A stretch of 64,000 nucleotides of DNA from Chloranthus sessilifolius. Lineage: Eukaryota; Streptophyta; Magnoliopsida; Chloranthales; Chloranthaceae. The notes under the pieces were generated by a model, which saw only the letters and a list, made by a program, of their open reading frames with translations, ran no database searches and was not told the origin of the DNA. Made by a program: the position numbers and the translations under genes. This document shows positions 1-64,000 of this stretch, one piece after another. Location of the stretch: the NCBI GenBank assembly GCA_021018995.1, contig CM037598.1:45438685-45502684 (forward strand), written 5' to 3'. How positions within the stretch are numbered: the first letter of the stretch is position 1; each line of letters starts with the position of its first letter.

Positions 1-393
1 CTTAAGAGGAGTAGTGTCCTCACTGATTCAAAGGTAGATGTGGATGTGCAGTAGGCTCGAAACAAAGATATTAAAAGAAAAGAAACATCAGTAAAGAAAA
101 ATAGACAACACACAACAAACAACAACTAAACAAACAAAAATAAAGAAATACAGTGAAGGAAACAACTTATAACAAAAAGAAATTCTATTGAGATACAAAA
201 AGATTACCACAAGGTGTTACAAAAAGATCCTAACTAAGTACATGAAAAGTATAAACCTACGAAAAATCTAGACACACATTAACCAAACATCCTTTCAAAA
301 ATAAAATGGTTCTCCCTCTTGGCTCCAGGATATCCTTGACCTGCTGCATATGGAAGAGGAACTGCAAGCCAGGAGAGGGGGGGAGAACATGGA

Positions 394-642
394 TCAAGGA
401 GAAGGAAGTTGTGCAGGTGGTGGAGGGATTGAACGGGATGGGGGAGAAGATGTAGGTGGTTCTATCTTCGATTTCTTCTTCTTTTGCTTGTTCTTTTTCT
501 TTTCCTCCTTGGCCAAGATCCTTTGATCCTCCTCGTACTCATCCCAGAGGAATTGTAGTGGGTCAGGCTCCTTAGGTGGTGGCGGGTCCTCTCAGACTGG
601 ATACAATTTTATAGGCAGATCAATGGGTTTGTCATTAGCCAT
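394..642 (-). pseudogene. Broken copy of the small post-pol ORF (Y)
   Basis: The reading starts MANDKP and runs about 82 codons to a TGA. It is homologous to the intact 93-codon ORF of X at 6690-6971. It shares the 17-residue block PPPPKEPDPLQFLWDEY, followed by a Lys/Glu-rich probable coiled coil and a Pro-rich end. Codon 17 is TGA where X has TGG, so this copy is dead by one nonsense change. Across the 17 shared codons I count six synonymous differences and no replacement. The function is unknown and I do not recognise the family. The ORF lies just upstream of the conserved AGTG-AGGA-CACT block that begins the 3' non-coding region. Confidence 0.7.
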
Positions 643-1623
643 TGTTATTGGTAGGGACGGACTGCTGAGGTTAAAAGAGAATGAATGGGATGAAGACGAA
701 CTACCCTTATATTTAAAGTGCTTGGATGGTGGAATATGAATCGGCATATTAAATTTTTCCTCCTTCTAAGTTTCATTCCCATAAAGAAATTAATGAAGGA
801 TAGTTGGCAATAAATTGTGATTATTATGGGGAATGAAATCGCACAGTAAAGGTTGGTCTATTTTTAGCACTGGGAGTTAAAGTAGAGGGATGGGAAATGA
901 AGAAATCAAAGAAATCTATCAAGGTTAAAAGGGCCAATCCCACACTTCGCGCGCAGTACAGATGTAAATTCGCAAGAAGTATAATCACGCAGAAGAACAT
1001 AGCTCCACAAAAATAGAATTAGATGCTTTGTGTGCTTTGCAAAGTTACTTTGCAGAGTTGACGTTGGGCATAAGCACGCGAAGCAATTTCTCATCTCTCA
1101 TATAGCTTAACTAGTGATCTCCGTGAAGAACAACCATCTGGAGTTTCAAACACCTCGCGCAATAAAATATTTTGAATTCTTCTTTTTGCGCCCGCAAGAC
1201 TCCACAAGAAAACCTTTAAATGGCTTGTGATTGTGAAAATTAGGCCATTTAACCCCGCGAGAAAGCAACACTTAACCCCTTTTCTCGATTTGTTCCCAGG
1301 CCTATGCATGTATAGTGTCATGCACCCATTCAGTGGCCAGTAGTACCAACCCTTTTACATGTACTCCATTCTCTAATGCAAATGTCCTCCCTCCTACCAA
1401 CACATGCATATCAAAAATTCAGATTGATAAAAGCTTTTCATGGAAGCAAATTCTTGACAATTACAGTGCCAGTACTTCAATCACCTAATAGCAATAGGCA
1501 TGCATCTCCCATACAAATGATAGACATGAAAACAAACAAGCAAATCTCGCTAAAGAAAAATAGGATGACATGTTCCTAGGCAAACTAAAACACACACAAG
1601 TTTCAACAGATATGGTACATATA
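643..1623 (-). other. Spacer between integrase and small ORF (Y)
   Basis: This is a non-coding stretch downstream of the integrase stop. Roughly 930-1270 is enriched in CG-centred motifs such as TTCGCGCGC, CTCGCGC and CCCGCGAGA, in an otherwise AT-rich background. The same motif family fills the U3 of Y's own LTR (about 31270-31930) and the spacers of X. The segment nearest the small ORF (about 660-780) is homologous to X 6972-7080. Small ORFs here (906-1094, 1091-1321, 1376-1579) have no recognisable content. Confidence 0.6.
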
Positions 1624-2370
1624 TTACAAAGCTGTGGAATACTGAGCAATGGGAGGTTCATGTAGGTGAATGGTCTGAGGAGGCTCCAGTGAATTTTCTA
1701 CACAAATCTTAAGCCTTTGACCATTCACTTTCTTGATCTTCCCTGTCTTTGGATCCAAGATCTCCACAACACTAGATGGGGAAGCTTTGATAACAGTGTA
1801 AGGTCCATCCCATCTGGATTTCAACTTCCCTAGAAAATTTTTAATTCTAGAGTTAAAAATCCAAACCTTAGTGCCAACATTGAAGTCCTTCCTCAATATC
1901 TTCTTGTCAAAGAATGCCTTTAGTCTCTCCTTATACATTCTGGCATTGGCATAGGCTTCCAGCCTTAGTTCATCCAGTTCTGCCATTTGCAACTTCCTGT
2001 GAGAACTAGTAAAAGTTAGGTCTAAATTCATTGCTTTGATAGCCCAATAGGCTCTGTGCTCTAACTCCACTGGTAGGTGGCAGGCCTTGTAATACATCAG
2101 CCTAAATGGGGACATGCCAATAGGGGTCTTATAGGCAGTCTTATAAGCCCACAAAGCATCATTCAACTTTTGTGCCCAATCCTTTCTATTAGCCCTCACA
2201 GTCTTTTCTAGAATATGCTTAATCTCCCTATTAGAAATTTCAACTTGCCGACTGGTCTGTGGGTGGTAGGTAGTTGTAATTCTGTGTGTAACTGAATACT
2301 TTTTGAGCAGGTTCTCAAAAGGTCTGTTACAGAAATGGCTCCCCCCATCATTGATGATAGCTCTTGGGAT
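1624..2370 (-). pseudogene. Integrase, C-terminal half (Y, split by X)
   Basis: The reading begins [13 protein letters not shown], holding the second catalytic Asp, and continues through the VEISNREIK segment holding the catalytic Glu. It ends with the plant gypsy C-terminal block around SRWDGPYTV and VNGQRLK. Integrase joins element cDNA to chromosomal DNA. The first catalytic Asp (ICGIDFMG) is at about 24610 on the other side of the X insertion. The reading from 2199 to 1624 is open. Upstream of that, [10 protein letters not shown] is readable, so this half had decayed little when X landed. Because X interrupts it, no integrase can be made. Confidence 0.93.
2366..2370. repeat. Target-site duplication of X, left copy
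   Basis: GGGAT here and at 24463-24467 flank the LTRs of X exactly. In the element's sense both copies read ATCCC, the codons joining GIP to RAI of the interrupted Y integrase. Confidence 0.95.
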
Positions 2371-4809
2371 TGTTAGGCTATTTTAGAGTGCTTGCTACTG
2401 ACTTTATTAAAGACAGTGATAATAATGGGGTGAATGAAAATGAATGAGAGGTGAATTGAAAATGGCAAAGCAGCAAGCCTAAAATATGCACAATCCTACA
2501 AGATACAGGGCCTGTTGTAGCAAGTTTTGATAAGTAAGAGTTTGTCCCACATGGAAATTGATCTTAAGCTCCAAGGGAGCGATCTTTAGTAGGCCCTCCA
2601 GATCTGACTACAGATCTGGCAATCCTAAATGGAAGGGGATTTAGGGTTACTAAAATATAAATTCTAAGGTATCCTAATGTCTAAACTATAGAAAGGTTTA
2701 AGAGCGTAGATGGAGTGAGAAAATAAATATAAAAGGGTGAGAAGTATGCTATTAGGTTCAGATCAGATGGGCTTCATGACTCAAATTCAGATCTGCTGCT
2801 ATAGAAGTCATGTCCAGTGGCTACATTATCACCATTGAGGAGAAAGAATCCAACTCATCTCTGTGCCATGATCCAATCCCTTTATGGCTATAACCTGTCC
2901 ACTTAAATGGTCGCAGATTATCCAATTGGGGAACCACAGTCCATAGATGAGTCAGAACAAGTTTACCATTGTAGGCACTACTTCATCCAGGCTACAAGCA
3001 TAAGAATCCATAGGGAACCTCAACCTCTAAAGTGCTATGTGTGGGGCTAGGCCTGTATGGGAGCATGTTAGCCTAGACACATAGAACCAGCAAGAGTTTG
3101 AGTGCAGCCTTAGATCCAGCTGTCCACTGCTTTAGAGAGACTGCAGTGATCCAGTCACAAGCCTACAATCTCTATAACCAAACCAGATCTTCTATTTGAT
3201 GGCGGGTCTATACACATACAGGGGAGTTTATCTCAGCACAATCTCTCACAGGGCTAGAAGCACAAGTGCAGAGAAGAATAATCCGTCTTGAGTCTGTGGG
3301 TTGGCTTCACCCTCAGGCTATAACCTGTCCACTTAAATGGTCACAGACTATCCTAGAGGCTATCCTCCTCACAAAGCTCAAGATAGAACAAGAAACATTG
3401 CTGCCACCACCATGTTCACAAGGGTACAAAATCTCATTACTCCCATGGGGACTTCAGATCTAGTAGGTCCTGTGGTGGGACTAGGCCTGTATGGGAGCAT
3501 GTTAGCCCAGACACACAGGTCACTTGGATCTGAATAAACCATGAAATCAGTCCTCCATTGCTTACAATATGTCCTAGCAATGGAGGATCTCAAGATAATA
3601 GCCTTGTACAGAACAACTCACAAAAATCCCATAAAAGTAAAACACCCTTTCATGAAACTCCATTAATCTATTCCAAATAGTCATACAAAGGCATAGCCAG
3701 CAAGTGCTGGACTATGGAGAGAAGAAAAAGTAAAAAGAAAACTACCTAAAACTTACTAGAAATATGCAGCTACTACCGGAAGAAGAAGAAGATAGACTAA
3801 ATTCTATTCTAAGCAGAGAGTGTCCTCTAAACCTAAACCAGGCTTAGGTTTCTATAGTAGTTAGTTTGGCGGTGCATTAGGGTTAGGAAACCCTAATTTT
3901 AATGATGCCACATTGCCTAATATTGTCCCTTAGATGCCTCGGGGCGCATGCACGAAACATGGAGCGTTGGAATGCATGCCCTAATTGCTGAAAGTTCCCA
4001 GAATATCCTCTGCAGAGGTGAGGGAGATTTAGAGTTCAGAGCCTCACTAGGTAGTACTGGTTTCCAAGACTGCCGTGTGGTAGCACGGTCTTCGCGAGTT
4101 TGGATTATCTTGAAATTCTAGCCGTCGCGGGGTTGTCTGAGTTGCAGCTAAAACAGTCGCGTGATAGAGCATTGAATCCTCGCTGGATTGCTCTGATCTT
4201 CATGCGATTGCTCTTTCTTTTTGAATGGCTCAAGAATCGCGCGAGCAATTTATTTCTGAATGGATCTTCACGAGGACGTGATGTGCATTGGTCTCTGAAT
4301 TGCGCGAGAGGTTTTTCTGAAGTTTTGCATCCTGCGGCCACTGTGCGACAACTGCGCGCCGAAATACCTAGAGCTCTCTCTCCTTAGTTGATCTGAGTGA
4401 ATGGCACGAGGTTCGAGGGCTATGCGAGACTGCACGAGCAGTTATATTTGAGCTTCGCGAGAGCTGCATGAAGTATGATTCTGAAACCCCTCTATCACTC
4501 AACTGTGCGAGAACAGTGCGGGTAATTGGAAATGAAGTATTGGGAAACTCGTGAGGACTGTGCGAAGCGTAATTTCTGAATCCTTTAAAGCTTGTGAAAG
4601 CTGTGTGAGGTTCAATTCTTGTCTGCGTTCAGCTTTCATCCTTCTGAGGGACTTCTTGGGCAAAAGTGAGCTCCTTAACAGGGTTCAGGCCTTATTGCAG
4701 CTGCTATTTATTACCTACAGAAATGACCTAACACACATTTATTACATGGCTAAGGGTCTAACAGAGCCTAAGTTAAGGGGCGAAAAGTGGTACTTTTCAT
4801 GTCTTAACA
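2371..4809 (-). repeat. 3' LTR of X
   Basis: It runs from TGTTAGGCTA to CTTAACA and is matched along its length by the 5' LTR at 17927-24462. In the element's sense U3 begins at 4809. It holds a subterminal inverted repeat (4783-4797), the CG-motif cluster (about 4060-4560), a weak TATA region near 3855, two copies of the covarying leader hairpin (3316-3353 and 2886-2923) and an AGATCTG inverted repeat (2598-2619). The ORFs within it are not credible genes. Confidence 0.95.
4783..4797 (-). repeat. Subterminal inverted repeat of the LTR (U3 tip)
   Basis: AAAAGT and ACTTTT arms are separated by three bases, 12 bp inside the LTR end. The same structure lies at 24436-24450 (X), 32240-32254 (Y), 46946-46960 (W) and 58316-58330 (U). 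In V (35295-35309 and 56249-56263) the arms are AAAAAT and ATTTTT, a compensated change. Confidence 0.7.
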
Positions 4810-4822
4810 CACCCCCAAACCT
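4810..4822 (-). promoter_or_regulatory. Polypurine tract of X
   Basis: The element-sense sequence AGGTTTGGGGGTG abuts the 3' LTR. It would prime plus-strand DNA synthesis. Equivalent tracts abut the 3' LTRs of V (56224-56236), W (52341-52352) and U (58343-58356). Confidence 0.85.
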
Positions 4823-6689
4823 AATCTTTGCTAGTCCCTTAGCAAAGCTACACTAAAAATCTATAGAAATTAAATGCCACTTTCGTAGGGAGCATGGATA
4901 CATTTAGCATATGTACCAAGCCTTTTAAACCCCTAGGTGATCCCTAGTGGAGGAGTCAAGTCTCCTGAGGGTTTTCAGTGAAGATACCCACAAACTTCTC
5001 AATAAAACAATTAATAGTAGTGCAAGATTATCAAGTTAGCAGTCAAGAAATAGAGTATCAGTTCACCCTTGAATCAGTAAAAATATAGGAAATTTAAATA
5101 CATTGTCTACACAGATGTTTAAGCAACATAAACTTCACATGATAGCACAACATTTTCCAATCAGTTCACAACAGGGGAAACTACACATGTGTGTCAGCAC
5201 TGAGCTAATCATTAAATTAAAAATTAGGTTGTAGGTCATGCCCAATACATTCAATATCAGACCCAAAACTCTCTAGGGCATACTCTCACAAAGAACTTTT
5301 GAGGGTTTCATTGTCTCTCAAACTCAAGAGCAGTTACATCCCCCAAATGGGTCTGTAAGCATGAGCATAGGCATAACATTCAAGTTCTAGCATCATTGGC
5401 AAATTTTCACCATAGATTGGACAACTCATTATCTCCACATGACAGCTCATTCAACTTTGGATCACAAGGGCTTTAACTGGGTTGTAATGTGGCTTATGGT
5501 ATTGGGTTATAAAAAGAATTGGAAGGTTGAAAAGGGGTTTGAAATTCAGAAATCAGTAGGTGCAGGAGGTGATTTATGACTTCACATTCTTTAATTCAGC
5601 TCCTTTCATCTTCTTTGAAATCTTCAGATTTGAAGTGATCAGTTTCTCTTCTTGTTTGATTTTTTTCCGATGAATGTTTCCTCTTGACTCCTCTCTTACT
5701 CCTCTTCATTATTGTTTTCTTTTCTTTCTGATGCAGTTTTCTTCTTTTTATTTTTATTTTTGCTTTGATGAATTGCCACCTTTTTCCTTAGTTGTTACAC
5801 TGCTAGAACTTCAGATAATTCTTCTCCACTCATCCAATGTTGACCCTAGCTAGTCGATCTTTAACTCTTTCTCCTTTACCTTCTGGATTCTCAGAGTGAG
5901 GGTAAGGTTAAATCAGATCCATAGGTTAAGGTACAAGTACTCAGGTGTGTTTTGAAGAAAATTGGACTTTGAAGCTCAAAAAGTGTATGAACAAGGGCAG
6001 TTGCTTCAAGGTTTGGTCTGTTTAGGTTCAAACTGTCCAAGAGAAGGCCTTGATCCTTTCCTAAGTGTCATGAGTGCTGTCAGTTGTTTCAACTTGGAGT
6101 TACCTAACTTTTAGTGAACAAATTGACTCAGCCAGTCCTTAAAGGTTGAAGAAATTTGCCTCATTCACTCCTCAAATAAAAAAAATTTTGTAGACCCAAT
6201 TCTCACTGGTGATGGTCTTCCTTTGAACTTTTAAGCATGTCCTTACCTTTTTCTCTCTTCAACGGTTCACTAAGTGCTTATACTAGTGAGTTTTCTTGGT
6301 GTTCTCATCATGGAAATGTGAAAATTTAGAAATTTATACTGTCTACAGATCTGCAAAAAATTTTTAATTCCTTAATTTTCATAATTCTTAAGTGAACACA
6401 GCTCCATTTCTATATTACTCACATGATTCTACTGCACTTTAAGTTAACTATGTTATTGGCAGACCTACCTGCCACACCCCCAAACCTAGGAGGAGCAGTG
6501 TCCTCACTGGTTCAGAGGTGAGAATAAACGGTATAGTCCAAGGAAACATGCAGAAACACATAGAAGAAGAGAGATAAAGAAAAATGCAAAACTAAACAGT
6601 ATGGAACTAAAAGAAAACTTTTCATTAAAAAAAAAAAAAAGAAAATATGACAAAAAGGGAGAAAAAAAATAAAAGAGAAAATGGGGGGG
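4823..6689 (-). other. Conserved 3' non-coding region of X
   Basis: About 1.7 kb without coding sequence that aligns by eye with 54579-56223 (V), 50689-52340 (W) and 58357-60051 (U). Its upstream edge has a small hairpin, AGTG-tcct-CACT on the plus strand (6497-6508), followed in the element's sense by a second PPT-like tract (6472-6488) identical over 16 bases to the true PPT. Its downstream edge (about 4860-4980) is a very conserved block around CCTAGGTGATCCCTAG. Its retention in a non-autonomous element suggests cis functions such as RNA packaging or stability; that is inference. Confidence 0.75.
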
Positions 6690-6971
6690 TTAAGGGGAAG
6701 CCGGGGGAGGGTTGGAGGTTGATGGAGGGGGAGATGCAGGTGGTGCCATATTTTTATTTTTCTTCTTCTCCCGCTTCTCCCTTTTTTTCTTTTTCTTCTC
6801 CTTTAACTTCTCTTTCTTTTTCTTTTTCTTTTCCTCCATGGCGAGGATCCGCATGACCACGTCATACTCATCCCAGAGAAATTGCAGGGGGTCCGGCTCC
6901 TTAGGTGGTGGGGGATCGTCCCAGACGGCGTAAAATTTGATTGGGAAGCCAAACGGGCTGTCATCTGCCAT
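6690..6971 (-). CDS. Small intact post-pol ORF, 93 aa, unknown function
   Basis: The protein begins MADDSPFGFP, has the block PPPPKEPDPLQFLWDEY at about residues 19-35, then about 35 residues of mostly Lys/Glu (a probable charged coiled coil or nucleic-acid-binding tail), and ends in a Pro/Ser-rich stretch. I chose the ATG at 6971 because the Y copy starts at the same codon; the in-frame ATG at 7067 has no counterpart there. There is no signal peptide or membrane helix. It sits between the large aORF and the 3' non-coding region. It is the only undamaged element ORF in the window. Between X and Y the core block differs only at synonymous sites, which argues for selection on a protein. I do not recognise the family. 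Confidence 0.65.
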   Translation of the reverse strand: MADDSPFGFPIKFYAVWDDPPPPKEPDPLQFLWDEYDVVMRILAMEEKKKKKKEKLKEKKKKKREKREKKKNKNMAPPASPPPSTSNPPPASP

Positions 6972-7616
6972 TTGTGTGAGGAGGTGTGGACTTCTAGGGT
7001 TAGAAGAGGAGGGATGAGATGAAAAGGGACTGAGGGCCGGTTTAAAAAGAGAAGGACGAGGGAACATGAATCGGCGGAATTGAAATGGTGCCCGTTTTCA
7101 CACATGGCAATAAATGAGGGTTGTGTGGGGAAAGAAGAAAATACACAACGGACTCTTTGGAAAAGAGAAGTAGCATTAAATGCATGTCCAAAGAGAGGCG
7201 TGGTATTTAAAGAGGGAATTGTAGCGTGCAGGGATCCTCGAGAAGAGCAATAAGTTGTGAGGAAGGGACATTTCTCGCGCAGCTGAGCTGGGGATCATCG
7301 CGAGGTACACTTAAAATGGCACAACGATGTGAAGAGGAAGGCATTGAATTTCCTGATGCAGTTTTGCACGGATTAGATACAGCCACCAACAACATCTATC
7401 CGCTACATGGAGTACTTTTTCAAAGAAAAAGATCCTCCCAAAAACTGGTCTCCCAAGAATGGCAAAAACAATAAAAGCAAAAATACCAAACAATCATAAA
7501 TAAACAGACAGAACAGAGCATTGGACAAAATTAGAAATTCTATTAAAGTGGAAGAAAAATTGGTACAAGTGGCATTTCAAAAAGAAAAACCTAAGAAACA
7601 ATCTAGAAGCTAGGTC
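6972..7616 (-). other. Spacer between aORF and small ORF (X)
   Basis: A non-coding stretch. Roughly 7220-7320 carries TCTCGCGCAGCT and ATCGCGAGG, the same CG-centred motif type as the U3 and the pre-aORF spacer. A tract of adenines lies further on at 6626-6640. No gene is evident; the short ORFs here run in other frames without conserved content. Confidence 0.55.
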
Positions 7617-10600
7617 CTATTCTGACTCAGAATCTGTAAGGGAATCCCATCCCATCTTTTTAGCCTGTGCCTTAAGGGCTGCTCTATCTTGTTTCTTCTT
7701 TTCCTCCCTCTCCTTTTTCTTTTCCGCTGGTGTTTTCACTGCAGATGGAGCTTTTGGAGCCCTCACTCTCATTTTTGGTGATTTGGGAGCCTTTGGTTCC
7801 TTGGGATCTTGAGGGGCTTTGCCTTTTCGCTTAGCAGGGGGGGTGGCTGGGGTGGCAGGGGATTTTCCTTTGCCTTTGCCTTTAGCTTCAGCTTTTGTAG
7901 GGGAGACCACTGGGGCTTTCTATTTTCCTTTAGCTTTGGGTTCCTTAGTGGGGACCACTGGTGCCTTTCCTTGTCTCGTGGGCTCAAGTTTGGTAGGGGA
8001 CTGTGCCTCTTCAGACTGGGCAGCAGGCTCTTTGCCAATTTTTAAAGGGACAGCTTTTGGAGCAGACCTCTTGGCTGTGACTTTCCTCCGCTGCGGATAA
8101 GTTTGTTCTTGGGGAGGGGCAGCAGAGGCCTTGGGAGGTGGAGGTTGCTCAGTGGTTGTTGGCTGCGCCATTGGAGGTGAAGCAGGAGCTTTTCCTTTAT
8201 CTTTTTGGGGCTGAGGTGGTGCCTCCTTAGACTGGGCAGGTGGAGTTGGAGTGGTAGTTGGCACAGGCTGAGGCACTTGAACAGAGAGTGTGGTTGGGAG
8301 GTAAGGTTCATTTCTAACAGTGGCCAATGCCTTTTCCAATGTGGCTATCTGGACTTTAAATTTTAGGGCGTCAATCTCATGGATCTCCTTTTGAATTTTT
8401 TGGATTTCCTGGGCATTGTTAAGTCATTTTTTCAAGCATTCTTCCCCGGGCAGTCGCTGCAGCAGCATTGGATTTTTCATACTCCCAATTAATCTGATAA
8501 TAAGTAGCTGAAGCTTTCGTCTTTCAATATTCCTCCATATTTTTCTACCCCAAGGAGATTCCCAGTAGTTGCTCGTTGGGGGCCTCCGTCATCTCATCAA
8601 TCTTCTCTAACAGGGGGGTCTCAATTGATTGGCATAGCTTGGCCATACCCCTCAGGACATCCTTCCTCAGGTAAGCATTATCCCGCATGTGTTGTAGGAT
8701 GGTGAGGTAAGGAGGGCTGTAGAAATGATGTTTGGGTGCAATTGGCAGATAGGAGGTGGAAGGAGCGAAGTGCGCTTGGTCCTGGGGGGGAATGGGGAAT
8801 GAGAGTACATAAGTCAAGTGGTGGGGGAATGGTCGGGGTTAAGGTCTTTGGGTAGATTTGGCGGGAGAAGGTGGGAGGGGTAGGATAAGAGGGGAATGGA
8901 GGGTAGAGGGGAAAAGTGAAGGGTGTTGGCTCAACCGAGTTGGGGGAGATGGGGAATGGAAATTTGGAATGGTGAAAAGGGGTAAAGGAAAAGGGTGGGG
9001 AAGAGGTGATGGTTATGGTGGGAGGGGTAATGATTCAGGAGGGAAGTCTGTTTGGGTGGTATTGTTAGTTAACAAGACCAGGGGGGTTGAAGTGGATGGG
9101 GTAGGGATGGGTGGAGTGGTTAAGGTGTAGAGGGTGGATTAGATGGAGGTGAGTTCAACCTGCATCTGGTCCTGTTTGTGGTTATTGGTGGATAACTGGG
9201 CTTGGATGTCTTGGATCAGGGATAGGATGAGGGTTAGTGTGTCCAAGTGGGGAGGTGGGGTTTGGGAAGAAGAGGGTACTGGTTGGAAAGGGGAGGAAGG
9301 AGCATGATGGAAAGTGGAGGGAGGGGAAGAGTGTGGTTCTGGGGAAAGGTCTTTGTGAGGTAGTTGGGAGTCAGCGGAGGGGTGTAGTAGCTAGGCATGG
9401 TGTCAAGGAATGTAGAGATGAAGGCTTGGAAACCTATGGATGTGTCTAGGGTTAGGTTAATGTTGGGGAGAGGAGATATAGTAGATATGGCTGGGGTGGT
9501 GGTTTCTTCAAGGTGGGGTGGGTCAATGGGGATGGAAGGTATTGAGGGTGGGGTCAGGGAGATGGTTGGAATGGTTTGAGTAGGTTTTTATTTCTTGTTG
9601 GAGATGAGTGGGGGGCTGGCAGGCTTAGTTGGAATGGAAGGTGGAATGGAGGGGGGAATTATGCCAATGTACTGTGGTAAGGTAGGGGAAGGGGAGTCCT
9701 CCCATGGACCAAGCACAGGTGAAGGGGGAGTGAGCATGGAGAATGGAATCAGAGGGGGAAAAGAGATGGATGCAAGAGGAGTAGAGGATGCAGGAATCAA
9801 AGGTGGAGGGGGTGTGGATGCTGCTGCAGGGATGGAAGTGATGAGCTCTGGAGGCAGCCTTTGTTGGAAGCAGGTGAACTCTGCTATATTGCTTCTTGCT
9901 TTCTTCTTTTTCTGACCCCCCATCAAGCTTCTGCTAATTCCCCATTGCATCTTGGCAAAGGTAGTAGGGGTAAGGGTGGTGGTTTGCTCGGTTCTTCCTA
10001 TCTTGTAGCCCCCCTTGATCAGCAGCAAGGTGATGATTCTGGCATAGGGCAGGGTGTGAGGCTTCTTGTTTGACCCTAATTTCGCCACTGTGTCTTTCAT
10101 AGCTTCAAAAATCAGCCAGGCTGCATGGAAGCCATGGCCCATGTGGTAGGAGTAGACAACATCCGCAATGGGAGTTCTTCTCTCCTGCTGATGTCTTGAG
10201 CAATAGATGTTCTTCCGCAGGACTTGGTCAATGAACAGTAGCTCAGGCTCAAGTTCCCTCCTTCTGATTTAGTCCCTGGTGGCTTTTAATCCTCTTATTA
10301 GGGCCCTTGCAATTGTGTCAATTGATGCACGCAGAGGGGGGCCATATCCACAGCTAGGATTGAATGCTGCTGGGATGCCCAATACTTCAGCAATCATCTT
10401 AGGGCTTACTAACAAATCAAAATCATCAATCATCACCAACAAGCATTCTTGTCCATCGTTGCCATTCTTGACCTTGATATGCTGGTAAAATAGCTGCACT
10501 AGCCTTGGGTAGGCTAGTGCTGGAATTTCTCTCATCAACAGCATCAGGCCCGCTTTGCTCAGGAATTGTATTGCAGGGGCAGAGAGAGGTTCTTTTCCAA

Positions 10601-10808
10601 AGAAGGGGACATCAAATGCTATTTCAGGCTCTAACGGAATTGACTCCATGAGCTCAGAAGGAGTAGAGAACTTTGTGGTTCGTACCGCTACCTCCTCAAC
10701 CACTTCCTTTCCTTTTTGGGGGGACTTTAAAGTTTTGATCTTTTTAGGGGAGGGCGCTGCAGGGTCCTTGTCCTTCCCTTTTCTCTTCTGTGCAAATTTT
10801 GGGGCCAT
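7617..10808 (-). pseudogene. Large additional ORF (aORF) of X, broken
   Basis: About 1064 codons downstream of integrase. It begins MAPKFAQKRKG with a Lys-rich N-terminus, then a globular domain ending near LPYARIITLLLIKGGY (10808 to about 9930) that resembles the plant 'putative transposon protein' domain. A long Pro/Ser/Thr-rich region follows, then the helical motif NAYLRKDVLRGM (about 8690), a Lys/Pro/Ala-rich tail and a C-terminal KKMGWDSLTDSESE. In-frame TAA codons at 10269 and 9588 and a TAG near 7920 interrupt it, with at least one net frame change between about 9240 and 8817. Homologous proteins lie in V and U. Its position matches the env-like ORF of Athila, but I see no signal peptide or transmembrane anchor. 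The biochemical role is unknown. Confidence 0.8.
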
Positions 10809-11945
10809 AGCTAACTCTGTCTTTGGGTGTGAGCAAATGGAGATGGAGATCTAGGGTTTGGTTTAATTTGACACACAGGACACCTCAAGATCTCAGAGCA
10901 GAGGGCAATGGAAGTGGATGATGAGAGGAACAACTTTGTAGAGTTGTGAAGGGAATGATGAGCTGTAGGAGTGATGCTAGACAAGAGAGGGGAGAGCGGC
11001 AGAAGCTAGGGTTTTACAAAGGGAAGAAGGAAGCAGATAATAAAAAAGGGACAAAGCGTGGGGTTGAAATACTTATCGCAAAGCTCGACGCGCTTTGGAA
11101 CATCTGGTCGCGGGGTTGGAAATAAACCTAGCGAGGGTGTTGATTTCATATGGATTGTGCGACAATCTTTAAAGTCGACCTTGGAGCGCGCAACAGAGTG
11201 AGATCAATTCATGTGAATTGCGCGATCGATTCCTAAGGCTCTACTTGGATAGCGCGAGGAGCTCTGAGGTTCATCTTGAATCTCGCGACAGACTTAGAAT
11301 CTCGCGACAGTAAATGGAATATTTCTATTGAATTGTGCAAGATTATCTCAGTTTATCTTATGAACCTTGTGATAGCCTACTAGTCTCGCGATAACTACTG
11401 AATGGCTCGATGTGGACCGCGCGAGAGGTTGACAGGTACACATGAATCTCGCGACAGGTAATGTATTTTTCTACGCAAATTGCGCGGCATCCATCTAGGG
11501 TTCCTTTTGAGCCTCACGATAGGTTTCCAGGCTCCTTCTTTAACCTCGCGAGAGCTTTTTGAATCTCGCGATAGTCCCCCAGGCTTTCATTTTTGACCCA
11601 GCGATAGTAAGGTATAAAACAGAGAGCATGTGCTCTCTGTTCTACCCTTTTGCATTTTTACTGTGATTGAATCTGGGCAAGACTCTCTCCTATGACTGTC
11701 TTTAGACACATGTAAACTCAATCATACACTGAGGGACAATGAAAACGACCTCCCACATTAGTCATTCAATAGAAGCTATCAATTCATAAGCAGTAATAAT
11801 CAAGCCAAGCATCAAAAGTTCACCCCAGATAGGGCAAAATTTAGAAAAGGCCACTAGCAAATCCTACAAAAGAGAAACTAAAGAAAGCAAGATAAATCAA
11901 CCAAAAACTAAGTACATATGCTACAGTAATGACACACCTGTGGAA
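10809..11945 (-). other. Integrase-aORF spacer of X with CG-motif cluster
   Basis: A non-coding stretch of 1.1 kb. From about 11085 to 11610 it carries at least ten motifs of the types AATCTCGCGACAG, TTGCGCGA and CTCGCGAGAG, at irregular spacing. The same motif class occupies the U3 of the X LTRs (about 23750-24220 and 4080-4560). A perfect 11-bp inverted repeat with a two-base loop lies at 11618-11641. The AT-rich remainder near the integrase stop shows nothing else I can name. Confidence 0.7.
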
Positions 11946-13124
11946 TTAGTTTAAAGAAGGATCCCCTTGACAGTGAATGATGTCGAAAAGGTCGGCAAGT
12001 TTATCAAAACAAGGCTTAAGCCTCTGACCATTCACCTTCAAGAGTCTCCCAGACTTAGGGTCCTTGATTTCCACAACACTAGATGGGGAAACTTGCATGA
12101 CAATATAAGGACCTTCCCATCTAGATTTCAATTTGCCTGGAAAAAATTTAAGTTTAGAGTTAAACAACCAAAACTTATCACCAACATTGAAACTCTTTCT
12201 CAACAGCCCTTTGTCAAAGAAAGCTTTGGACCTTTCCTTGTAGATCCTGGCATTGGCATAAGCATCCATCCTTAGTTCTTTCGATTCCGACAACTGCAGC
12301 AACCTGTGATGACCAGCAGAAGTTAGATCTAGATTTAAATGTTTGATGGCCCAATAGGCCTTGTGTTTTAACTCCACTGGGAGATGACAGGCCTTGCCAT
12401 AGATCAGTCTGAAAGGGGACATACCGATGGGGGTCTTATAGGCAGTCTTATAAGCCCACAGTGTGTCATTAAGCTTGTCAGCCCAATCCTTCCTATCAGT
12501 CCTCACAGTCTTCTCAAGGATATGCTTGATCTCCCTATTTGAAATTTCAACTTGCCCACTGGTTTGTGGGTGGTAGGGAGTAGCAATCCTATGGGTGACA
12601 GAATATTTCTTGAGCAGACTCTCAAAATTTCTATTGCAGAAATGGCTCCCCCCATCACTGATAATGGCTCTAGGGGTACCAAATCTGGAGAAGATATTTT
12701 GCTTTATGAACTTGAGGACCACCTGATTATCATTAGTTCTTGTGGCAATGGCTTCTACCCATTTGGAAACATAGTCCACTGCCACTAAGATAAAATGAAA
12801 ACCATTTGAAGGAGGAAAGGGGCCCATAAAATCAATACCCCACACATCAAACAGTTCTACAACAAGGATGGGATGTAAAGGCATTGACTTTCGTTTAGAC
12901 AGCCCCCCTAGTTTCTGTCATCTTTCACAGGCCTTGCAGTGTGTATGGGCATCTCTGAAAAGAGAAGGCCAATAGAAACCACACTGCAACACTTTGTCAG
13001 CTATTTTTCTCTCACTAAAGTGACCCCCATAAGCATTTTCATGGCACATGGCCAGAATACTGGGGATATCACTTTCGGGAACACATTTTGAATAATTTGG
13101 TCTGCACAATACTTTTACAAGCAA
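11946..13124 (-). pseudogene. Integrase of X
   Basis: The N-terminal zinc-binding HHCC region is at 12918-13124 (HENAYGGH ... CKAC). The catalytic core has Asp in VWGIDFMG (about 12840), Asp in IISDGGSHF (about 12650) and Glu in VEISNREIK (about 12535). The C-terminal domain has SRWEGPYIV and VNGQRLK, and the reading stops at 11946. The core reading 12884-11946 (312 aa) is fully open, so all three catalytic residues are kept. A stop and a frame change separate it from the zinc domain near 12890-12917. It would insert element cDNA. It was originally the last domain of the gag-pol polyprotein. Confidence 0.93.
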
Positions 13125-13132
13125 GGTTTTTC

Positions 13133-14930
13133 CTAGAAAAAGAATTTGACCTGTGAGAAAAATAGGTCTTTATCAATTTTTGTCCAATGGGAAGGGATCT
13201 TACATATAACTAGATAATTGACAATATGTGCATACCAAGGAGCTAAAGATTGGATGGCAAACAATTGCTCATCCGGGAATACATCATTTGTAGTGAGGTC
13301 ATTAACACCTTTCTCCAACATAATTCTGGACAAGTGGTTAGCCTCCACATTTTCTACACCTTTCTTGTCTTTGATTTCGATGTCAAACTCCTGCAACAGG
13401 AGTCCATCTAATCAATCTGGGCTTTGCATCCTTCTTGGATAGTAGGCACTTTAATGCTGAGTGGTCAGTGAAGATGACAGTTTTAGACCCAAGTAGGTAA
13501 GGTCTAAACTTGTCCACAGCAAAAACCACTACCAGAAGCTCTTTCTCAGTGGTTATGTAGTTCAGTTGAGCTTCAGCAAGTGATTTGCTGAGATATGCAA
13601 TGACCACAGGCAGCTTATCCTTTCTCTGGCCCAAGATAGCACCTATTTTCAAGTCAGATGCATCACACATCAACTCAAAGGGCAGGGTATAGTCAGGTGT
13701 TCGGAGTACAGGGGCAGAGGTGAGGCAAATTTTCAAAGCTTCAAAAGCCTTCAGACATTCAGTAGAGAAGTCAAAGGGCACATCCTGGTAGAGCAGGTGG
13801 CACAATGGCTTAGCAATTTTGCTGAAGTCTTTGATAAACCTCCTATAGAATCCAGCATGGCCAAGGAAGGATCTAATTTGCTTGACTGTTCTTGGAGGGG
13901 CTAGATTTTTAATGAGGTCAACTTTGGCCTTGCCTACCTCAATTCCATCTTTAGAGACAACATGGCCCAACACAATTCCTTGTGTTACCATGAAGTAGCT
14001 CTTCTCCCAACTTAAGACCAAATTGGTCTCTTCAAATCTTTGTAGGACTTGATGGAGGTGTTGTAGACATTGATCAAAGCTATCCCCATAGACCGAAAAG
14101 TCATCCATGAAAATTTCCAAGAATTTGTCAATCCTATCAGAAAAAATGGCATACATACACCTCTGAAAGGTGGCTAGGGCATTACACAGTCTAAAAGGCA
14201 TCCTTCTGTAAGCAAAGGTGCCAAACGGACAAGTAAATGTTACTTTCTCTTGATCAAGGGGGTGCACAGGGATCTGAATGTACCCTGAGTACCCATCAAG
14301 AAAGCAGTAAAAAGCCTTCCCAGCCAACTTGTCCAAAATTTGATCAATAAAAGGGAGAGGGAAGTGGTCTTTTCTGGTCTTGGAGTTGAGTTTTTGATAA
14401 TCGATGCAAACTCTCTAGCTAGTGGTCTCCCTGGCTGGTTTCAACTCTCCAGAGTCAGTTTTGATCACTGTTATGCCAGATTTATTGGGTACCTCCTGGA
14501 TTGGTGCCACCCATTCAGAATCAAAGATGGGATAATTTACCCCAGCATCCAGTAACTTAATGATTTCTTTCAGAACCACCTCTTGCATGTGAGGATTAAG
14601 TTTCCTCTGCATTTTCCTGGAGGGTGTTGAGCCCTCCTCTAGATTAATCTTATGCATACAGATTGATGCATCAATTCCTCCTAGATCAGCAATGGTCCAG
14701 CCTATTGCTTTCTTATGCTTCCTCAAAACATTCTTGTGCTTCCTCAAAACAGTTAGCAACTCCTCCTCTTGCTCACTGGTAAGAAAGGAGGAGATAATCA
14801 TGAGAAGTTTCTCTTCTTTCTTGAGGAAAGCATATTTTAATGTCTCTGGCAGCTTCTTGAGCTCTAGATTAGGGGCTTGTTGTATGGATGGCAGGATTGG
14901 TGTATTGTTGGATGGAGGAAGGGGCAACAA
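13133..14930 (-). pseudogene. Reverse transcriptase and RNase H of X
   Basis: The N-terminal RT segment (14415-14930) ends in a stop where a TGG codon is expected before RVCIDYQKLN, and the same frame reopens at once. The palm has the catalytic box IFMDDFSVYGDS (about 14110) and the thumb SFLGHAGFYRRFIKDF (about 13850). RNase H follows with MCDASD, TEKELL and FTDHSALK, so its acidic residues are present. A one-base deletion near 13390 shifts the frame just before the EFDIEIKDKKG connection to integrase. Together these enzymes copy element RNA into DNA. Damage is light: one nonsense codon and one frameshift. Confidence 0.92.
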
Positions 14931-14939
14931 TGTAGGTTT

Positions 14940-15744
14940 TCAATTGGAATGCTGTACTAAGCCCACAGAAGACTTCACTAGGGGTGTGTCTCCTGGCATT
15001 AAAGCTAGGCTTCCTTCCTCCACCAAGTTCCAAACTTCAATTAAATCAGTGGCAATGTTGCTCCACTCCAGCAGAGTGTGCAGTTCTTCTTCAATAATTT
15101 CTTCTAGTACATCCATTATAAAGCATTCCTCATTGTCCAGTTGAGGGCGCTTTGCACTGTTGTACACATTAAGCTCAACTTTCATATGTCCGAAAGTGAC
15201 CTCCATGATTCCAGACCTACATTGAATGCATGCGTTGGCTGTGGCCAAGAATGGTCTGCCTAGAATAACAGGTATCGGAGATGTACTCTTGTTGCAGCTC
15301 ATGTCCAAGGCAAGGAAGTCTGCAGGATAGAAGAACTTGTCTACCCCTACTAGAACATCCTCTACCTCTCCCATGGGTTTCCTCTCGGACCTATCAGCCA
15401 CCAATAGAACAATGGGGGTGGGCTTGACTCCCCAAACCTAGCTATTTGGTATACAACCATGGCGGCAGTTAACACTGCTCAAGGTCCAAAAGGGCCCTTC
15501 CAATTGTGTGGTCACCAATAATACAGGGAATAGTGGGTATCCTTGGGTCTTGCAACTTCTTAGGTATTGTCATGGTTAATACAGAATTCACTGTATCAGT
15601 TGCAAAGACCTTCTTGGACAAATGGCCTCTGGCTTTCCTTTTTTGAGTACAGAGGTCTTTCAAAAACTTTGCATAGGCTGGGACCTGTTGGATTGCATCA
15701 AGCAGGGGAAAATTTATCTTGACCTGCTTAAAGGTCTCCATCAT
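14940..15744 (-). pseudogene. Aspartic protease and PR-RT linker of X
   Basis: The retropepsin-like start IPTIPCIIGDHTIGRALLDL is at about 15480-15540. The expected active site Asp-Leu-Gly-Ala-Ser has lost two single bases just after GACCTT (15480-15485), so the reading becomes LEQC then stop. The remainder (15404-14940) keeps ILGRPFLATANACIQCRSGIMEV and an acidic linker. Protease cleaves the gag-pol polyprotein. Small deletions at the active site make this copy clearly dead. Confidence 0.85.
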
Positions 15745-17592
15745 TTCCTCGATCTATGCCTGACCCTTATCAAAAGGGGCAGGGCCACTCAAAGCTTGAG
15801 GAAATGGCAGCTGAGGTACTGCTGGTTCCTCAGCTACAAGCCCATGGCTAAACTTCTATTTTTTTCTTTTTTCTATTTTTATCTCCTGCTGAGGCTCAAC
15901 TACAACCTCTTTATTTTTCTCGTGTTGAAGGGCAGTAGGCAATTCTTGACTCTGTGCCTTAACAAAATCCTTATCACTTTCACATGACATTTCCTTAGGA
16001 TAGACCTCTCCTTGTTCCTATCCCACCTGGTTGTCTACCATCCTACCAGACCTTAGGGCAGCTATGGCATTGGCCCCCTCAAAATTGGAGGAGCCTTCTC
16101 CGATGGAATACTGGCCCTTAGGGTTGGCAATTGGTTGGCTTGGAAACCTGCCCTCCTCTCTTTTAGCCAGAGCATTGGCTATTTGGCCAAGCTGCTCTTC
16201 TATTTTCTTAATGCATTGAACGTGAGAAGTCACAGTCTGATTTAAGGGTCCAAGGCTTTGCAATTGGGCCAAAACCTGATCCTCTAAAGAAGCACTTCGG
16301 GGCTGAGGTGGGGGAGCTATCAATTGATTTTGTTGTTGGGGCTACTGTTGTTGGAAATTTGATCTTTGAGCATAACCCTGGTTAAACTGTTGTTGTGGCC
16401 TTTGAGGTAAGGCCAACATCTGCTGTGGTTGCATATAATTGTCTTGCCTCCACCTCAAATTTGGGTGGTCTCTCCATTGGTAACCAATATTTTGGTGCTG
16501 GTATCCATATGGTTGTTTATTGTAGCCACCAAATTGTTGTTGTCCAAAAGATTGGGCAGCAGCAGCCTGTTCCATTACAAACTCAGGGTATTGCCCCGCA
16601 GATGGACATTCTTCTACTGTGTGCTATGGAGATTGGCATATCAGACATGCCTCCATCACTTGTGCAACCATTCTAGGCTGCACCATAGTCAAAAGTTTAT
16701 CAAATCTTTCAGTAAGATTGGCCAGCTGCATTCTTAGATCATCATTTCCCCTAATTTCATACATTTTTCCTTTAGAGGTCTCAGCCAACCCCAGCTTAGG
16801 AGATGGTTCTTGAACAGTTCTAGAAGAGGACATCTTTTGGAAAGCATTTTCACTTATGACCTCGAACAAGTCCCATTCCTCATCAACTGTTTTATGCATG
16901 TACGTTCCACCACAAGAGGCATCTACCATGTCTCTGCTCTTCTCATCAATCCCATTGTAGAAGCTCTGGACAAGCTGCCAGTCAGGGATCTTGTGGTGGG
17001 GATATTGTTTGAGCATCTCTTTAAATCTATCCCAGCACTGGTTAAAATCTTCAGTTGGGGATTGGGCAAAAGAAAGTATGCCTTTCCTCAACTAGCTAGT
17101 CTTGGTCTCTGGGAAAAATTTAGAAAGAAATCTTGTCTGGAGGTCTTCCCAGGAGGTGATGCTGTTGTTTGGGAGAGTAGATAACCAGGTCATGGCCCTG
17201 TCCTTTAGGGAGAAAGGAAAGAGCCTTAACCTAGTGGCTTATGGTCCCAAACCAGCAATGGAGAATGTCGTGCACAAGGCCAAGAACTGGTCAATGTGCT
17301 TGTAAGGGTCTTCCTTGCTAAGTCCATGGAAAGAGGGAAGCATTTAGATGATGGAAGTTTTGATTTCATAGTTTCCTTGAACATCAGGGAATTGGATGCT
17401 GAATGGAGTATTGTAATCATCCGGAGCATTCAATTCCTTCAATGTTCTAGGTTGTTCTTCACCCATAACTGCTATCTCAATTTCAATAGGGGGCTCAACA
17501 GTGGTGTGTTTATGCCTTCTCGGTCTTCTACCCCTTTCTATCTCAGGGTTAGCAGGCTCTAATGTAGGACTGAGGGATCTCCTTCCTAACAT
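15745..17592 (-). pseudogene. Gag of X
   Basis: The start MLGRRSLSP at 17592 is chosen because Y (29236), Z (33017) and V (37790) share the MxGRRSLNPE start. Next come PRTLKELNAPDDYNTPF and the retrotransposon gag core at 16624-17091, with SFAQSPTEDF, LVQSFYNGID and MVDASCGGTY. A CX2CX4HX4C zinc knuckle follows near 16610-16660, with a stop inside it, then a Gln/Asn/Tyr-rich region (16342-16575) and the NPKGQY...LRSGR motif near 16050-16110. Gag forms the particle and binds element RNA. Several stops and frame changes fall between 17343 and 17092. Confidence 0.9.
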
Positions 17593-17901
17593 GCACACAC
17601 ACCAACAGTAGGGAAGACTATTTGCAGGCACATTGCACTTAAAAACAAATGAAACTATCCTAATCAACTGCTATGCTATGGAATCTTCAAATGAGAAATA
17701 GACTGAGTTTTGAGGGTTAGAGAAGTGCAAACAGAGGTAGCTAGACTCCCAATGCAATTCTACTCTCCTTCTCTGCTACGGTCCAAATCTGAAAGAAAAT
17801 TTTCAAATGTAAATCAGCAGTATCAATTATTCACAAGTACAACTACCAAAGAATAAAGAATCAAAAAAATAAAAATCTAGAGTCTACTAAAAGATCAACA
17901 T
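17593..17901 (-). other. Untranslated leader between PBS and gag (X)
   Basis: About 310 bases between the PBS and the gag ATG, AT-rich and without credible coding. A similar leader precedes gag in Y (29237-29552), Z (33018-33342) and V (37476-37789). Confidence 0.6.
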
Positions 17902-17920
17902 CCCCGGCAATGGCACCAAA
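17902..17920 (-). promoter_or_regulatory. tRNA-Asp primer-binding site (X)
   Basis: The element-sense sequence is TGGTGCCATTGCCGGGGAT. The complement of the 3' end of plant tRNA-Asp is TGGCGCCGTTGCCGGGGAT, so there are two mismatches. It lies 6 bases from the LTR end and primes minus-strand DNA synthesis. tRNA-Asp priming is typical of Athila-type elements. Confidence 0.9.
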
Positions 17921-19239
17921 AACTTTTTACGCTATTTTAGAGTGCTTGCTACTGACTTTATTGAAGACAGTGATAAGAATGGGGTGAATGAAAATGAATG
18001 AGAGGTGAATTGAAAATGACAGAGCAGCAAGCCTAAAATATGCACAATCCTGCAAGATACAGGGCCTGTTGTAGCAAGTTTTGATAAGAGTTTGTCCCAC
18101 AGGGAAATTAATCTTAAGCTCCAAGGGAGCCATCTTTAGTAGGCCCTCCAGATCTGACTACAGATCTGGCAATCCTAAATGGAAGGGGATTTAGGGTCAC
18201 TAAAATCTAAATTCTAAGGTATCCTAATGTCTAAACTATAGAAAGGTTTAAGAACGAATATGGAGTGAGAAAATAAATATAAAAGGGTGAGAAGTATGCT
18301 ATTAGGTTCAGATCTGATGGGCTTCATGACTCAAATTCAGATCTGCTGCAATAGAAGTCCTGTCCAATGGCTACATTATCACCACTGAGGAGAAAGAATC
18401 CAACTCATCTCTGTTCCATGATCCAATCCCTTTATGGCTATAACCTGTCCACTTAAATGGTCACAAATTATCCAATTGGGAAACCACAGTCCAGAGATGA
18501 GTCAGAACAAGTTTATCATTGCAGGCATTACTTCATCCAGGCTACAAGCACAAGAATCCATAGGGAACCTCAACCTCTAAAGTGCTATGTGTGGGGCTAG
18601 GCCTGTATGGGAGAATGTTAGCCCAGACACATAGAACTAGTAAGAGTTTGAGTGCAGCCTTAGATCCAGCTGTCCACTGCTTTGGAGAGACTGCAGTGAT
18701 CCAGTCGTAAGCCTACAATCTCTATAACCAAACCAGATCTGCTATCTGATGGCGGGTCTATACACATACATGGGAGTTTGTCTCAGCACAATCTCTCCCA
18801 GGGCTATAGGCACAAGTGTAGAGAAGAATAATCCGTCTTGAGTCTGTGGGTTGGCTTCACCCTAAGGCTATAACCTGTCCACTTAAATGGTCACAGACTA
18901 TCCCAGAGCCTATCCTCCTCACAAAGTTCAAGATAGAACAAGAAACATTGCTGCCACCACCATGTTCACAAGGCTACAAAAGCTCATTGCTCCCATGGGG
19001 ACTTCAGATCTAGTAGGTCCTGTGGTGGGACTAGGCCTGTATGAGAGCATGTTAGCCCAGACACACAGGTCACTTGGATCTGAATAAACCATGAAATCAG
19101 TCCTCCATTGCTTGCAATATACCCTAGCAATGGAGGATCTCAAGATAACAGCCTTGTATAGAACAACTCACAAAAATCCCATAAAAGTAAAACACCCTAT
19201 CATGAAACTCCATTAATCTATTCCAAATAGTCATACAAA

Positions 19240-19244
19240 GGCAT
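19240..19244. repeat. Target-site duplication of the solo LTR, left copy
   Basis: GGCAT here and at 23318-23322. The uninterrupted sequence is seen in the other X LTR at about 3700-3715 (GGCATAGCCAGC). Confidence 0.95.
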
Positions 19245-20485
19245 TATAACATCCTAAAAAATTTTGACCTTTGAACAGTATGCCTCGATGTGCGTGCCCG
19301 ACTGATCACGTACCCGACATGGTGAAAATAATTAAGTTAGTTGGGCTAAGTCTTAAGTGGAAAAAAAAAAAAAAAAGATTGGTTTAGGCTCGTGTGTGGA
19401 CCTTTGGATGAATTGTATACACCTAGCTATGGCGTACTGGCTTAACACCTAAGTTTAGGTTGGTTATAAATGAAAATAAAGACAGGAGAATTTATTTCTC
19501 TTATAATTTTGGTTCTAGAGAGAGAATAAAAGTTTAGTCAACTGTATTGGCTGCTAGTTGGGCCAACTGATTGGGCCGACTATTCGAGCCAACTATAGGT
19601 CCTGATCGGGTGCATGTCTGTTAAGAAACACGTCACCGTTTAGATTTTTCAAACGAGATCATTTTAGGTTTGTTTGAGCTCGTATGAGAGTTTTAGGACC
19701 AAGTTCATACACCGTGGTGGTGCGTATTGGCTTAACGCCGGGTACGATTGATAAGTAGTTTGGGTGTACAGGCCCCTCACTGAACCAAGGGATCATTTAT
19801 ATAATAGATAATACCTTAACTAGGTACGCCCGTTTCACGCGAAAAACTAGGTCCTTAGATAAGACTAACACCCAAAATGGGTGTATGTGTTTTGCATGAG
19901 AGCCGACCTTTTAGTTAAAAAAAAAAAAAAAGGGCTAGCTTCCTTTTAAAGCCTTAACCGGTTGCAAGAGTTTGATGGTTTGGGTTTTGAAGAGAGAAGG
20001 AAGAAGAAAGAGGAAGAATCGGAGATTCCCTTGTGATTGTGTGGAAAAGGTTTTATGAGATCGTATAAGGGAAGGATCGTTGTCGGTTTCAACTTTTGGT
20101 TTTAGTTTTGTGGGTTTTGGAGCCATTTGGGGGTTTTGAAACCCTCATCTTGTGAAGAGATCATGAGTTTGATCCACAAATCATAGCGTGAGTTTGTGTG
20201 AAGTGTGTGTGTAAGGATTGCCGTCGATTTCGTGGGCTTGAGTGTGATCGTGAAGCTCGGAGATGATCGAGGTGGGTTTGGAAACCCTTTTTATTTAACG
20301 AAGAAGACGATCCAATCTACGAGTAGATCACCGATTTAAAGAGGTAAATAACGTAATTCTTCAATGTATTTTAACTAAATCTAGGTCAATTAGATATGTG
20401 TAAAAGATTAGGATCAAAAGGATTGAATTTTGATGAAAAAAACGAGTTTCAAGGTTCAAACCCAAGAAGTGCTCAGAAACTGCCA

Positions 20486-21030
20486 AAATCGATTAATCGA
20501 TTTTTGACAAGAGAGAAATTCAAGAGGAACTTCACAAAATCGATTAATCGAAGAGAATTTCGATTAATCAAAGAGAATTTCGATTAATCGATTTTGAAAT
20601 TCGATTGATCGATTTTGAAAATCGATTAATCGAGTTTGCCTGGGCTTACTGATACTACCGTAGTATTTTGGCCATAACGTTTTGTGCTAAATTCTGATTG
20701 ATGTGATTCTTGTTGCGTTGGAAAGAGGACAGCAAGCCCTACAACTTTTATGAATTGACCAACTTGTGAATCAACTGTTTTAAAGGTAAAAATTTAGTAA
20801 TAGGTTAGGTAAATTTCTGATTTTGTCGAGAAACGAAACCGATTAATCGAGTAAAATCGATTAATCGATTTTTGAATTTCGATTAATCGAAATTGGATCG
20901 ATTAATCAACTGGCCTCAAATAGTGAATAAGATTTTTGGCTCTTTAAAAATCGATCAATCGAGAGAAAATCGATCAATCGACTTTGGAAAATCGATTAAT
21001 CGATTTTGAAAATCGATTAGTCGATTTTGT
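20486..21030. repeat. Cluster of ATCGATTAATCGAT palindromes
   Basis: More than ten exact or near copies of AATCGATTAATCGATTTT and half-sites are scattered through about 545 bases, in two sub-clusters (20486-20640 and 20835-21030). The gap between them and the sequence after each sub-cluster are related ('ccataacgtt...gttggaaaga'), so a larger unit of about 400 bp was probably duplicated. Confidence 0.85.
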
Positions 21031-21840
21031 CTGAGTTGCCAGTACGGCTTTGGTATGTTGACCATAACGTTCTACTCCGACCTCCGATTGATGCGATTCT
21101 TGAGGCGTTGGAAAGATAACAAAGATATCTACAACTTGTGTGTTTTGAACAACTTATGAATCTAAATTTTTAAAGGTCCAAATTTAGGAGGAAGGTTACA
21201 TCAATTTCTATGTTGGCGCGAACTTGCCCGTTCCGACTCGATTTTTTTTAAAACACTTAAATAGTCTAAGTTATTAGTGATTAGTGTTGATCCTTGATAC
21301 ATCATCATATATTTGTGATGTAGATTGAGGGAGGAAAGCCATCGATAGGACATTGCTTGGCTTTGCGCAGTTTCGAGGTTAAGGTGGGGAAAATTTTATA
21401 CACAATTGCATTTTTATTTAATTTCATAGATGCTTGATATGATCGAATGAAAGATGATAAGTTTTATTTTGAAATGAATTAGTATTTGAACTCCTTGCAA
21501 TGGAAACTTTAGATCTTTGAACTCTAATATTTAATTGAATATTTTGATTATTTGAAATGCTCGAAAGCTTTGAATTATCGAATCTTTGACTAGTGGTTGT
21601 TTTGAAAATTATTGGCGTATCGAATCAAGCAATGATCTTTGTTTTGAACCTTTTATATAGCCTTCGAAAATCATGTAAGGAATTTCAGTCTTGAACATCG
21701 CATGTGTGTTTTGCAAGTTTTGAATCGAACCCAGAAGTTAAATTTGAAGGAAGCCAATGTGAACTTTGAATTGAATCCAAACCGAATTTGTATATAAATT
21801 TGAATCCAAATTGAACCATAAGTTAAGAAAATTTTAAGTA

Positions 21841-21975
21841 GACCGCTATGGGCGGATTATAAGTGTGTTGTGGACCGCTAAGGGCGGATTATATAACATC
21901 GTAGACCGCTATGGGCGGATTATATGTGCATGTGTGAACCGCTATGGGCGGATTATATGGTACCTTGTGGGCTGC
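21841..21975. repeat. Tandem repeat, about 32 bp, with CCGCTATGGGCGGATTAT
   Basis: Four copies begin near 21842, 21874, 21904 and 21938, with a degenerate fifth at 21969. They are joined by variable TG-rich linkers. GC-rich cores stand out from the AT-rich LTR. Confidence 0.85.
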
Positions 21976-21977
21976 TA

Positions 21978-22350
21978 GGGCGGAATCGAACCGGCACGGC
22001 GGCTAACCGTGAATCGAACCAGCATGGCGGTTAAACCCATGAATTGAACCGGCACGGAGGGATATTCGTGAATCGAACCGGCGCGACGACTAACCGTGAA
22101 TCGAACCGGCATGGCGATTAAACCCATGAATCGAACCGGCACGGCGGGATATCCGTGAATCAAACCGGCACGGCGGCTAATCGTGAATCGAACTGGTACG
22201 GCAGTTTTCGTGAATCGAACCGGCACGGCGGGATATCCTTGAATCGAATTGTGTAAACTATGTGACAATGTGTAAGGTATGCAAGTGAGTGTTTGAATTG
22301 AACTAACACGACAGTCTTCGTGAATCGAACCGACATGGCGGGATATCCGT
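21978..22350. repeat. Tandem repeat of CGAACCGGCACGGCGG units
   Basis: About a dozen imperfect units of about 24-35 bp built on GAATCGAACCGGCACGGCGG, alternating with GATATCCGT or CTAACCGT tails. They follow the previous array directly. Confidence 0.85.
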
Positions 22351-22359
22351 GAATCGAAT

Positions 22360-22565
22360 TGTGTAAGCGAAGTAAGAAAGTGTGAAACATATAAGTAAGC
22401 TAAGTAAGAATGTGCAAGACTTGTAAGTAAGAGAAGTAAGGACTGTGTAAGATGTGTGAGTAAGCCAAGTAAGAATGTATAAAACATATATGTAAGCAAA
22501 GTAAGAATATGTAAGACATGTGGGTAAGTCAGGTAAGAATATGTAAGACATGTAAATGAATGTGA
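22360..22565. repeat. Tandem repeat of AAGTAAGAATGTGTAAGAC units
   Basis: Six or so imperfect units of about 30-33 bp. A further array with TTTTGATAAGAAAAT and GAAATCAGTTT follows at about 22610-22800. Confidence 0.75.
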
Positions 22566-23476
22566 TTCAAACTCAGTAAATCAAAAATAAGAAATATGCT
22601 TCTGATAAGAGATTAGTCAGTTTCAATTTTATTAAGAAAATATCTTTGAAATCAGTTTCGATTTTGATAAGAAAACATCTTCGAAATCAGTTTGCCTTTG
22701 AATTTAGTTTTGAATTTGGATAAGAAAATGGCTTTGAACTCAGTTTCAATTTTGATAAGAAATGCCTTTGAAATCAGTTTTAGCCTTGATAAGAAAATAT
22801 TTTGATCTTGTCTTTGAATCTATGCATGTGATGAGATGTATATTGGTATTAGTTTTCTCCACTGAGCTTGGATGTTAGCTCACCTCGACTATACGTCACA
22901 GGTGTAGCTTTGAGGAGGGCCAGACTACATACTTGAAGAAAAAGGAGCTTCTGCATAAGGATTTGTACTCTGTTTTGTGATCGTAGATTTAGTGCATCGT
23001 GGATCTTGGTAAGTTTGAGGTTGGTACGTCCATGCTATTATACATGCATGGTACACTACTGTTGGTGATGGTTTGTCATCACTAGCGTTTGTTTAGTTCA
23101 GTACATATTAGATATTAGAATTGGAGTTTTGTTCATGATACTTATATAACCTTACTTTGATTTTCGTCTGCATATGGATGTGCCAAGTGTTCTATATCAG
23201 ATTGTGATCTACGATTTGGCGGTCCGGATTTTCTCATTTGGTTTTGGTGTAAAGTTATAAAAAAAAAAATAAAAAAAAACCTCCAAATTTTAGGTTGGGA
23301 AAATCCGGGCTGTCACAGGCATAGCCAGCAAGTGCTGGACTATGGAGAGAAGAAAAAGTAAAAAGAAAACTACCTAAAACTTACTAAAAATATGCAGCTA
23401 CTACCAGAAGAAAGAGAAGATAGACTAAATTCTATTCTAAGCAAAGAGTGTCCTCTAAACCTAAACCAGGCTTAGG

Positions 23477-23484
23477 TTTATATA
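23477..23484 (-). promoter_or_regulatory. TATA box of the X 5' LTR
   Basis: Element-sense TATATAAA. It lies downstream of the U3 motif cluster and upstream of the conserved leader. The matching position of the 3' LTR (about 3855) reads CTATAGAA and is degraded. Confidence 0.6.
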
Positions 23485-24462
23485 GCTGTTAGTTTGGCGG
23501 CGCATTAGGGTTAGGAAACCCTAATTTTTATGATGCCACATGGCCTAATATTGTCCCTTGGTTGCCTCGGGGCACGTGTATGAAACTTGGAGCATTGGAA
23601 TGCATGCCCTAATTGCTGGAAGTTCCCAGAATGTCCTCTACAGAGATGAGGGAGAGTTAGAGTTCAGAGCCTCGCTAGGTAGTACTAGTTTCCAAGACTA
23701 CCGCGTGGTAGCACGGTCTTCACAAGGTTGGATTAGCTTGAAATTCTAGCCATCGCGGGGTTGTCTGAGTTGCAGTTGAAACAGTCGCGCGATAGAGCAT
23801 TGAATCCTCGCTGGATTGCTCTGATCTTCGTGCAATTGCTCTTTCCTTCTGAATGGCGAGGGAATCGCGTGAGCAATTTGTTTCTGAATGGATCTTCTTG
23901 AGGATTCTCGCGAGGACGTGATGTGCATTGGTCTCTGAATTGCGCGAGAGGTTTTTCTGAAGTTTTGCATCTCGCGGCCATTACGCGACAGCCGCGTGCC
24001 GAAATACCTAGAGCTCTCTCTCCTCAGTTGATCTGAGTGAACTGTGTGAGGTTTGAGAGCTACTTTCTTGAGCTGCGGGAGACTGCGTGAGCAGTTATAT
24101 TTGAGCTTCACAAGAGCTGTGCGAAGTATGATTCTGAAACCCCTCTGTCACTCAACTGTGCGAGAACAGTGCGGGCAATTGGAAATGAAGTTTTGGGAAA
24201 CTCACGAGGACTGCGCGAGGCTTAATTTCTGAATCCTTTAAACCTTGTGAAAGTTGTGTGAGGTTCAATTCTTGTCTGGGTTTAGCTTTCATCCTTCTGA
24301 GGGACTTCTGGGGCAAAAGTGGGCTCCTTAACAGGGTTCAAGCCTTATTGTAGCTGCTGTTTATTACCTACAAAAATGACTTAACACACATTTATTAGAT
24401 GGCTAAGGGTCTAACAAAGACTAAGTTAAGGGGTGAAAAGTGGTACTTTTAATGTCTTAACA

Positions 24463-25130
24463 GGGATGCCAAATCTTGAGAAAATATAATCTTTCAAGAA
24501 TTTAAGGACAACTATGTGGCCATTGGTCCTTGTGGTGATGGCTTCCACCCATTTGGACACATAATCCACTGCCACAAGTATGAAATGAAATCCGATAGAT
24601 GTAGAAAAGGTGCCCATAAAATCAATGCCACAGATGTCAAAAAGTTCTACTAGTAGGATGGGCTGCAATGGTATGCAATCTCTCTTGGAAATGCCTCCCA
24701 TCCCTTGACATATCTCACAGGCCTTGCAATGTAAGTAGGCATCTATGAATAAAGAAGGCTAATACAAACCACATTGGAGCACTTTTGCTGCAGTCTTTTT
24801 GCCACTGAAATGACCTCCACAGGTTTGCTCATGTCACATTAAAAGAATGCAGTGGAAGTCACTTTCAGGCACACATCTCCTAATAACCTAGTCTGTACAA
24901 TGCTAGTAAAGGTATGGATCCTCCCACAGAAAATGTCTAACCTGAGAGAAGAACAAGTCTTTGTCCATCTTAGACCAGTGTGGAGGGATCCTACCAACAG
25001 CAAGAAAGTTGACAGTGCGTGCAAACTAGGGAACACTACACTGTAAAGCAAAAAGATGCTCATCAGGGAACAACTCATTTATAGGTTATGCTGCACATTC
25101 TTCCAAAATAATTCTAGAGAGGTGGTCAGC
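24463..25130 (-). pseudogene. Integrase, N-terminal half (Y)
   Basis: The zinc region reads HEQTCGGHFSGKK ... HCKACEIC (about 24700-24835), with stops replacing the residue before the first His and the Trp after CGLY. The core start has ILLVELFDICGIDFMG, holding the first catalytic Asp (about 24610), and [16 protein letters not shown]. The frame ends at 24468, where X is inserted; the few extra residues of the open frame are LTR sequence of X. The other half is at 1624-2370. Confidence 0.9.
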
Positions 25131-25178
25131 CATCACATTCTCCACTCCATTCTTATCTTTGATCTTAAGATCAAACTC

Positions 25179-26446
25179 CTATAAGTGGAGGATCCATCTG
25201 ATCAACCTTGGCTTTGCATCTTTCTTAGCCAATAGGTATTTCAGGGATGAGTGATATGTAAAAACTATAATCTTAGACCCCAACAAATAGGGTCTGAATT
25301 TGTCCATAGTAAACACTATAGCAAGCAGCCCCTTCTCAGTTGTGGTGTAATTGAGCTGAGCTTTATCTAGTGTTTTGTTGGCATAATAGATCACTGCAGG
25401 CAACTTATCTTTCCTCTGTCCTAAGACAACACCTATGGCCAAGTCTGATACATCACACATTAGCTCAAAGGGGAGTGAGTAATCTGGGGCTTGGATTATA
25501 GGGGTAGTTGTAAGGCACTTTTTCAAGGTCTCAAAGGCCTCAAGGCACTCAGCAGAAAATACAAATGACACATCCTGGCAAAGCAGGTGACAGAATGGTT
25601 TGGCAATCTTGCTAAAGTCCTTGATGAACCTCCTATAAAATCCAACATGTCGTAAAAATGATCTGATCTACTTGACAGTCCTGGGTGGGGGCAGATGTGA
25701 GATCATGTCCACTTTAGCCTTGTCAACTTTAATTCCTTCGTGAGAGACCACATGGCCTAGTATAATCCCTTGTGTCACCATAAAGTGACTCTTTTCCCAG
25801 CTTAGGACCAAATTGGTCTCCTCATATCTTTGTAAAACCATATCAAGGTGTCTCAAACACTGGCTAAAGCTGTCCCCATACACTGAGAAATCATCCATAA
25901 AGATTTCTAGGAATTTGTCAATCATATCAGAAAAAATTGCATACATGCACCTCCAAAAAGTGGCTGGGGCATTGCATAGTTCGAAAGGCATCCTTCTGTA
26001 AGTAATGGTGCCAAAGGGACATGTGAAAGTAGTTTTCTCTTGATCTTGAAGATCTATAGGGATTTGGATATACCCTGAGTATCTATCAAGAACACAGTAA
26101 AATGCCTTCCCTGCAGGTTATCTAGAATTTGGTCAATGAAAGGGAGGGGGAAATGGTCCTTTCTGGTCTTGGAGTTGAGTTTTCGATAGTCAATGCAAAC
26201 CCTCCAGCCAATGGTCTCTCTGGTTGGCATCAACTCTCCAAAATCCATAGTGATAACTGTGATACCTGAGTTTTTAGGTACCACCTGGATAGGTGACACC
26301 CACTCAGAAATCGAAATGGGGTAAATCACCCCTGCATCCAACAGTTTCACTGTCTCCTTGAGGACCACCTCCTTCATGTGAGGATTTAATTTCCTCTGCA
26401 TCTCCCTTGAGGGTTTGGCACCCTCATCCAGATAAATTCTGTGCAT
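25179..26446 (-). pseudogene. Reverse transcriptase and RNase H of Y
   Basis: RT starts with KLNPHMKEVVLKETVKLLDAGVIYP, continues through WRVCIDYRKLNSKTRKDHFPLPF, and has the catalytic box IFMDDFSVYGDS at about 25885 (frame 25991-25668). RNase H occupies 25571-25179. There MCDVSD keeps the first Asp, but EKELL is EKGLL and the expected FTDHSSLK is FTYHSSLK, so a catalytic Asp is lost. The frame breaks near 26090 and again near 25668 (LHL... stops). This copy is more decayed than X. Confidence 0.9.
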
Positions 26447-26542
26447 GTAAACTAAGACATCAATGCCTCCAAGGTCAGCTATTGTCCACGCAATTGCTTT
26501 TTTGTGCTTCTTGAGAACATTCAGTAGTTCCTCCTCCTGCTC

Positions 26543-27330
26543 TCAAGTGAGAGAGGAGGTGATAATCACGGGAAGCTTGTTGTCCTGCCCCAGGAAGGCA
26601 TATTTTAATGTGGCTGGGAGCTGCTTCAGCTCTAGCTCAGGGGGACTTTCAATTGAAGGCAACATAGGTGCCTTAGTAGTTTGAGAAAGGGGCAGCAATA
26701 TATGTTTCCAATTGGAATGTTGCACAAGGCCCACAGAAGACTCTATTATGGTGTTGTCTTCTGTCATGAAAACTTGAGCCTTCTTCTTAAACAAACTCCA
26801 AATATATGCTAGGTCATCAGCAATATTATCCCAATCCAGCAAATTGGATAATTCATCTTCCACTAGGCCATCTAGTACATCTACTGCCCAGTAGTCCTCA
26901 ATGTCAGTTTGAGGCACTGTAGCAGCATGGTACACATTTAAATGGGCCTTCATGTTTCCAACGGTAACCTCCATCACCCCTGACCTGCATTGTATGCAAG
27001 CATTTATAGTGGCTAAGAATGGCCTGCCAAGGATAATAGGAATTAGGGTTTTGCTTTTGCAAGGGTCCATGTCCAAAACAAGGAAATCAGTTGGATAATA
27101 GAATTTGTCCACCCCACCAAGACATCCTCCACCACACCCACAAATCTCCTCTCAGACCTGTCAGCCATTTGGAGCACAACTAATATAGGTTTAAGCTCCC
27201 CCAAACCTACCTCCTCATACACTGAATAAGAGAGTAAGTTTACACTGGCCCCTAAGTCTAAGAAGGCTTTTCCAATAGTGTCATTTTCGATTATGCAGGG
27301 GATAGTAGGTACCCCTGGGTCTTATATGTT
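26543..27330 (-). pseudogene. Protease and PR-RT linker of Y
   Basis: The protease start is readable at about 27200-27300 as IGKAFLDLGASVNLLSYSVYEE, so the Asp-Leu-Gly-Ala-Ser active site is intact here, unlike X. It is followed by ILGRPFLATINACIQCRSGVMEV and an acidic linker up to the RT (open reading 27112-26543). Stops and frame shifts separate the two parts near 27115-27190. Confidence 0.85.
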
Positions 27331-29236
27331 TTTTGGTGTGGTAATGGACATGACTGACTCAACATGCTCAACAGTAAAAACTCTTTTAGACAACTATACC
27401 CTTGCTTTCCTCTTTTATGTGCAGAGGTCCTTCAAAAACTTAGCATAGACAGGGAATTGTTTTATGGAACCAAGCAATGATAAAATAATCCTGACCTGCT
27501 TGAAACTCTCTAGCATTTCCTCCATTTGAGCATCCCTTTATCAAGAGGGGATGGGCCAGCTACTGCTTGAGGAAAGGGCAGCTATGGCACTGCTGGTGCC
27601 ACTGCTGCATGCCTATTAACATCATGGTCATATTTTTGTCTTTTTCTTTTATCTTTATTTATTGTTTGATGTTGGGGCTCAAGATCAGCCCCATTATTTT
27701 ACCCTAGCTGATCCACAACAGGGGGTACAATCCTTGGCTCTTCAATACTAATAATTCTTTTATTTTCATTTTCATTTTTCATGAACTCCTTAGTTACCTT
27801 GCCCACACGATTATCAACCACTCTCCCACTCCTAAGGGTAGTGATAGCATTAGCATCCTTATTGGTAGAGGCCGCTTCTTCAATATGATACTACCCTTTG
27901 GGGTTGGTCAAGGGCTGACTAGGCAATTTTCCTTCCTCCCTCCTGTTCAAAGCATTAAAAATCTAACCCAACTGGTCTGCAATCTTCTTGATGCTCTGTC
28001 CATGAGAGTTGACAGTCTGTACCAGGTTCCCCAAATTTTGCATGGAAGCTAGCATATGCTCTTTAAATGAAGAGGATCAAGGCTGTTATGGGGGTAAGGC
28101 TAAGTGGTTAGACTGTGGGGCAGGTAACATAAAATTTTTCCTTGGTGAGTAACCTTGATTAAACTGGTGCTGGAGTCTGTAAGGAGCTACCGCTTATTGT
28201 TGTTGGGGTTAAGCATATGAATCTTGTCTCCACCTCAGGTTTGGGTGGTTCCTCCAAGAATACCCAGCAGGCTGCTGCCGAAACGTTTGTGCAACATTGA
28301 CATGCTCCATAAAAAAATTAGGAAACTGATTGGCAGATGGACAATCATGAATAGAATGTGTGACATTGGCATATTAGACATGCTTCCTCCACCTATGCAA
28401 CGATCTAGGGTTGTATCACATTCATTAATTTGTCAAATTTTAAGGATAAATCGTCCACCTTCCTCTCTAAATCACCTTGCACCTTAACTTCATATATTCC
28501 ACCTCTAGGGGTGGCCTCTTTTACCATCTTAGCTAGGGTCTGGCTGTCATTGCATGACAGGGACTCCTCCTGCACGGAATTTTCTCCTATTATGTCAAAC
28601 AACTCCCAAGCTTCCTCAGTTGTCTTGTGGAGGTAGCTACCACCACATGAAGCATCCACCATATCCGTGCTCTTAAAATTAATTCCTTGCTAGAATACTT
28701 GCACTAGTTGCCACATTAGAATTTGGTGTTGGGGGCATTGTTTTAACATCTCTTGGAATCTTTCCCAAGCTTCATAAAAATTCTTAGTTGAGGACTGAGT
28801 AAATGACAGAATACTTGTCCTCATCTGGCTGGTTTTGTTCATGAGAAAGAATTTGGCCAGGAAGTTGGTTTGAAGGTCACTCCATGATTGTATGTTGTTG
28901 GCCAGGAAGTTGCTTTGTCCTTTAGTGAAAAAGGAAAAAGCCTCAATTTAGTGGCCTCAGGTCCCAAGCCAGCAATATTGAAAGTAGTGCAAAGTGCCAA
29001 AAATTGGTCGATATGCTTGTAAGGATCTTGTTTACTAAGCCCATGAAATGAAGGCAGAAGGGAGAGGTGTACTCCCCAGGTGTATTATACTCCTTTAATG
29101 TTCTCTGCCTCTGAGCCATGATAGCAAGTTCAGTTGCAACAGCAGGGCCCTGTGTGGGGTGTCTAGGTCTAAGGATCCTTTCAACCTCTAGATTTGGAAG
29201 TTCTAACTCAGGGTTTAAGGACCTTCTACCATGCAT
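27331..29236 (-). pseudogene. Gag of Y
   Basis: The start MHGRRSLNPELELPN at 29236 matches the other gag starts. Next come QRTLKEYNTPGEYTSPF and a gag core remnant with MVDASCGGSYLHKTTEEAWELFDIIGEN (28662-28405). A Gln-rich part is degraded by stops. Frames change several times and the middle (about 28670-28940) is readable only in pieces. Confidence 0.85.
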
Positions 29237-29552
29237 ATACTCACACCCACAGTAAGTAAAGAGAATGCTCACAAGAACAAAAAAAAAATTTCAAACAAAA
29301 ATTAACAACTACATAGATTTACACTAAACAAATAATAGGGAATTAAACATAAATGGACTGAGATTTAGAGGAAAGGAAATGCAAAGAGAGCTAGCTAGAC
29401 CCCAGCTGCAACTCTAGGTTTTCCCTACTTCTGCTGTCCATTTCTACAAAATTCTAAAAAATATTAGTAATACTTTATTCTAGATTAGACACAGCTACAA
29501 ATAATTTGGAAGTCTAAGTTATAGTACAACTTAGGTCTACTAAAAAGATCAA

Positions 29553-29571
29553 TATCCCCGGCAGCAGTACC
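29553..29571 (-). promoter_or_regulatory. PBS of Y (decayed)
   Basis: Element-sense TGGTACTGCTGCCGGGGAT, four mismatches to the tRNA-Asp complement. It lies next to the LTR end at 29579. Confidence 0.8.
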
Positions 29572-30102
29572 AAAAACTTGTTGTCGTTCTGGATGTGCTG
29601 ATTTATTATGTGGTGTTGGAAGAGAATTAAAATCAAAGTGAAACAAAGGATAAAGATATGGTGAAAACAGTAATCCTAAAACATCCTAGACCTGCAAGAT
29701 ACAGGGCCTATTGTAGCAAGTTTTGATAAGTAAGAGTTTGTCCCACAGAGAAATTGATCTAGAACCCAAAATGGGCTATAATAGTAGGTCTCCAGATCTG
29801 GCTATAAAACTAAAAATCCTCGAAGAAAGGGAGTTGGGTGTCACGACTACACTAAATTAACCCTAACAAAAGAGAAATAAAGTACAGCCCTATCTTAAAA
29901 AAAGGGTTAAGAAGAATATGGTGATGGTGTGTGCCAAAATAAAATATAAAAAAGATGGGAAGTAAGCAGGTTAAGCTAGAGTTAATGCAAAATGTAACTC
30001 AGATTTAGACTGTCTCTGCAGTGGTCCTTGCTGAGATGCTATTAATAACCACAATAAGGTAGAAGAATCCAATTTAACCCATGCCATTTGGGGTGCTCTT
30101 AG

Positions 30103-30140
30103 GGCTAAACTCTGTCGACTCCAATGGTCACAGAGTATCC
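30103..30140 (-). repeat. Leader hairpin, Y copy 1
   Basis: A 38-nt imperfect hairpin: nine-base outer arms, a two-base GA bulge, a CCA/TGG-type inner stem and a six-base loop. Relative to X, pair 6-31 is C-G (X: G-T) and pair 7-30 is T-A (X: T-G). Copies: X 2886-2923, 3316-3353, 18436-18473, 18866-18903; Y also 30617-30654; Z 33864-33901, 33973-34010, 34370-34407; V 36891-36928; W 48532-48569, 49048-49085, 53020-53057, 53537-53574; T 63046-63083, 63467-63504. Confidence 0.8.
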
Positions 30141-31184
30141 GATAGAGTCTGTCAAAACTCATTGATTAAACTAAAAATGCTAACCTAATCCAAAGGAGTG
30201 GACTAATCATTTCCCCAATCAATGAACCAGATCAGGCCACGAATATTATTGCAGACACTATGTAATGCCAGTGCTACAAGCTCCCCAGATCTATGCACAG
30301 ATCTGGCTGACATCCATAGGTATTCTAACCCATAAAGTCCTAAGTGCTTTGCCAGGCCAATGGCTCACTTTGCCCATACAAAGGACTAGCAACAGGTTGA
30401 ATAAGGATTTAGATTTTGATGGTCATTGCTATAAACGGCCTGCAATGACTCAGCCTCAAGCTACAATTACTACAGAAAAATCATATCTAACATCTGTTAT
30501 TGGTCAAGTAAAACAGAGTGGAGCCAGTTCCTGTACAAATCTCCTAACAAGGCTCTAAAAGCTCATGTGCAGACGAGAAGAATCCTTCTCAGACATGTGG
30601 CTGGACACTACCTTAGGGTTATACTCTATCCACTCAAATGGTCATAGGGTATCTAATTGGTCTGTCCATACCACAAAGATCTGAGAAAAAACATATAAAC
30701 TGTTGCTGCCACCATGGAGTCTCAGGGCTACGAGCTCTCCAGATTTGGCTACAGATCTGGCATTCTATCAATGGGTCTATTAAACTAAGGGAAATCAGAT
30801 GGTAAACAATAGATCTGCTAGAAACTGAATGGGCTAGTCCCAAAGCATGAATCCTATAGACATCTAAGGAAACTATAGGGTGTATAGATTCAATTAGTTA
30901 TTAAAACAATAATCCATTGATAAAAGCAAAACTTACAATGAACTATCTCAAGGCTACAGCCTGTACACAATTACTCATCCAAAAGATTCCAATGTATATA
31001 AAACCTATTACAAAATTAAAATAAAACTAAACCTAGCTGCTTATAAAAGGATTACCTAGCCAATGATAGGCTAAGAGAGAAGAAAAATTAGAAAAAGAGA
31101 TGATTAAACCCTAACCCTAGCCTGCTAGAGCTCTCAGTCGACAGAGAATGAAGGAAAGATGAAAATACTAAGCTCTAAGTATAG

Positions 31185-31192
31185 CTTATATA
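31185..31192 (-). promoter_or_regulatory. TATA box of the Y LTR
   Basis: Element-sense TATATAAG directly downstream of the U3 CG-motif cluster. Equivalent boxes: Z 34845-34852 (TATATAAG), W 47996-48003 (TATATAGG), T 63988-63995. Confidence 0.65.
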
Positions 31193-32266
31193 CTCTATCC
31201 ATAAGGCCTTGGCTCAAAAGTGATTAACCCTAATTTTTCCAACAAACATGACACTATTACAACCCTTGAATGCTTTGCGATGTGTGCCTCAAAATCTATG
31301 CCTCAGGAAGTGTGCCCTAGCCTTGGTAAATTCCCAAAAGATCCTTGAGTTAGGGTTGAGAAGTGGAGAGCTCGAGCTTCGTGGGGCTGACATCTGTATT
31401 AATTCACTTGCGCAGTGGCAGAGCCTTCGTAGAGAAGCATTTGGCTTAGGAGGATTGTTCACTCGTGCGGTAGATTCTCAATTATTCGTACAGCTGATTT
31501 ACACTATAATATTGTCGCGAAGGAGATTTGGGAATGCCTGGATTTCTCGCACAGTAGAGCTTTAGAAGTTCACTCTCACTGGATACTCGCACAGGTAGGC
31601 TCCTGCGCTCGTGTAATAACTGGTTAGGCTTTAGAGTGCGCGAGAGCTGTGTGAGGAAAATTTTGGGCGCCTCTCTTTTCTAGTGGTTCGTGAGAACTCT
31701 GCGAGGTGACAAATTGTTCTTAATGCAGATGGACTCGCTATGTTCTGTGTGCAGCTGCTTTAAGACTCGATCTCCGCGAGAGCTTCACGAGCATAAATTC
31801 TGAGGGTTTTAATACGCGAGATCTTCGTGATATCTTTACTGCTCTCCTCTTGACTACGTGTCCTATTTGCCCGAGGGCAGCTTTCACTGCATCCTTAGCT
31901 CTGCAAGGGAGCTCCTCAACTCTGCGAGGTGAGTCTTTGGATTCTCTGATTCATTGCACTTGCTGCTATTGCAGCTTCCTCCATTCTCAGCTAACTTCTT
32001 TCATCTGCTAGACTTTTGGTCAATGATGACAAGCAAATGAGTTACCATGGTGAAAACTACTAGGGTGTTCAATTAAGCTTTGGCTCAGCTGTCATCTTTG
32101 CATGTTGTTTTTCTCTTCTTTGAACCAATAAGCAGGGATTTTGTATTTAGCTCCATAGCTTATTACTAACTACAAAACACACTTAGCAAATGATTATTAG
32201 TGAGCTTTAATGTCCAGCAAAAGCTAGGTTAAGAGGTGAAAAGTGGTACTTTTCAGTGAATAACAC

Positions 32267-33017
32267 TCTTGCTATATAGAATTTTCACTTATAACATCAA
32301 ACAGCTCCCATGCCTCATCAGCAGTCTTATGGAAGTAAGTACCCCCACATGAGGCATCCACCATATTCGGACTCTTGGGATCAATTCCTTAGTAGAAGCT
32401 CTGGACAAGCTACCACTCAGGAATTTGGTAGTAGGGACATTGTTTCAAGAGTTCCTTAAACCTTTTCTACGCTTGATGAAAGTCCTCAGTTGGGAATTGA
32501 GCAAAGAAAACTATGCTCTTCCTCAACTGGCTAGTTTTTTATATTGGAAAAAATTTAGCCAAAAATTAGCTTTGGAGATCATTCCATGACTATATGCTGT
32601 TTGCTGGGAGCGTGGAAAGCCAACTTCTGGCTCAATCCTTTAATGAAAAAGTAAAGAGCCTCAGTTTGGTGGCTTCCTCTCCTACGCCAACAATGTTGAA
32701 TGTGGTGTACAAAACTAAGAGCTCATCAATGTGCTTATATGGGTCTTCTTTACTAAGCCCATGAATGCTGATAGTATTTGAATAATGGATGATTTAATCT
32801 CATAGTTGCCTTGAATAGTAGGGAAAGCAATGCAGAAAGGGGAGGTATATACCCCTGGTGCATTGAATTCCTTTAATGTTCTCGGTTGCTCACCCATCTC
32901 TACTACAGGCTCAGTATCCACAGTAGGGACTTATGTGGTTTTCCTAGGTCTAAGGGTCCTCTCAATCTCAGGATTTGGAGGTTTTAAATCAGGGTTGAGG
33001 GACCTCCTCCCCTGCAT
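32267..33017 (-). pseudogene. Gag N-terminal part of Z
   Basis: The start MQGRRSLNPDLKPPNPEIER at 33017 is followed by a TAA about 28 codons later. The frame 32921-32715 has QPRTLKEFNAPGVYTSPFCIAFPTIQGNYEI. Pieces of the gag core (readable as VDASCGGTYFHKTADEAWELFDVI) reach the Y insertion at about 32280. It is decayed by several stops and frameshifts. Confidence 0.85.
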
Positions 33018-33342
33018 GCACACACACAATAGCAAATAAAGAACACACAAATAGATCACTTAAAGAATTTAGAAACAAAAAGAACTGCTAATTAGTACTA
33101 CTGAGCTACTAAAAGTCAATACAACAAAAATGGAACTGAGATCTGAGGGGAAAGAAATGCAAGCTAAAGGTAGATAAGCTCTAGCTGCAGTGCTAGCTTT
33201 TCCCTTTTTTTGTTGTCCAATTTTGCAAAAGCCAATACAAAAATCAATAGTACTTTTTATTGAAAAACAAAAAATAGGTACTGCAACAAATGAGCATAGT
33301 ACACTAAAAAAAAACTATACTCAGGTCTCTTAATTAGATCAT

Positions 33343-33361
33343 GATCCCCAGCAGCGGCGTC
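33343..33361 (-). promoter_or_regulatory. PBS of Z
   Basis: Element-sense TGACGCCGCTGCTGGGGAT, three mismatches to the tRNA-Asp complement, 7 bases from the LTR end. Confidence 0.8.
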
Positions 33362-33368
33362 AAAAACT

Positions 33369-35282
33369 TGTTGTCTACTTTATGCTGGCAAAATTTATTG
33401 CAAAATGGATGGTTAAAATATAGTAGAAAATAAAGTGAAATTGAATAGATTTCAGCACAAAGTACAGCCTGCAAGATATAGGGACTGTTGTAGCAAGTTT
33501 TAAAGTAAGAGTTTGTCCCACAGGGAAATTGATCTAGAACCCATAAGGGGTTATTTAGTAGGCCTCCAGATCTGGCTACATATCTGGCAATCCTAAATAA
33601 AGGGAATGTTTTGGGGTGTCACAACTAAAACTAAAACTAAAATAGGAAATAAAATGCAGTCTTATACTACAGAAATTTTAAAGAAGGTTGACGGTGTGGT
33701 AAAATAACAAAAATAAAATGATGAGAAGTATGCAGCTAAGGTCACATCAGTCATGCAAGTCAGATCTAGAGTTGTCTCTATAGTAATCCTTTAGATGGCT
33801 ACAAGCACATCTGCAAGGTAGGGGAATCCAACTCAACTTATGTGATTTAAATTGGTCTCTTAAGGGTATAATCTATCCACTTAAATGGTTACAAACTATC
33901 CAAGGGAGAGGATCAAATCACAAAGATTAAATAAGAAAACTAACCTAATTTAAGAGAATGGATTGATCTTAAGGCTATAGCCTGTCCACTTAAATGGTCA
34001 CAAACTATCGAAGGGATTTCCTCCAGTCAAATGGGCCAAATCAGAACATGAACACCATTGCAGGCACTATGTTTGCAAGGCCATAAGCACATGCATTCAT
34101 AGGAACAAATAGCTCTTGAAAAACCAATGGAAACCACAGTCATTCATTTGTTGTTTGGGAATCTAGAATCAGTTGGTCATTGCTACAAAAGGCCTGCAAT
34201 AACTCAGCTCACAAGTCTACAATCTCTACACAAGATCAGAGCTAAGAGTTTGGTGATGGAAATGAAAAACAGAGGGTGGCTTGTCTCTGCAACAATCTCT
34301 CACAAGGCTATATGCTCAAGTGTAAAGAAGAATAATCTATCTCAGATCTGTGGTTTGAACCAGCCTTAGGGCTATAGTCTGTCTACTCAAATGGTCACAG
34401 GCTATCCCAGGGGTTATCCAAATCACAGATGGCTGAGAGAGATAGAACAAGTAAACTGCTACTATCACTATTGTTGCAAGTCTACAAGATCAAACAACAA
34501 TGGGAGCATCAAATCCAAATTGATTTATGTTAAAAGCATAGATAAATAAGGATTCAATCAAACTATAAAAATAGCATTTCATTGCATAAAAGAGACATAC
34601 AATGGTGCCCTCATGACAACAACCTGTGCTGAGCAAACCAGAACATCTCCTGAAATTTATAAAAAACCCCTTGCAAAATTGAAGTAACTACCTAACTGTT
34701 TACAAAAAGGACTTAGCCAGCAAATGCTGAGCTAGGGAGGGAAACAAGATGAAGAAGATGACCTAATCCTAACCCTAATCTGACCAAAGCTCTCAGCCAA
34801 ATTTAGGTTGAGGAAAAGATGAAGTTTCTGTTAGAACATTATAACTTATATACACAAGTCTCTTACTGCCTTGGCCAATAGGAGCACAGAAGAGAATACC
34901 CTAATTTTTCTTAAAGACGTGGCCCAATGGTGACCCTTGGATGCCTCGAGATGTATGGAATCAATGAGAACCTCGGGATGTGTGCCCTAGAAGTTGGGAA
35001 ATCCCTAAAGTGTCCCTGTGTATGGACTGAGAAGTGGGGATCCCGAGCTTCACATGGATGAGAGCTGTATTTTGGCCTCTCGTGAAGCTGTCACATGGCT
35101 GATATTGTAGTTGAATGAGCTTCGCGAGGTATCTTTTTCATTGACTAGCATAGCTCATGCAGATGGTTCTCCAGATGGCTCGAGTTGTGATGCTCTCCCT
35201 GGGTTGCATTACGTCGCACCAGGCTGTCGTGAGAATGAGTTTGAGCTGTGCGTGATTGATCGTCAGGATGGGCTGCACCTCT
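33369..35282 (-). repeat. 5' LTR of Z, U3 truncated by V
   Basis: It begins TGTTGTCTAC on the plus strand. It holds three leader hairpins (33864-33901, 33973-34010, 34370-34407), more than the other LTRs, a TATA box at 34845-34852 and the beginning of a CG-rich U3 cluster (35060-35270). It is cut at 35282 by the 5' LTR of V. Confidence 0.88.
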
Positions 35283-37450
35283 TATTGAGAAATGAAAAAT
35301 ACCATTTTTCACCTCCTAGCCTAACCTTTGATGGACCTTTAAGTTGACTAATAATGTGTTTTGAGTGTATTTTATAGATAAGCAATAAATTACAATCTTA
35401 GTGTAGACATCCATCTAAAAGTGCCAAGGAAGAGATTTGCTGCCTCATCATCGGATCATGCAGCCTAAAAAGCCAGCTAATCAAATAGTTTATAGAGCCT
35501 CAGAGCTCCATGGCAATGACATGTGTCCACATGGGCACACATGGGAGCAAGACCAGCTGCATTTAATGAAGGTTGAATCCCTCAAGAGCTACTGTGTGCT
35601 GACAGATGAAGGACAACACCTCAAGGAGGTTTACTAGTTGTGGAAGCAAAGGATAGGACCTGTCGAGAGGTCACTCCAAGCTGTCAAGTGGTTGGGGTGT
35701 TTAAATATAGAGTTGTAGAGAGGTCCCCACAACCTGTCGAGGAGTAAAAGGTGAAGGAAGCAACCTGTCGAGAGGTTTCAGAGATGCATTCCAAGCTGTC
35801 AAGAGGTACTGAGGTAGAAATGTGAAGATCTCGAGAGGTTGACAAAACCTGTCGAGAGGTTAGAGTTGCAGCAGAAGAACCTATTGAGGACTTACCTGAA
35901 GCTGCATTTAATTGCATGAGGTTGAATCAACCTATTGAACAGCAGAGAAGGACCTGTCGAGCACTCAACTAGAGCTGTATAAGAAGTCGACAGGTTGGAT
36001 TATAACCTGTCGAGGGGTTGGCTAGAGCAAGGACAGCAGGTAGATTTTACTGTCAATCCTGTCGACTAGTTCAACTGAACCTGTCGAGAAGTCAAGCAAC
36101 CTATCAAAAGCCTACTTCAACCTGTCGGGATGTAAACACCAAGTGGACTCAGAACCTATCGAGAGGTTCCCTGAACCACTCTTGACATTTGAATTGGGAA
36201 CTTCTCAGTTCCTGCCACAGCTGCTGCTCCACTCTAGAACTCTATGCACACATTCCAAGGCACTTTAACAACCCATGGGGGGTATTTTTGGAACCTAAAT
36301 GGGTGTAAAATGGGAACCTCCTAGCCACCTCACATATACTTGTCCAGTTTGGACCAATTGGAGGAGAGTTTCTAGAAGAAAAATTTGCCACATCAGCAGC
36401 TCAGAATCACAGAATTATTTCCTTGAGCTCTAATTGCCTGAAACTAATCTGAGGACAGAGGGGAAGACTATAAAGGCCTGAAATATTTATAAAGCTACTA
36501 TCTAGAAATTGGGAGAACCAGAGCCAAACTCGAATTCTCAAAATTCCTTCCCTCTTTCTTCTTTTCCATTCATTCTTTAGACCAACCATGGTTTGCTAAA
36601 CCACTTTAGTAGCTAGGGTAAGGTTGAGAGCTATAAATTGAGAGGTTCAAGGCTTTGTATGGGATTGGATGTTGCACAGATTGCAAATCTGAGCACATTG
36701 TATTGAAAGTTTGTATTGAATAAGTACATTGTGGATTTTAGAGTTGATTTTGATCTATAAATCTCTTGTTTGCATTTGATTTCCCTAGATTAAATCTCCT
36801 TGTGGATGCTTGAGCATATAGCCTTACATCCATAGCATCTGCAATAGTTTAATTGTTCTAATTAAGACCCTCGAATTAGAGGAATCTCTGGGATGATCTG
36901 TGACCATTCAAGTGGACAAATCATAGCCTTAGGACCTCTCCAATTCTCTGATCGGGGTTAGATTCTTATACCTTGCATCTGAGCTTGTAGCTAGATGAAG
37001 GATTGTTGCAAATTAGTTCCTTGCCATGCCTTTGATCTAACCAATTATTAGTTAAAGACTAAAACCCCTAGCTATTATTCTCCCTCTTATGATTTTAATA
37101 TTTTTCTCTATTTCCTTAAATTTGTGTTTTAATCAGTTTTGGATCATTTGCTTTTATCTTTAATTTTCTATAGTTTTAGTAAAGTGACAACCCTCAAAAA
37201 CCTCTCCTCTTTCCTTTGTTGGTTTAGTTTAAATTAGGATAGAGTGCCAGATCTGTCATAGATCTGAAGATTTACATCATTTTAAAGCACATTTCCTTGT
37301 GGGCATACCCTTACTTACCCATTAAAGCTTGCTGTAATACCCCTGGTTCTTGCAGGACTGATTGCTTACCTTGATCCCACTTCTTTGTGATTTGTCCTTT
37401 TAATTTGCTATTTTTAATCCTTTAATAATTGCAAGGTAAGCAACACAACA
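35283..37450 (+). repeat. 5' LTR of V
   Basis: 2168 bp. The tip reads TATTGAG where the 3' copy has CGTTGAG, so the original was TGTTGAG. It contains the inverted repeat 35295-35309, a cluster of about fifteen AACCTGTCGAGAGGTT-type motifs (35657-36180), a likely TATA box TATAAAGG at 36469-36476 and one leader hairpin (36891-36928). It ends CACAACA. Confidence 0.92.
36469..36476 (+). promoter_or_regulatory. TATA box of the V LTR
   Basis: TATAAAGG about 290 bp downstream of the last U3 motif. TTTATAAAG at about 36489 is an alternative. Confidence 0.5.
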
Positions 37451-37456
37451 AGTTTT

Positions 37457-37475
37457 TGGTGCCGCTGCCGGGGAT
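37457..37475 (+). promoter_or_regulatory. PBS of V
   Basis: TGGTGCCGCTGCCGGGGAT, two mismatches to the tRNA-Asp complement. Confidence 0.9.
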
Positions 37476-37789
37476 CTGTGTTTTTAAATTGGTAGATCTA
37501 AGTTTTTCTTATTTTAGAGATAGATTTATATTTGCCTATTTTGTGTTTGACTAATTGCTGGTGTAGTTTTTTATAGCTTAAGTTTGTGTTTCAGATCTGG
37601 ATCTACGGTTCTGAGAGGAGCTTTGTGCTAATTGGAGGAGCAAGTTGTACTTAAAGTTTGCATTTTCTAACTCTTTTATATTTTTAGATCTACACATTGT
37701 TAGATCTACAGTAATAGTTGTGTTTTTATAATTGTTTTGCTAAAATCTATGTTCTATTTTGTGTGTTGTATTTGGTTCCTGCTGTGTGT

Positions 37790-39360
37790 ATGCTTGGTAG
37801 AAGATCTCTCAATCCTGAGATAGTGCCTTTAGATCTTGATGTTGAGAGACTTCTCAGACTTAAGCAGTTCCAACACACACCTGTGGTTAACTCTGAGATT
37901 TCTGTAATGGGTGAGCAACTTATGACATTGTAAGGGGTCTACAATTCCCCCTTCTACATTCAACTCCCTGCTGTCCAAGGGAACTATGAGATTGAATCTT
38001 CCATCATATAGATGTTGCCCTAATATCATGGCCTGAGTAAGGAAGAACCATATAAGCACATTGATGAATTTCTAGGACTGTGCACTACTTTCAACATTGC
38101 TGGGTAAGGGGAGGAAGCAACCAGGTTGAGGCTCTTTCCTTTTTCATTAAAGGATAGAGCTAGAACTTGGTTGTCCATGCTCCCAACCAATAGTATTCAG
38201 TCTTGGAATGACCTTCAATGTCAATTTTTGGCCATGTTTTATCCCATATCCAAAACAAGTCAGCTGAGGAAGAGCATAATTTCATTTGCTCAGTCCCCAA
38301 CTGGAGACTTTCACCAAGCATGGGAGAGATTTAAGGAGCTCCTGAAGTAATGCCCCCATCACCAAATTCCTGAATGGCAACTTGTTCAAAGTTTCTATCA
38401 AGGAATTGATCCCAAGACCAGGGAAATGGTTGATGCCTCATGTGGTGGTACTTACCTCCACAAGATAGCTAATGAGGCTTGGGAATTGTTTCATATCATT
38501 AGTGAAAACTCCATGCAAAGGGAGACTTTGTGAAGGGACATTGAAACCCCTGTTAGATTGGTGAGAGAGAACTCTACAAGTGGGAAAATGTATGAGGTTA
38601 GTGGTTACAATGATTTGGAAACAAAGGTGGATAGCTTGACTCAAAAATTGATAAGCTCATGGGAGCAATGTAGTCACCAATGGCTGTGAAAGTGGAGGAG
38701 GCATGTGTGATATGTTAGTCTCCCACTCACTCCCTTAAGGAATGCCCTTCTGCTGCCCAATTTCAAAACCTTATTATGGAACCTGTGAATGCTGCCCAGT
38801 CCTTTGGACAACAGCCTACTACTGGTTATTATTAGAGAAACCACCCCAACTTGAGGTGGAGACCAGATACCTTCCAAAACCAGCAGCAACCACAACATCA
38901 GTCCCTGCCTTATAGAAATGCCCAGTCCTACCAGCAAAACTACTTCCCAAGGCCCCAATACCAACAGCCTATGGCTTAGCCAATGGCATAACCTGTGCAT
39001 CAAAGTGCACCAGCCCCAACACCCTCTAGATCCCTCACATTTGAAGAGCAAGTTCTTGCTTCACTACAGAATTTAGTCTCTTTATCTCAAACTATTAACT
39101 CCCATAGCCAAAGTATTAAGAAGATAGAGGACCACCTTCATCAGCTATCCAATACTTTGACTAGGAGAGAGGAGGGAAGCTTGCCTAGTCAGTCCATGAA
39201 TAACCCAAAAGGGCAGTATATGGTGGGTGAGACTTCTTCATATGAAGAAGCCAAATCTGTCACCACTTTGAGGAGTGGAAGGTTGGTTGATAGCAGAGTT
39301 AGTGTTGAGCTTGATGAGAAAAGTGCAGGAACTAAAAAAATAACCCATGTTAATATGTAG
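37790..39360 (+). pseudogene. Gag of V
   Basis: Starts MLGRRSLNPEIVPLD. The gag core is at 38126-38560: LRLFPFSLKDRARTWLS, SFAQSPTGDF, then a stop replacing Gln before CPHHQIPEWQLVQSFYQGID, and MVDASCGGTYLHK. A CX2CX4HX4C zinc knuckle lies at 38704-38745 with TAG where CAG is expected. A Gln/Asn/Tyr-rich segment and NPKGQYMVGE...LRSGRLVD follow. The frame from the start is kept to about 38640, then shifts for 38995-39360. Nonsense codons outnumber frameshifts. Confidence 0.9.
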
Positions 39361-39388
39361 CAGGAGCAACATATGAGAAATAAGGGGG

Positions 39389-40537
39389 ATGTTGATGTGC
39401 CCCAACAGAAAAATTGAAAACAAAAGCAAAGAAAAATCTGATGAGATTTCTAAGGCAGCAAATGGGAGATCAGTCCCCCATTTTCCATTTCCCAATGCAC
39501 TACAAGCACCTTCTCCTTTTGATAGGGAGAATGCTAAAGTTGAGGAAATAATGGAGACATTTAAACAAGTGAAGATAAACTTGTTTTTACTTGATGCAAT
39601 CAAGCAAGTTCTAGCCTATGCAAAGTTTTTGAAAGATTTGTGCACACACAAAATACAATCTAGGATACACCTATCCAAGAAGGTCTTTTGTACTGAGAAA
39701 GTGAAGCAAGTGTTGTCCATTGAAACCCCAACAAGACTCCAAGACCATGGAGTTCCCACAATCCCTTGCATCGTTGGGGATCACACCATTGAGAAAGCCT
39801 TGTTAGATTTGGGAGCTAGTGTAAACCTACTTCCATATTCAGTTTATGAGAAGTTAGATTTGGGAGAATTGAAGCCCACACATGTAGTGCTATAGTTGGT
39901 TGAAAATTCTAAAAGGAGGCCTGTGGGAATAATAGAAGATGTGTTAGTCGGGGTTGACAAGTTTTTCTATCTAGCAGATTTTCCTGTTCTTGTCATGGAG
40001 CCAAGCAAGTTCACTACCTCCATTCTTATAATTTTAGGCAGGCCTTTCTTAACCACTGCCAATGCTTGTATATGATATAGATCAAGTGTAATGGAGGTAT
40101 CTTTTGGTAATATGAAAGTAAAATTGAATGTTTACAATGCACCAAGTCAGCCTCACTTTGATAGTGAGGATTGCTTTTTGATTGATGTGTTAGATGAGCT
40201 TGTGGAAGAGACTTTGCCCAAGCTGTTGAATTGTGATGATTTGTGTGATATTTTTGAAAATGTGTGGAGTGAAATTGTGGAAGAGAATGCCCCCACACCT
40301 ATGGTTCAAGAGGTGAAAGCCTTAAATTCTGAATTGGGGCCAGCAACAAGGTATCCTCCTTGGAAACCAGCTGTGTTGCCTCTTCCACCACCATCAAAGA
40401 CACCTTTGTTGCCTTCACTCATAAGTCCACCTGATGTGGAGTTGAAACAACTGCCCAAGTCCTTGAAATATATTTTTTTGGGGGCAAATCAGAAGTTGCT
40501 AGTGATCATTTCTTCCTCCCTCACTGATGAACAATAG
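39389..40537 (+). pseudogene. Protease and PR-RT linker of V
   Basis: The open segment 39389-39895 ends with VPTIPCIVGDHTIEKALLDLGASVNLLPYSVYEKLDLGEL, so the retropepsin active site is intact. It is followed by a stop, then VEN...GIIEDVLVGVDKFFYLADF and ILGRPFLTTANACI with stops. The acidic linker 40091-40537 ends before RT. The frames at 39389 and 40091 match the gag start frame. Confidence 0.88.
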
Positions 40538-40549
40538 GAAGAGTTGTTG

Positions 40550-42000
40550 TGTGTTTTAAAAAAGCATAAGAGAGCAATAGGTTAGACTATTACTAATCTT
40601 GGAGGCATTAGCCCTGCTGTTTATATGCATAAGATCCACTTGGAAGAGGATTCCAAACCCTCTAGAGAGATGTAGAGAAAGTTAAACCCCCACATGCAAG
40701 AAGTGGTGATGGAGGTGGTCAAATTATTAGATGCAGGAGTCATCTATCCCATTTCAGATTCTGAATGGGTGGTACCTACTCAGGTGGTACCTAAGAAATC
40801 TAGAATCACTGTGATTAAATCTGATTCTGGTGAGCTAATTTCAACTAGGGAAACCATAGGTAGGAGGGTGTGCATTGATTATTGAAAGCTCAATTTAAAA
40901 ACCAGAAAAGACCATTTTCCTTTGCCCTTCAGAGACCAGATATTGGACAAGTTGGTAGGGAAAGCTTTCTATTGCTTTCTTGATGGATATTTTGGATATA
41001 ACTAAATCCCTGTATATCCACAAGACCAAGAGAAGACCCCTTTTATATGTCCATTTGGCACCTTTGCCTACAGAAGAATGCCATTTGGATAGTGCAATGC
41101 CCCTGTAACTTTCCAAAGGTGTATGCATGCCATCTTCTCTAACATGATTGATCAGTTTTTAGAGATATTCATGGATGATTTGTCTATCTTTGGGGACAGT
41201 TCTAGCCAATATCTATACCATCTCAGCCTAGTGCTACAAAGATGTGAGGAAACTAACTTGGTTTTGAGTTAGGAAAAGAGTCATTTTATGGTAAATCAAG
41301 ATATTATCCTTGGCAATATTGTTTCCAATAGAGGCATTAAAGTAGCCCAGGCTAAAATTGATTTAATTACACATTTGCCCCCACCTAAAACTATGAAACG
41401 AGTCAGATCTTTCTTGGGGCATGCTGGTTTCTATAGGAGATTCATCAAAGATTTCAATAAAATCTCAAAACCTCTTTGTCACCTGTTGTGCCAAGAGGTT
41501 CCTTTTGAATTAATGATGAATGTCTTCATGCTTTTGAGTTTTTAAAAGGTTGTTTAACCTCTGCACTTGTCCTTCAAGCACCTGATTATTCATTTCCATT
41601 TGAGCTGATGTGTGATGCATCAGATTTTGCTACTGGTGCAGTTTTGGGACAAAGAAAAGATAAAGCACCTTGTGTGATTGCTTATGTAAGCAAGACAATG
41701 ATTAATGCTCTGTTAAATTAGACCACAACTAAGAAGGAATTGTTGGCCATTGTCTATGCTTTGGAAAAAATCAAATCTTATGTGTTAGGATCTAGGATTG
41801 TAGTGTTCACTAACGACTCATCCCTGAAGTACCTTTTGTCTAAAAAGGATGACAAGCAAAGATTAATCAGATGGATCCTCCTATTATAGGAGTTTGATCT
41901 CAAGATTAAGGATCAAAAAGGGGTTAAAAATGTGGTTGCAGACCACCTATTCAGGATCTTAGCTACTGAGTTTGATAGGCTGCCTATCAATGATTCTTTC
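40550..42000 (+). pseudogene. Reverse transcriptase and RNase H of V
   Basis: RT: LNPHMQEVVMEVVKLLDAGVIYP (about 40685), RVCIDY then TGA where Arg is expected, and the catalytic EIFMDDLSIFGDS (about 41162). The thumb has SFLGHAGFYRRFIKDFNKI (41410-41465). RNase H: MCDASDFATGAVLGQ (about 41608), TKKELL (Glu changed to Lys) and FTNDSSLKY (Asp changed to Asn), so its active site is lost. Stops replace Trp in AIGWTI and LSWEK, Gln in EMQRK and LLQEFD, and Arg in DYRKL. These are C-to-T or G-to-A type changes. Confidence 0.9.
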
Positions 42001-42059
42001 CCTAATGAATAGCTATTTACTGTCAGCACTACTTCACCTTGGTTTGCAAACATAGTCAA

Positions 42060-43331
42060 CTACTTGGCAGTGGGTAGGATTCCCCCACATTGGAAATAAA
42101 ATAAACAAGGAGTTGTTCTTTTCTTAGATCAGACGTTACATGTGGGAGGATCCATACCTTTTCAAGCATTATGCAAACCAAGTTGTGGAGGTGTGTCCCT
42201 GATGATGGATTCCACAGCATACTAACCATGTGTTATTAACAGGCTTGTAGAGGCCATTTCAGTGGAAACAAGACTGCTGCCAAGATACTTCAAAGTGGAT
42301 TTTATTAGCCCACTATCTATAAGGATGCATGGAAGTATTGTAATGCTTGTGTAAGATGCCAGAAAATGGGAAGTATCTCCAAAAGAAATTCCATACCTTT
42401 ACAGCCTATACTTGTTATGGCACTCTTTGACATTTGGGGGATTGACTTCACAGGTCCCTTCCCTCCTTTCTATGGATAGAATTTAATTCTTGTGGCTATG
42501 GACTATATGTCCAAATGGGTTGAGGCCATAGCTATAAGAACCAATGATCACAGAGTTGTCGTCAACTTCTTACAGGACAATATTTTCTCTAGATTTGGCA
42601 CCCCTAGAGCTATCATTAGTGATGGGGGGAGCCATTTCTGTAATAGACAATTTGATAACTTGCTTAGAAAGTATTCATTGACACACAGAGTTGCCACCCC
42701 ATACTACCCATAGACCAGTGAGCAAGTGGAAATTTCTAATAGAGAGATCAAATACATTTTAGAGAAAACTTTGAAAGGAGATAGGAAGGATTCGTCCCTG
42801 AGGTTGACTGATGATCTTTGGGCTTATAGAACTGCTTATAAGACCCCAATAAGGATGTCTCCCTTTAGGCTGGTGTATGGCAAAGCATGTCATTTACCAG
42901 TAGAGTTAGAACGCAAAGCCTATTAGGCTATTAAATCATTTAATGTTGATCTAACTTCTGCTAGTATGCACAGGAGGCTGTAACTGTCAGAGCTGGAAGA
43001 GCTGAGATTGGAAGCCTACTCCAATGCAAGGATCTACAAAGAAAATGCCAAAGCTTTTTATGACAAGCATTTGCTGAGAAAGGAGTTCACCGCTGGCAAC
43101 AAGGTATGGCTTTTCAATACTAAATTGAAAATTTTTCCTGGCAAGTTGAGATCTAGATGGGAGGGACCTTACATTGTAATGCATGTATCCCCATCTGGAG
43201 CTATTGAAATCATGGATCCAAAGGATGGCAGGATCATGAAAGTTAATGGTCAAAGGCTCAAACTCTTTGTTGAAAATAAGGTAGAGCCTGTGGTAACCAT
43301 TCACCTTCAAGAACCTCCCAAGTGTGACTGA
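42060..43331 (+). pseudogene. Integrase of V
   Basis: Zinc region GHFSGNKTAAKILQSGFY ... CNACVRC (42250-42360). Core: first Asp in FDIWGIDFTGPF (about 42430), second in IISDGGSHF (about 42618), Glu in [14 protein letters not shown] (about 42730), with TAG replacing Gln in HPQTS. The C-terminal part (43008-43331) keeps [16 protein letters not shown] and VNGQRLK and ends at TGA. The catalytic triad is present. One stop replaces Trp in AYWAIKS. Confidence 0.92.
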
Positions 43332-44417
43332 TTTTCAACAATGTATACTATGTATCATAACTGTTGTTTTTATCAGTTTTGTTGCTATTTTTGTTTTCAT
43401 TATTTTTTGACATTGTACATATGTTGTCATTTTGCTGAGGGTTTCATTTAAAATAATGAGTCAGATATGAGTGAGGCTGGAAGGTCCTCAATGCATGAGA
43501 AATCCAATGGGAATAGAATAGAATTGACAAATCTGTGTGGAGAATGGACTAAGAACTGATGAGAAATCTTTTTAAACTGAAAAATAACCTGTCGAGAGGT
43601 GGAGAAAATAGTTTGACAGGTTCTGAAGGTTTCCAGTGTGCATTTCGACAAGTACTGGGACCAGTCGTGAGGTTTTAGTTGATTTTTGACAGGATCTTTG
43701 TACCTGTCGAGAGGATGTGAGATGGTTTCGAGAGGTATTGAAGGTCAGGGCTGTATTCTTGACAGGTTCTGATACCAGTCAAGAGGTTAAGTACTGAGAA
43801 TTTTAAACCTGTAGAGAGGATGTTTGTACCTCTCGAGTTGAAAAATCTGAAGCCCGTGTACCTATCGATAGAATGACTAAACCTATCGATTTGATTTTTC
43901 TGGAACCTTGTACATTTCGAGATGTTTAGCCAACCTCTCAAAACCTTCAGCCGGAGAAGTCCACAAGTCCAAAAGGTTTTTAACTCTTCGACAGGTTGAT
44001 TCAACCTAGCAGCATCTTCTCCCCAATCCTGTCAAAATGTGGTTTTAGTTGTTTTAAACTCATCGACAAAATTATTCATCCATTCGACAACTTGTTCTTA
44101 GAGCTCTGTTCTCCTTTGCCCGATTTCCAACTTTCTTCTGTCTCCTCCACCTCACTGGTTCCAACTCCACTCACCTTGCCATTGCTCCAAGTGCTTTAAA
44201 TTTACAAGGGCTACATTTTGTACCTAGTTTTAGCTAGTTTTGTGTCGTGCACCTCAAGTTCTGAGAAACCCTAGGTTTTCTGTGGGTAAGTCTTCTTCAA
44301 ACTCCACTCTGTCTTTTGCAAGCTTTGTACTTCCATAATTTTGTGTGGGTGGTTATTGTGATTGAGCAGAGAAGTTTGTTGTGGTTGTGAGAGTTATTGT
44401 GCGGATTTTTGTGACCA
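43332..44417 (+). other. Integrase-aORF spacer of V with TCGA palindromes
   Basis: A non-coding stretch. From about 43587 to 44095 it carries about fifteen degenerate copies of the quasi-palindrome AACCTGTCGAGAGGTT, for example at 43587, 43703, 43725, 43805, 43829, 43858 and 43880. The same motif fills the V LTR U3 (35657-36180; 3' copy 56610-57115). The last 300 bases before the aORF ATG are pyrimidine-rich with no motif I can name. Confidence 0.8.
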
Positions 44418-46933
44418 ATGGCTGATCGTGAGGATACTTTGGCCAACCTTTTCAAAGCCCCTTCCAAATTTGCCCAAAAATCCACCAGAAAATCAAGTAG
44501 ACTAGCCACCCGGCCTAAAGAGAACCCACCGGCTAAGAGGAAGCTCATCATGGAAAAACCTAAGAAAGCAAAGAAAGCTAAGAAGGCAAAAATCACTGAG
44601 GAAATTGCTAAAGAAATTGTTGAGGATGTGCCAGTGCCTGAACCTATCGCTGAGGTAGAACCTAACCCAGTGCCTGAACCTGATGTCCCTATGAACCTAT
44701 CTACTCCCAATGAGTTTGTGGATGCCCTAAACCTGATTCCAGAGACAAATTTTGACCTAACTTATTTTTCTAAGGTAGAGGAGTGTAAGGACACCTTGGA
44801 CAATTTGGTGAAGGCGGGCCTGACACCCTTGTTGACCCCATTGCAAGAAAAATCCTACCCTTTACTGTTCAAATTGTGGTATCAGAATATCAGGAAGAAG
44901 ATGAAGCCAGGGTCAACTGAGCCTACCCTTGTGGTCTTAATTGATAATTGGGAGCTTGTTGTGGACTACAGTGATATAGGGTTGGAATTAGGGGTCCCAT
45001 CAATTTATGGTTTAGGAGCACTTGAGAAGGTGTCCTTTAGAGCAATGGCATGACAACTGGCTCAAGGCATTGTGGGCTTTGGGGAGTCATTGATGACGAG
45101 AGACCTAGACCCTAGCCTACTTTTCATAGATTCAATCCTGAGAAAGAACATTTATGCTAGTGGATATCAGTAGGAGAGGAGAACCCCCATAGTGGATGCC
45201 CTGTACTTGTTCTCTAAGGGCCAGTTCATGAATGCCTCTCAACTGATATTTGAGACCATGGTAAATTTGAATGACAAAATCAAGAAAGGACAGGCCTTGC
45301 CAGGATTACCCTACAACAAACACATCACTGGTTTGTTAAGAAAAGGTAAATTTGGGATCCAAAAGGATGAGCCAGTGTATAGAGTGACTCCAAAAGTGTT
45401 TGGGAGTAGGGCTTGGTCCACAAGCAGGACCCTAATTGGGAAGAGTAAGAAGAAATCAATTGAGGGTCCTAAAATGGAAGCATCTCAGGTAGCCACATTA
45501 GTAGCTGCACCAACTATACCCACAGCCCCTTCAGCCAGCTCAATAGCTGTAGCTAGGACATCTATTTCAGCTAGCTTAGAGCCTCCACCTGTAACCTTTT
45601 CACCCATACCCATCCCTTCCACTGATGCGCTTTTGCCTGTTGTCAGCCCTGTTATTGCCAGCTTCTCCATTCCATCACCCTCTCTACCATCCATCTCAGT
45701 TTCTACACCATCCATTTCAGTCTCCATGTCTCCCAGTAGCTCAGCCATCCTTTCCATCGTCACCACATCCACTCCTTTGTTAGCTCCTCCTACCACAGAC
45801 CCCATCCCTACCTTACCATCACTCCTCATCACATCCACCTACTAGAGAATATAAAAAACAACCCTTCGAGCCAACCCATCCATCCTAGAATTAGAATCTT
45901 TGTGCCCTACACCATCTACATCAACTGACCCAACCATTTCTTCTCCACCATCCATACCCTCTGATTTTGACCCTATTACCTCCATATCCCCTCCACACAC
46001 CCAGGATTTGGACCACTTGACCACTGAGGGGTACTCATCCTTAATTGACTCCATTGTGGAGGACATTGGGCATGAATATTCCCCTTTACCTGATTCCCCA
46101 CAACCCACCTCTCCACAGCCTACTCATTTCCAGCCTGCTCCCACCTCACCTTTTTAGCATGCCCCCACATCTCCTTTCTAGCCCATTTTACCCATTCCAC
46201 CTACTACCTAAGCCAAAATCCTACCTGAGACCTCTACCCAGATCATTTCACTTCTAATCACCATCCTAGCCGAGCTCCAGACCAACACAGCAAACCAAAC
46301 TGCTATGGCCACCGGTCTTCAGGCCATTCAGTCAAATCTCATTCCATCCACCTCAACCAGTCTACCCCTTATAACACCCACTCCTACACTTACTCCTGTA
46401 CCCACTCCATCTCCATCTCCATCTCCTTTAGTAGTGGTTTCCACTGTTGAGGTGGAAGAACCAATCCCTGCCCCCATATTAGTTCCTTCTACTAGAGACT
46501 CCTCAACCTAAACTGATCGTATGGAAGCTGACCTACCCCCTTCACCCTTTACCACCCCTTCCTCCCCCTCTAAGTCAGTCACTGAGGTAGAGGAGCTAAC
46601 ACCTACCATCCCACTTTCCCGTTCTCTCACCTCCCCTTCCTCCACTCCTTACCATCTACATGATGACCTTACTGAGATGGCCATTGTCCCTAAACTCTAA
46701 ATCCCTACACCCCTATTTTCGCCCCTTCAAAGAGTAATGGGTGAAAATCCCTACATCAGGAGGGATGTCCTTCAAGGGATGGTTGTGCTGAAAACCTGGG
46801 TGAAGTAGCCCTTAGTAGCTGAGATTGACTAGCTAAAGCTGGAGCATAGAGTAGAGAAGCTTCATTAGGAGCAATTGTGCAGGCAAGCCCTCACCCTATA
46901 TGATGAAGAGAAGTAAAAGGCTGAGATGCTAGC
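44418..46933 (+). pseudogene. aORF of V, first part (split by W)
   Basis: The reading begins MADREDTLANLFKAPSKFAQK, with a Lys-rich region and then a globular domain: LTPLLTPLQEKSYPLLFKLWYQ, LVVLIDNWELVVDYSDIG, LLFIDSILRKNIYAS, IVDALYLFSKGQFMNASQLIFE, LPYNKHITGLLRKGKF. A long Pro/Ser/Thr-rich region follows, then NPYIRRDVLQGM at about 46745. It matches X and U. Joined across W, the ORF is 925 codons with about 13 nonsense codons, and every landmark I checked lies in one frame, so I see no frameshift. The fold resembles the plant 'putative transposon protein' domain; the role is unknown. Confidence 0.85.
46929..46933. repeat. Target-site duplication of W, left copy
   Basis: CTAGC here and at 54071-54075, exactly flanking the LTRs of W. 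Confidence 0.95.
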
Positions 46934-49581
46934 TGTTATTCACTTAAAAGTACCACTTTTCACCTCTTAACCTAGCCTTTGCAGGACCTTGAAGCTTACT
47001 AATAATCATGTTTTAAGTTTGTTTTGTAGTTAGCAATAATCTGTGCAACTTAATACAAAATCCATTCTTATTGGTCCAAAGAAGAGAGGGAATACATGTA
47101 AAGATGGTAGTCGAGACAAAGTCTAATGAAACATCTGGTAGTGCTCACCATGGTGATTTAGTTGCTGGTCATCATCGACCAAAAGCATAACAGATGGAAG
47201 AAGTTAGCTGAGAATGGAGGAAGCTGCAATAGTAGCAAATGCAATGCATCAGAGTGACAAAAGAATCATCTCGCAGAGTTGAGGATCCCCCTCGTGAAGC
47301 TAATGATGCAGTGAAAGTTTCCCTCGCACAGATCGATTGCATAGTACAGAGGAGAATAGAAAAGACATCGTGAAGATATCATAGTTTTTAACATCTCAGA
47401 ATTTGTCCTCACAAAGATCGCGCCCAAAGCAGCTGCACGCAAAACATAGCGAGTTCATATGCACAAAGAACAATTTGTCACCTCGCTGAGTTCTCACGTA
47501 GCCAAAGAAGGGAGAGATGCCCAGAATTTCTCTCGTGCAACTCTTGCACACCCTGAGCCTAATCAGTTACTACATGAGCACAGGCGCCTTATTGCGTGAG
47601 AACTCAGCGAGAGAGAGAGCTTCTGAAGCTCTATCTACGCGAAGAGTCCTGGCACTCCAAATCAACTCCGCGATAGCAAGGCAACGCAAATGAATTGCGT
47701 GATGAATCGAAGATGGACTGCGTGATTAAGAACTGCTCACCAGCTAAAGGCTGCTCTGCGATAGCTCTGCAACTGCGTGAATGAACTAATGCAGATGCCA
47801 GCCCCACAAAGCTCGGGCTCTCCACTTCTCAATTTTAACTGAAGGACTTTTTGGGAATTTTCCAAGCCTAGGGCACACTTCCTGAGGTGCGAATTTTGAG
47901 GAGCATATCTCCTGGCATCTAAGGGTTGAAACAGTGTCACGTCTACGGGAAAAATTAGGGTTAATCTCTTCTGAGCCAAAGCCTTATGGATAAAGTATAT
48001 AGGATATACTTAGAGATTATTATTTTCATCTTTCCTTCATCCTCTGTTGGCTGAGAACTCCAGCAGGCAAGGGTTAGGGTCTAATCATCTATTTTTCTTA
48101 TTTTTCTTCTCTTAACCCAGCACTTACTGGGTAACCCCTCCGTAAGCATCTAGGTTTAGTTTTATTTCAGTTTGTAATAGGTTTTTGGTATACATAGGGA
48201 TTGTGGATGAGCAGTTGTCTACAGGCTGCAGCCTGGAGACAGTTCATTATAAGTTTTGTGTTCATCAATAGATTGTCGTTTTAATGCCTAATTGAATCTA
48301 AAGATCTTATAGTTTTTTTAGATGCATATAGGATCCATATATTTGGGACTAGCCCATTCAAGTTCTAGTAGATCTATTATTTACCATCTGATTTCCCTTG
48401 GTCTGATAGCCCCATGGAAAGCAATTCTGGATATGTAGTGAGATCTAGAGAGCTCGGAGGCCTGTAGACCATGGTGGTTACAACAATTTTCATGTTCTTT
48501 CTCAGGCCTCTGTGGTATAGACAGACCAATGGGATACCCTGTGACCATTCAAGGGGATAGAGTATAGCCTTAAGGTTGTGTCTATTCACATGTTTGAGAA
48601 GGATTCTTCTCCCTGCACATGAGCTTCTAGAGCCTTGTGAGGAGGTTTGTACAGGAACTGGCTCCTCTCTGTTTTACCTAGCCGACATCAGATGTTATAT
48701 CTGATCTCTTTGTAGTAATTACAGCTTGAGGCTGAGTCATTGTAGGCCATTTATAGCAATGACCAGTTTAATCTAAAGCCTTATTCAACCTGTTGCATGA
48801 TCCTTTTTGTGGGCACTAGTGAGCAGTTAGCCTTAGCAAAGCACTTAGGATATTATGGGTTGAAATACCAATAGATGTCAGCTAAGTCTGTGTGTAGATC
48901 TGGGGACCTTGTAGCACTGGCATTACATAGTGGTACAATAGTATTAATGGCTGGATCTGGCCTAGTGGTTGGGGGAATGATCAGTCCACTCCTCTAGGTT
49001 AGATTGGCAATGTTTATTTTAACCGATGGGATTTGACAGACTCTATCGGATACCCTGTGATCATTAAAGTGAACGGAGTATAGCCCTAAGAGCGCTCCAA
49101 ATGGCATGGGTTAAATCGAATATTTTTACCTTGTTGAGGCTTTTAATAGTGCCTCAGCAAGGAACATTGCAGAGACAGACTAAATCTGACTTACATCACT
49201 GATCTCTCCCTAGCTGTTTACTTCTCCATATTTTATCTTTATTTTATCACACATGTCGTCATCCTTCTTCACCCCTTTCTTTAGCTGTAGTTTATTCTTG
49301 TCTTTTCTTAGTTTTTAGTATAACTTAGTGACACCTAAACACCCTCTCTTTAGAGTTACCAGATCTGTAGTTAGATCTGGAGACTACTATACAACCCTCG
49401 AGGTTTCAGATCAATACTCTCTGTGGGACAAACTCTTTCTTATCAAAACTTACTACAATAAACCCTGTATCCTGCAGGTCTAGGAGTACTCTAGTTGTGC
49501 TGAATCAATTCTTTTATTTTACTTTGTTTTTAATTAGTTTCCACCACATAATAAACTAAGGCACAACTAGAATTCCCAACA
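46934..49581 (+). repeat. 5' LTR of W
   Basis: 2648 bp. Inverted repeat 46946-46960, CG-motif cluster about 47270-47780, TATA 47996-48003, leader hairpins 48532-48569 and 49048-49085. It ends AATTCCCAACA. Confidence 0.93.
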
Positions 49582-49587
49582 AGTATT

Positions 49588-49605
49588 TGGCGTCGTTGTC
49601 GGGGA
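49588..49605 (+). promoter_or_regulatory. PBS of W
   Basis: TGGCGTCGTTGTCGGGGA, two mismatches to the tRNA-Asp complement, both of C-to-T type. Confidence 0.9.
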
Positions 49606-52340
49606 GTTTTGATCTAGTATAGTAATCTGTGTTTTTGTTTAGCTATATTCTTGGTAGATGTAGTGTTTGAATAAATGTCGGCTTTAGTTTTTGTGTGATT
49701 TTTGAAATTTTTCTTCATTTTCTGTTTTAGCATTTTTGTGTCTTTGTAATGTTTAAATAAAGTCAAGCTGTAATCCAAAAAATAATAATAATAAAAAATA
49801 AATAAATAATTATGTGTCGTCAGAGGAGGACCAGTAGTACCTCATCTGCCATTTCCTTAATTTTTAATGGACCTCCTCCTTCTTGCAAGGGGAAGGCTAT
49901 AATGGAGGAAATGAGGATTGTTTGTCAGTTTCTATTTTTATGGAAATGGTGGAAGCCACCTCTCCCAAATTGTTGGACCTAGGCTGAGGTCTGTGTTGAA
50001 AATTTTGAAATATGGATTGAGGAGGCCCCGACCTTTGTGTTGCAAAGTACTCATTTTGGGCTTCTAAGTGGGGTGTGTGCACCACTTCACTTGGATAACT
50101 GCCCTCAGTCATATAAGGCACTTTTGCTGCCTTTTAAGTAACTATCCACCTGTGGTGGAGCTGGAGCTGCTCCCTACATCTTTCATCCAATTGTAGACTG
50201 CTGATTGGAAGACATCAGGTTTGATGCAAATGCAAAGGTATGGCCTTTCATTTTTATATTGTAGTTCTTTCCCATTCAGCTGAGTTCCAGATGGGCTACT
50301 TAAATTTCCTATCATCCATGAACCCTATCTGGACTATTTGTGTGATCTGATTTTGTATGAATCCTGTTTTTAAATGTGTGCCATTCATGCTGATATCTCT
50401 TTCCCATCATATAGATTCATACTCAGATCAATTTTAGATAGTTTTGTTTAGGATTTTAATTTTTTAGGGGTTTAGTTTTGTGTCTGGTTTTCTATATACT
50501 TGCTGTTTTTAGGATTGTGTGTAGTTGTTTTGTTTTCTTAGTTGTTATTTTCTGTTTATTTTTTCTTTTTCTCTTTCTTATTTCAATTTTTCTGCATTTT
50601 GAGCTTAGTTTTCTCTTTACTTTTTTGTTGTAATTTTGTTTGTTTTTCTTTTACCAACCCTACTACCCCTATTCATTTTGCATGAAACAGTGAGGACACT
50701 GTTTAACTTAGGTTTAAGCGTGTGGCAGGGTAGGTCTGCCAATAGAATAGTTAACTTTAGTACAGCAGTGTGAGGAAAATTGAGATGAATAGAGGTAATT
50801 CCCACCTAACTTGTTAGAATGAGGAAATTTGTGAAAAATTAAAAAAAAATTCAAGCATTTTAAAACTAAAAATTTTAAAATCTTAGCACCACCATGAAGC
50901 TAACATCAGAAAAATTTTCTATTAGTACTTAGTGAACCTAAGAGGAGGAAAAAGGTAAAAATACATCCCATGGGTTAATTTGAGAACCATACCTAGTGAG
51001 ATTTGGGCCCATCATTTTCTTTTGAAGAGTGTTTTTGGCATTTTTTCTGCTCTAAAAACTATTTGACTCAGCGCCTTTTCACTAGAAGTTAGGCACCTCC
51101 AAATCAAAATTGATTGACAGCACTCATGACACTAAGGAAATGACCCAAGGCCTTCATTTGGACAGTTTGAGCCTGAAATTCCAACCTGTTAAAACTGCCC
51201 CTTTTCCATACACTTTTTGAGCTTTAAATATCCTACTTTTCTTTGACAAACACCGGAGTACTTGCACGTTAACCTCGTAACTTGATTCAACCGTACCCTC
51301 ACTCTGAAAATTCAAAAGGTAAAGGAGAAGGAGTTGAACATAGTAAGAGTGGTCCAACATTTGGTGGAAGGAGAACAAAAGAAGCTTATGAACAACAATG
51401 TATCAGTGGTTTTTGTGTGGCAGTTCATCATAAAAATATAAAATAATAAAAAAAAGAAATAAAAAAGATAAGTCTTGAGAAGAACATCATCTGAAAATTG
51501 AAAGGAAGAGGAGAAGCTGGCCACTTTGATTCTGGAATATATCAAGTAAGATGAAGTTTTATTGAAATGAAGGTTGTGAAGTCATGAATCACCCCTTATC
51601 TTGTTGATTTCTCAATTTTGAATCTCTTGTTACCCCTTCATTCTTTATATCCCTCACCCATAAGCCATATTACAACCCATTCAAAAAGACCTTATAGATC
51701 CAAAGTGAAATGAGCTCTCATGTGGAGATGAGGAGTTGGCTAATCTATGGTGAAAATACTTGAGAATGTTAGAACTTAGAAGCAAGGCCAATGCTCATGC
51801 TTGCAGATCCATTTGGGGTCTATAACTGCTCTTGAGTTGATGAGAATGTGAACACCCTTTTGATTTTCATTGTTGAGAGATAGCCCTGGTGAGAATTGGG
51901 TCTGAATTTAAACTTCATTGGGGTTGTATCCACAACGGATTTTTGAATTTAAGGCAAGCTTTCTACTGATTTTATGCACATTGTATTCTTGTTGTGAACT
52001 GATTGGTGGTGATGCACATGCATGTTGATTTTGAGTTTTAAATGGTTGCATTACTGCTATAATTTCCTCTGATTTTAAAGGATAGGTGTGGACTGATGCT
52101 TTATCTATCAAAAATCTATTTTGTGATTGACTGCACTATATTTAACTATTTTATTGGTGAAATTTGTGGGTATCTTCACTGAAAACCCACAGGAGACTTC
52201 ACTCCTCCACTAGGGATCACCTAGGGGTTTAAAAGGCTTAGTACATATGCTAAATGTATTCGTGCTCCCTACGAAAGTGGCATTTAAATTGTTAGAGTAG
52301 TTATTTAAATTTTCCTTTGCTCAGGGACTAGCAAAGATTA
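49606..52340 (+). other. Internal region of W without gag-pol
   Basis: 49606-49811 is a T-rich leader ending in an AATAATAAATAAAT simple repeat. A 56-codon ORF (49812-49982, MCRQRRTSSTSSA...) is the first ATG but has no recognisable content. 49897-50121 is open on the minus strand (FQNFQHRPQPRSNN) and might be a captured fragment. 50160-50680 shows nothing I can assign. From 50689 to 52340 the sequence aligns with the 3' non-coding regions of X, V and U, including the AGTGAGGACACT hairpin (50689-50700), a decayed second G-tract (50711-50725) and the CCTAGGG-rich block before the PPT. Confidence 0.75.
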
Positions 52341-52352
52341 GGTTTGGGGGTG

Positions 52353-54070
52353 TGTTATTCACTGAAAAGTACTATTTTTCTCCTATTAACCTAGCCTTTG
52401 CTGGACCTTGAAGCTCACTAATAATCATGTTTTAAGTTTTTTTTATAGTTAGCAATAATCTGTGCAACTTAATACAAAATCCATGCTTATTGTTCCAAAG
52501 AAGAGGGAGAATACATGTAAAGATGACAGCCGAGCCAAAGTCTAATGAAACATCTGGTAGTGATCACCATGGTGATTCAATTGCTGGTCATCATAGACCA
52601 AAAGCCTAGCAGATAGAACAAGTTAGTTGAGAATGGAGGAAGCTGCAACAACAGCAAATGCAATGCATTAGAGTGACAAAAGAATCATCTCGCAGAGTTG
52701 AGGATCCCCTTTGCGAAGCTAATGATGCAGTTCATTGTAAGTTTTGTGTTCATCAATGGATTGCCATTTTAATGCCTAATTGAATCTAAAGATCTTATGA
52801 TTTTTTTAGATGTCTATAGGATTCATGTATTTGGGACTAGCCCATTCAGTTTCTAGTAGATCTTTTGTTTACCATCTGATTTCCCTTGGTTTGATACCCC
52901 CATGGAAAGCAATGTTGGATCTGTCGTGAGATTTAGGGAGCTCGGAGGCCTGTGAACCATGGTGGTTGTAGCAGTTTTCCTGTTCTTTCTCAGGCCTCTG
53001 TGGTATGGACAAACCAATGGGATACCCTGTGACCATTCAAGTAGACAGAGTATAGCCCTAAGGTTGTGTCCATTCACATGTTTGAGAAGGATTCTTCTCC
53101 CCTATACATGAGCTTCTAGAGCCTTGTGAGGAGGTTTGTACAGGAACTGGCTCCCCTCTGTTTTACCTAGCCGACATCATATGTTAGATCTGATCTCTTT
53201 GTCGTAATTGCAGCTTGAGGCTGAGTCATTGCAATCTATTTGTAGCAATGACCAGCTGAATATAAAGCCTTATTCAACCTATTGCATGGTCCTTTTTGTG
53301 GGCACTAGTGAGCAGTTAGCCTTAGCAAAGCACTTAGTATCTTATAGGTTGGAATACCTATGGATGTCAGTCAGGTCTATGCACAGATCTGGGGAGCTTG
53401 TAGCACTGGCATTACATAGTGCTGCAATAGTATTCATGGCTGGATCTGGCCTAGTGGCTGGGGGAATGATCAGTCCACTCCTCTAGGTTAGATTGGCAAA
53501 GTCTGTTTTAACCAATGAGATTTGACAGACTCTATCGAATATCCTGTGACCATTAAAGTGGATAGAGTATAACCATAAGAGCACCCCAAATGGCATGGGT
53601 TAAATCAGATATTTTTATCTTGTTGAGGCTTTTAATAGCGTCTCAACAAGGAACACTGCAGAGATAGACTAAATCTGAGTTACATCACTGATTTCTCCCT
53701 AGCTGTTTACTTCTCCATATTTTATCTTTATTTTATCACACATGTCATCATCCTTTTTCACCCCTTTATTTAGTTGTAGTTTATTCTTGTCTTTTCCTAG
53801 TTTTTAGTATAGCTTAGTGAGACCTAAACAACCTCTCTTTAGAGCTACCAAATCAGTAATCTGATCTGGAGACTACTATACGACCCTCGAGCTTTCAAAT
53901 CAATACTCTCTGTAGGACAAACTGCTACTTATCAAAACTTGCTACAATAGACCCTATATCTTGCAAGTCTAGGGGTACTCTAGTTGTGCTGAATCCATTC
54001 TTTTATTTTACTTTGTTTTTAATTGGTTTCCACCACACAATAAACTAAGGCACAGCTGGAATTCCCAACA
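52353..54070 (+). repeat. 3' LTR of W with a 931-bp internal deletion
   Basis: 1718 bp. It matches the 5' LTR but lacks the segment equivalent to 47312-48242; the join is at about 52729. CAG is present at both deletion ends. The missing part holds most of the CG-motif cluster and the TATA box. Hairpins at 53020-53057 and 53537-53574 remain. Confidence 0.92.
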
Positions 54071-54334
54071 CTAGCAAAGCTGGCAGACACCCTGCAGTCC
54101 ACTTTAGTAGGAAAGAAACTACCCTCAGCACTTGGGGTGTCCATAAAAGAGCCCACCATGCCCCAGGGCAGCACTAAGCCTCGAAAGCCATCTGCAAAAA
54201 GGACTAAGGAGGGTGCTGCCAGCACTGAGAGATCGAAAAGTAGGGAGAAATTCAAAAAAAAGAGTGACAAAATTATAGAGCAACAAGGATGGGAGTCAAT
54301 GACCCTATCAAGTACTGACTCAGAGTCTAATTAG
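54071..54334 (+). pseudogene. aORF of V, C-terminal part
   Basis: It continues the frame of 44418-46933 after W (…AEMLA then KLADTLQSTL). It has a Lys/Ser-rich tail and ends QQGWESMTLSSTDSESN. X ends its aORF with KKMGWDSLTDSESE, so the acidic GW-x-S...DSES tail is a shared C-terminal signature. The reading here is free of stops for about 85 codons. Confidence 0.85.
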
Positions 54335-56236
54335 GAGTAGACTGTATTTAGGATTTGATTGTAGTTAGTATGTTTTTGCATGTTGCTATATATACTCTTT
54401 GTTAAATATAAAAATTTCCTGTTTCTCTTATGCTTTGTAGCTACTTGATGTCCAATAAATTTTTATTTTGTCAAATTGTGGTGTTACTCTCCTTTGTGTT
54501 TGAATTTGTTCTCGAATGGTTTTTTTGCTGAATTAGTTACTTTCCTTATGCCTACCTTGCTGCTCCCTTTTATGCAGCAGTGAGGACACTATTCCTCATA
54601 GGTTTGGGGGTATGGCAGGGGGTGCCAATGGAATAGTTAATACTAGTGCAGTAAGGTTGGATAATTTTTTTGAAAATAAAGAGAATTCCCACCTAATTTT
54701 TGAAAAAAAAAGAGGAAATTAAAAGCTTTTTAAATTGAAATTTGTTGTAGTTCTAACATTGTCATGAAGTAAATTTCAAGAATTTGTTTCAAAATTGGTG
54801 CTTAGTGACCCTGAAAAGAGAGAAAATTGTGAGGATATACCCCAGGAACCTGATGGAAGACCATACCTAATGAGATTTGGGCCTGAAAAATTTCCTTTGA
54901 AGAGTGTTTTGGCAATTTTTCTGCTCTAAGGACTGATTGAATCTATTCCTTTTCACTAGAAGTTATGCAATTCGAAATTGAAACAATTTGACAATATTCA
55001 TGACATTGAGGAAACGGAGTAAGGCCACTCTATGGACTGTTTGAGCTTAAATTTTCCCACCTTTGAACTACCCTTGATACACACCATTTGAGCCTTCAAA
55101 AAAATCCAAGTTTTTCTTTAATAAAAACCAGAAAATTTGAACCCAGAACTCAGTGATCTGATGCAGCCTAACCCTCACCCTGAGATTTCAGAAGGTAAAG
55201 ATGAAGGAATTGAAGAAGGTAGAGCTGGTTTAACAGTTGATTGAAAGAAAAGAAAACACATTTGTTGGCAGTTGTGGCATTCCAACCCATAAAAAAAATT
55301 GATGAGAAAAATACAAAAGAAAAGCATACAAAAAGAAAGAAAAATAAAAGAGCAAAACAAAAATGTGAAAGAGAAGTCACTTCATTGGAAAATTAGAAGA
55401 AGATGAGAAGATGGCCACTTCAAATATGGAAATTCAAAGAAGATGAAGCTTGTGCTGAAATGCAGAAGGTGTTGTCATGACCACCTCCTTACCTTATTAA
55501 TTTCTCAAAGTTGAATCCTTTTTATTCCCCTTTATTCTTTATAAACTTCACCCATAAGCTACAACCCAATAAAAATATCCTACTGATCTGAAATAGATTG
55601 AGCTATCATGTGGAGAGGAGGATTTGTGTAGTCTATGGTGAAAAGAGTTAGAGGATTTTAGAAATTAGAACAATGCCTATGCTCATGCTTGCAGTCCTAT
55701 TTGAGGGTTGTAACTACTCTTAAGCTATGTGAAATGATGCACCCTTCATGTTTATTATGAGTGACAGCCCTAGTGAGACTTGGGTCTGAAATTAAATTTG
55801 TTTGGGGCACTATAAAAATAGAATTCTCAAATTGATGGTAAGCTTTGCGTTAATTTTCACACACAATACCTTGACATGAGCTGATTGATTGTGAAGGAAT
55901 TACAATAGAAATTAAGTATTAAACTGTTGATTTATTGCTGAGAATCCCCTAAAGAAAATTTTGAATGAGTAAGGTGTGGAATGAATTTTATTTTTAAATT
56001 TTGTTTTGACATGTTACATTGATATTAACTGATTCATTGGAGAAGTTTGTGGGTACCTTCATTGAAAACCCTCAGGAGACTCCACTCCTCCACTAGGGAT
56101 CACCTAGGGGTTTAAAAGGCTTGATGTATATACTAAATGCATTTGTGCTCCCTACAAAAGTGGCATTTTTCATTTTCAATAATAATTTTTAATTTCTCCT
56201 TTGCTCAGGGACTAGCAAAGCTTACGTTTGGGGGTG
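54335..56236 (+). other. 3' non-coding region and PPT of V
   Basis: AGTGAGGACACT hairpin at 54579-54590, second G-tract GGTTTGGGGGTATGG at 54601-54615, about 1.6 kb aligned with X, W and U, the CCTAGGGGTTTAAAAGG block near 56104 and the true PPT CGTTTGGGGGTG at 56225-56236. No coding. Confidence 0.8.
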
Positions 56237-57366
56237 CGTTGAGTAGTGAAAAATACCATTTTTCACCTCCTAACCTGACCTTTGATAGACCTTTGAGTTG
56301 ACTAATAATTTATTTTCAGTGTATTTTATAGATAAGTAATAAATTACAGTCTTAGTGCAGACATCCATCTAAAAATACCAAAAAAGAGATTTGTTGCCTC
56401 ATCATGGAATTATGCAGTCCAAAAAGCCAGCTAATCAAACAGTTCACAGAGCCTCAGAGCTCCATGGCAATGACATGTGTCCACATGGGCACACATGGGA
56501 GAAAGACCAGCTGCATTCAATGAAGGTTGAACCCCTCAAGAGCTACTGTGTGCTGACAGATGAAGGACAACACCTCAAGGAGGTGTACTAGTTGTGGAAG
56601 CAAAGGATAGGACCCGTCGAGAGGTCACTCCAAGCTGTCGAAAGGTTGGGGTGTTCAAATATCAAGCTATCGAGAGGTCCTCACAACCTGTCGAGGAGTA
56701 AAAGGTGAAGGAAGGAACCTGTCAAAAGGTTCTAGAGATGTATTCCAAGCTGTCAGGAGGTACTGAGGTGGAAATGTGAAGATCTCGAGAGGTTGGACTT
56801 GCAGCAGAAGAACCTATCGAGGACTTACCTGAAGTTGCATTCAATTGCGCAAGGTTGAATCAACCTATCGAACAGCGGAGAAGGACCTATCGAGCACTCA
56901 ACTGGAGTTGTATAAGAAATCGACAGGTTGGATTATAACCAGTCGAGGGGTTGGCTAGAGCTAAGATAGCAGGTAGATTTTACTGTCAATCCTGTCAACT
57001 AGTTCAACTGAACCTGTCGAGAGGTCAAGCAACCTATCGATAGCCTACTTCAAGCTGTCGATCTAAACACCAAGTGAACTCAGAACCTATTGAGCGGTTC
57101 CCTGAACCTCTCGACACTCAAATTGGGAACTTCTCAGTTCCAACCAAAACTACTGCCCAACTCTAGAACTCTGTGCACACAATCCAAGGCACTTTAACAA
57201 CCCATGGGGGGTATTTTTGGAACATAAATGCGCACAAATGGGAACCTCCTATCCACCTACATATATTTGTCCAGTTTAGACCAATTGGAGGAGAGTTTCT
57301 TGAAGAAAAATCAACATCATCAGCAGCTCAGAAAAATAGAATTATTCTCATGAGCTCTAATGGCTG
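56237..57366 (+). repeat. 3' LTR of V, truncated
   Basis: Matches 35283 to about 36430 (U3 only); the TATA region, leader and U5 are missing. It carries the AACCTGTCGAGAGGTT cluster again (56610-57115). Homology stops at about 57366 (GAGCTCTAATGGCTG). Confidence 0.9.
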
Positions 57367-57397
57367 TAGAAGCCTATAGCACTGGCATTACATAGTG
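57367..57397. other. Scrambled junction with a 21-bp filler
   Basis: Between V and U lies TAGCACTGGCATTACATAGTG (57377-57397), identical to a U5 segment of plus-oriented W (about 48916 and 53401) and in inverse orientation to the flanking U LTR. This looks like filler DNA from end-joining or template switching. Confidence 0.6.
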
Positions 57398-58342
57398 TGC
57401 GCTTCAAAATCCACACCTCGAGAAGTGTGCACTAGCCTTGGGAAATTCCCAAAAGATCCCTGAGTTAAACTAAGAAGTGAAGAGCTAACGCTTGGCCAGC
57501 TATTGTTTTAGTTTACTCTGGCTGATTGGAATGGATCATTCACGCAATAAACCTTTAGTGAATCACGCAATTGCTTTGCATCGCATTGCTATCGCGGAGA
57601 TGATCTAGAGAGCCAGGGTGTTTAGCATAGTAGATCTTCAGGAGCTCTCTCTCGCTAAGTACTCACGAAGGTGAGATCCTGTGCTCGCATAGTAACTTGT
57701 AAGGCTCCAGAGTGCACGAGATCTGTGCGAGGGGAATTCTTAGCGTCTCTCTCTTCCAGAGCCACGCAAGAACTCCACAAGGTGACTTTTTGTTCTCTAT
57801 GCATATGGACTCGATGGGTTCTTCGTGTGGTTGTTTTGAGACTTGATCTCTGCGAGAGCTTCGCGACCACAAATTCTGAAGGTTTTACATCACGAGATCT
57901 TTGCGATGTCTTTACAGCTCTCCTCTTGACTGTGCGACCTATCGGCGTAAGAGCTTCTTCCACTACATCTTTAGCTTCCCGAGGAGGCTCCTCAACTCTG
58001 TGAGGTATGTTTCTTGACACTCTACTGCACTACACTTGCTGTTGTTACAACATCCTTCCTTCTCAGCTGACTTCAGTCATCTACTAGACTTTAGGTCAAT
58101 GATGATCAGCAACAGTGAGTTACAATGGTGAGCACTACCAAGGTGTTCCATTAGGTTTTGGCTCAGCTGTCATCTTTGCTTGTATTCTCTCTCTCTTTGG
58201 GCTAAAAAGCTAGGATTTTATATTAAGCTGCATATTTTATTACTAACTGCAAAACATACTTAACAAGTGATTATTAGTGGGCTTCAAGGTCCATCAAAGG
58301 CTAGGTTAAGAGGTAAAAAGTGGTACTTTTAAGTACATAATA
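57398..58342 (-). repeat. 3' LTR of U, U3 part only
   Basis: It matches the U3 of Y (about 31270-32266) and W. The tip reads TATTATG in the element's sense (TG to TA). Inverted repeat 58316-58330, CG-motif cluster about 57540-58000. Its R and U5 are absent. Confidence 0.85.
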
Positions 58343-60288
58343 TACCCCCAAACCTTATCTTTGCTAGTCCCTGAGTAAAAGAAAAATTAAAATAACTACT
58401 CGAAGAATTGAAATGCCACTTTCGTAGGGAGCACGGATACATTTAACATATGTACCAAGCATTTTCAACCCCTAGGTGATCCCTAGTGGAGGAGTGAAGT
58501 CTCCTGAGGGTTTTCAGTGAAGATACCCACAAACTTCTCAATGAAACAGTTAACAAAGGTGCAACATTCTCAGGTTAGCTGTCAAGAAACAGAGCATCAG
58601 TTCACCTTTGATTCAATAAAAATGTGAGGAATTTAGACATGAAAAACACAGACATTTAATCATCATAAACTCTACATGAATGCACAACAGTTCCAATTAG
58701 CTCACAACAAGGGGGATAACACATGTATATCAGCATTGAGCTCATCATGAATTCAAAAATCAGGTTATTGGCCATGCCTAATACATTCAACTTCCGACCC
58801 AATGCTCACCAGGGCATACTCCCACAAGGGACCTTGAGGGTTTCATTTTCTCTCAAGCTCAAGAGCAGTTATAGCCCCCAAATGGATCTGTAAGCATGAG
58901 CATCGATAAAGCATCTAAGTCCTGGCATCATTGGTAGGTCCTCACTATAGATTTGACAACTCCTTGTCTCTTCATGACAACTCAATTAACTTTGGATCCC
59001 AAGGTCTTTAGCTGGGTCATAATGTGGCTTATGAATTGGGTTATAAAGAATGTAAGGTTGAAAAGGGATTCGAAGTTGAGAAATTAGTAAGTGGAGGAGG
59101 TGATTCATGACTTCATCTCTTTGTAGTTCAGTCCCTTTCATTTTCTTTAAAATTTTTCAGACTTGAAGTGGCCAGCTTCTCCTCTTCATTATGATTTTTC
59201 CAATGAACTGTTCCTCTTGACTCCACTCTCTCTCACTCCTCTTCATTATCGTTTTTCTTTCTTTTCTTGTATTTTCCTTTCTGTTTTTATTTTTATTTTT
59301 ATGTTTGTGACGTGTCACCTCTTTCCTCAGCTGTTACACTACTCAACTTTAGGTATCTCTTCTCCATTCACCCAATGTTGACCCTATCTTATCCATCTTT
59401 AGCTCCTTCTCCTTTACTTTACCTTCTGAATTCTCAAAGTGAGGGTAGGTTTGAGTCAGGTCCATAGGTTCAGTGCAAGTACTCAGTTGTATTTTGAAGA
59501 AAATTAGAAATTAAGGCTCAACAGGTGTGTACACAAGGGCAGTTGATTAGGATTTGGTCTATTTAAGCTCAAACTGTCCAAGAGAAGGCCTTGATCCTTT
59601 CCTAGGTTTCATGAGTGCTGTCAGTTGTTTTAACTTGGAGGTGCCTAACTTCTAGTGAGGGCATTGCCTCAGCCAGTCCTTAGAGCTAGAAGAATTGCCT
59701 CAGTCATTCCTCAAAGGAAGGAAAAAAAATAATTTTGTAGGCCCAACTCTCACTGGTTATGGTCTTCCATTGAACTTTTAAGTATGTCCTTACCTTTTTA
59801 TCTCTTTAATGATTCACTCAGTACTGATACAGGTGTGTTTACTTGGTGTTCACATCATGAAAAAGTTAAAATTTAAAAGCTTGTAGTGCTTAAGGGTCTG
59901 CAAAATTTTAAATTTCTCATTTTTCTAATGATCCTTAGGTGAACATGGGTCTATTTCTGTCTTACTCACTTGAATCTGATGCACTTAGGTTAACTATTTC
60001 ATTGGTAGAACCTGCCACACCCCCAAACCTATGAGGAGAAGTGCCCTCACTAATTCAAAGGGCAATGGGTGTGCAATAGTGAACAAATAGAGATACCTAA
60101 AACACTACACGAAAGCAGAGAAAATCAAGAAATGGACACACAACACATTAACAAACACACAAACAGATAAATAAAAATTAAATAGAGTAATAGGTACACA
60201 GAAGTAACAAAAAGAAAGTTCAGTATATTAGAAAATGTATTTACAAGACACTACTCCTAACTCAAAACATGTGCACTATGCTAACCAT
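58343..60288 (-). other. PPT and 3' non-coding region of U
   Basis: PPT in element sense AAGGTTTGGGGGTA (58343-58356). About 1.65 kb homologous to X, V and W, ending at the second G-tract (60015-60029) and the AGTG...CACT hairpin (60040-60051). 60052-60288 is AT-rich; unlike X, there is no small post-aORF ORF. Confidence 0.75.
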
Positions 60289-62552
60289 CTAAGGGTCAGC
60301 TGGTTCATTCTTAATTTTAACCCCTTTTCCTTTGTCTTTCTTCTGCTGTACAGTTGGTGGTGGGGGTACTCTCCCAGTTGCTATAGCTAGTTGCCTCTCA
60401 AGGATTTCCGCCTTTTGTTCAGCCAATTCGGCTCGAGCAATAAGGAGTGCCCTGATCTCCTTGGAGGCAATCAACCTTTTCTCTAATGCATCAGCTCTCA
60501 ACTTTTCTATTACAGCAGCCATTTTTTCTTATTCAACATTCAGCTTCTCTTTTGTAGCCAAACTCTCTTGGGCTTTGTGTAGATGCAACATTTATTTCCA
60601 GCCCTTCCCTGTCCCTGAGTAGCTGTTCAGTATCCCATTTCCGGCGCTAAATTTGTGCTTCATAGGACATTCTAAGAATATTCATTACTTTAATCACATC
60701 CCTTTTGATGTAAGGATGGGACTGCATTGCAAGAAGGAGGGTGGAGTATGGAGGACTGGGAAAAGAAGAGGTAAGAATTAAGGGGAGGTCCTCACTTGAA
60801 GAAGGGCTAGCTAAGAATGAAAGGTCGGTGGGCTGGGGAATGGTGTGTGGAGGCTCAGGGTGGGGCTCTAGATCTGAGTCTATTTGGATTGACTTCAAGG
60901 AGATGGGTATTAGGTCATCCACATTTGTCATAGCATCAGAGGTAGCTACAGCAAGTGGGCTCTCTAGAATAGGTTCATCCTCAGTTTGGGTAATGGCATT
61001 AGTGAAAATGGAAAGGGGTAGAGTAGGTAAAGGTTGGGAGGTAGGGATAGTGGGTGAATGTGATGGTTGGGGTAAAGTGGCCAAGGTGGATTGGATGGCT
61101 TGTAGGCTGGTTTCTATGGAAGTCTAGTTTTGGAGGGTGAAAGTTAGGAAATTAATATATGTTTCTATGGATGATTGAGTTTGGATATTGGTTAACATTT
61201 GTGATTAGAAGGACAGTAGGAGGTATAGGATTTGAGGTAAGAGTTCTGATATGGTATCGGGTGTGGGTTGGATGGGTGAAACTGGCTGGAAGGGAGGTGA
61301 GTCCGGGAGAGGTATGTACTCAAGGTTGATGTCTCCTAGGCTAGTAGACATCATAGTGGAAAATTCCTCTCCTAAAAATGGCTCACTATCATTGGATAAG
61401 GGAATGGATTGGTCTACAGGCTCACTAGGGATAGTTACAAAAGGTGGGGAAGTCTCAATGGACTGTTGGGGGGTGTCAAAAGTATGAGGTTCTGGTGCAT
61501 AGGTTGTGGGTATTAGGTCTGGAATGAAGGTGGTATCAGGGATTGGAATGGTTTGGGAAATGTAGGTGGGATGGGGTGCTATGGGCGCTATGCTTTTTGT
61601 GAGTTTTCTTTTCTTAGTGTACGCAACTTTTACAGGTGGGCTGGTATGGGCTGGGAAAAAGGGTAAGGGTGCAGTAGTGGGTAAGGTGGCCATGGTGGAT
61701 GTGGGCTGGGGTGGCGCAGGTAAGGATATTGGACTTGTGTGGGGCTGTGAGGGCTGGGATGAGGATGGAGGTGGTGGGGCAATGGGTGTAGAGTTTGGTG
61801 GCCTGACTGGCCCAATAGAGGCTGTTGCCTCAGCAGTGGCAGCAGCAGCAACAACCACTTCCTGAATGGTGGGGGCTGCTTCTCTCAATAATTCCTTCCT
61901 CTTCTCCCTCTTTCTCATCATTGTGCCACAAATATCCCATTATTTCTTTCCACTATTTTTGGGGTTCAGGGCCACTGTCTCCTCTTCCCTTTTGAAGGGG
62001 TATTTCCCATCTTTCAGCAGTGCAGTAATCAGCCTGCAGTAAGGAAGGGCTTGCGGTTTCTTGTAAACCTTCACTTTCTCACACAAGTCCTTAATCCCTT
62101 CAAAAACTAACTTGGCTACATCCAAGTAGTGGTTTCTATGAAATGAGAGAAGGGCATCAGCTATGGAGGACCTCCTCACTTGCTCATGACCCGAGCAAAA
62201 CACATTTTTCCTCAGCACCCCATCCATGAATCTGAGGTTGGTTGTAGATCTCTTTTCCTGATTGAGTCCCCTGAAGGCATGATTCCTCCAGTTAGTTCTC
62301 TGGCTATCTTTGTAATGGTGGCAGTCATGGGAGGTCCCAAGGAAAACTTAGGGTCATACCCAGTCGGTATCCCTAGTACCCTTGCAATGTCAGACTGGTT
62401 AAACAACATTTCAAAATTATCAATCAGTACCAGCAGTGTTGGGTTCCCATCATCACCAGTCCTCAATCTCATATTCTGATAAAACAATCTGACTAATCTT
62501 GGGAACACCAGCTGCATTGAGGCTCTCAATAATGGCAGCAGAGTTGCCTTAC
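60289..62552 (-). pseudogene. aORF of U, N-terminus missing
   Basis: The reading starts inside the globular domain (RASMQLVFPRLVRLFYQNM, LLVLIDNFEMLFNQSDIARVLGIP). A frame change at about 62225 leads to VLRKNVFCSGHEQVRRSSIADALLSF and LPYCRLITALLKDGKY. A Pro/Thr/Ser-rich part (61921-60700) with HPYIKRDVIKVM near 60700 follows. The C-terminal segment (60522-60289) is a strong Ala/Glu/Lys/Arg coiled coil, ADALEKRLIASKEIRALL and onward, ending KIKNEPADP. That tail differs from the Lys/Pro plus DSES tail of X and V. Homology to X and V covers the globular and PYI+RDV parts. Confidence 0.82.
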
Positions 62553-64000
62553 TGTTGTCGACTTCAAGTGTGCTTCGCTTATTGGTTGGTGTTGAAAATT
62601 AATTAAAAACCAAAAATAGAATAGAACAGGGAATGAATCAGCACCACCCAGAAATCCTAGACCTGCAAGATACAGGGTCCTTTGTAGCAAGTTTTGATAA
62701 GTAAGACTTTGCCCCATAGGGAAAGGTGATCTAAGGCTCCAAGGGAGCCGTCTCTAGTAGTCCCTCCAGATCTGTCTACAGATCTGGCAGTCCTAAAAGG
62801 AGGGGAGTTTGAGGTCACTTATTCTAAGTATTCTAATAACTAGATTACAGAAAGGATTGAGAGGATGGATGGAGTGTGGAAAATAATTATAAAAAGGTGA
62901 GAAATATATTTTTGAGCCAAGATCAGAGGAGTTCTTACAACTCAGATTTAGATCTGATATTATAGAAATCCTGTCCAGAGGCTACATTATCACCTCTGAG
63001 GAGAAAGGATCCAACCCATCTCTACTGCCATGACTCCACCCTTAAGGCTATAACCTGTCCACTCGAATGGTCACAGACTATCCCATAGGGGAGCCACTAT
63101 CCAGGGATGGGTCCGAACATAACAGATAAATCATTGTAGGCACTATTTCATCCAAGCTACCAGCTCAGGAATCCATAGGAAACCTCAACCTCTAAAGTTC
63201 CATATGTGGGACTAAGGCTGGAAAACCATGATAGCCTGCATACATGGAACCAGCACCTTTGATCCAGCTGTCCATTGCTTAAGAGAGGCTACAATGGTCT
63301 AGTCACCAGCCTACAATCTCTATAACCATATCAGATCCAACATCTGATGGCAGATTTATACAAATATGGGGGAGTCTGCCTCTGTACAATCCCTCACCAA
63401 GCTTCTACAAGCTTAGGTGAAAAGAAGAAGGATCCATCTTGGATCGGTGGATCAGAATCACCCTAAGGCTATAATCTGTCCACTTAAATGGTCATAGACT
63501 ATCTCAGAGGTTATCCTCCTCATGGAGCCCAAAACAAAACAAGATTGTCGCTGCTACCACCATGTTCACCAGGCTACCAGCGCAAGCTCCCATGGGGATT
63601 TCAGATCTAGTAGGTCATGTGGTGGGGCTAAGGCTGGAAGACCATGATAGCCCAGACACACAAGTTACTTGGATCTGAGTGGCCCTTAAAAACAGTCCTC
63701 CATTGCTTTGAAACACAGCCAAGGCAATGAAGGATCACAAGGCAGCAGCCTTGCACAGAGCATCTCACAAATAAACAGCAATCCCACAAAGTATAAATCC
63801 TATTGCAAAACTTCCATTAATCTAACTCAAATACATATACAAGTCATAGCCAGTAATTGTTGGACTATGGAGAGAAGAAAAGAAAAAGAAAAATAAAAAG
63901 AAAAACTACTTACTGCTAAAAAAGAAAGAGAAAAGAAAAGCGATCTGAGATAGGTTCCCAGATACCTAAACCTAAGCTAGGCCTGGGTATATATAACAGT
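62553..64000 (-). repeat. LTR of element T (incomplete at window end)
   Basis: Begins TGTTGTCGACTTC on the plus strand and aligns with the leader half of the X LTRs: AGATCTG inverted repeat 62766-62787, hairpins 63046-63083 and 63467-63504, TATA 63988-63995. It interrupts the U aORF; CTTAC (62548-62552) should be its target copy. Its U3 lies beyond the window. Confidence 0.85.

Follow-up and report, generated by a model that had tools for sequence, protein, structure and literature searches.

The packaging signals (Psi) of retroviruses and hairpins of their R region such as HIV TAR are stem-loops in RNA leaders with a conserved loop and bulge; TAR has a six-base loop with the bulge a few pairs beneath it. 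In plants, the LTRs of Sireviruses (Ty1/copia) contain repeated inverted repeats, palindromic motifs with a CGG-CCG core that the available part of one report places upstream of the TATA box (PMC2829016). Calypso and Diaspora are described in the accessible text of another as having a tRNA-Asp primer site (PMC1142308). In the open-access literature that we searched, as far as its text was available, we found no description at the level of RNA structure of genomic RNA selection by plant Ty3 elements.

Here we describe a repeated stem-loop, the tip of a long rod, in a 64,000-nt stretch of DNA from Chloranthus sessilifolius, the whole of which we refer to as the window. Like Psi and TAR, it is a predicted leader stem-loop with a conserved loop and bulge, and, as in TAR, the tip of the rod has a six-base loop separated from the bulge by a few pairs. 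Whereas TAR stands at the very 5′ end of its RNA, the first rod hairpin lies 422-538 nt after a TATA-like box. Unlike Psi and TAR, the rod occurs in one to three copies per LTR and has a plant host. It resembles the Sirevirus motifs in being a repeated inverted repeat of plant LTRs, but the rods belong to Ty3-type elements, follow the predicted TATA box rather than preceding it, and differ in core. With Athila, Calypso, and Diaspora, the elements that carry the rod share a tRNA-Asp-like primer site just past the LTR, a long LTR, and a long leader, as described in the available text of PMC1142308. The words "hairpin" and "secondary structure" are absent from that text of the Diaspora paper (PMC1142308), and we did not find the repeated rod described in the open-access literature searched, within the portions available.

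Hairpins recur in eight LTRs of the window

Similarity blocks revealed a window packed with nested LTR retrotransposons, in which eight LTRs bear the hairpin. Those at 2370-4809 and 17924-19244 are the LTR pair of element 1 (95% identity across 1,325 nt); the others are designated X, Z, V, W1, W2, and U, with W2 and U classed as LTRs by similarity alone. A primer-site-like sequence follows X, Z, V, and W1. X (about 29585-32266) is the 5′ LTR of an element whose gag/pol-like sequence lies below it on the (−) strand; V is likewise a 5′ LTR, belonging to a (+) element that shows pol similarity at 39509-43261. Judging from similarity blocks at 1694-2368, 2370-24462, and 24462-29056, element 1 is seemingly nested within the integrase gene of the X element, and the 5′ LTR of element 1 appears to be interrupted by an insertion at ~19245-23313.

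In element 1, a reverse transcriptase and RNase H (13383..14414, (−) strand; PF00078, PF17917, PF17919) are followed on the same strand by an integrase (11946..12917; PF00665), which is the Ty3 (Metaviridae) order. Among the integrase relatives listed, those with names are mostly plant Ty3-type proteins, e.g., from Malus, Tanacetum, and Prunus. Two long ORFs beside gag-pol, at 9588-10850 (−) and 44415-45845 (+), had no Pfam match and so no env-like or Athila ORF1 domain. This absence is not decisive, since pfam03078 is reported in only 16% of Athila elements in the available text of PMC6317226. From the pol order and the tRNA-Asp-like primer site, we read the host elements as Athila/Calypso-like Ty3 LTR retrotransposons.

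We scanned both strands with an ungapped 38-mer, using the copy at 3316..3353 as the reference. The scan bore out an initial count, made by a sequence-only reading, of 16 copies in eight LTRs, with 29-38 of 38 positions matching the reference. Unrelated sites reached at most 21/38 and, among the sites listed, those at 22/38 were the opposite strands of the hairpins themselves. Z holds three copies, V one, and the other six LTRs two each, spaced 109-517 nt apart within an LTR. On the (−) strand, the first copies in element 1 are at 3316..3353 (3′ LTR, the reference) and 18866..18903 (5′ LTR, 38/38), and the second copies at 2886..2923 and 18436..18473 (36/38 each). Also on this strand are the first and second copies of X, at 30617..30654 (29/38) and 30103..30140 (31/38, called Y in the sequence-only reading); the first, second, and third copies of Z, at 34370..34407 (33/38), 33973..34010 (35/38), and 33864..33901 (33/38); and the first and second copies of U, at 63467..63504 (35/38) and 63046..63083 (36/38). 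The (+) strand carries the sole copy of V, at 36891..36928 (32/38), and the first and second copies of W1, at 48532..48569 (31/38) and 49048..49085 (30/38), and of W2, at 53020..53057 (32/38) and 53537..53574 (30/38). The interval to which the hairpin had originally been assigned, 30103-30654, contains only two of the 16 copies.

As the reverse transcriptase/RNase H and integrase of element 1 share the strand of the copies, the hairpin as originally written corresponds to the sense strand of the element. Primer-site-like sequences lie on the same strand as the hairpins and downstream of them. The G-T pairs had led us to suspect a hairpin antisense to the element, which the orientation of pol ruled out. 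An Rfam scan of 17800-35500, which includes 7 of the 16 copies, returned no match at E up to 1 overlapping any hairpin. A weak covariance-model match at 30940-30992 (−) (13.8 bits, E 0.69) is perhaps a decayed extra copy, or chance.

The core is abundant throughout the genome

The 18-nt core GACCATTNNAGTGGACAG has 40,035 exact matches in the 2.17-Gb genome (32 contigs, with the window on contig C15), and its reversed control has zero. Patterns with open helix letters gave 20,952, 29,264, and 42,123 genome matches. When twenty 10-kb stretches were sampled at round genome positions, 10 copies were found in seven of them. Ten exact matches to the core on contigs of viruses and prokaryotes were set aside as chance, their agreement with the covariance model being limited to the searched word.

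Copies for comparison were drawn from several sources. An open-pattern sample took in 100 matches, the first of the 42,123 in the genome; all of them lie on contig C1. A set of 80 copies combined the 16 from the window with 24 from other loci, 20 picked by hand, and 20 taken along the list of exact core matches. The hand-picked copies came from the pattern lists, were chosen for varied helix letters, and may favor well-paired tips; the arms of the chosen copies were unseen at the time of choice. A 29-copy alignment held the 16 window copies and 13 of 26 from other loci. One further copy, at 6431-6491 (−) of locus L011, contains an indel, was found by the covariance model only (57.5 bits), and lies outside the 80-copy set.

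The hairpin is the tip of a longer rod whose arms changed together

Folding with flanking sequence placed the 38-mer at the conserved tip of a rod of ~100-120 nt, with ~45 nt per arm. The 38-nt hairpin first proposed is real, but it is the tip of a far longer rod, and the strongest evidence comes from the arms of that rod. In X, the rod arms span about 30572-30699 for the first copy and about 30058-30185 for the second. Arm sequences vary by family while pairing is kept, as in CUCAGA/UCUGAG in X and ACUCAUCU/AGAUGAGU in element 1.

Swapping arms between copies provides an alignment-free test of co-pairing. Own arms beat the swapped mean in 28 of 29 copies; for the first X copy (30617), the own-arm duplex was −36.2 kcal/mol versus a swapped mean of −14.3. 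The exception was the second Z copy (33973; own −12.7 versus swapped −15.0). When the 80 copies were grouped into 20 clusters with a mean arm identity of 0.58, own arms averaged −21.41 versus −15.68 kcal/mol for swapped arms and beat the swapped mean in all 20 clusters (0 of 20,000 permutations), the own 3′ arm being the single best partner in only five. When 36 clusters were used, own arms beat the swapped mean in 30 and the own 3′ arm was best in six; for 10 clusters, these numbers were 10 and four. The advantage was absent at six control positions shifted by 130-230 nt, assayed in seven representatives.

Of 20 representatives folded with RNAfold, 11 formed the tip and 14 the arms. Compared with shuffles, folding energies gave a mean z of −1.85 for the sense strand and −1.43 for the antisense strand, energies alone being weak evidence. 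The arm swaps argue strongly for a selected stem-loop structure in which the two arms have changed together. Since arms that changed together in evolution point to a maintained fold, the rod has probably been kept as a folded RNA; both the swaps and the covariation described below support the initial proposal that a folded structure is maintained.

The strongest covariation falls on predicted base pairs

The tip comprises a UUNNAG loop, a two-base GA bulge, an AG bulge, and helices of 3 and 9 bp, all near-fixed in sequence. Among the 80 copies, the unpaired bases T17, T18, and A35 were present in all 80, A21 and G22 in 79, and G12 in 78. The fourth loop base was a purine in 76 of the 80 and in 98 of the 100 copies of the open-pattern sample from contig C1. 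The UUNRAG loop may resemble a T-loop or U-turn; our literature search, within the text available, yielded no matching loop description.

The sequence-only reading had cited base changes at pairs 5-32, 6-31, 7-30, 10-27, and 14-25 as compensatory. On re-checking the window copies, we found that the base states named at these pairs had been read correctly. It had been omitted that 7-30 is unpaired (C.A) in 6 of the 15 distinct window rows and that 1-38 and 15-24 are unpaired in three. In these 15 rows, 10-27 and 14-25 show one double change each. Paired cells amounted to 91.4% versus 87.8% in shuffles (1 of 500 as high), and the covariation score was 0.218 versus 0.141 (0 of 500); four pairs had a double change, a number matched in 75 of 500 shuffles. 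Across the 29 copies and the extended structure, 91.2% versus 81.7% of cells were paired and the score was 0.316 versus 0.142 (0 of 500 each), and registers slid by 1-3 positions gave 32-40% paired.

We assessed covariation in the 80 copies over 62 columns with our own imitation of R-scape, not R-scape itself, using a null in which substitutions were placed randomly on trees built from the arms or from the arms plus core. The top four of 1,891 column pairs were all predicted base pairs: 7-56, outside the 38-mer (E 0.0017); 17-44, which is pair 5-32 (E 0.013 and 0.02 on the two trees); 18-43, which is pair 6-31 (E 0.093 and 0.12); and 6-57, outside the 38-mer (E 0.38 and 0.35). The all-pairs E is <0.05 for two of these four and exceeds 0.05 for the other two. 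The column pairs ranked fifth and sixth, 1-56 and 1-7, are non-pairs (E 0.8-1.6). In the open-pattern sample (first 100 of 42,123 matches, contig C1), 5-32 and 6-31 had the highest mutual information among 120 column pairs, with states AT 65, GC 32, AC 2, and GT 1 at 5-32 and GT 50, AT 27, GC 16, CG 5, AC 1, and TC 1 at 6-31.

Of the five proposed compensations, covariation thus upheld 5-32 (E 0.013-0.02) and, more weakly, 6-31 (E 0.09-0.12), and did not extend to the other three. Pair 7-30 varies without covarying, both in the 80 copies (TA 42, CA 17, TG 14, CG 4) and in the first 100 open-pattern matches (TA 53, TG 32, CA 9, CG 5, GC 1). U.G and C.A pairs are similar in shape, and our guess is that a wobble-like pair may be what is kept there. 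At 10-27, AT occurs in only 2 of 80 copies versus AC in 9, and at 14-25, TA occurs in one of 80.

Arm pairing favors the sense strand

Antisense arms likewise pair better with their own partner (0 of 20,000), as in any inverted repeat. The sense-minus-antisense energy was more negative for own than for swapped arms with 36 clusters (−3.54 versus −1.92 kcal/mol; 21 of 20,000) and 20 clusters (−3.85 versus −2.31 kcal/mol; 411 of 20,000); with 10 clusters (−3.44 versus −2.15), the difference was not significant (2,776 of 20,000). Over 18 tip and outer pairs in the 80 copies, G.U-type cells numbered 98 versus 69 of A.C type, a weak bias. At individual pairs, TG versus CA counts were 14 and 2 at 8-29, GT versus AC counts were 9 and 9 at 10-27, and 7-30 and 1-38 were frequently A.C or C.A. 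As recent sense-strand changes in eight copies of one family showed no C>T excess (C>T 43, G>A 52), the G.U excess is not explained by mutation bias. On these sequence comparisons, we conclude with moderate confidence that the element acts as RNA rather than DNA.

The hairpins fall within a predicted leader

The hairpins had been proposed to lie downstream of TATA boxes, and predicted boxes were indeed found upstream of them in 12 of 16 LTRs. These TATA-like boxes precede the first hairpin by 422-538 nt, in a count that was made without a chance control and includes several LTRs from one family. In the window, they occur in X at 31185..31192 (−), 538 nt before the first hairpin; in Z at 34845..34852 (−), 445 nt before the first hairpin; and in V at 36469..36476 (+), 422 nt before its hairpin. 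Among the remaining LTRs, two had no box in the search range and one had only a far box beyond an insertion; in L011, TATA-like boxes lie at 343 and 235 nt. Another candidate TATA box, TTTATATTTATT at 18269-18289, is downstream of both hairpins; we rejected it, as it is near the LTR end and X, Z, and V have clearer boxes upstream.

For the primer site, we searched with a string taken to represent the tRNA-Asp type. Sites with 13-17 of 18 matches to this string were present in 7 of 16 LTRs, 536-568 nt past the start of the last hairpin. They include those of the X element (29555..29573 (−), 15/18), element 1 (17901..17919 (−), 17/18), and the V element (37456..37474 (+), 17/18). LTRs without a scored site are truncated, are 3′ LTRs, or are out of range. 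With a TATA-like box upstream and a primer site downstream, the hairpins therefore lie within the predicted leader.

The 12 LTRs examined contain 4-12 ATGs between the predicted start and the first hairpin. In a splice-site scan made without a chance control, with the TATA position of element 1 assumed, 6 of 12 LTRs had donor-like sites 134-158 nt downstream of the TATA box, and 8 of 12 had TTGCAG 377-421 nt downstream of the last hairpin. At 31080-29690 (−) and equivalents, donor-like sites stand close to where the leader is predicted to start, and a conserved ...TTGCAGG stands close to the end of the LTR; such sites could be the two ends of a leader intron with the hairpins inside it. A segment of ~61 nt near the LTR end (29691-29751 (−) and equivalents) is among the parts best conserved between families. 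Several LTRs contain a second short hairpin, CAGATCTG with partner AGATCTGG (18130-18180 (−) and 30720-30760 (−)), and many copies of a ACCTGTCGAGAGGT-like motif lie upstream of the V promoter at 35640-36160 (+).

Discussion

We give roughly even chances to the reading that, in Athila/Calypso-like Ty3 elements, the rod is a structured RNA element of the leader (predicted R region) and a protein-recognized tag on the full-length RNA. The stem-loop would perhaps serve as the element's own recognition tag. Transcription would start from the upstream TATA box, the rod would form in the transcript, and a protein, either the element's Gag or one from the host, would recognize the tip, with the arms merely holding it out. 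Fixed unpaired bases in the tip and arms that keep only their pairing form the pattern expected of a protein-read tip on a stem, and a protein that binds as an array would be well served by one to three copies per LTR. Since the rod precedes the primer site and may sit inside a removable leader segment, its likeliest job, one step further from the data, would be to single out full-length genomic RNA as destined for packaging or export and not for translation. The place before the primer site, together with donor- and acceptor-like sites on both sides, suggests a mark of unspliced RNA. A more elaborate version, which we consider improbable, is a modular repeated tag in which a fixed tip is carried on interchangeable rods in a spliceable leader segment, such that only unspliced genomic RNA carries the tag. 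If true, such a tag would be a plant equivalent of the packaging signal of retroviruses, arrayed and present in tens of thousands of copies. Loop-loop dimerization was considered but left aside, as self-complementarity of the middle loop bases is present in some copies (TA, CG) and absent from others (AA, CA). The 40,035 exact cores with their co-varying arms offer a testable candidate signal and a huge set of natural variants for mapping binders.

The rod could instead act in the RNA during translation, in the passage of ribosomes through an ATG-rich leader, or in removal of a leader intron. The 4-12 leader ATGs would fit the former and the donor-like sites (6 of 12 LTRs) and TTGCAG (8 of 12) the latter, and plant pararetroviruses reportedly shunt via leader hairpins (PMC5902531). 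We nonetheless think such a role unlikely, as shunting requires a short ORF that ends just before the stem, the splice sites were scored without a chance control and with an assumed TATA position in element 1, and, according to the accessible part of the Diaspora paper, introns upstream of gag had not been reported (PMC1142308). A role in DNA, as a cruciform or dyad site at which host proteins regulate the LTR, has a precedent in the repeated palindromic motifs of Sirevirus LTRs (PMC2829016, PMC10760457, both available in part), and the antisense arms co-pair too. However, the Sirevirus motifs are upstream of the TATA box and the present hairpins downstream of the predicted one, sense folding is moderately favored, and diverged arms with kept complementarity ill suit a sequence-specific dyad site, although a cruciform would fit; we regard action as a DNA palindrome as quite unlikely. 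Reverse transcriptases fold back on hairpins, and template switching or arm-to-arm copying in reverse transcription would yield coordinated changes without selection on the fold. This origin of the arm match seems to us very unlikely, because copying would tend to generate perfect helices, yet the GA bulge, the AG bulge, and an internal loop persist, and, within the tip, it is the unpaired bases that are most fixed.

Elsewhere in the window, a cluster of CGATTAATCG-type inverted and direct repeats is present at 20484-21222, and a segment at 28721-28826 (+) matches the plant snoR71 family of Rfam below threshold (35.7 bits versus a gathering score of 40).
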